Assembly (NCBI RefSeq): GCF_010672525.1
Contig: NZ_JAAHGH010000088.1
Location: 1-32,178 of the forward strand
Origin: Okeania sp. SIO2B3
Lineage (GTDB): Bacteria; Cyanobacteriota; Cyanobacteriia; Cyanobacteriales; Microcoleaceae
Direction: 5' to 3'
Length of the DNA: 32,178 nt
The first letter of the stretch is position 1; each line of letters starts with the position of its first letter. Made by a program: the position numbers and the translations under genes. Below, piece by piece: positions 1 to 32,178 of this stretch. Under the pieces are notes generated by a model. It had not been told where the DNA came from. It did no database searches and was given only the letters and a program-made list of their open reading frames with translations.

Positions 1-941
1 CTAGGAATGTTCTGAATTGTCTCCATCCTAAATCGGATACCCACCCCTCTTGCTCCCCTCCCGGGAGGGGATGGGGGTGGGTTACGGTTTTTTACCATAC
101 CAGAAACATTCAAGTCCTCTAAAACAACTGTTTGGTTTTCACGAATTATTTTAGTAGATAATTTATGTAGAAAATCTGTCAAGCGTATCTTTCAGCTTGG
201 CATGGAATTTAGCCACTCTAACCCTGGCTTTTTCATACCTTTTTGACCCTTTAGTTTTATGAGATAATGTCTTACTTAACTTTCTTAATTTCTTAATTCG
301 TTTCTTCAGAGGCTTAGGAGCATCAACCTTTGTACCATCGCTAAATGTAGCAAAAGTTTTAATACCTAAATCTATACCTACTGAATTATCAGTTCTCAGT
401 AAGATTTCTGGTTGTATTTCTACTACAAAACTCAAGAAATATCTATGAGCTGAATCTTTGATTACTGTTACTGATGATACAACAGTAGGTAATTCTCTTG
501 ACCATATAATTTTCAGCTTTCCAATTTTCGCTCTTCTAGACTTTATCCTGACCAACTTTAAACCCTCATGCATGTAAACCTAGCAGTCTGCGCGTGATTT
601 CCTGATGCATGAATTTAGGAGGTTTAACAGGTTTTCCTTTTCTCTGGCCTTTAGTCGATTTAAAAAAGTTAGAGCAACGCCTGGTTTAAATCATTCAATG
701 ATTGCTGCAATGGTATGTTAGAAACCTCTGATAACCATTCTCTTTCTTCAGTCTTTTTAGCAGATGTAATAAAAAGCTTTTGTAGTTCTGAATTAGTAGA
801 TTTCTTTTCTCCTGATTTATACCTCTGTTGGCAGAAGAGAGACTATCATTCACTCGCCACACGGACACAGCCAAATAGCTTGGCTAATCGGTATTTTTGT
901 CCCGGCGTTGGATATATACGGTACTTAAATCTAGCTTTCAT
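1..941 (-). pseudogene. tnpB: IS200/IS605-family tnpB (OrfB) pseudogene, continues past the left edge
   Basis: Reading leftwards from an ATG at 941, the first residues are MKARFKYRIYPTPGQ, a typical TnpB N-terminus. The TnpB sequence then runs through all three frames: a frameshift/stop near 845, a middle part with LQKLFITSAKKTEEREWL, then the open stretch 573-163 holding the RuvC-I motif GIDLGIKTFATFSDG. Another frameshift near 170 leads to VVLEDLNVSGM, which carries the RuvC-II glutamate. After a palindromic insertion (38-84) the reading resumes as SDLGWRQFRTFL at the window edge. The zinc-ribbon and RuvC-III parts would lie to the left. TnpB proteins are RNA-guided nucleases encoded by IS605/IS607-type elements, but this copy has several frameshifts and cannot make a full protein. 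No tnpA is visible beside it. The 136-codon open stretch at 163-573 is a fragment of this pseudogene, not an independent gene. Confidence 0.9.
38..84. repeat. GC-rich palindromic repeat inserted in tnpB
   Basis: The arms read roughly ACCCACCCC...CCCCTCCC and GGGAGGGG...GGGGTGGGT around a central CCCGGG. The repeat replaces a few codons between KNR and SDLGW of the flanking tnpB, where intact relatives have a short KLSRAI-like stretch. Its base composition is far from that of the AT-rich surroundings, so it is a mobile or dispersed palindrome that landed in the dead transposase gene. Confidence 0.75.
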
Positions 942-949
942 AACTTGAC

Positions 950-1040
950 GCATCAAACTAATAATATAATAACATATTTATAGACCATATTCAACTAAAA
1001 AGTCGCCCGCTTATGGGCGAGGCTTGAAACCCATTTTTCT
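950..1040. other. Probable left end of the tnpB element, with a short hairpin
   Basis: Just upstream of the tnpB start is a stem-loop CGCCC-GCTTAT-GGGCG at 1004-1019. IS200/IS605 elements have subterminal hairpins rather than inverted terminal repeats, so this is a candidate end. The exact cleavage site cannot be fixed from one copy. Confidence 0.4.
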
Positions 1041-1066
1041 GGTCAACAGGCCAAACGCATACTAAT

Positions 1067-1243
1067 TAGACATCTCCAGAAAATAAATCTTTTAACTAGA
1101 GTAAGCTAAGGATACGAAAAATTCACCCTAAAAAATCTTTTTTCGTGCCTTTGCGCGTAAAAATATCTTACCTGTTGCCTGTTGCTTTCCGGAGCTGTTG
1201 CCTACTCCTACAAAAAATCTATATCTTTATTCGGAGATGTCTA
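1067..1243. mobile_element. Miniature inverted-repeat element, TAGACATCTCC family, copy 1
   Basis: The ends are a perfect 11-bp inverted repeat, TAGACATCTCC (1067-1077) and GGAGATGTCTA (1233-1243). The interior is nearly identical to the copy at 22539-22704 over most of its length (shared AAATAAATCTTTTAACTAGA and CAAAAAATCTATATCTTT). It contains CTGTTGC heptamers and the string CTTTCCGGAGCTGTTGCCTA, which also occurs inside an unrelated element at 19774-19903. There is no coding capacity. It lies directly after the stop codon of the CHAT gene. Confidence 0.85.
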
Positions 1244-1302
1244 TATATACACTGACGAGGGAGAGGGCTAAATATTCATTACAACCTTCATATTCCGCTC
1301 CA

Positions 1303-4300
1303 CTACCAAGGACTACCTACCATTGTAAACCCTGCCCAGTAATAGGGATGAGAGAAATTTTTCTGATTCATCTGAGCTAGTTCTGGAGGTAAAGGCATTT
1401 CTCCACGGCCTCCTGAAACTTTTAATATACCATTTTCGATAACAACTTTACCTTTCAACATTGCTATTTGTGCTTCTCGTAATGCTTCGGATTTAATACT
1501 AACATTACCTAAGTTAGAGTAAAATTCTGTCATTAATCCTAATGTTCCTTCATCATTAACTAACCATAAACTTGCTAATGCTGATTTAACTCCGGTTGCT
1601 ATTGCTAACCCGGCAAAACCTAGTTCAGAATTTTTATCTCCTACTGCTGTACGACAGGCGGATAATACTAATAGTTCAACTTCGGGGTTATTCCATTTTA
1701 AATCGCGCATTTGATGTAGGTGTAATTTATCGTTCCATAGTTGAATATAAGATTTACTGGTATTGCTTCCTCTAAATTCTGCATGGGTGGCTAGGTGAAT
1801 AATTGGATAGGGATAATTTTGGCGTTGGTTAATTAGGTTTTTTCGAGTGAATTCTTCGTTGAGGAAAATATTACCTTGTTGTGAATTTTTTGTAATGGCT
1901 TTTAATTCTACTGGTACTGCTGGTAAGGGTGGTTTGTTAGAAAATTTACTGGCTCCCATGGCTAAAAGTTTTGTATTTTTGAGGGAGTTATACTTACTGT
2001 TTATTAAGCTGACACTTGGTATTAAACTAATGTTATATTTTTCGATTAAAAATTGTTTTCCGTCATGTAAAGCTGCTAGGGGTAAGAGGCGAAAACCTGC
2101 GTCCATACTAAATAGTAATGTATCAATATTTGCTGCTTCTAATTCTGTTGAGATTGGAGATATTAACCAGTTGTAGAGTTTTTTTGCTGTTGGTAAATAG
2201 TTATGATTTTTACGTTTTTTTGAGTCGGTAATATCTAGATAAAATTGTATGGCAACTTCCCATAATTTTTCTCTATTGACTTGATAAATAGTTTTGAGAA
2301 TAGATTGACCGTCGGGGGTGAATAATATTAGTTGTAGTTGGTCTTGATGAACTTTGACGTAGATAACTGCTGATTTTTTTCCGGTCTGATGGTGCATATC
2401 TACTAAGATTTCTCGGACGTTTTTTGTGGATAGTAATTTTTGGTCGAAATTTTCTCCTAGATAATTTGAATATTCATCAATTCGGTTTTTTTCTAGGGCT
2501 AATATCATTTGGGAGGTTGATATATCTATTGTTAATGGATTGGTTGGGGTTAGATTTAATTGTGGTAATTGTAATCGTTGTGATTGTAATTGTTGATTGA
2601 TTTGGCTTGAATTTGGTTGAGGGTTATTAGGGTTATTAGGGTTATTAGGGTTATTAGGGTTATTAGGGTTATTGGGGTTATTGGGGTTATTGGTATTGTT
2701 AGAGCTGATCGAATTGTTGGGGTTTGTGCTGATGAGAGTTTCATTGTTATTTTGTGGGGATTGAATGGTATTTTGAATCGTGGTTGGTCTGGAAAAGTTA
2801 GTAATATTGCTGGTTTGTGTGCCAGAGATATTTGCTGGATTTTCTCGGGAATTTCTATTAATAGCTGAAGTAGGAATTATGGGATTGGAGTTATTATTTA
2901 TTGTTGATGGATTGGTATTAGTTGAAGTTGAGATTTGATTATTATTAACTATGGGAGATTGAGAGTAGTTGGTAATTGGTGATGGGTTATTAGTGAGTGT
3001 TGTTGATGGTGGAGTTAGGTTATTGGTTAGTGTTGGGGGTGAATTTTCAGATATTTGTGTAGTGGGATTAATTATTGTTGGTGTTGGGGGTGAATTTTCA
3101 GATATTTGTGTAGTGGGATTAATTATTGTTGGTGTGGGAGTATTGTTAATAGTTGAAGGTGGGGATGTGGGAATTCTAGAAGTCGAATTATTTTCTACTG
3201 CTGAACTAATATTATTATTTGGTTGATTAAGATTAATTTTGCCTGTATCTGTCAAGATTTCACCTGTGTTAATTTGACCAACTTCAGTAGTCAGATTAAT
3301 ATTGCCACTTCCTTGAGGAGCGGTGGAAGTAATATTACCTGTATTTATATTATTTCTAGCACTAATATCAATGTCGCCAGCAGTGCCTATTTCTGCTTGA
3401 GTCGTAATATTATTTGTATTCACAGAACCTGCCTGACTATTAACAGAAATATTTCCACTATTCTCCCCACCGATAGAACTAATATTACCTGTATTTATAT
3501 CGCCTCTTGCTCCAATATTTATATCCCCAGAATTTCCAGCTTCGGCAATTGTTTCAATATTATTAGTATTAACAGAACCCTCCTGACTATTAACAGAAAT
3601 ATCTCCACTATTCTCCCCACCAATAGAACTAATATTTTCAGTATTAATACCATATCTTGCAGCAATATCTATATCCCCAGAATTTCCAGCTTCGGCAATT
3701 GTTTCAATATTATTTGTATTCACAGAACCTGCCTGACTATTAACAGAAATATCTCCACTATTCTCCCCACCGATAGAACTAATATTTTCAGTATTAATAC
3801 CATATCTTGCAGCAATATCTATATCCCCAGAATCTCCATTTTCAGCTTCAGTTACTACATCATTAGTATTAACTGAACCATTATTACTCTCAACAGAAAT
3901 ATCTCCACTATTATTATTGCCATAGGTACTAATATTCTCTGTATTAATATCCCCTTCCGCATTAACATCAATATTACCCGAGTCTCCAGAATTGCCACTA
4001 GATTCAATATTTCCCGTATTTACCTCGCCATTATCGCTACTAACCTCTATATCTCCACTATTTTCTCCACCACTAGAATTAATGTCCTCAGTATCAATAT
4101 CTTCTCCCGCTTCGACAGTAATATTCTCCGAGTTACCAGAGTTGGAGAGAGACTCAATATTTTGAGTAGTAATAGAACCATCAGCAGCAATAACTTCCAC
4201 TTCTCCCGATGAGCGATCGCCTATTGATTGAATATTGGCCGTATTAATATCACCTTGAAAATTATAGGTATTGAGGCGGATATTACCACTACTACCATTA

Positions 4301-7300
4301 TCGGCGAGAGTTTGAATTTTACGAGTGGTAATAGTACTGTTATTACTTTGGATATTAACATCCCCACTTTGCCCGGGTCCAAATGAGGCAATGTTATTGA
4401 TGGTGACACTACCATCAGCATTGAGATTAATATCTCCTCCAGTACCGTTAACAGAATAGGAGGCAATATGGTTAATATCAATATTTCCGCTGTTGCTTTC
4501 GATAGTAATATTCCCGCTGGTCTCATTGTGACTGGTAGAGAAAATATCGCCAATTTTAATGTTACCTATTTCACTACTGGCGCTAATATTACTGCTATTT
4601 TTACCTCCTATTCCACCAATACCACCCACAGTAATATTTTCTTTAGCAGAAAGAGTAATATTGCCACCCGTGCCATTGTTTGCTTTTGTTGCTAAGTTGG
4701 CGACAAAACGTTCAAAGAAGGTGGCAACTTCCAGAGAAGTAATATCTATGTCTGCTGGAAATTCATTAATAATTCCTGCAGTTGTGTCGATAGATCCGTC
4801 GTGGGATGTAATAGTAATATCTCCACCACGGTTATCTTCTCCTGCTTCTTCCCCAGAATAACTGAGAATATTAGCGGTATTAATATTATTGTTGGCAGTA
4901 ATATTCACATTTCCCGCGTCACCTGCTTCAGAGCTAGACCGTAATGTTCCACCAGTTACATCGATCGCTCCTCCTGCATTTAGGGTAATGTCTCCTCCTC
5001 TACCAATACCGAAGGAGTTCGCATCAATACTGGCAGTGGAAATATTTCCTTCTGCGTTGAGGGTGACATTTCCTGCTTCGTTGTTAGACCAAGATAATAT
5101 TTTGCTGTTGGTAGTATTGATGTCTCCGGTGGAGTTGAGGGTAATATTTCCTGATGTTTCTAAGTCGGTAACTGTGGATATTGGTTCTGTCGCTTCAATA
5201 TTTCCTGCTGCGGTAATTTCAATTTCCCCTCCACCGGAGGTTAAAACGCCTCTAATTAAATCTGTGGTATTCCCAATACTCAGTCCCTGGGTGGGAGAGT
5301 TGAAAAATACTCCGGCACTACCTGCTCTAGCTTCTAAATTATTTACTTCTAAATTAATTGGTTGTGATGATGAACCTATTCCACCACTGTTGCGAGTTTG
5401 GAAAATAGTGTTGTTTGCTCTGACTAGGGAATTTTCTGAGGCACTGAAAATATTACCTCCTTCGGCGTTAACTATTACTGTTCCAGTTGTGCGGAGGTTG
5501 CTGATGGTAATATCTCCAATTTCTCCGAGAGTACCTAACTGAATTGTAATATTTCCACGACCTGCATCTAGGATGGTATCTTCTGCCATGGTTATATTAC
5601 CTCTACCTACTTGGCGATAATTAATATCTGCATTATTGTCATTAGCGCTGAGAGTAATATTCCCATTTCCCTCAGAAGTATCTATGTCAGCATTGATATT
5701 TATATTGCGACCTGCTTTTAACTCCAAATTGGAAATTTCATCAGAATTAATAGGTTCGTTAATAGTAATATCATTGTGTGCTTGTAAACTAACTTCACCC
5801 TTTTGGTCGTTAACTTGGTCAGCATCACTATTAATACTACTGTCAGAGTCTGAGTTAAAAGCATCCTCTTCCCCACCATCAACAATAGTTATATTTTTTG
5901 CCGGGTTAATTTCACCAATTTCAATACTGCCGTTGTTAGCATTCATATTGATATTTCCATCCTCGCCATTTTCAGCAGTAGTATTTAACTCTCCCGCATT
6001 AGTATTAATATCGCTAGAGTTACTGGTGAGGTTAATATTACCTCCTCCTTCTATTCCTGATGTATTGATATTTCCAGTGTAAATTCTCTGTTCAGCATTA
6101 AAAGTAATATTTCCACCCCTACCTTCCGAAGATAAGTTGAGTAAACCCAAACTGGTGTCGATATTACCCGAAGCACTCGTAATATTAATGTCGCCCCCTT
6201 GTTGAACTCCCGCAGTATCGATGTTGCCAGTAATAACTGAATTATTTGCAGTTAGGGAAATATTGCCTGAGTTGGTGCCAGTAGAACCTGAATTTAATCT
6301 CCCACCAGTAGTATCAATAGTACCAACCGCATCTAAAGTTATCTCTCCCCCATTACCCAGAGAAGAAGCAGAATTTGAGTTTATACTACTTGTGAAAATA
6401 TTACCTCCACTTGTGAGAGTAATATCCCCTGCATCTCGGTCTCTAGAACTAGAGTCAAGGCGATCAATGCTAGTGTCAATATTTCCTCCTGCTTGAATAT
6501 TAATATTTCCTCCATTGCCACTTTCGTTAGATGAGGCAAGTACTTTTTCAGTAAAAATATTACCCTCTGCTGTCAAAGAGACATTTCCCCCATCTCCTTT
6601 AGAGGAAACAGCTTGTATTTGCTTTGCCCTAGTATCAATATTGCCCCCTGCGGTCAAAGTGACATTCCCACCTTTATTTTCATTCCCATCATCAGGGAAG
6701 TTTGGGGTTACTAATGACGAGGCAGAAATAAAGTCTGTGATTATATCTCCATTAGCTGTCATTTCAATATCTCCAGCATCCCCAGTACTATCAGAACTAA
6801 CTCCTCCGCTCGTATCAATATTACCGCCAGCTTCTAGAGTGATGTTTCCTCCACTGTTACTACTGTAAGTCCTAGAAAGAATGTTACCCGTTAAAATATT
6901 TCCACCTGCTGTAAAAATAATATTTCCAGAGTTTCCTCTTTCAGAAACAGAGTTAACAGTTCCACCTGTGGTATCTATATTACCTCCAGCTTCTAGAATA
7001 ATATTTCCTCCCTCGCCAATTGGTATGAATGAGGCAGGGTTGAAATTTTCACTAACTATTGAGTCTGAGGAAAAAGATGATATTTTACTGGTTGTAATGT
7101 CGTCTTTTGCTCTAATTTCAATATCTCCGCCGTTACCATAACTAGATGCGGAAATAACTATACCTTCGGTAGTAACTATTGAACCCGAACGACTCTCTAT
7201 TTTTATCTGACCACCAGACCCATTTCCACCAGCAAAAGTATCCACATTTGCTGTGTGAATATCTCCTTCTCCTATAAGAGTAATATTACCTCCACCTCCT

Positions 7301-10300
7301 AACTCCGAATAGGCATTAATTTTACTTTCCGTTGTATCAATTCCACCATTATTACTTTCAATAATTATATTCCCTGCATCTCCCTCACTTATCGCCGTAG
7401 AAATATCTTCGGTAACTATAATTTGACCTTCTGCCGAAAGTTGAATATCTCCTCCTTCAGTAGTTGAAATTCCCATAACATTTTCCCTCACACCACCAAT
7501 ATTTATTCCTCCCAAAACTTCAAAAAATGCTCCATTACTACCAGCCACTGCCTCTAATTTTTCTGCGTTTAAACGCAAGGGTACTTCAGATAAACCAATC
7601 CCACCATTCCCAGAAGTTCGGAATAAAATACTACCAGCATTTATCGAAGAATTTTCCGAAACACTTTCAATATTTCCCCCATTGGCATTAACCAAAACTC
7701 GACCTGTTGTAGTTAAATTTGCCAATTTTATATCTCCTACTTCTCCCAAATTTCCTAACTCAATTCTAATATTTCCACTTCCAGCCTCTAAATTTGTTCC
7801 TTCTCCTTGAATAATACTTCCTATTCCTCCATCATCACTTTCTATTACTGGTATAAAACCTCCTATATCATCTGTAGTTGGTTCACTGGCTGCCCCTAAA
7901 TTTGTTTCGTCTTCTGAAATTATATTGTCTATTGCTAAATTTGTTTCGTCTCCTAAAATTATATCTGGTATTTCCCCTGAATTATTCTCTCCTACTTCCT
8001 GACTATTCCCTTGAATAAAAATATTTCCATTCCCATCTACCGTCTTAATATCTGCATTTATATTCACACTTTCACTGGCAGTCAACCTCACATTATTCCC
8101 TGCTTCAATTCCTTCTTCAATATTCAAATCTCCATCCACATTTAACCGAATTTTTCCAGCCCTACCACCTGTATAAATCCCTGTTAATTCTCCATTTACC
8201 CCACCAATTGTTAGAGATGAAATAGCATCTATTAATACCCCAGCCTTGCCTGTAATTGCTTCTAAATTATGTACATTTAATCGCAATGGATTTTCTGATA
8301 ATCCTATCCCTCCTTGTCCACGAGTTCTTAAAAGTATGGTGTCTGCTGTAATTAAACTATTAGATGAAACTTGAGTAATATTACCACTATTAGCATTAAG
8401 TATTACTCGTCCCTCTGTGGTTAAATTAGCTAGATTTATATCTCCTATTTCACCTAAACCACCTAATCTAATAGCGATAGTTCCATTTCCAGCATTTAAT
8501 GTTGTTCCTTCTCTTTGATTAATCGAAGCTACTCCGTCACTACGATTGTTTATATTGGCATTATTATCATTGCCAAATAAAGTAATATTTCCGTTACCTG
8601 TAGATGTGTCAATATCCGCATTTATATTAATACTTCGACCAGCTTTTATCTCTACTGATGAGTCAGTTTCGATTTTTTCATTTACTGTTATATCATTGTC
8701 AGCTTGCAGAATTATTTCTCCTGATAAATCTTCAATATTTTCAGCAGAAATTGTGACGTTAGAATTTTCATCTTGAGCAAAGGGGTCTGTTGCTATTTCT
8801 GCTTCTGTTATTTCTGAATTATCAGTATTTTCAGTATTTTCAACTTCAGAATTATCCCCTGTTATTTCAGAATCAGAATCAGAATTTTCAGTTACTTCTG
8901 AATTTTCAATATTTTCAGTATTTTCAACTTCAGAATTATCCCCTGTTGTTTCCGAATTAGAATCAGAATTTTCAGTTACTTCTGAATTTTCAATATTTTC
9001 AGTATTTTCAACTTCAGAATTATCCCCTGTTGTTTCCGAATTAGAATCAGAATTTTCAGTTACTTCCGAATTGTCAGAATTTTCAGTAGATTCAACTTCA
9101 GAATTATCCCCTGTTGTTTCAGTTTCTTCTGACTCTCCCACCTCAATATTTTCCGGGTCTAATAAAATCGTTCCAGAATTTCCAGATGCAGCACTAACAT
9201 TAATACTTCCATCAAAAATCAACCGTTGTTTTCCCGAAACTTCAACAAACCCACCATCCCCAGAAAATTCACCACCTTTAGCACTAATATTTCCCCCAAA
9301 ATTAGTAATGCCATCCGACCAAACTATTACCCTTCCTCCATCACCATAACTAATAGCATCAGCCGAAATAAACGAATTTCCATCAACAAAAGTTTGCCGA
9401 GAATTACTCACTATTCCATTGCCTTGAAAATCACCTCCAATTAATATTATTCCCCCTCCATTAAAACCATTAGCATTAATATTGGCATCTATCACTGCCA
9501 CGCGATCGCCCAAAAGATTAATCTGTCCACCAACATTATATCCCCCCTGACCCCCCTTTGAAAGGGGGGGAGTTGTTGATACATCTATATTTCCCGAAGC
9601 GAAAGCATCTCCCGATACATCAGCAACTATTGTATTTGTATCTATCAAAACCACATCACCATCAGCATTAACAGTCATAGATGTAGCGTGAGTTATTTCT
9701 CCTCCCGTTAATAACTGTGGTAAAGATAGGGGAGTAAAATTAGAAATATCTGCCTCATTTTCCACTGATGACGCAACTTCCAAACTTAATAAATGTCCTG
9801 GTTGAGATATTCTCAGAGTACTACCACCTTCCACTGCAGCGATCGTAATATTACCCCCTGCTGTAGAGAGTTCCCCAGTATTAACGACCGTACCACCAAG
9901 TAAAGTCAGATTTTCACCAGGAGTTAAACTTAAATTTCCTTCATTAACTATAACGCCTGGGTTTGATACGTTAAAACGATAACCACTGGGGTTTCCGACT
10001 AAATTTGCATAATCATTTGTTCCCATGGCCTGAAACCAGAAATTATTACCGTTAAACCCAATACCAGTCGCCGTCGTAACGCTGAATGAAGCGGGTACAT
10101 TAAGACTAGCATTCTGACCGAAAATAATTCCCGCAGGGTTCATCAGAAAGAGGTTGGAGTTACCACCGATGACTTGAATTAAACCGTTAATAATAGAGGC
10201 ATTTCCCCCTGTGACTCTGCCTAAAATATTTCGGGTATCTGGGGTAGTAAGAAAATTAGCTGTTTGGCCGGAGTGGAGGTTAAATTGGTCAAAACTGTGG

Positions 10301-10482
10301 AAGAGGTTTGCCCCACTCTTGGTTCCCCCTTGAATATTAAATTGATTGCCCTGTGGCGTGACAGTTGTTCCTGTACCATCGTTAGCAGGGGTAATGGGTT
10401 GTGCTTTGGCCGGAGTTGCAACTACTATTGCTAGTAATGGCATTAGTAGAGATAAAGGATAGTTTAATCTCACAGTTTTCAT
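1303..10482 (-). CDS. Giant two-partner-secretion (filamentous haemagglutinin-like) protein with C-terminal CHAT protease domain
   Basis: 3059 residues from an ATG at 10482. Residues 1-27 form a signal peptide ending AKA-Q. Residues 28 to about 290 are a TPS secretion domain with the hallmark LMNPAGIIFG. Residues 302-314 are a palindrome-derived insertion (PPLSKGGQGG). Residues about 445-565 are an acidic Ser/Glu/Asn/Thr tract of four 28-residue repeats. Residues about 570-2430 are beta-helix repeats (GGNI/GDI...INT), including 50-residue near-identical units. Residues about 2430-2640 are a Pro/Asn/Thr/Ser linker with a 17-residue duplication and an NNP tract. The C-terminus is a CHAT (caspase-like) domain with HLATHAEFRG (H2900) and LSACRTAVG (C2943) and the normal end PYYWAGFTMVGSPW. 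TPS proteins cross the outer membrane through a TpsB/FhaC pore, absent here. The protein is probably a surface or secreted adhesin with a cysteine-protease module; its substrate is unknown. No Shine-Dalgarno sequence is obvious. Confidence 0.95.
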   Translation of the reverse strand: MKTVRLNYPLSLLMPLLAIVVATPAKAQPITPANDGTGTTVTPQGNQFNIQGGTKSGANLFHSFDQFNLHSGQTANFLTTPDTRNILGRVTGGNASIINGLIQVIGGNSNLFLMNPAGIIFGQNASLNVPASFSVTTATGIGFNGNNFWFQAMGTNDYANLVGNPSGYRFNVSNPGVIVNEGNLSLTPGENLTLLGGTVVNTGELSTAGGNITIAAVEGGSTLRISQPGHLLSLEVASSVENEADISNFTPLSLPQLLTGGEITHATSMTVNADGDVVLIDTNTIVADVSGDAFASGNIDVSTTPPLSKGGQGGYNVGGQINLLGDRVAVIDANINANGFNGGGIILIGGDFQGNGIVSNSRQTFVDGNSFISADAISYGDGGRVIVWSDGITNFGGNISAKGGEFSGDGGFVEVSGKQRLIFDGSINVSAASGNSGTILLDPENIEVGESEETETTGDNSEVESTENSDNSEVTENSDSNSETTGDNSEVENTENIENSEVTENSDSNSETTGDNSEVENTENIENSEVTENSDSDSEITGDNSEVENTENTDNSEITEAEIATDPFAQDENSNVTISAENIEDLSGEIILQADNDITVNEKIETDSSVEIKAGRSININADIDTSTGNGNITLFGNDNNANINNRSDGVASINQREGTTLNAGNGTIAIRLGGLGEIGDINLANLTTEGRVILNANSGNITQVSSNSLITADTILLRTRGQGGIGLSENPLRLNVHNLEAITGKAGVLIDAISSLTIGGVNGELTGIYTGGRAGKIRLNVDGDLNIEEGIEAGNNVRLTASESVNINADIKTVDGNGNIFIQGNSQEVGENNSGEIPDIILGDETNLAIDNIISEDETNLGAASEPTTDDIGGFIPVIESDDGGIGSIIQGEGTNLEAGSGNIRIELGNLGEVGDIKLANLTTTGRVLVNANGGNIESVSENSSINAGSILFRTSGNGGIGLSEVPLRLNAEKLEAVAGSNGAFFEVLGGINIGGVRENVMGISTTEGGDIQLSAEGQIIVTEDISTAISEGDAGNIIIESNNGGIDTTESKINAYSELGGGGNITLIGEGDIHTANVDTFAGGNGSGGQIKIESRSGSIVTTEGIVISASSYGNGGDIEIRAKDDITTSKISSFSSDSIVSENFNPASFIPIGEGGNIILEAGGNIDTTGGTVNSVSERGNSGNIIFTAGGNILTGNILSRTYSSNSGGNITLEAGGNIDTSGGVSSDSTGDAGDIEMTANGDIITDFISASSLVTPNFPDDGNENKGGNVTLTAGGNIDTRAKQIQAVSSKGDGGNVSLTAEGNIFTEKVLASSNESGNGGNINIQAGGNIDTSIDRLDSSSRDRDAGDITLTSGGNIFTSSINSNSASSLGNGGEITLDAVGTIDTTGGRLNSGSTGTNSGNISLTANNSVITGNIDTAGVQQGGDINITSASGNIDTSLGLLNLSSEGRGGNITFNAEQRIYTGNINTSGIEGGGNINLTSNSSDINTNAGELNTTAENGEDGNINMNANNGSIEIGEINPAKNITIVDGGEEDAFNSDSDSSINSDADQVNDQKGEVSLQAHNDITINEPINSDEISNLELKAGRNININADIDTSEGNGNITLSANDNNADINYRQVGRGNITMAEDTILDAGRGNITIQLGTLGEIGDITISNLRTTGTVIVNAEGGNIFSASENSLVRANNTIFQTRNSGGIGSSSQPINLEVNNLEARAGSAGVFFNSPTQGLSIGNTTDLIRGVLTSGGGEIEITAAGNIEATEPISTVTDLETSGNITLNSTGDINTTNSKILSWSNNEAGNVTLNAEGNISTASIDANSFGIGRGGDITLNAGGAIDVTGGTLRSSSEAGDAGNVNITANNNINTANILSYSGEEAGEDNRGGDITITSHDGSIDTTAGIINEFPADIDITSLEVATFFERFVANLATKANNGTGGNITLSAKENITVGGIGGIGGKNSSNISASSEIGNIKIGDIFSTSHNETSGNITIESNSGNIDINHIASYSVNGTGGDINLNADGSVTINNIASFGPGQSGDVNIQSNNSTITTRKIQTLADNGSSGNIRLNTYNFQGDINTANIQSIGDRSSGEVEVIAADGSITTQNIESLSNSGNSENITVEAGEDIDTEDINSSGGENSGDIEVSSDNGEVNTGNIESSGNSGDSGNIDVNAEGDINTENISTYGNNNSGDISVESNNGSVNTNDVVTEAENGDSGDIDIAARYGINTENISSIGGENSGDISVNSQAGSVNTNNIETIAEAGNSGDIDIAARYGINTENISSIGGENSGDISVNSQEGSVNTNNIETIAEAGNSGDINIGARGDINTGNISSIGGENSGNISVNSQAGSVNTNNITTQAEIGTAGDIDISARNNINTGNITSTAPQGSGNINLTTEVGQINTGEILTDTGKINLNQPNNNISSAVENNSTSRIPTSPPSTINNTPTPTIINPTTQISENSPPTPTIINPTTQISENSPPTLTNNLTPPSTTLTNNPSPITNYSQSPIVNNNQISTSTNTNPSTINNNSNPIIPTSAINRNSRENPANISGTQTSNITNFSRPTTIQNTIQSPQNNNETLISTNPNNSISSNNTNNPNNPNNPNNPNNPNNPNNPNNPQPNSSQINQQLQSQRLQLPQLNLTPTNPLTIDISTSQMILALEKNRIDEYSNYLGENFDQKLLSTKNVREILVDMHHQTGKKSAVIYVKVHQDQLQLILFTPDGQSILKTIYQVNREKLWEVAIQFYLDITDSKKRKNHNYLPTAKKLYNWLISPISTELEAANIDTLLFSMDAGFRLLPLAALHDGKQFLIEKYNISLIPSVSLINSKYNSLKNTKLLAMGASKFSNKPPLPAVPVELKAITKNSQQGNIFLNEEFTRKNLINQRQNYPYPIIHLATHAEFRGSNTSKSYIQLWNDKLHLHQMRDLKWNNPEVELLVLSACRTAVGDKNSELGFAGLAIATGVKSALASLWLVNDEGTLGLMTEFYSNLGNVSIKSEALREAQIAMLKGKVVIENGILKVSGGRGEMPLPPELAQMNQKNFSHPYYWAGFTMVGSPW
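2621..2692. repeat. 9-bp tandem repeat GGGTTATTA inside the CHAT gene
   Basis: About eight units of GGGTTATTA, grading into GGGTTATTG. On the minus (coding) strand they are in frame and encode Asn-Asn-Pro repeats, about residues 2598-2621, in the linker before the CHAT domain. As a 9-bp unit it can change copy number without a frameshift. Confidence 0.9.
3031..3132. repeat. 51-bp direct duplication in the linker of the CHAT protein
   Basis: The block starting TGTTGGGGGT at 3031 recurs at 3082 almost unchanged. It encodes two copies of a 17-residue unit containing TIINPTTQISENSPP. It is in frame and sits in the flexible linker. Confidence 0.85.
3421..4020. repeat. 150-bp (50-residue) tandem repeats of the beta-helix region
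   Basis: The blocks at 3421, 3571 and 3721 are nearly identical at exactly 150-bp spacing, and a diverged fourth block starts at 3871. Each encodes a 50-residue unit with INTENISSIGGENSGDISV and SVNTNNIETIAEAGNSGDI. The near identity of the first three against the divergence of the rest suggests recent duplication or gene conversion. Confidence 0.85.
8841..9176. repeat. 84-bp tandem repeats encoding an acidic low-complexity tract
   Basis: The string CAACTTCAGAATTATCCCCT starts at 8841, 8925, 9009 and 9093, an exact 84-bp period. Each unit encodes 28 residues rich in Glu, Ser, Asn and Thr (for example TTGDNSEVENTEN). The tract separates the N-terminal secretion part from the main beta-helix region. 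Confidence 0.9.
9541..9572. repeat. Palindromic repeat inserted in frame (PPLSKGGQGG-type)
   Basis: CCCCCCTTTGAAAGGGGGG forms a palindrome in the AT-rich coding sequence. On the coding strand it reads TTPPLSKGGQGGYN between ordinary beta-helix sequence. From memory, the peptide PPLSKGGQGG recurs in unrelated cyanobacterial proteins, as expected for a dispersed palindrome that can insert without closing the frame. Confidence 0.8.
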
Positions 10483-10571
10483 AGCTTATAGAAACACACT
10501 AATTTAATTTAACTGTCCAGTCAAAATACTGTTTATTATATTTTAGTTAATTTATTAGGCGTTGCTAATTT

Positions 10572-10620
10572 GAGGTATGATATATAATCCGGTTATACAG
10601 TATATGTTTATGATTCTATC
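10572..10620. repeat. Small dispersed inverted repeat, copy of the element at 14442-14489
   Basis: The sequence around ATCCGGTTATA...ATATGTTTAT...TTCTAT matches the reverse complement of 14442-14489 at most positions. It lies about 90 bp upstream of the CHAT gene start. No open frame and no further signal is visible between 10483 and 10655, apart from a short CTCCCCAT run near 10635. Confidence 0.6.
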
Positions 10621-10654
10621 CACACTTCAATCTCCCCATCTCCCCATCTCAAAT

Positions 10655-10815
10655 GGGTTCTATACAGTCATGATCGCTGATACTTCCATTAAGTAGAATT
10701 GTATTGCACAGTTGTATTGTATCCCAGGAAATATATTCTGCTTCAATTCCTTGAAAATTTGCACCCTCTAAATGTGCTGCTTCATAAAACCGATATAAAA
10801 CGTCACAAGCGCGAC
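10655..10815 (-). pseudogene. Possible remnant of a pentapeptide-repeat-like gene
   Basis: The minus strand from about 10815 reads CRACDVLYRFYEAAHLEGANFQ and continues GIEAEYISWDTIQLCNTILL, ending at a stop near 10655. LEGANFQG resembles an A(D/N)LXX pentapeptide repeat, but only one or two units are present. There is no start codon: the frame runs straight out of the tnpB stop codon upstream. It is best seen as the tail of a gene cut by the neighbouring insertion element. The family assignment is weak. Confidence 0.35.
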
Positions 10816-10825
10816 ATTTTACTGT

Positions 10826-11275
10826 TTACTTCCTGCTTCCACCGGAACTGTCGGCAGCAGGACCTCCACAGGCATTAACGGTCAAGCCGACCGCATCTTT
10901 CAAATTTATACTTGCATTCAGATCACGATCTATAGATATAGCAATGTGCGCTGGCATATTTACAAATTACAGGAGATGTCCAATAGCTAAAAGTCTTATG
11001 TTATTAGCCTTTTATTCTCCCAGATGAGCTGTTGCCTGTTGCCTGTTGCCTGCGCACAGCGCTATATCCCACATTCTGGGCAATCATAAGTTCTCACATT
11101 TAACGGCATATCTTGGACATGACCACAGTTTGAGCAAGTTTTTGATGATAGAAAAAACCTATCAACTATTACTAACTCAGAACCGTACCACTGCGTTTTA
11201 TATTCAAGCTGTCGCCTAAATTCATAAAACCACTATCTGCTAACTGATTTTGGCTAACGTAAATCCAAGGGTGAA
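10826..11275 (-). pseudogene. tnpB: tnpB C-terminal remnant, interrupted by a miniature element
   Basis: The minus strand gives QLADSGF, then after a 1-bp frameshift YEFRRQLEYK, TQWYGSELVIVDRFF and SSKTCSNCGHVQDMPLNVRT, then YDCPECGI. After the 124-bp insertion at 10940-11063 it resumes with DRDLNASINLKDAVGLTVNA and a stop at 10826. This is the TnpB zinc ribbon (CSNC and CPEC) followed by the RuvC-III region (RDLNASIN). The N-terminal two thirds are missing. It is a different copy from the one at 1-941. Confidence 0.9.
10940..11063. mobile_element. 124-bp miniature element inserted in tnpB, with ATAT target duplication
   Basis: The ends form a 17-bp imperfect inverted repeat: AGCAATGTGCGCTGGCA at 10940-10956, and AGCGCTGTGCGCAGGCA read from the other strand at 11047-11063. 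Both sides are flanked by ATAT (10936-10939 and 11064-11067). Removing the element and one ATAT restores CPECGI-SIDRDLNASIN of TnpB, which fixes the boundaries. The interior carries three CTGTTGC heptamers and no open frame. Confidence 0.85.
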
Positions 11276-11302
11276 TATCTACAGGAAATTTAGGTTTTTT
11301 CA

Positions 11303-11396
11303 ACAGGACTTACGCACCAGACTCTACATATAGCGAGAAAGAATACTATTTACTCCTACAAATGGTGCTTTAAAAGTCAATTTGCGTAAGTCCTGT
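11303..11396. mobile_element. 94-bp miniature element with perfect ACAGGACTTACGCA ends and TCA duplication
   Basis: The terminal repeats ACAGGACTTACGCA (11303-11316) and TGCGTAAGTCCTGT (11383-11396) match perfectly over 14 bp. TCA lies directly outside both ends (11300-11302 and 11397-11399). The flanking sequence, GGGTGAATATCTA...GTTTTTTCA followed by a TTTTAAG(C/T)C stretch, also occurs without the element at 17868-17916, giving a natural empty site. Confidence 0.85.
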
Positions 11397-11408
11397 TCAA
11401 GCTTTTAA

Positions 11409-11436
11409 GCCTTCTTCCCTCTTCCTTCTTCCTTAC
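11409..11436. repeat. TTCTTCC heptamer tract after the MscS gene
   Basis: A pyrimidine run built from TTCTTCC-type heptamers. On the minus strand it reads GGAAGAA and lies about 60 bp beyond the stop codon of the MscS gene. Confidence 0.8.
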
Positions 11437-11498
11437 CTTTACAATAACGATACTACCGAACTTGATATGACTCCTTGCTGCCAGGAAAATATTACAAC

Positions 11499-12653
11499 TT
11501 AAATAGGATTTATATATTCTCTATTTCCTTGTTCAATCCCTAAATTTTGACTAGACTGCCAACTTTTATAAGTTTCTGTATCACTAATAATATTAATATT
11601 AAATAAATCTATTCCCTCTTGCTCCAATAAAGCCAAAATTGCCAAATTCAATTGGTCATAAGAGCTATAATACTTATCTAAATTGTTAGTATATCCAATT
11701 ACTCTAATCACGCGAGCATTTCTGTCCAATCCATCAAATCTCACCAGACAAGAATCATCTAAAATGTCAATTGATTTAGGAATTTGTCGAATTTTCTCAT
11801 TAATATCGGCTATTTTCTGAGCTGAAATTCCGTCAATTTTAATGAATAAATCAATAGCTGCTTTCCGATTTTCAATTGGCTGTTGGCAGAAATTTTTGAT
11901 GTTGCCATCAATCATTTTAGAGTTAGGAACTTTCTGGATAGCTCCCTTAAACTTTAAATAAACTGTTGTACTTCTAATACCAATTTTCGTAACCTGCCCC
12001 AAAACACCACTTGGTAGTAAAATCAAATCATTTTCACGATACAAGCTGTCACTGTAAATTACAATTGTAGCTAACCAATCACTAATAACATCCTTAAATA
12101 ATAAACCTAACGTTAAACCAGCGCCACCCACTAAACCAAAGATTGCAGTAACAGAAGTTCCTAGTAATAATTCTCCTGCTTTTAAGCCAAAAATCAGGAT
12201 AGCAGTAAACCTAAATAATATCGGCAGATAAGGGCTAATAATATCATCTAATTCAGTCTCAGTTTGAGCTGATAAATTACTAAAAAATTCTCCTAATATC
12301 GGAGAGATACGGTAGATAATTAGTGAAACATTACCTACTATTGCTAAGTTAATAATTCCTGTGACTATTTGATTTAATTGGGGAGAAATAGAATCTGTTA
12401 ATATTAATTGTAGAATCCACAATCCAAGTATATAGATAAACCACCCGATCGGCTGTTTAACAGATGCAATTAATTTATCGTCAAGGGTAGTTTTTGTATT
12501 ACGAGTTAAAGCCTCAACTTGCTTAATTAATATTATGCTGAATAGTTCTTTTAATCCTAATATTCCTATTAAAGCCAGAGCAATAAAAAATATTTTTCTT
12601 GCTGGTATATCTAGAATTGTAATATTTATGAGACTTTGCCAAAATTTTTCCAT
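11499..12653 (-). CDS. MscS-family mechanosensitive ion channel
   Basis: 384 residues, ATG at 12653. MscS proteins are inner-membrane channels that open under membrane tension and release solutes during hypo-osmotic shock. Hydrophobic segments lie near residues 20-42, 68-86, 98-116 and 145-175. The pore-lining helix is the Gly/Ala-rich VTAIFGLVGGAGLTLGLLFK (168-187), followed by the cytoplasmic beta domain signature YRENDLILLPSGVLGQVTKI and VPNSKM (205-246). The C-terminal alpha/beta vestibule runs to about residue 355. With four or five membrane segments it is longer than E. coli MscS (286 residues) and fits the enlarged cyanobacterial type. It stands alone; an upstream AAGGA is too far from the ATG to act as a normal ribosome-binding site. 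Gating properties and ion selectivity cannot be read from the sequence. Confidence 0.92.
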   Translation of the reverse strand: MEKFWQSLINITILDIPARKIFFIALALIGILGLKELFSIILIKQVEALTRNTKTTLDDKLIASVKQPIGWFIYILGLWILQLILTDSISPQLNQIVTGIINLAIVGNVSLIIYRISPILGEFFSNLSAQTETELDDIISPYLPILFRFTAILIFGLKAGELLLGTSVTAIFGLVGGAGLTLGLLFKDVISDWLATIVIYSDSLYRENDLILLPSGVLGQVTKIGIRSTTVYLKFKGAIQKVPNSKMIDGNIKNFCQQPIENRKAAIDLFIKIDGISAQKIADINEKIRQIPKSIDILDDSCLVRFDGLDRNARVIRVIGYTNNLDKYYSSYDQLNLAILALLEQEGIDLFNINIISDTETYKSWQSSQNLGIEQGNREYINPI

Positions 12654-12779
12654 GATTAATAAAGTCAGATTCCTTGAATAATTTAGTAGTTTTTAAGTTA
12701 ATAGATAAGTATTTAGCATTCAGCTATTTTTGAGTTTTAGACAAACGGTTGGCGATCGCTCCTATCTAAATAAAAAAAA

Positions 12780-12843
12780 TGGTGGTGGTGCATAGTAATG
12801 GTAGAGAGAGTGGGGGAGATGGGGGGATGGGGAGATGGGGAGA
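12780..12843. repeat. G-rich tandem repeat (GGGGAGAT type)
   Basis: Runs of GTGGTGGTG then GGGGGAGAT/GGGGAGAT units occur on the plus strand in the 523-bp gap between the MscS and M20 genes. Similar G-rich runs occur at 14377-14430 and near 28600-28628. Short open frames here are repeat translations, not genes. Confidence 0.7.
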
Positions 12844-12856
12844 AGCTAAAAAATAT

Positions 12857-12956
12857 ATACAGCACTTTTGAGGTACAGTCCGAAGCGGGCAAGATGCCCG
12901 CACTGCAATATTTTCACCATTCACCTTGTACATCATTTGCCCGAAATCTGCTGTAT
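12857..12956. mobile_element. Miniature element with ATACAGCA ends and a GCGGGCAAGATGCCCGC palindrome
   Basis: The ends are ATACAGCA (12857) and TGCTGTAT (to 12956). The interior palindrome GCGGGCAAGATGCCCGC is at 12885-12901. Related elements lie at 22396-22506 (same palindrome, inverted) and 14860-15098 (shared ACAGCACTTTTGAGG start). The rest of this gap, 12957-13176, holds a GCGATCGC site at 13056 and no other clear signal. Confidence 0.75.
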
Positions 12957-13176
12957 CTTCACCATTACCATGCAGGACTACCAAAAAATTTATCTCAAAG
13001 TTAAGTAGGATTCAAAAGACACTCAGAGATCGATCCCCATATAATACAACGGTGGGCGATCGCCATTTCCAGCAAAACTTATTGCTTAATAATTTCCAAG
13101 GATAATTTTCCTTTGTTATCATCATTTAATGTGCTTTAGATAGACTCAATACTACACAAAAATAAATTAATTATAT

Positions 13177-14364
13177 ATGTTAACCAAAATTAAAGATTTA
13201 ACAGCTACCCTCGCCCCCCGTATGATTGAAATTCGTCGTCATATTCACTCTCACCCAGAATTAAGTGGCCAAGAGTACCAAACGGCTGCTTATGTTGCAG
13301 GTGTGTTGTCTTCCTGTGGTCTTCATGTACGAGAGTCTATAGGTAAAACTGGTGTTCTGGGAGAACTCAAAGTTAATAGTAATAATCAATGGTTGGCTAT
13401 TCGTACCGATATGGATGCTTTGCCGATTAAAGAATGTACTAATTTAGATTTTGCCTCCCGTAATACTGGCATTATGCACGCTTGTGGTCACGATGTCCAT
13501 ACAACTGTAGGACTAGGGGCGGCAATGGTATTATCTGAATTGGGAGAACCCTTACCAGGTAATGTTCGGTTTCTGTTTCAACCAGCAGAGGAAATTGCCC
13601 AAGGTGCAAATTGGATGATTGAAGATGGGGCGCTTGAGGATGTACAGGGGATTTTAGGAGTCCATGTCTTCCCAACTATTCCAGCAGGTTCGGTGGGTAT
13701 TCGTCACGGAGTGCTAACTGCTGCTGCTGATGATTTGGAACTGACAATTATTGGGGAGTCTGGTCATGGTGCCCGTCCCCATGAAGCTATAGATGCAATT
13801 TGGATTGCTTCTCAGGTAATTACTAATTTACAGCAGGCCATTAGTAGAACTCATAATCCTTTAAGACCTGTAGTGTTAACAATTGGTAAGATTAGTGGCG
13901 GAAGAGCGCCAAATGTGATATCTGACCAAGTAAAAATGTGGGGAACTGTGCGATCGCTTCATCCAGATACCCATCAGGTTTTACCTGCATGGATTGAAAA
14001 TATTGTGGCTAATATTTGTGGTTCTTATGGCGCTAAGTATGAACTAAATTATCGTCAGGGAGTACCATCGGTGCAAAATGACCCAGCATTGACTCAGTTG
14101 GTCGAGTCTGTTTCTTTGGAAGCTTGGGGGAGCGATCGGGTTTGTATTTTACCTGAGCCTTCCCTCGGTGCGGAAGACTTTTCTATGTATCTGAAGAAAG
14201 TTCCAGGTATGATGTTTCGTTTGGGAGTGGGACACAAAGACAAACCTAACTATCCTCTGCATCATCCTCAGTTTGAGGTCGATGAATCTGCTATTGTCAC
14301 TTGTGTGGTTACTTTGGCTTATGCTGCTTATAAATATTGGCATAATCGCCATTTAGGCCATTAA
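13177..14364 (+). CDS. M20-family metallo-amidohydrolase (N-acyl-amino-acid/hippurate hydrolase type)
   Basis: 395 residues, ATG at 13177. Family members hydrolyse N-acyl amino acids or similar amides in the cytoplasm using a dinuclear metal centre. Expected ligands are visible: MHACGHDVHT (C103, H105), QPAEE (E138 catalytic base, E139 ligand), GVHVFP (H163) and LHHPQFEVDE (H362). The lid/dimerisation domain starts near residue 185, with the SGHGARPHEAIDAI motif. The Cys-x-His motif and total length point to the M20D subgroup (hippurate hydrolase, IAA-amino-acid hydrolase, HipO/AmhX-like) rather than allantoate amidohydrolase or ArgE. It is a single plus-strand gene between repeat-filled gaps, with no partner genes to reveal the substrate. 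There is no strong ribosome-binding site. The protein looks complete and intact. Confidence 0.93.
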   Translation: MLTKIKDLTATLAPRMIEIRRHIHSHPELSGQEYQTAAYVAGVLSSCGLHVRESIGKTGVLGELKVNSNNQWLAIRTDMDALPIKECTNLDFASRNTGIMHACGHDVHTTVGLGAAMVLSELGEPLPGNVRFLFQPAEEIAQGANWMIEDGALEDVQGILGVHVFPTIPAGSVGIRHGVLTAAADDLELTIIGESGHGARPHEAIDAIWIASQVITNLQQAISRTHNPLRPVVLTIGKISGGRAPNVISDQVKMWGTVRSLHPDTHQVLPAWIENIVANICGSYGAKYELNYRQGVPSVQNDPALTQLVESVSLEAWGSDRVCILPEPSLGAEDFSMYLKKVPGMMFRLGVGHKDKPNYPLHHPQFEVDESAIVTCVVTLAYAAYKYWHNRHLGH

Positions 14365-14376
14365 GGCTCTGGTTGG

Positions 14377-14430
14377 AGAGTGGGGGAGTGGGGGAGTGGG
14401 GGAGTAGGGGAGTGGGGGAGTGGAGGAGAT
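14377..14430. repeat. AGTGGGGG octamer tandem repeat after the M20 gene
   Basis: About six units of AGTGGGGG, with AGTAGGGG and AGTGGAGG variants, begin about a dozen bases after the M20 stop codon. Confidence 0.8.
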
Positions 14431-14441
14431 TAAATATTGAA

Positions 14442-14489
14442 GTAATATAGAACTATAAACATATGTTATATAACCGGATTCTATATTAC
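14442..14489. repeat. 48-bp inverted-repeat element with GTAATATAGAA ends
   Basis: GTAATATAGAA (14442-14452) and TTCTATATTAC (14479-14489) are perfect 11-bp inverted repeats around an AT-rich core with CCGGATT. A diverged copy is at 10572-10620. The sequence from 14490 to about 14795 is AT-rich, with no gene or clear signal. Confidence 0.7.
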
Positions 14490-14794
14490 AAGGGAATGTT
14501 TTTAACAAAGAGGTGAGTAATCACTTTTATTCAGTATAAAATTTCAACAAAAATGTACTTTTTTTTATACAATAAATGGCTCAAAACTTCTCCAACTCCC
14601 CACACCTCTTTTACATCTATGAAATTATTAACTTGTCTATTTCGATCTACGGTCAACTCTGATCGATATATTTTTCTATGTAACTTCTTATGAATTTGGT
14701 ATTAACATTAAATTATCCGCTAACTATCAGTCAAAAAAGGATTAAAATAGATGTAGTTAATTACATTAAGATGCTTTTAGATACATATTTATTA

Positions 14795-14854
14795 ATGCTA
14801 GAATAGAAGTAGTAACTTCAAGTCAACGGAGTTTTCTACTGAACTCCTTTTTTT
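14795..14854 (+). terminator. Rho-independent terminator hairpin, possibly ending a very short RNA
   Basis: GGAGTT-TTCTACT-GAACTCC (14828-14847) followed by seven T is the clearest intrinsic terminator in the window, on the plus strand. It is about 460 bp after the M20 stop, far for that gene. A TAGAAT box lies about 30 bp upstream (near 14802), so it could end a small RNA of roughly 45 nt. The terminator is well supported by sequence; the small RNA is a guess. Confidence 0.55.
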
Positions 14855-14859
14855 CTTAC

Positions 14860-15098
14860 TTACAGCACTTTTGAGGAAGTGTGAGGTACATTTATAAGAC
14901 TATTTATACTAAAATCCGGCGATCGACAGAACCAATATTTATGAAGGTAAGGCAGAAGATAGCTATGCTGAAGGGTTAGAGAGAAATTTGAAAAAAGTGA
15001 TGCATGATAACCGGATTTGGTATTATTCCTATATTCCCTGTTCCCTGTTCCCTAGAGCAATAAAACTTTGTACCTCGTCAACTCCAAAACTGCTGTAA
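14860..15098. mobile_element. 239-bp miniature element just upstream of the Hpt gene
   Basis: The left end TTACAGCACTTTTGAGG continues to GAGGTACA at 14891. The right end (GTACCTCGTCAACTCCAAAA then CTGCTGTAA, to 15098) is its inverted match, giving terminal repeats of about 30 bp. The interior has no gene; it carries TTCCCTG heptamers near 15036 and an internal AATCCGG/CCGGATT pair. The element ends 34 bp before the Hpt start codon, so any promoter for that gene probably lies inside or across it. Confidence 0.7.
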
Positions 15099-15132
15099 TT
15101 AGTTAATAATTGTAATTTTTAGGAGAAATATT

Positions 15133-16044
15133 GTGTCATCAGAACAAGACGATCGGATTAAACAATTATTTATATTAGAAGCAGAAGAACATTTAGTTAC
15201 TCTAGAAAATGGGTTGGTAGATTTGAAGTCTACAATGTCAGATTCTGAAACTATTAATGATATGTTTAGAGCAGCTCATTCTGTAAAAGGTGGGGCTGCT
15301 ATGTTAGGAATGCACAGTGTACAAAAAGTAGCTCACCGTTTAGAAGATTGTTTTAAAATAATTCGCGAAAATCCTGTTGATATTGACCAAACAGTAGAGT
15401 CTCAATTTTTAAAAGGGTATGATACTCTCAAAGAGTTAGTAGAACGTCTACAAACTCCCTATGGTTGGAGGGAAGAGGAGGGACAAGAAATTGTTGATAA
15501 TGCTTTACCTATTTTTTCAGAGTTAGAAACTAATTTGAATACTTTAGTGAGTGGTGGTACTATTTCTAAATCTACTAATGGGAAGACAACATCTAAATCT
15601 AATTTTTATCAACAAGTTAAAAGTAGGTTAAAAGAAATGTTGGAGGTGTTTAAACAAGCTGATTCTCCTGATTCTAGAAAACAGCTTACAGAGGTTTGTA
15701 ATGGTTTGTTGAAGTTGGATGAAAATACAGAAATTTGGAAGACTTTAGTTACATATTCTCGACAGGCGATCGCTAGTTCTAAGTTGTCTTATCAAATTCT
15801 AGCTCCTGTAATTATTAAAGAACTTAATCAAGCAGGTGAGTTGATCCAAGTAGGAAAAGTACAGGAAATAGTGGCGAGTCAAGACCTTAAGGAAATAGCA
15901 AAGGCTTCTGAGCAGAAAAAAGTAACTTTGCCAAAAGACCCTAAAGAAGTAGTTAAATTAATTATTAAAAGTTTTAATCATAAGCAACTCGAAGCGATCG
16001 CTCGATTATTAGTTAAGCACGTTAAGTCGTCAAAAAATAATTGA
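15133..16044 (+). CDS. Stand-alone histidine phosphotransfer (Hpt) domain protein
   Basis: 303 residues from a GTG at 15133; AGGAGA at 15121-15126 is a well-placed ribosome-binding site that decides this start. Residues 5-115 are a CheA/Hpt-type four-helix domain: FILEAEEHLVTLENGL, then the phospho-acceptor motif FRAAHSVKGGAAMLG with H49, then VAHRLEDCFKIIRE. CheA-type proteins continue with dimerisation, ATPase and CheW-like domains, but here residues 120-303 are helical, Lys/Glu-rich sequence with no kinase motif. It can therefore accept or relay phosphate but cannot make it. Similar Hpt starts occur in cyanobacterial PilL/ChpA-type hybrid kinases, so it may be a relay partner or a shortened relative of such a protein. 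No response regulator or CheW gene adjoins it. Confidence 0.88.
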   Translation: MSSEQDDRIKQLFILEAEEHLVTLENGLVDLKSTMSDSETINDMFRAAHSVKGGAAMLGMHSVQKVAHRLEDCFKIIRENPVDIDQTVESQFLKGYDTLKELVERLQTPYGWREEEGQEIVDNALPIFSELETNLNTLVSGGTISKSTNGKTTSKSNFYQQVKSRLKEMLEVFKQADSPDSRKQLTEVCNGLLKLDENTEIWKTLVTYSRQAIASSKLSYQILAPVIIKELNQAGELIQVGKVQEIVASQDLKEIAKASEQKKVTLPKDPKEVVKLIIKSFNHKQLEAIARLLVKHVKSSKNN

Positions 16045-16131
16045 TTGATAATGATAATTTTCAGGGGTATCTTAAATTTTAAAATCTTAATATCTGGAAG
16101 ATTATTGACAATTACTTATTTCATTTTAGAG

Positions 16132-16231
16132 ATATAGCAGAAGAAAGAAGGAAGAAGAAAGAAGGAAAAGTATTACGTTGTCTGAGTTTTAAGCTTTTGA
16201 TCTGTCCTAACGTTTGCTTTGAGTGCTATAT
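16132..16231. mobile_element. Miniature element with ATATAGCA ends, copy 1 (after the Hpt gene)
   Basis: The ends are ATATAGCA (16132) and TGCTATAT (to 16231). It contains a GAAGGAAGAAG purine tract and the string GTATTAC(G/T)TTGTCTGAGTTT, shared with the copy at 17131-17223. It is followed at 16233-16245 by ATATCATGTTCGG, one terminus of the 22011-22156 family. Confidence 0.75.
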
Positions 16232-16260
16232 TATATCATGTTCGGTAAAACAGTTATAAT

Positions 16261-16386
16261 TAGGGCTTGCTGATTAATTCTCGCGCGTATTGATAAATAA
16301 AGGTATTAGCCTTTTTGGGGTTCAAAAAAGTGCCAGCTTTTCGGTGCCTAGAGCTGCAAAAAGCTAGTATTTTGGGCTGACTATGG
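16261..16386. mobile_element. TAGGGCTTGCTGA-family miniature element, partial copy
   Basis: It begins TAGGGCTTGCTGATTAA and shares an interior (CAAAAAAGTGCC...CAAAAAGCTAGTATTTTGGG) with the reverse complement of 17404-17640. The far terminus is not recognisable, so this copy is decayed or truncated. It faces the full copy in inverted orientation across the 16426-17094 gene. Confidence 0.65.
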
Positions 16387-16425
16387 TAAAAAAATCATTC
16401 TGAAAATTCTTAATGGTCTTTGATA

Positions 16426-17094
16426 TTACAATTGGTTGTGGTTTGAGTCCCCATCCACTTCTTCCTTCTCCCTTCTTCCTTCTTCCTTCTTCCTTTTTCC
16501 TTCTGCAATACTTTCCTCAAGTTTATGCAAAGCATGATTAACTTTTTCTTCTAACTTTTGAAACTGATGTTGTCGTAGATCGCTCCACTCTGGTAATTTA
16601 TTAATAAACTGCTGTAAATCAATAATCACACTTGTTAAATCATTAATTTGCTGTAATTCTGGTCGCTGTTTAAACTGCTGAGAAATCATTTCTAGCTCTG
16701 TTTGTAAGAGTTTAATAGTTTGCTCCTGAATATCAAATCGATTAGATAAACTTTTAATGGTCTCCAGCAAAGGTTTAATCTTGATATTTTCCTGATTATC
16801 TTCTAAGTTTTCAGCAGTAGATTCAAACAAAGCTATACTATTTTGTAACTGGGAAATAATTTGGGAAATTGACTCTTGATATTGCTCTAGTTTTACAGTA
16901 GTATCAAATTTAATTACTTTAATTTGTGTTGCTAATTTATGTCGATTAACTAAATTAATTAACAGAGAAATCAAAACACATCCTACTGCATAAATAATTG
17001 GTTTGTCGAATATATAATTTGCAAAAAATCCTACAACAGAAGCAGTAATAAAAATATATTCAGCAATTTCTAAAAGACTACGACGATAGAACAT
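16426..17094 (-). CDS. Small membrane-anchored coiled-coil protein of unknown function
   Basis: 222 residues, ATG at 17094. Two hydrophobic segments (about residues 10-27 and 32-49) form a hairpin at the N-terminus, leaving residues 55-200 on one side of the membrane. That part is rich in Gln, Leu, Glu and Ile with heptad spacing (QYQESISQIISQLQNSI, LLETIKSLSNRFDIQ, KLEEKVNHALHKLEESI), a likely long coiled coil. I do not recognise a family. The last 26 residues (GKRKKEEGRREKEE, then VDGDSNHNQL) are translated from a GGAAGAA heptamer tract followed by a repeat also found at 20251-20276, so the original C-terminus was probably replaced. Paired repeats flank the gene on both sides. No clear ribosome-binding site is visible. 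Confidence 0.7.
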   Translation of the reverse strand: MFYRRSLLEIAEYIFITASVVGFFANYIFDKPIIYAVGCVLISLLINLVNRHKLATQIKVIKFDTTVKLEQYQESISQIISQLQNSIALFESTAENLEDNQENIKIKPLLETIKSLSNRFDIQEQTIKLLQTELEMISQQFKQRPELQQINDLTSVIIDLQQFINKLPEWSDLRQHQFQKLEEKVNHALHKLEESIAEGKRKKEEGRREKEEVDGDSNHNQL

Positions 17095-17130
17095 ATTTAT
17101 ATATTTTTTAGTTGACTTCTCAAAATTATT

Positions 17131-17223
17131 ATATAGCAGAAAGAAGAAGGAAGAAGGAAAAGTATTACTTTGTCTGAGTTTTAAACTTTTTAATTGTCCG
17201 CGTCCTGTGCTTTCACTGCTATA
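17131..17223. mobile_element. Miniature element with ATATAGCA ends, copy 2
   Basis: ATATAGCA at 17131 and TGCTATA to 17223 enclose a GAAGGAAGAAGG tract and AAAGTATTACTTTGTCTGAG. It is a direct repeat of 16132-16231 and lies about 40 bp upstream of the 16426-17094 start codon. Confidence 0.75.
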
Positions 17224-17403
17224 ACTCTTGCTAAATACTTTTAATTTTTAACTGCTTTGATAAGTAATACCAATATGTTTAAAAATCACTGCTTCAGTTC
17301 ATTTTAGATAGTTATATCTATCGTTTTTCCCTTTTTTTCAATTTCAATATTTACCAAAAAATGAGGGTATGCGCCTCCCCTTTTAAGGGGATGAAAAAAT
17401 ATT

Positions 17404-17640
17404 TAGGGCCTGCTGAAAAATTGGTTGGTGGGGGTAGGACACACCGGACGCACCAGACGCACCAGACGCGGAGATAGGGGGACTCACCAGACGTAGGGAT
17501 GCGAAGGGGAGTAAGAATCTTGTCTGCTCAAAATCCTAACTTTTTGAGCATAAAGAGCTGAAAACCAGGCACTTTTTCAAGACCTAAAAAGGATAAAATC
17601 TTTATCTGTCAATGCTTTAATATTTAATCAGCAAGCCCTA
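17404..17640. mobile_element. TAGGGCYTGCTGA-family miniature element, full copy
   Basis: The ends are TAGGGCCTGCTGA (17404) and TCAGCAAGCCCTA (to 17640). It is a full-length inverted relative of the partial copy at 16261-16386 and has no coding capacity. Confidence 0.75.
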
Positions 17641-17659
17641 TTTAACTCAGTATTTCAAG

Positions 17660-17679
17660 CCTCCGACTAAAGTCGGAGG
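17660..17679. repeat. Perfect palindrome CCTCCGACTAAAGTCGGAGG
   Basis: An 8-bp stem with a TAAA loop, GC-rich in AT-rich sequence and not followed by a T run, so a dispersed palindrome rather than a terminator. TGATAAC heptamers follow at about 17683-17700. Confidence 0.65.
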
Positions 17680-17916
17680 TTCACTGATAACTGATAACTG
17701 AAATGACCCCTTCTTCTTTCTGACCTATGGACGTCCTTATGCAACATCCCTACCATTTGTAACAAACATTTCTCTGTAACAAATATTTCTCAAATTGGTA
17801 TGACAAGGTTATGTTTTTGAGAATCAAGGAATAATACCATGTCCGTACTTTATCGTTTGTGTCAACCTAAGGGTGAATATCTAGAGAAAATTTACGTTTT
17901 TTTCAGAGTTTTAAGT

Positions 17917-17945
17917 CTTCCTCCTTCTTCCCTATTCCTTCTTTC
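17917..17945. repeat. TTCTTCC heptamer tract after the CocE-like gene
   Basis: CCTCCTTCTTCCCTATTCCT begins this pyrimidine tract. It starts about 25 bp beyond the stop codon of the minus-strand hydrolase at 17970 and reads GGAAGAAGG in the mRNA sense. Confidence 0.75.
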
Positions 17946-17969
17946 TTACCCTTATCTTAAAATTATTCC

Positions 17970-19592
17970 CTAATTTAACTTAGATAAAGAAATTCGTGAA
18001 GGATTATTTTTTCCTGAACTAACAGTTATAGTAATAATTTTTGCATCAATTAATTGTACTTCTTTTGGTGGTTTATCTATGCCAGGATTAATTAAATACG
18101 CAGGAAAACAAGCTGCACTTAAACTTAGTCGAATAGCATTACCTTTCTCAATTTTTATACAAGTTGGCTGTAAAGATATTTTCACTGGTAAGTCATTAGA
18201 AACAACCTTAATATAACCTTGAGTAAAATTATAAACATTGCCGTTTGGTTTAACTTCAGATAACACAGCGGAAAGGTCAAAACTACTGGTATCTGCTGTA
18301 CAATATACTTCTACATAAATATCTCCAGCTATGTGTAAATCTTCTGTTAAAAATTCAGAAGTATAAGTCAAAATATCGGTACGACAATCTAATTCTGAAC
18401 GTTCAAAAGAACCTGCTGGAAATGTGGCATGACCACCTAATGCTGGAACGGGTCGCCAAGGGTCATGTACGAATATATCATCAGTAGAAATATCAGGACA
18501 ATTATCGTTGAGTTTCCCTGAATCTTCTCTCATATTCGCAAGTCCTGTACTAGCTAAATAATAAAACTGATAATTATTACTCGGCCAGGAATTAAAATTA
18601 CGCCATTCGTTACTTCCCATCTCAAATAAGGAAATAGGCGATCGCTCTAATATTCCTGTATTTACTCCTTTGAGAAATTGGTCGAACCATAATATTTGTA
18701 AATCATCTATGGGGTTGGAGGCTGTTAAACCATAATTTATAGCTCCTAGTTTTCTTCCCCAAGGAATATGAGACCAAGGACCTACTATTAATTTTTGTAA
18801 GAATTTACTACGACAAAATATTTTTTTATATAAATTAATTGTGCCTCGTAAATAGGTATCAAACCAACCACCAATATGTAACATTGGTAGGTCTATGTTT
18901 TCTAAATTTGGTGATAGATTTTGCCAATATTCGCCAGGTTTATAATTTTCTAACCATTGATGGTAAAAAGAATCTAGCCCATACTTATTCATTACTTTTG
19001 ATAAAGCAGGAATTGGAGTCGAAAAAGACAATTTTTTAGCTGCTTGATAAAGTTCTTGATAAGCTTGCTCATCTTCTTGTAAACGAGCAGTTTCTGTTGC
19101 TAATTGAATTGCCCAACCCAAGTTTGTTTGTAAACAAAATGCTCCTCCTTCGTAAGCCCATTCTGAATATAAATTCTCAGCAATCATAGCAGGACAAATT
19201 GTTTTTAAAGCAGGAGGTTTAGCACTAGCAGCATATAGTTGAGTCATGCCTTGATAAGAGAATCCATACATCCCTATTTTGCCAGTACAACCTGATAAAT
19301 TTGCTGCCCAATTAATAGTATCAATTCCATCTTCAATTTCATGGGCAAATAGTTGAAATTCTCCTTGAGATGTACCTCTACCTCGTACATCTTGAATAAT
19401 CACAATATAACCATGGGAAGCATACCATTTTGGATGAGCATAGACTACTGTAGAAGCGATCGCTCTGCCATAAGGTTGTCGCATTAATAGTACTGGAAAT
19501 TCACCCTCTGCATCAGGGCGATAAATATCAGCATCTAGACGTACTTCATCTCTGGTAAATATTGAAGCTGTTTCTTTGGGTAATACTTTCAT
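17970..19592 (-). CDS. CocE/NonD-family serine hydrolase (peptidase S15/X-Pro dipeptidyl-peptidase type)
   Basis: 540 residues, ATG at 19592. Family members are alpha/beta hydrolases with a C-terminal jelly-roll; known ones cleave cocaine esters, alpha-amino acid esters, beta-lactam side chains or X-Pro peptides. The catalytic set is complete: nucleophile in MYGFSYQGM (S112), Asp in GGWFDTYL (D245) and His in GPWSHIPWG (H275). The RPDAEGEFPVLLMRQPYGR start and the oxyanion/strand region VIIQDVRGRGTSQGEF are typical. The jelly-roll covers about residues 330-540. There is no signal peptide, so it is probably cytoplasmic. It is the last of the run of minus-strand genes from 30077 downwards, 762 bp of repeats away from the cupin gene, so co-transcription is doubtful. 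The substrate is unknown. Confidence 0.92.
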   Translation of the reverse strand: MKVLPKETASIFTRDEVRLDADIYRPDAEGEFPVLLMRQPYGRAIASTVVYAHPKWYASHGYIVIIQDVRGRGTSQGEFQLFAHEIEDGIDTINWAANLSGCTGKIGMYGFSYQGMTQLYAASAKPPALKTICPAMIAENLYSEWAYEGGAFCLQTNLGWAIQLATETARLQEDEQAYQELYQAAKKLSFSTPIPALSKVMNKYGLDSFYHQWLENYKPGEYWQNLSPNLENIDLPMLHIGGWFDTYLRGTINLYKKIFCRSKFLQKLIVGPWSHIPWGRKLGAINYGLTASNPIDDLQILWFDQFLKGVNTGILERSPISLFEMGSNEWRNFNSWPSNNYQFYYLASTGLANMREDSGKLNDNCPDISTDDIFVHDPWRPVPALGGHATFPAGSFERSELDCRTDILTYTSEFLTEDLHIAGDIYVEVYCTADTSSFDLSAVLSEVKPNGNVYNFTQGYIKVVSNDLPVKISLQPTCIKIEKGNAIRLSLSAACFPAYLINPGIDKPPKEVQLIDAKIITITVSSGKNNPSRISLSKLN

Positions 19593-19618
19593 TTTAATAT
19601 TGTTAGGGAACAGTTCAA

Positions 19619-19678
19619 TTCAGTTATCAGTTATCAGTTATCAGTTATCAGTTATCAGTTATCAGTTATCAGTTAACA
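19619..19678. repeat. TTATCAG heptamer tandem repeat
   Basis: About eight uninterrupted copies of TTATCAG immediately upstream of the CocE-like gene, 27 bp before its start codon. Confidence 0.9.
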
Positions 19679-19773
19679 GTTTCTCCTGAAATAGAGAGGC
19701 AAGAAAATGCAGAATTTTCTTTTTATACCCTTAAAAGGGGAGACTTTAAACCAAAATTTTCGGTAAATAAGAA

Positions 19774-19903
19774 GGGTGCATCTCAATATTTGCAAAAATA
19801 CTTTTTTCCTATATATTCCCTATTCTCTATTCCCTGTTGCTTTCCGGAGCTGTTGCCTAAAAGCGATAAATTTTTGGCTTTATTCTTGCATTGAGATGCA
19901 CCC
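19774..19903. mobile_element. 130-bp miniature element with GGGTGCATCTCAAT ends and AAGAA duplication
   Basis: GGGTGCATCTCAAT (19774-19787) and ATTGAGATGCACCC (19890-19903) are perfect 14-bp inverted ends. AAGAA lies on both outer sides. The interior shares CTGTTGCTTTCCGGAGCTGT with the unrelated element at 1067-1243. Confidence 0.85.
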
Positions 19904-19944
19904 AAGAAGAAGTCCAATAATTAATTATTAATTGTTAACTATTA

Positions 19945-20219
19945 CCTATCTTTCAAAATAAGAGGATTGAATCAAAAATTTTTTTTGATCTTTTATTCTT
20001 TCAAGTTTACTGTAGATAAATACAGACAAGTAATAAGTTTCATAATTCTGTGTATCTTCACACGCAATTGATATAACGGAGGATAGAAATCAAAATATTT
20101 TTGAGTGCTAATTAAGCAGATATAATATAATTTTTTCATTTTAATTTTTGGCAAAAGGAAAAGGATAAAAAAGAAAAAATTTTCCCTACAACGTCAATCC
20201 TCTTCTTTTCAAGGAGAGG
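19945..20219. mobile_element. 275-bp element with 26-bp imperfect inverted ends
   Basis: CCTATCTTTCAAAATAAGAG then GATTGA (19945-19970) is mirrored by 20194-20219, with about five mismatches. AATTATT heptamers and an AATTGTT string flank both sides, which may be a target duplication or simply repeats. The interior is AT-rich and has no gene. Confidence 0.65.
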
Positions 20220-20250
20220 TAATTATTAATTATTAATTGTTGAAAAGCTT

Positions 20251-20355
20251 GTTGGGGTTTGAGTCCCCATCCAGTTTTTCCTTATTTATTCTTCCTTATT
20301 TATTCTTCCTTCTTTCTTCTTCTTTCTTCCTTCTTCCTTCTTCCTTCTTCCTTCT
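20251..20355. repeat. GTTTGAGTCCCCATCC block plus TTCTTCC heptamer tract
   Basis: GGTTTGAGTCCCCATCC followed by a long tract of TTATTCTTCC, TTCTTTC and TTCTTCC units. The same block and tract form the 3' end of the gene at 16426-17094. The tract touches the stop codon of the cupin gene. Confidence 0.85.
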
Positions 20356-20798
20356 TAAATACAACTTGAACGAGAAAGAACTTGCATATCTTCTTCGTCT
20401 AAATCTACTGGCATTCCACTACGAATTAGTTCGGCAAAGTCTTCATTTGGCACCATAATACATAAAGTATAGAGACGAGTTAAGCCAGTATTTTCTATGA
20501 CATGAATCCCTGTTGGTGGTACTAGAATACTATCACCAGCACGAATATTAACAGATTTCCCATCACATATTGCCCTTCCTTCTCCTTTAATAATAAAGAA
20601 CATTTCTACCGCTAAATTATGTCGATTTGGAGGAGTTTTTCCCCCCACATCAAAAATTTCTAAACATACAGTCAAAGAAGCATTTGCAATTACGGGATCA
20701 AAAATAATTGCTAATCGATTACTATCATTGGGACTAATACGATATGCTTGATAATCTTGGGGAGACTTAAGGACTGGAATCATGCATTGAGTAATCAT
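20355..20798 (-). CDS. Single-domain cupin protein
   Basis: 147 residues, ATG at 20798 (a second ATG at codon 6 is possible). Small cupins are beta-barrel proteins that often bind one metal and act as isomerases, dioxygenases or ligand sensors. Motif 1 is GGKTPPNRHNLAVEMFFIIK, with H60 and E65, but the usual second histidine position holds Leu62. Motif 2 is PPTGIHVIENTG with H99. So the metal site is incomplete in the classic sense. There is no DNA-binding domain. The C-terminal tail (NEDFAELIRSGMPVDLDEED) is conserved-looking and acidic. The stop codon lies at the edge of a heptamer tract. It sits 208 bp downstream of the isochorismatase-like gene on the same strand, so a shared transcript is plausible. 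Substrate unknown. Confidence 0.85.
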   Translation of the reverse strand: MITQCMIPVLKSPQDYQAYRISPNDSNRLAIIFDPVIANASLTVCLEIFDVGGKTPPNRHNLAVEMFFIIKGEGRAICDGKSVNIRAGDSILVPPTGIHVIENTGLTRLYTLCIMVPNEDFAELIRSGMPVDLDEEDMQVLSRSSCI

Positions 20799-20970
20799 TT
20801 TATTATAGGTAATAGTGTTAATTTATTCAGGAAATTATTGATTATTTAATTGTAGTTTTGCTTAGACATCAGTGGCATCAGAATTAATCATGTTGACATG
20901 AAAAATTATAATTTTTATCAGACAGGAAATCAAAGGTTTTTGGAAATTTTACTTTTTGCTTGACCTTAAT

Positions 20971-21001
20971 TTCCTTCTTCCTTCTTCCTTCTTCCTTCTG
21001 C
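20971..21001. repeat. TTCTTCC heptamer tract after the cysteine hydrolase gene
   Basis: Four TTCTTCC-type units end within a few bases of the stop codon of the gene at 21007-21777, reading GGAAGAA in its mRNA sense. Confidence 0.85.
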
Positions 21002-21006
21002 CTTAT

Positions 21007-21777
21007 TCAATTAATAGCCTCTAAAATAGCATGAGAATTTGTGACAAACCCAAAACATTGTTTCACATTATAAATAGTAGCTTGCCAACAATATTCAGGG
21101 GAAGTAGTGGCAGTGCAGTCTGAAACTAAAATGCAGTCATAACCAAGGAAATTTGCATCTTGTAATGTTGCCATTACACATTGATCTGCATTCACTCCTG
21201 CAAATAAGAGAGTTGTTTTGCCCATATTTCGCAGGATGCTATCAAGGGGAGTATCCCAAAACCCACTCATCCTATATTTACTCACGCGAATATCTCCTGC
21301 TTGTTGCTCCAACTCATCCACAACTGCTGCTGCCCAACTTCCTTCTATAAGTACGGGGGCGTTATTTTTGGGTAGTGGGTCGCCTAAACCTATACCTTTC
21401 CCAGTAGGGTTATAAACATGGCGTAACCCAGCGCTGATATTTAGTAAGTCGGAACGGTTTCCCCAGTTTAACCAAATTATCGGGACGTTTTGCGATCGCA
21501 ATTGTGGTAAGAAATTTATTAGTGGTTGAATGGGAGACCGTGCAGGTGTTACATCTACACCAATATGAGCTAACCAACCATCGGGGTGACAGAAGTCATT
21601 TTGCATATCTATAATTAGAATTGCTGTTTTGGCTAAATCTAATTTAATGCTTTTGTTTTCTGTTTTGATGACAATGGGTTTAGCAGGAAGAGGAGGACGA
21701 GTAATATCTGCTGTTGTTTCATCAACTTCCCAAGCATTAGGTGGTATACCTAGAGTTTCAAGAGATAAATTTTGCAT
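21007..21777 (-). CDS. Isochorismatase-like cysteine hydrolase
   Basis: 256 residues, ATG at 21777. The fold is that of isochorismatase, nicotinamidase, N-carbamoylsarcosine amidase, ureidoacrylate amidohydrolase (RutB) and biuret hydrolase. The amidohydrolase triad is present: D57 in LIIDMQNDFCH, K167 in VSKYRMSGF and C200 in AGVNADQCVMAT; the cis-peptide region precedes the Cys. Presence of the Cys argues for an amide or ureide hydrolase rather than an isochorismatase. An N-terminal extension of about 48 residues precedes the core, and WGNRSDLLNISAGLRHVYNP is a substrate-loop-like insertion. It lies 1 kb downstream of the NCS1-permease kinase and upstream of the cupin, all on the minus strand, so a role in breaking down an imported nitrogen compound is possible. 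No ribosome-binding site stands out. Confidence 0.9.
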   Translation of the reverse strand: MQNLSLETLGIPPNAWEVDETTADITRPPLPAKPIVIKTENKSIKLDLAKTAILIIDMQNDFCHPDGWLAHIGVDVTPARSPIQPLINFLPQLRSQNVPIIWLNWGNRSDLLNISAGLRHVYNPTGKGIGLGDPLPKNNAPVLIEGSWAAAVVDELEQQAGDIRVSKYRMSGFWDTPLDSILRNMGKTTLLFAGVNADQCVMATLQDANFLGYDCILVSDCTATTSPEYCWQATIYNVKQCFGFVTNSHAILEAIN

Positions 21778-22010
21778 AATATTATCTGGTGAATTTATCT
21801 ATAAAATTACGAATAGCATAGATAATTTTTATATTTTCTTTTTCATTTTCGTCGATAGTATATTATTAGTTGTATTACTTAAGATTTTTTTAATTTCCCT
21901 ATTATTGTTTGGTTGATTTTTAGTAAGCATTCAGCTGTCAGCATTCAGCTATTCAGCTATTGTTTTTAGTGCGCGATCAAAGCTTATTAATTTAGCTACA
22001 ATTAAATCTT

Positions 22011-22156
22011 ATATCATGTCCGGATAATTAGTTATAAAAAAACTTTCTTCTTCTTGTCCTATTCTTCCTCTTCCTTCTTCATTTCTTCCCTCCTGACTCC
22101 TGACTCCTGAGGACTCCGTAGTTATTTATTTATCACTGTTCAACCGGACATGATAT
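22011..22156. mobile_element. 146-bp miniature element with ATATCATGTCCGG ends
   Basis: ATATCATGTCCGG (22011-22023) and CCGGACATGATAT (22144-22156) are perfect 13-bp inverted ends. The interior carries TTCTTCC-type and CTGACTC heptamers. Diverged single termini of this family appear at 16233 and 25946. Between 21778 and 22010 I see only AT-rich sequence and CAGCTATT-type repeats near 21930-21960. Confidence 0.8.
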
Positions 22157-22194
22157 TACTATGAAAGTCAGCTACCTTGAGCTTAAAGTATATA

Positions 22195-22307
22195 TTCATT
22201 TAAACACTGCCTTTAAGGGGAAAGTCTTATTGCTGTTTGTGCAGCATTCCGCAGGAAATGCTGACAGCTAATAGCTGTTTGGGCAGCATTCCGCAGGAAA
22301 TGCTTAC
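22195..22307. repeat. Dispersed palindrome-bearing repeat, copy A
   Basis: Two copies of GCAGCATTCCGCAGGAAATG, 42 bp apart (22241 and 22283), lie downstream of TTTAAACACTG. The same block is at 28395-28510 with one of the two palindromes swapped. Short open frames in it (peptides like HFLRNAAQTAI) come from the palindrome and are not genes. Confidence 0.8.
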
Positions 22308-22395
22308 GATTTTTATTTTCAAATGTTTGTATGATAGATTGAGGAATTAAAAATTTTAAACAACAATAATATTTTCTGTCACTTCTGATTAAGAG

Positions 22396-22506
22396 ATACA
22401 GTATATTCCAAGTATAAGAAGTACAAATATTTAACAATTAAATGAATGCAAGTGCGGGCATCTTGCCTGCGATTAATTTCCCTCACAAAAGTGGAATCTG
22501 CTGTAT
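22396..22506. mobile_element. Miniature element with ATACAGYA ends and GCGGGCATCTTGCCTGC palindrome
   Basis: ATACAGTA at 22396 and TGCTGTAT to 22506 bound the element. The palindrome at 22454-22470 and the CACAAAAGTGG...CTGCTGTAT end match 12857-12956 in inverted orientation. Confidence 0.65.
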
Positions 22507-22538
22507 CAAAATTTCAATTTTATCCTAATAAATTTTAT

Positions 22539-22704
22539 TAGACATCTCCAGAAAATAAATCTTTTAACTAGAGCAAGCTAAGGATACGAAAAATTTACCC
22601 TAAAAAATCCTTTTTCGTGCCTTTTTCATCAAAATATCTTACCTGTTGCCTGTTGCCTGTTGCCTACTCCTGCAAAAAATCTATATCTTTTTCGGAGATG
22701 TCTA
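22539..22704. mobile_element. Miniature inverted-repeat element, TAGACATCTCC family, copy 2
   Basis: TAGACATCTCC (22539) and GGAGATGTCTA (to 22704) are perfect ends. The interior matches 1067-1243 closely except in the CTGTTGC heptamer segment, which differs in copy number and content. It lies 80 bp beyond the stop codon of the permease-kinase gene. Confidence 0.85.
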
Positions 22705-22784
22705 TTTAATAAATATTTGTTATACCAAACATGAAAAAAGAATATTACCAATAATAAGCACCAACCAAAAGACTTTAGACTAAA

Positions 22785-25697
22785 TTACTGCTTGATTGGA
22801 ATCTGAATGATAAACTCTACACCATTATTTGGTGTGGAAATACAGAAAAGTTTACCCTGATGTTTTTCCACAATAATCTGATAACTAACAGATAGTCCTA
22901 AACCTGTTCCTTTACCTATTGGTTTAGTTGTAAAAAAGGGATCAAATAATTTATTTATTATCTCCGGTTTAATACCAATACCATTATCTGCAATAGAAAT
23001 TTCTACCCAATTATGCTCTAAAACTTTAGTACGAATTTGAATGATGCCAGAGTAATCTTGAATATTTAAAGAAGTTGGCTTTTGATTGTATTCATTTATG
23101 GAGTCAATGGAATTATTAATAATATTAATTAATACTTGATTAAGTTGACCAGGATAGCAATTAATGAAAGGAAGTTGAGCATAATTTTTAATAACTTCAA
23201 TAGCAGAACTATTAGATTGAGATTTTAATCGGTTGTTGAGAATTAATAAAGTACTATCAATACCTTCGTGAATATCAACTGTTTTTAATTCTGATTCATC
23301 AAGGCGGGAAAAGTTGCGTAAAGATTGAACTATTTGACGAATGCGAGTTGCTCCTACTGTCATTGATGAAATTATTTTAGATAAATCTTCTTTCAAGAAT
23401 TCTAAATCGATTTCCTCAATATATTCTTCAATTTCTACTTTTGGTTCTGGATAATGTTGTTGATAGAGTTTGACTAAGGTTAGTAATTGTTTAGTATATT
23501 CAGATGTAAAGTCAAGATTACCATAAATGAAACTCACAGGATTATTAATTTCATGGGCAACGCCTCCTACTAATTGCCCCAAACTAGACATTTTTTCTGT
23601 TTGAATTAACTGAGTTTCTTTTTGTTTTAATTCTTCCAAAGTTTGTTGAAGCTGTTGAGTTTGTTCTTTTAATTTAGTTTTCGACTGTCGCAGGGAATTT
23701 TCTACTTCTTGGCGCTGTTTAATTTCTTGTTCCAGTTGTAAATTTTGAGAGTTAAGTTCTTCTAAGGCTAAATTTCTACTTTCTTCAGTCAATACTAACC
23801 ACCAACTTCCTATGCCAATTAATAACAGTAGAGGCAGATATAATTTTACTAGGGTTATTAGTAATGACTGTGAATTATTCCCTAAATATTGAGATATATC
23901 AAGATAATAAATGACTCCAAATATTAATGCTACTAACCCAGAAATAAATAGGAAAATACCTAAAAATTTAACCACTCTTAATCCTAATTGTGGGGAAAAT
24001 TTACTAGAGATAATTTTCCGAGCAATGGTAAGTAACGGTTTTTCAGTTATCGGAGTTAATGCTGTGGTAGTTTCTTTGCAGCGGTCATAACAATGGGAAT
24101 CTAAGCTACAACATAAAGAACAAATCGAACCTTGATAAACAGGACAGTATGCCATGTCCTCCTGTTCATACTTCTGATTACAAATACAGCATTCCACTGT
24201 GTCAGAAAGATTAATTTTTTTATATTGATTTTCTCTAGCAATATAGTATTTACCTCTGGTAATAATGGCAATTATGGGAGCAAGAATAAATGCTAAAACC
24301 AAGGCAATAAAACCACAATAAGCTTGAGCAACAGAGCCAAATATTCCTAAAAAAGCAGCCATTGATACTGCTGAAGCAATCAGCATTGAACCAAAACCAA
24401 CAGGATTAATATTATGTAGATAAGCTCGTTTAAATTCAATGTAAGAAGGGCTAATTCCTAACGGCTTATTAATTACAAGATCGGCAACTAATGCTCCTAT
24501 CCAAGCAATGGCTACATTAGAATATAATCCTAATACTGCTTCTAAAGTAGCAAATACATTTAACTCCATTAAAACTAGAGCGATCGCTACATTAAAAATC
24601 AGCCAAACAACACGACCAGGATGATTATGAGTTAATCGAGAAAAGAAGTTTGACCAAGCTAAAGAACCTGCATAAGCGTTAGTAACGTTAATTTTTATCT
24701 GAGAAATAATTACAAATAGAGTTCCTATTATTAAGACAATTTTTGGGTCATCAAATATCTCAGTAAATCCTATTAAATACATTTGTATTGGCTGAGTAGC
24801 TTTAGCAAAACTAACTCCATGACTAACAGCAATAGAAGCTAAAAATGCGCCTCCCAATTCTTTAGCTACACCAATAATTATCCAACCAGGTCCGGCTAAA
24901 ATCATCGCTAACCACCATTTAATCTGATTATTTTTTTGTTTATCTGGCAGAAAGCGGAGATAATCTACCTGTTCGCCAATTTGAGGAATTAAAGAAAAAG
25001 AAACTGTTGCTGCCGCTCCAAATAAAAGTGGATTAAATTCTGCACCACTGACCGATCTACCTGCAAAATTAAACCAATTTGATAAAGCATTTGGCTCTTT
25101 ATAAAGAATAAAAATATAGGGAGATATCATTAAACTTAACCAGATTGGTTGAGTCCAAATTTGCAGTTGATTAATTACAGTTATCCCAAAAAATACAAGG
25201 GGAATAATTATTATGGAACAGACTAAATAGCCAAGGTATAAAGGTAGGTGAAAATATAACTCTAGAGCTTGAGCCATAATTGCTGCTTCTAGGGCAAAAA
25301 ATATAAAGGTAAAAGAGGCATAAATTAAAGAAGTAATTGTGGAACCAATATAACCAAAACCTGCTCCTCTGGTCAGCAAATCCATATCAATATTATATTT
25401 AGATGCGTAATAAGATATAGGTAAGCTAGTCAGAAAAATTATTATCCCTACAGTTAAAATTGCCCAGAAAGAATTAGCAAAACCATAACTAATAGCAATT
25501 GAACCACCAATAGCTTCTAAAGCCAAAAAAGAAGTTCCACCAATAGCAGTATTTGCTACTTGAAATTCTGACCATTTCCTAAAAGATTTAGGAGCAAAAC
25601 GTAAGGCATAGTCTTCTAATGTTTCTGTTGCTACCCAGGAGTTATAATCTCGCCTAACTTTCTGAATTTTTTTATTTGGGATTGTTTGATTTTTCAT
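22785..25697 (-). CDS. NCS1-family permease fused to a cysteine cluster and a sensor histidine kinase
   Basis: 970 residues from the ATG at 25697 (a TTG three codons upstream is possible). Residues 1-485 are an NCS1 (CodB/cytosine-purine-allantoin type) transporter of about 12 membrane helices: WSEFQVANTAIGGTSFLALE, IDMDLLTRGAGFGYIGS, NPLLFGAAATVSFSLIPQIG and NVTNAYAGSLAWSNFF. Residues 503-540 hold nine cysteines (503, 504, 506, 518, 526, 529, 530, 536, 540) in a CxxC-like, probably metal-binding cluster. Two more membrane helices (575-600, 612-637) and a coiled coil (640-705) lead to a kinase: H-box GGVAHEINNP (H715), N-box LINIINNSIDS, G1 DNGIGI, F FDPFFTT and G2 GKGTGLGLS, all intact. By analogy with transporter-kinases such as CbrA it probably senses its substrate or flux and phosphorylates a distant regulator. 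No partner regulator is in the window. Confidence 0.93.
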   Translation of the reverse strand: MKNQTIPNKKIQKVRRDYNSWVATETLEDYALRFAPKSFRKWSEFQVANTAIGGTSFLALEAIGGSIAISYGFANSFWAILTVGIIIFLTSLPISYYASKYNIDMDLLTRGAGFGYIGSTITSLIYASFTFIFFALEAAIMAQALELYFHLPLYLGYLVCSIIIIPLVFFGITVINQLQIWTQPIWLSLMISPYIFILYKEPNALSNWFNFAGRSVSGAEFNPLLFGAAATVSFSLIPQIGEQVDYLRFLPDKQKNNQIKWWLAMILAGPGWIIIGVAKELGGAFLASIAVSHGVSFAKATQPIQMYLIGFTEIFDDPKIVLIIGTLFVIISQIKINVTNAYAGSLAWSNFFSRLTHNHPGRVVWLIFNVAIALVLMELNVFATLEAVLGLYSNVAIAWIGALVADLVINKPLGISPSYIEFKRAYLHNINPVGFGSMLIASAVSMAAFLGIFGSVAQAYCGFIALVLAFILAPIIAIITRGKYYIARENQYKKINLSDTVECCICNQKYEQEDMAYCPVYQGSICSLCCSLDSHCYDRCKETTTALTPITEKPLLTIARKIISSKFSPQLGLRVVKFLGIFLFISGLVALIFGVIYYLDISQYLGNNSQSLLITLVKLYLPLLLLIGIGSWWLVLTEESRNLALEELNSQNLQLEQEIKQRQEVENSLRQSKTKLKEQTQQLQQTLEELKQKETQLIQTEKMSSLGQLVGGVAHEINNPVSFIYGNLDFTSEYTKQLLTLVKLYQQHYPEPKVEIEEYIEEIDLEFLKEDLSKIISSMTVGATRIRQIVQSLRNFSRLDESELKTVDIHEGIDSTLLILNNRLKSQSNSSAIEVIKNYAQLPFINCYPGQLNQVLINIINNSIDSINEYNQKPTSLNIQDYSGIIQIRTKVLEHNWVEISIADNGIGIKPEIINKLFDPFFTTKPIGKGTGLGLSVSYQIIVEKHQGKLFCISTPNNGVEFIIQIPIKQ

Positions 25698-25765
25698 CTC
25701 TGGCAATGCTTGAAAATTTAGCTTTCAAATTAATTTTTTTGATACTCTGAGTTCAAAGTATATAT

Positions 25766-25943
25766 ATATAGCAACCCTATTTCAGTTGCGAGTAAAAATA
25801 TCTTTGAATTTAGGGAACAGCGGTGCGACCCGGCATCGGAAAAAGATGCAAGGGAACGGGCACCAAAAGAGGGAATAGAAATAAAAGTTTCAGAGTTTTT
25901 ATGTATCCTTAGATTTTTTATAAATTATTTCCTATTGCTATAA
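25766..25943. mobile_element. Element with ATATAGCAA ends upstream of the permease-kinase
   Basis: ATATAGCAA (25766) and TTGCTATA (to about 25943) form inverted ends related to those at 16132 and 17131. The interior, with a GC-rich GTGCGACCCGGCATCGG segment, is unlike those copies. It lies about 70 bp upstream of the start codon at 25697, and may therefore carry or displace the promoter. Confidence 0.6.
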
Positions 25944-25980
25944 TATCATATTCGGTTAAATACTTATCAAGAAACAGTAA

Positions 25981-26050
25981 TAGACATCTCCATAAATTAG
26001 ATTTTCACCTAGACAGAATCAGGGTTTCATATTCTTTTTTGGAGATTATA
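25981..26050. mobile_element. Short TAGACATCTCC-type element, degenerate copy 3
   Basis: TAGACATCTCC at 25981 is perfect; the other end, GGAGATTATA to 26050, is diverged. It is only 70 bp, less than half the length of copies 1 and 2, so it is an internally deleted relative. Confidence 0.55.
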
Positions 26051-26089
26051 ATAGAGAACACCAGGTATAGAGGGATAAATAAATATCTT

Positions 26090-26136
26090 CAACAATTAAT
26101 AATTAATAATTAATAATTGTTAATTGTTAATTGTTG
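26090..26136. repeat. TTAATAA and TTGTTAA heptamer tracts at a gene end
   Basis: Four units of a TTAATAA-type heptamer pass directly into three units of a TTGTTAA-type heptamer. The stop codon of the kinase gene at 26120 lies inside this tract, so its last residues (STINN) are repeat-encoded. Confidence 0.85.
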
Positions 26137-27910
26137 AAGATACTACTTGATTAATTTTCTGCCTAATAGGAATCTGAATTATAAACTCTGCTCCCTTCCC
26201 TAGTTGAGAATAACACAATAATTTTCCGCCATGTTTTTCCACAACAATTTGATAACTAATAGATAATCCTAATCCAGTTCCTTTTCCTGAAGATTTAGTT
26301 GTAAAGAAAGAATCAAATAATTTTTTGCTAACTTCTTCAGTCATACCTAAACCATTATCTGCAATTGAAATTACTACCCACTCTTTATTTAAAATTTTAG
26401 TACAAACTTTAATTTGACTCGGATTTTTCCTGACTTCTTCTGGGGTGCGCTGTTCATTATATTCATCCAACGCATCAATAGCATTACTCAAAATATTCAT
26501 CAATACCTGATGAAGTTGACCAGCATAAAAATCAACTAATGGTAATTCTTGATATTCTTTTATAACTCTAATTTCTGGGGAAGAAGTTGTTGCTTTAATC
26601 CGGCTATCTAAAAGCATCAATGTACTGTCTATTGCTTCATGAACATCAACTTGTTTAAATTCGGCTTTTTCAAACCGGGAAAAGTTACGCATTGACTTAA
26701 TTATTTCATAAATTCTTTCTGTACCTATCTCCATAGACCTGATAATTTCATTGAGGTCTTTCTTAATAAAATTCAGGTCAATTTCTGCTATTTTAATTTG
26801 AATTTCTGGTGTAGGATGAGGAAATTTATGCTGATACATCTCTAGCAATTCTAGTATGTCTTGAAAATATTCTTGAGCTGGAGCAATATTTCCACGAATA
26901 TAGTTAATTGGATTGTTAATTTCATGGGCAACACCAGCTACCATTTGTCCTAAGCTAGACATTTTTTCTGTGTGTAGTAATTGAGCATGGGTTGTCTGTA
27001 GTTTTTCTAGGGTTTTTTGCTGTTCGGCAATTGCTTTTTCTAAACGGTCAGATTGAATTAATGTGGATTTTCCTGATACATCTAATAACTGATGTAATGT
27101 GGCATTTTCTGATTGAAGCTGTTCAATAATTTTATCTTTATATTTTAGTTCGCTCTGATTAATTGTTCGATCTTTACCTTGGCTAGATGAGAAAATTTCA
27201 CCTTGGTCAAAGGGCAAAAGTGCTATCTTAACACTTAGTGCTAATGGTTTTAATAAATCAATAGTCTCTCTTGGTACTTTTACTTTTAAAAACATTAAAA
27301 CTACAAACATATTTCCTGAAGGTAATAAACCTCCAAATCCGATTACAGATTTAATATTAAAAGGAATTACAAATGATTTTTGTGCTGGAATATAAGGGCT
27401 ACCCAAGGCATCAGCTACATAAAATACGTTGTACATTTTTTGCTCTAAATCAGCCAATAAATTTAGGTCTGTTTCTACCACTTGACTAACTTCTAATCCT
27501 AATTGTTGAATTAGCCTTGATATCATAGGAATTTTAGCGATCGCTGCTTTATTTGCTAAAGGAATTGCTTTGTGTCCAGAAGATTTTTGTCGTAAATTCC
27601 ATTCTGGTTTTTCCCCAGCAGTACTCAGCAAGGTTAAGCATTTTAAATCAGGAGTGACTGATTGATTATTTAATAATGTAGAAGCATATTCTTGTAGTTC
27701 GTAGCTGAGTTTTTTATATGAAATAGTCTGAAACATACGGATTAGCGCACAGGATTTTTCTTTAATATCTTTACTAATTAGATTTTCATAAAGATACTTA
27801 ATAATCCGATTGCTTACCTCTTCTGTTGTATGAGCATCTTTTCCTAATTGGCGTAAAACTAGCCCACATTCAGACATATCTCTGAGACCAAATTGAGTTA
27901 AATCATACAT
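26120..27910 (-). CDS. Soluble sensor histidine kinase with an unnamed N-terminal sensor domain
   Basis: 596 residues, ATG at 27910. There are no membrane segments. Residues 1-235 form a globular domain beginning MYDLTQFGLRDMSECGLVLR and ending LKPLALSVKIALLPF; I remember similar N-termini in other cyanobacterial kinases but know no established name. The second half (GFGGLLPSGNMFVVLMFLKV) has a GAF-like alternation. A coiled coil covers about 255-315. The kinase core is intact: H-box MVAGVAHEINNP (H329), N-box LMNILSNAIDAL, G1 DNGLGM, F FDSFFTT and G2 GKGTGLGLS. The phospho-transfer and ATP domains are closely similar to those of the genes on both sides, suggesting local duplication. Ligand and target regulator are unknown. 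Confidence 0.9.
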   Translation of the reverse strand: MYDLTQFGLRDMSECGLVLRQLGKDAHTTEEVSNRIIKYLYENLISKDIKEKSCALIRMFQTISYKKLSYELQEYASTLLNNQSVTPDLKCLTLLSTAGEKPEWNLRQKSSGHKAIPLANKAAIAKIPMISRLIQQLGLEVSQVVETDLNLLADLEQKMYNVFYVADALGSPYIPAQKSFVIPFNIKSVIGFGGLLPSGNMFVVLMFLKVKVPRETIDLLKPLALSVKIALLPFDQGEIFSSSQGKDRTINQSELKYKDKIIEQLQSENATLHQLLDVSGKSTLIQSDRLEKAIAEQQKTLEKLQTTHAQLLHTEKMSSLGQMVAGVAHEINNPINYIRGNIAPAQEYFQDILELLEMYQHKFPHPTPEIQIKIAEIDLNFIKKDLNEIIRSMEIGTERIYEIIKSMRNFSRFEKAEFKQVDVHEAIDSTLMLLDSRIKATTSSPEIRVIKEYQELPLVDFYAGQLHQVLMNILSNAIDALDEYNEQRTPEEVRKNPSQIKVCTKILNKEWVVISIADNGLGMTEEVSKKLFDSFFTTKSSGKGTGLGLSISYQIVVEKHGGKLLCYSQLGKGAEFIIQIPIRQKINQVVSSTINN

Positions 27911-28188
27911 CTTTAAATTTTTTAAAATTCAGTTCAGTAATGTATAATTTAAGTTTAACATAAAAACATCTATACAACTATATTAAAAGTGTTTAATATT
28001 AAGTATTAAATGCTGATAGATAATTAAATTAAAATCTAAAATTTAGACGTTCAAATATGTCAATTTATTATGGCAGGGAATAAATTAAAAAGTAAGAGTT
28101 ATTAGCTATTGCTTTTAGTTTAGGATAAAAGCTTTATTAATTGTCTTACTGCAAAAATTGGCTCCCTTGCCCTTATAAAAATTTGATA
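27911..28188. other. AT-rich upstream region of the kinase gene, no gene seen
   Basis: This stretch is strongly AT-rich. On the minus strand a TTATACAT-like box lies about 35-40 bp before the ATG at 27910 and could be a -10 element, but there is no convincing -35. No ribosome-binding site, hairpin or open frame stands out. Confidence 0.4.
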
Positions 28189-28383
28189 AATGTTTGTTAC
28201 AAATGGTAGGGAAGTTGCATAGTCCGTACGAAAGAAGGAAGAGGGAAGAAGGAAGAAGGGATAAATATTTAAAAAAATGTAAAAAAGATATAAATAACTA
28301 TCTAAAATTAACTCGAATAGCTATTTTTAAGCATATCCGATTAACATCTACCTTTTTGTAGCATTCTTTTTTCAAATTGGTAT
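28189..28383. repeat. Dispersed element, uninterrupted relative of 17267-17801
   Basis: AAATGTTTGTTACAAATGGT at 28189 and the terminal ATTGGTAT at 28376-28383 match, in inverted orientation, both outer parts of 17267-17801. A GGAAGAA heptamer tract (28229-28260) is embedded. Confidence 0.65.
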
Positions 28384-28394
28384 TAAAGTCTATT

Positions 28395-28510
28395 TCAATT
28401 TAAACACTGTCCTATATGAGAGAGTCTTGTTGTTGTTAACGCAGTTCCTCCGGAGGAGGCTAGCTGACAGCTAATAGTTGTTTGCGCAGCATTCCGCAGG
28501 AAATGCTTAC
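28395..28510. repeat. Dispersed palindrome-bearing repeat, copy B
   Basis: It shares TTTAAACACTG, GCTGACAGCTAATAG and GCAGCATTCCGCAGGAAATG with copy A at 22195-22307. The first palindrome of copy A is replaced here by GTTCCTCCGGAGGAGGC (28443-28460). Confidence 0.8.
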
Positions 28511-28560
28511 ATTAAAAATAATCTGAATAATAAGAAATTAGCAGTCTACTGATATAGATC

Positions 28561-28661
28561 ATATGAAATACGTTAATGTTTGCTACCAACTACTGATGGG
28601 GAGAGAGGGAGATTTCGAGATGGGGAGATTCGTAAGTAACACAATTTTTTGTATTTCATAT
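28561..28661. mobile_element. 101-bp miniature element with ATATGAAATAC ends
   Basis: ATATGAAATAC (28561-28571) and GTATTTCATAT (28651-28661) are perfect inverted ends. The interior carries a GGGGAGA-type repeat. It lies about 60 bp beyond the stop codon of the receiver-kinase gene. Confidence 0.75.
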
Positions 28662-28721
28662 CAGAAGTAGATAATCAAGAGCGTTATCAATATATGTATA
28701 GTAAAATTTATTCAATTATTT

Positions 28722-30077
28722 CTAACTTTTTTCTCTTTTTTGATTTGGTAATTTAATCACAAATTCTGTTCCTTTTTCAGAAAGAGAATTACATTCCAAT
28801 TCTCCTCCATGTTTATTGACTATAATTAAGTAACTCATAGATAATCCTAAGTTGCTGATTTTATTGTAAGTATTGGTATTTTCAAAAGTTTCATATAGTT
28901 GATCTTTGAGATTTTCCAGTATTCCCAGTCCATTGTTAACTATTCTAATTTCTACTCCATAGGATTCAATAATTGAAGTAGTAATAGTAATCCGATTTGG
29001 ATTTTGCAGAATTTCTTGATAAGTTTTAAATTTTTTATAGTTATATTCTTCTAAAGAATCAATTGCATTGACTAACAAATTCATAAAAACTTGATTTAAG
29101 GTATTTGGATAACAATTAATCTGAGGTAAATTTCCATAATTTTTGATGATTTCAATTGCAGGACGCTGATGATTAGCTTTTAGTCGATGCTGTAAAATTG
29201 TCAGAGTATTATCTATGCCTTCATTAATATCAAAAGCTACTTTTGAGGTACTATCTGCTCTAGCAAAACTTCGCAATGATACGCTAATTTCGCTGATGCG
29301 AGTGCTTGCTGTTTTTATGGAAAATAAGATTTTTGGTAGCTCTTCAATCAGAAAATCTATATCCATGTCTTCCGCGTCTTTTTCAATTATTAGACCAGGC
29401 TCAGGAAATTGTTTTTGATATAACTTAATGTGATTAATAATTGCTGTGAGATATGTTTCTGCTAAATTAACATTACCGACAACTATACTAACTGGATTAT
29501 TTAACTCATGGGCAATACCAGCAACTAATGCCCCAATGTTAGACATTTTTTCACTTTGAATTAGTTGCAATTGAGCTTCTTTAAGTTCTTCTAAATATTG
29601 AGAAAGTTCTGCAGTTCTTGACTGTACTTTATCTTCCAGAACGGATGCAGATTTTTGCAATTCTATTTCTGCTTTAGTCCGTTCTTTGATCTCTTTTTGT
29701 AAGCGTATATGTATATTTATTCTAGATAACAGTTCTTCTGCTTTAAACGGTTTAACAATATAGTCTACAGCTCCTAAATTTAAACCTTTGATTTTTTCAT
29801 CAGATTCAGAAAGTGAAGTCATAAAAATAATAGGAATATTTTTAGTTCTTTCTGAAGTTTGCAAGTAACTACAAACTTCAAAACCATCTATTCCTGGCAT
29901 AATTATATCTAGTAAAATCAAATCTGGTAATACATTTTTTACTGTCTCAATTGCAGTTTCCCCATCCTCTACTACGATGACATTAAAACCAGAAAATTTT
30001 AATAAATTCAACATTAAATTGGCATTTCGATATTCATTATCGACTACCATAATTGTGTGTTCTTTTTTTTGATTCAT
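28722..30077 (-). CDS. Receiver-histidine kinase hybrid with a degenerate ATP-binding domain
   Basis: 451 residues from the ATG at 30077, chosen because AAAGGAG lies 6 bp upstream on the minus strand and the receiver fold starts at once (HTIMVVDNE). The frame stays open 58 codons further up to 30251, but that part is AT-rich and resembles no domain. Residues 8-125 are a receiver: D13, phospho-acceptor D57 in LILLDIIMPG, T87 and K109. A coiled coil (125-178) leads to H-box LVAGIAHELNNP (H190) and an intact N-box FMNLLVNAIDSL. The rest of the ATPase is damaged: G1 is VNNGLGI (Asp to Asn), the F box is YETFENT, and G2 is NKISNLGLSM, lacking the GxGxG glycines. It may be a phosphorelay scaffold or pseudokinase. 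Two intact paralogues lie downstream. Confidence 0.88.
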   Translation of the reverse strand: MNQKKEHTIMVVDNEYRNANLMLNLLKFSGFNVIVVEDGETAIETVKNVLPDLILLDIIMPGIDGFEVCSYLQTSERTKNIPIIFMTSLSESDEKIKGLNLGAVDYIVKPFKAEELLSRINIHIRLQKEIKERTKAEIELQKSASVLEDKVQSRTAELSQYLEELKEAQLQLIQSEKMSNIGALVAGIAHELNNPVSIVVGNVNLAETYLTAIINHIKLYQKQFPEPGLIIEKDAEDMDIDFLIEELPKILFSIKTASTRISEISVSLRSFARADSTSKVAFDINEGIDNTLTILQHRLKANHQRPAIEIIKNYGNLPQINCYPNTLNQVFMNLLVNAIDSLEEYNYKKFKTYQEILQNPNRITITTSIIESYGVEIRIVNNGLGILENLKDQLYETFENTNTYNKISNLGLSMSYLIIVNKHGGELECNSLSEKGTEFVIKLPNQKREKS

Positions 30078-30559
30078 GGAAACTCCTTTGATTTTTTTAT
30101 TAGTTAAAACTAAAGCAGTTTTCGACTTTATTAAGTGCAAAATTTTATGGGTATTGCCAATAATAAATAAGGAATATAAATCAAGATTTAACTGTACCCA
30201 ATCATTCTCAAAAAATCTGTAATATTTTTGACTATCTAAATGTATTTTCACAAAGATAACTAGATTTATTTATGGCAAAATCAAAGTAAATATCAGATAA
30301 TTTATTACTACTTTCACCCAGCCGATATGATTTTCCGTTCTACTACTTATACTCATAAAACAATTAATAACTCAAATAAATTTTTTATTGTATTATTAAT
30401 CATGTTAACATTTTTATTAAAGTCAGAGTAGTTCTTTATCAAAACTTTTCATAACAGTAGAATTACCATTATATCACTTTTTGTATTGAGATAGACACAA
30501 TGCTGTAAAAATCTCAACTATGACTACTAAAAACCCGAATATCTAGGAGTATTAACCCA
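30078..30559. other. Divergent intergenic region between the kinase and glycosyltransferase genes
   Basis: AT-rich. It must hold the promoters of both divergent genes, but I see no confident -35/-10 pair. A weak inverted pair, TTGAGAT and ATCTCAA, is at about 30486-30520. The only strong signal is TAGGAGT at 30544-30550, the ribosome-binding site of the downstream gene. Confidence 0.45.
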
Positions 30560-31759
30560 TTGCGTATTATCATCCAAGGTTGGCGTTTTTTACCCCATTC
30601 TTATGCGATCGTAAATCAATTCCAACTACTAGAAATGCTGAACCGAAAGCATCTACAAATTTATCATCAGGATATGCCTTACGTTAGCAAAAGTTGGCAA
30701 CCCGTCAAAGGTTTATTTTCTCCTGATGCAGAAATAGCATTACGCAACATCCCCAAACCATCTCCTCAACAAACTGCTGATGCCACATTACGGATATATG
30801 CTCCATTTAATCTCAGTTTCTCCACAAGCAAACGAACAGTAGTTTTTGCTGGCACTGAATGGGGTATTGTCACCAAATCTATTGTTAACGGAATGGGTGT
30901 AAAATCTTTTGCAGAAGCTCATGCTCAAGGGGATGCAGTTATTATTACCCCCTCCCACTGGTCAAAAAATGGGTTTATTCGCAGTGGTGCTCAAGAAAGT
31001 CGTGTTGCTGTTGTCCCTCATGGTGTCAACTCTAATATTTATCATCCTTTACCAACTTCTCAGAGAACTATGCTGCGCCAAAAGTTGGGCATTAATAACT
31101 ATTTTGTATTTCTCAACATTGGGGTCATGTGCAATAGTAGTCAAGGAGTGGGGCGCTTACTGAAAGCATTTGCCACCATTGTTGAGCGTTATCCAGATAC
31201 CAAACTTATCCTTAAAGGTAGGGATGCTATTTTTCCTTCTAAAGACTCTATTCTCAAAGCTAGCAAAGTTGCACTTACTGGTGCACAGATGGAAAAAGTG
31301 AAATCTAGAATTATCTATGTTGGTGAAACTCTTTCATTTCTTGAACTAGCTCAACTTTATCAAGTTGCTGATGCTTATGTTTCTCCCTATTTAGCTGAAG
31401 GTTTTAATTTGCCAGTATTGGAAGCAACAGCTTGTGGTTTGCCTGTAATATGTACAAAAGGTGGCCCCACAGATGATTTTACTAACTCGGACTTTGCTTT
31501 AAAAATTGATAGTAAACTCCAGACTAATTATACAAGGGATGGAGATACCCTCTGGTCTGTAGTCCCAGAACAAGAGCATTTGATTGAATTAATGCAAACA
31601 GTTATTGAAAAACCTTTATTGTTAGACCATGCTCGTCAAACTGGGCCTAAATGGGTTCTTCAGCATTTTACTTGGAAGCAAGTGGTGGATCGATTGTTAG
31701 ATGTGCTTATACCGTCTGTAAAATTTGGTAGACCTACTTTTGAGCCAATTATTCTTTAG
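30560..31759 (+). CDS. GT4-family glycosyltransferase
   Basis: 399 residues from a TTG at 30560; GGAG at 30546-30549 sits about 10 bp upstream and supports this start. GT4 enzymes are retaining GT-B glycosyltransferases that move a sugar from a nucleotide donor to a polysaccharide, lipid or small acceptor. Visible features are the N-terminal strand RIIIQGWRFLPHSYAIVN, the domain junction VVPHGVNSNIYHP (152-163), the donor-site K219 in KLILKGRD, and the E-x7-E signature in YLAEGFNLPVLEATACG with E280 and E288. The protein is complete and probably cytoplasmic or peripheral to the membrane. It is transcribed away from the kinase cluster and has no other sugar gene beside it in the window, so donor and acceptor remain unknown. 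Confidence 0.92.
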   Translation: MRIIIQGWRFLPHSYAIVNQFQLLEMLNRKHLQIYHQDMPYVSKSWQPVKGLFSPDAEIALRNIPKPSPQQTADATLRIYAPFNLSFSTSKRTVVFAGTEWGIVTKSIVNGMGVKSFAEAHAQGDAVIITPSHWSKNGFIRSGAQESRVAVVPHGVNSNIYHPLPTSQRTMLRQKLGINNYFVFLNIGVMCNSSQGVGRLLKAFATIVERYPDTKLILKGRDAIFPSKDSILKASKVALTGAQMEKVKSRIIYVGETLSFLELAQLYQVADAYVSPYLAEGFNLPVLEATACGLPVICTKGGPTDDFTNSDFALKIDSKLQTNYTRDGDTLWSVVPEQEHLIELMQTVIEKPLLLDHARQTGPKWVLQHFTWKQVVDRLLDVLIPSVKFGRPTFEPIIL

Positions 31760-31765
31760 AAAAGA

Positions 31766-31797
31766 GGGAGTAGGGAGTAGGGAGTAGGGAGTAGGGG
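31766..31797. repeat. GTAGGGA heptamer repeat after the glycosyltransferase gene
   Basis: Four units of GTAGGGA begin a few bases beyond the stop codon. From 31798 to about 31975 the sequence is AT-rich with no gene or clear signal. Confidence 0.85.
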
Positions 31798-32129
31798 GAA
31801 ATAATTGATATATCTAGTCCAATAATTGATTTTATTTTTTATTATTGGAGATTTCTAGTGGGCAATATTAATTTAGTTTTGAAATGTTAGAGATTTTTGG
31901 TGACTTCATTTCTGTTGCGGGTTAGTTTTTGAGAGACAGGAGATAGGGAAATCAGGAAGTTTTCTCTCACCCCTTTCTTGAGTGTGTCCTTATTTCTGGG
32001 AAACCTACTAATTACCCACTAGCTTTCGGCCTAACTAAGTCTAAAACTAAGCTGCTGTAAAATACCTACACAATTCCGGCAAAACTAGGACAAACCTGGT
32101 AATGCCAGAATTGAAGCTTATTTCCTGCT

Positions 32130-32178
32130 TCAACCTGGGGAGTCGGCTCCTTCCAGTTCACAGGCGTAAATTCGGGTG
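32130..32178 (-). pseudogene. tnpB: End of a further tnpB copy, runs off the right edge
   Basis: On the minus strand the last bases of the window read TRIYACELEGADSPG then a stop at 32130; after it the downstream codons would read SRK and stop. This matches the layout of the other remnant's end (VNACGGPAADSSGGSRK), so it is the C-terminal tail of a related TnpB, perhaps cut three codons early. Downstream, 31976-32129 holds hairpin-prone sequence (CCGGCAAAACTAGG, CCTGGTAATGCCAG) that is probably the element's right end. Whether the copy is intact beyond the edge cannot be told. Confidence 0.6.

Follow-up and report, generated by a model that had tools for sequence, protein, structure and literature searches.

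Histidine kinases carrying an N-terminal secondary transporter include the SLC5/STAC kinases CbrA, CrbS and RpuS, which are often hybrid, are accompanied by an adjacent regulator gene and regulate the use of small nutrients. In the accessible part of one report, the SLC5 domain of CbrA is described as not essential for signal perception (PMC9100948), so fusion to a kinase does not by itself make a transporter the sensor. Another fusion is Ks-Amt5 from anammox bacteria, in which, according to the excerpt available, an Amt ammonium transporter joined to a histidine kinase makes a nitrogen-nutrient transporter module the kinase receptor, with ammonium as the ligand rather than amides (PMC12918730). 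The fusions in the literature searched belong to either the SLC5 or the Amt type, and no earlier description of an amide/urea transceptor of the NCS1 branch was found there; the protein described here would therefore represent a third type. Its transporter fold is, we take it, unrelated to that of Ks-Amt5. The NCS1 permeases Mhp1 (2JLN) and CodB (7QOA) are homologous to its transporter domain over about 378 columns, but they have no kinase, and the Cys-rich tail is absent from the canonical NCS1 proteins compared.

A transporter–kinase fusion of an NCS1 branch

Within the window, the whole 32,178-nt stretch of Okeania DNA analysed, the product of a single minus-strand ORF (22785..25706) begins with an NCS1-related transporter, which is followed by a Cys-rich tail, a further pair of membrane helices and a full histidine kinase. 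The protein has 973 aa from a TTG codon, or 970 aa from an internal ATG at 25697, the start chosen for a 96%-identical Okeania copy (L044); residues are numbered here from the TTG, which adds 3 to the numbers of the original prediction. The kinase consists of HisKA (aa 709-804; 23295..23582, minus strand), with its phosphoacceptor histidine H718 in the motif HEINNP, and HATPase_c (aa 854-972; 22791..23147, minus strand), both above the Pfam cut-offs. H718 is near-invariant in a 73-row alignment and position 718 is His in 95 of the 107 rows of a second alignment, in which some rows are kinase-free or cut. Of 140 kinase-fused relatives, defined as those with an ORF of at least 700 aa, 138 were matched by a kinase-ATPase profile made from the family itself.

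The transporter domain (aa 14-490; 24237..25667, minus strand) is supported by hhalign and by conservation. Pfam and PDB sequence searches found no transporter for this part; PF02133 did not match the window protein, NCS1 did not appear among the 25 NCBIfam families listed, out of 65, for that protein, a standalone permease of the family (L155) had no NCBIfam match at 1e-8, and a profile built from the family only matched no transporter in the PDB. Because the sequence searches missed it, the NCS1 assignment needed a profile–profile comparison, in which hhalign against NCS1 permeases gave 94.8% probability and an E value of 5.5e-8 over 378 columns; five column-shuffled profiles and one reversed profile gave E values of 0.089-0.78. 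The family HMM matched a PF02133-positive protein at 21.6 bits. Homology to NCS1 (PF02133 / TC 2.A.39) thus extends over the transmembrane core, with no match to the curated family model, and we read the domain as a distinct branch of the NCS1 family. The Pfam negatives and the NCS1 profile similarity also set it apart from the SLC5/STAC kinases, in which STAC and PAS lie between transporter and kinase, the stretch where the Cys module and the two helices are found here. The predicted fusion of an NCS1-type transporter to a full kinase, in a transceptor-like architecture distinct from that of CbrA, was supported.

Residues were mapped onto Mhp1 at about 20% identity, using for one mapping an alignment (A2) that contains real NCS1 members, so that its CodB and Mhp1 matches arise by construction and serve residue mapping only. 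Mhp1 Q42, W117, Q121, W220 and N318 are, we assume, substrate residues; the first four align with F60, F136, E140 and L239, and N318 aligns with N343 in one alignment and lies one position off in another. Mhp1 S312 and T313, presumably sodium-site side chains, are replaced by K338 (148/148) and I339, and the family domain may be sodium-independent. E140, E245, D248, K338, N340 and N343 are invariant in 148/148 sequences. The original prediction had staked itself on cysteines conserved in homologues, which were found, and on NCS1 substrate-site residues, of which those of the Mhp1 type are largely replaced.

No Pfam domain matched the stretch between transporter and kinase, where the predicted nine-cysteine cluster and two additional helices were both recovered. 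The hydrophobic helices (about aa 580-636; 23799..23969, minus strand) were placed by a hydropathy scan near residues 581-599 and 615-633. The Cys module (aa 503-546; 24069..24200, minus strand) has nine Cys within aa 506-543, eight of them in the pattern C506xxC509-x11-C521-x7-C529xxC532C533-x5-C539-x3-C543. Across 107 distinct relatives, seven of these are always present, C543 is kept in 106, and the ninth, C507, is Cys in just 36. The spacing fits two four-Cys sites, a putative zinc-ribbon-like arrangement, and the cytoplasmic tail is probably zinc-binding. Similarity of this region to a cysteine-rich PDZ-binding protein was non-significant (PDB match, E 0.74; Pfam Cript, E 4.9).

Conservation of the eight Cys across phyla would suit a model in which the cluster is the real input, sensing metal or redox state, and the transporter domain is a membrane anchor; at one locus (L083) zinc-uptake genes of the ZnuA and ABC-3 types come next after the transceptor and its regulator, the only such locus by similarity in a search limited to the L083 gene set. 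Yet the family's kinase-free permeases retain all eight Cys, and a version with 4-5 Cys occurs in two kinase-free proteins that are more distantly related, which argues that the module is part of the transporter and not a dedicated kinase input. The strong conservation of the transporter core, with its six polar or charged sites, also speaks against a mere anchor. A metal or redox input, as the original prediction had entertained, is therefore disfavoured, and we consider this model improbable.

Kinase-free relatives and a proposed origin of the receptor

Within the window's class, 40 of 388 genomes have strong family matches, and one of the 40 (G014) shows the kinase-free form alone; the corresponding numbers are 52 of 398 for Pseudomonadota and 2 of 150 for Campylobacterota. 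Some family match occurs in 538 plasmid records. The same domain is found both on its own, as a permease encoded next to formamidase, and fused to a kinase, as a putative receptor, and the two forms lend themselves to comparison. In the core helices the two forms differ at near-fixed positions, with F60/L63/E64/A141/A232/A346/A350 in the fused proteins against Y/D/F/G/mostly G/S/S in the standalone ones. The standalone count leaves out L028 and L048, which run into a contig end, and L088, which is cut, and L160 is treated as an outgroup; the tree cannot be rooted on L160, L189 or L187 because their branches are too long.

The standalone form would be an uptake permease, from which the receptor would be derived. 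A tentative extension, which we put forward as a possibility somewhat short of even chances, is that in the kinase-fused clade a permease has become a receptor for short amides, formamide among them, maybe the first such extracellular amide receptor, in which a few of the core-helix substitutions, notably E64 (TM1), A141 (TM3) and A346/A350 (TM8), would convert transport into sensing, the shared two-zinc tail would act as the transmission joint, and the output regulators (LuxR, MarR or sigma-54 type) would have been exchanged by lineage. Following the CbrA precedent, the transporter domain might instead be unneeded for signal perception and the stimulus be cytoplasmic; against this, the near-fixed core-helix changes are a sign of an altered duty of the transporter domain, and we judge a cytoplasmic stimulus rather unlikely.

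Linkage to urea and amide genes

Many relatives adjoin genes for urtABCDE (a urea/amide ABC transporter), formamidase or aliphatic amidase, a linkage that again distinguishes the family from the SLC5/STAC kinases. Outside the cyanobacteria, Urt A/B/C or amidase genes lie nearby in 38 of 65 loci, and in 35 of the 48 whose upstream flank measures 7 kb or more; 21 of the 65 loci contain a formamidase or amidase gene. On two annotated plasmids a formamidase-urtEDCBA cluster diverges from the kinase gene. Of 32 cyanobacterial loci, 31 were used (L227, without a transceptor ORF, was dropped), and 12 of the 31 carry FmdA, aliphatic amidase or Urt genes; at L197 NCBIfam scores of 675 and 712 bits identify the neighbours as formamidase and aliphatic amidase, respectively. 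No amide/urea linkage was seen in the other 19, a few of which have short flanks, or in any of 10 Campylobacterota and 3 Thiotrichaceae loci. FmdA genes are also adjacent to four of the seven distinct eight-Cys standalone permeases (L039, L071, L155 and L158).

Co-occurrence across the 388 genomes was assessed with an FmdA cut of PF03069 E <= 1e-180. FmdA was present in 30 of 40 family-bearing genomes, and hence absent from 10 of 40 under this cut, versus 66 of 348 others (p 1.4e-12); collapsed by genus, the only control for kinship in these statistics, which are not tree-corrected, the counts were 20/27 versus 28/133 (p 2e-7).

These gene neighbours suggest that the kinase probably reports the presence of nitrogen sources such as formamide and urea outside the cell. 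We consider it reasonably probable that the family are transceptor-type sensor kinases for small amides (urea, formamide-like compounds or both) with an NCS1-branch receptor. The membrane domain, specialised for small amides, would bind its ligand in the membrane; a conformational change would pass through the Cys-rich tail and the two extra helices to a coiled coil and on to the HisKA/HATPase core, and this core would then phosphorylate a response regulator.

The original prediction had favoured a nucleobase, hydantoin or allantoin-like ligand; if that held, the urt and fmd genes would be no more than downstream nitrogen targets. The NCS1 kinship itself, a RutB/biuret-hydrolase-like gene in the window and the position of L189, a more remote relative whose sodium site has a basic residue, beside hydantoinase/oxoprolinase genes are in keeping with such a heterocycle. 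By contrast, the genes that family searches repeatedly identified nearby are those for urea/amide transport and hydrolysis and for regulators, formamidase adjoins four of the seven standalone permeases, and F/L replace W117 and W220, at which Mhp1 stacks its substrate, with invariant E140 at Q121. The informative neighbourhoods point to urea and short-chain amides, and a heterocyclic ligand has little likelihood.

More weight, though still well below that of the small-amide reading, attaches to urea as the sole ligand, the formamidase genes following because the ABC importer carries both. UrtA at one locus (L052) exceeds the NCBIfam UrtA cut-off at 580 bits, and a Klebsiella CG307 UrtABC/AmiF ('UTS') locus, resembled in its kind of gene set by a plasmid stretch (L186) in which formamidase and urt genes diverge from the transceptor, is termed a urea transporter in the available part of its report, where the term histidine kinase is absent from the main text (PMC13060141). 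Against urea alone stand the formamidase or amidase genes at 21 of 65 non-cyanobacterial loci and the L197 UrtA, the sole cyanobacterial one beside a transceptor that was scored, which with 426.5 bits falls short of the cut-off (492.75). The one Klebsiella plasmid inspected carries the full gene set; with matches to the transporter domain in 342 Klebsiella plasmid records, many others may do so too.

Regulators, a shared palindrome and the window locus

The original prediction had proposed comparing gene neighbourhoods for a conserved response regulator. Outside the cyanobacteria, the gene that follows the kinase gene encodes a REC-LuxR regulator at 43 of 62 loci. For cyanobacteria the count is 15 of 42 loci with a neighbouring REC-MarR gene, a set to which some genomes contribute more than one locus; 11 of the 12 amide-linked loci are among the 15. 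In the accessible part of a report on Ectopseudomonas, a hybrid kinase and a LuxR regulator are placed beside the urtABCDE operon (PMC13296017).

An 18-bp palindrome, ATACGTCANNTGACGTAT, was found at proteobacterial promoters of the kinase, urtA, porin, amidase (AmiE, FmdA) and permease genes. Matches of at least 14/16 numbered 41, versus 0, 0 and 1 in shuffles, which preserved nothing beyond base composition; close relatives also have sites in common through shared ancestry. At 13/16 or better the palindrome occurs in 33 of 37 urt loci, leaving four without. Allowing two mismatches, sites lie at or near the family locus in five of seven proteobacterial genomes, with none elsewhere in a 5.5-Mb Collimonas genome (G394), and solely away from the transceptor in G389 and G775. 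With at most one mismatch it was detected in 7 of 40 genomes with the family versus 0 of 40 without, 33 family-bearing genomes thus lacking it, and five of the seven sites lie no more than 0.5 kb upstream of the transceptor gene. In proteobacteria REC-LuxR would bind this palindrome and switch on the kinase gene itself as well as the porin, the urt ABC transporter and formamidase/amidase; at amide-linked cyanobacterial loci REC-MarR would serve as regulator. The palindrome was not found in cyanobacteria, and a search of 12 regions for a shared cyanobacterial operator found none beyond close relatives. For amide/urea uptake loci a sensor, regulators and an operator are proposed here, and proteins now often labelled 'ATP-binding protein' or 'ArcB' receive a testable annotation.

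Gene linkage and the shared promoter element characterise a large part of the family and not the window locus, where no urt, formamidase or LuxR/MarR regulator gene and no palindrome was found; the ligand class of this copy therefore rests on homology. The genome has a strong UrtA match and weak FmdA-family matches only. Possible partners are encoded nearby on the minus strand: a 596-aa histidine kinase (26120..27910) and a 509-aa REC + HATPase hybrid kinase (28722..30251), the latter possibly for phosphorelay. Downstream of the transceptor gene, on the same strand, lie an isochorismatase-fold amidohydrolase gene (21007..21777), closest to RutB/biuret hydrolase and in the same order in Okeania L044, and a cupin-domain protein gene (20355..20798), similar to genes in L044 and L071.

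A transporter-kinase fusion on a far branch of the NCS1 family

The transceptor gene of the window is one open frame of 973 aa at 22785-25706 (minus strand; 970 aa from the ATG at 25697), with a multi-span transporter in the N-terminal half of its product and an ordinary HisKA/HATPase_c kinase in the C-terminal part. The predicted fusion of a full kinase to a transporter in one chain is thus real, and it is more interesting than first stated: judged from sequence, it appears to represent a transporter-kinase family of a new transporter type, whose ligand class, partners and regulon would be predictable. Pfam and PDB sequence searches gave the transporter half no name, and NCS1 was not among the best 25 of 65 NCBIfam families for the window protein. 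Comparison of an alignment of 20 family members with one of 17 NCS1-type permeases of cyanobacterial genomes gave 94.8% probability and E 5.5e-8 over 378 columns, whereas five column-shuffled controls and one reversed control gave E 0.089-0.78. Because of this separation, the transporter domain is assigned to a far branch of the NCS1 family, which bears out the predicted NCS1 label.

Strong matches (E below 1e-100) were found in 40/388 sampled genomes of Cyanobacteriia (any match in 43), including G014, which has the kinase-free form alone, in 52/398 of Pseudomonadota (any match in 62) and in 2/150 of Campylobacterota (any match in 4). The scan of genome contigs gave at least 588 relatives, the best 80 of which were kept. 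Plasmid records matching at 1e-5 numbered 538, 526 with at least 80% of the query covered and 342 from Klebsiella; among the matches listed, most are annotated 'ATP-binding protein', others 'response regulator', 'ArcB' or hybrid-kinase names, and the weakest are ordinary cytosine permeases.

Substrate site, sodium site and cysteine module

Residues were mapped through alignments to Mhp1, an NCS1 permease. The conserved NCS1 substrate-site residues of the original prediction were largely not retained: Mhp1 Q42, W117, Q121 and W220 are replaced by F60, F136 (F in 83/107, L in 24/107), E140 and L239, and sodium-site S312 and T313 by K338 and I339. E140, E245, D248, K338, N340 and N343 are identical in 148/148 transporter domains. 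By analogy with related transporter folds, the basic K338 in the sodium site suggests that the transporter domain operates independently of sodium.

Fused and standalone (kinase-free) members differ at positions 60, 63, 64, 141, 232, 346 and 350. The fused set (n = 140) has F60 (136), L63 (134), E64 (139), A141 (137), A232 (138), A346 (139) and A350 (140), and the seven eight-Cys standalones have Y, D, F, G, mostly G, S and S, respectively. In the tree the standalone forms group as a single clade (SH-aLRT 99; root unsure), and since G141 also occurs in the non-canonical relatives that are more distant, the fused A141 looks derived. A 'cytosine permease' of Paracoccus aminophilus pAMI4 (L189:4986-6614), encoded beside hydantoinase/oxoprolinase genes, carries a four-Cys tail and has Arg where the sodium-site residue aligns; it may belong to a sister family that transports a different substrate.

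The predicted cysteine conservation across homologues was confirmed, with seven Cys invariant in 107 distinct relatives and the eighth in 106/107, the ninth (C507) being Cys in only 36/107; across the 148 transporter domains, each of the eight conserved Cys is present in 143-144, with a gap or another residue in 4-5 rows. The seven distinct standalone permeases (546-598 aa) end within ~20 residues of the module without any kinase. Five module positions are filled in a Streptomyces standalone, four in a Paracoccus relative and none in the canonical NCS1 proteins compared. From these sequences we infer that the module is a zinc-ribbon-like tail of the transporter that has grown in this clade, and not a metal or redox input of the kinase in its own right. 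The latter, originally raised as a possibility, is disfavoured by the kinase-free permeases that keep the module; against this outcome speaks a Neomarinimicrobiota MAG locus (L083:5501-8173), the only one among the loci compared with such matches, where metal-uptake genes of ZnuA and ABC-3 type lie behind the genes for the transceptor and its REC-sigma54 regulator, the latter being the next gene.

Response regulators and amide gene neighbourhoods

The response regulator expected nearby was recovered in many loci, but its type varies, as in the REC-sigma54 case. REC-LuxR (Pfam-checked on L105) is encoded by the next gene in 43/62 non-cyanobacterial loci whose downstream DNA is long enough; counted from its earliest start, it overlaps the kinase gene in 35 of them. 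The next gene in 15/42 cyanobacterial loci encodes a winged-helix protein of REC-MarR type, to our knowledge an uncommon output type (L197:11946-13133 and 14 others), including 11/12 amide-linked loci; the assignment was Pfam-checked on six, and several loci are repeat copies of the same genome. In 3 further cyanobacterial loci the next gene encodes a REC protein that lacks the MarR part, two of these (L206 and L217) being REC-kinase hybrids.

Among 65 non-cyanobacterial loci, 38 carry at least one of the genes for Urt A/B/C (urea/amide ABC transporter; 35), FmdA (formamidase; 20) and AmiE/AmiF-type amidase (16), and family models identified representative neighbours as UrtA, UrtB, UrtC, UrtD, formamidase and aliphatic amidase. 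Formamidase-urtEDCBA lies divergent from the kinase gene on one Chelatococcus plasmid and on one conjugative Klebsiella variicola plasmid (L186:7900-17372, near-consensus palindrome at 13869), the latter being the one Klebsiella record examined of the 342 that match the transporter domain. Some of the same genes occur in 12/31 re-fetched cyanobacterial loci, as in L197, where fmdB, fmdA, urtC, urtB and urtA are succeeded in this order by the genes for the divergent kinase, the regulator and an aliphatic amidase, and in 0/10 Campylobacterota and 0/3 Thiotrichaceae loci. FmdA adjoins 4/7 distinct eight-Cys standalone permeases (L039, L071, L155, L158), and FmdA and AmiE lie within the locus of another (L110); L157 has no amide genes nearby, and L156 stops at a contig edge. 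With PF03069 at 1e-180 or better, FmdA occurred in 30/40 family-bearing genomes vs 66/348 others, and in 20/27 family-bearing genera vs 28/133 others. A DUF3318 protein is encoded near one standalone permease (L155:10757-11413, Pfam match), with similar-looking genes, by eye or clustering, in L156, L157, L158, L071 and L039. In a Microcoleus MAG, an ordinary NCS1 permease gene (L040:13227-14513) lies directly 3' of the transceptor.

Promoter palindrome and the window copy

A blind dyad search of 18 divergent regions between urtA and the kinase gene revealed TACGT-N6-ACGTA in 13, and this or ATACG-N8-CGTAT in 17, vs no more than 2 regions in 20 shuffles. At 14/16 or better, the 18-bp palindrome ATACGTCANNTGACGTAT had 41 matches in 67 non-cyanobacterial loci (1.24 Mb) vs 0, 0 and 1 in three shuffles, and 33/37 urt loci had one of at least 13/16. 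The sites precede the transceptor, urtA, porin, AmiE and FmdA genes, or lie between the standalone permease and AmiE (L110). At up to two mismatches, whole-genome sites fell at or near the locus in 5/7 proteobacterial genomes (G388, G393, G394, G566, G450) and elsewhere once each in G389 and G775 and as a third site in G393, with 0 matches of the backward control in all seven; of two cyanobacterial genomes, one had 0 sites (1 control match) and one had 1 (2 control matches). At up to one mismatch, the palindrome occurred in 7/40 family-bearing genomes vs 0/40 others, 5/7 sites lying upstream of the transceptor at a distance of 0.5 kb or less. Searches of the cyanobacterial urt/fmd loci and of the window gave no match to it.

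The window copy groups with other cyanobacterial kinase-fused forms in the tree. Its neighbours encode a second kinase, a REC hybrid kinase, a RutB/biuret-hydrolase-like enzyme, a cupin and a CocE hydrolase, in the same order as in its Okeania relative L044. We infer its ligand class from the invariant site residues, and the ligand may be a ureido compound. A second, fragmentary transceptor copy in the same genome (L159:9162-10007; L002, contig C176) matches residues 327-621 with an internal stop and adjoins an IS605 OrfB-type transposase gene. Elsewhere in the window, a 3059-aa ORF (1303-10482, minus strand) carries a CHAT domain at its C-terminus along with several arrays of tandem repeats, e.g. 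of 150-bp and 84-bp units.
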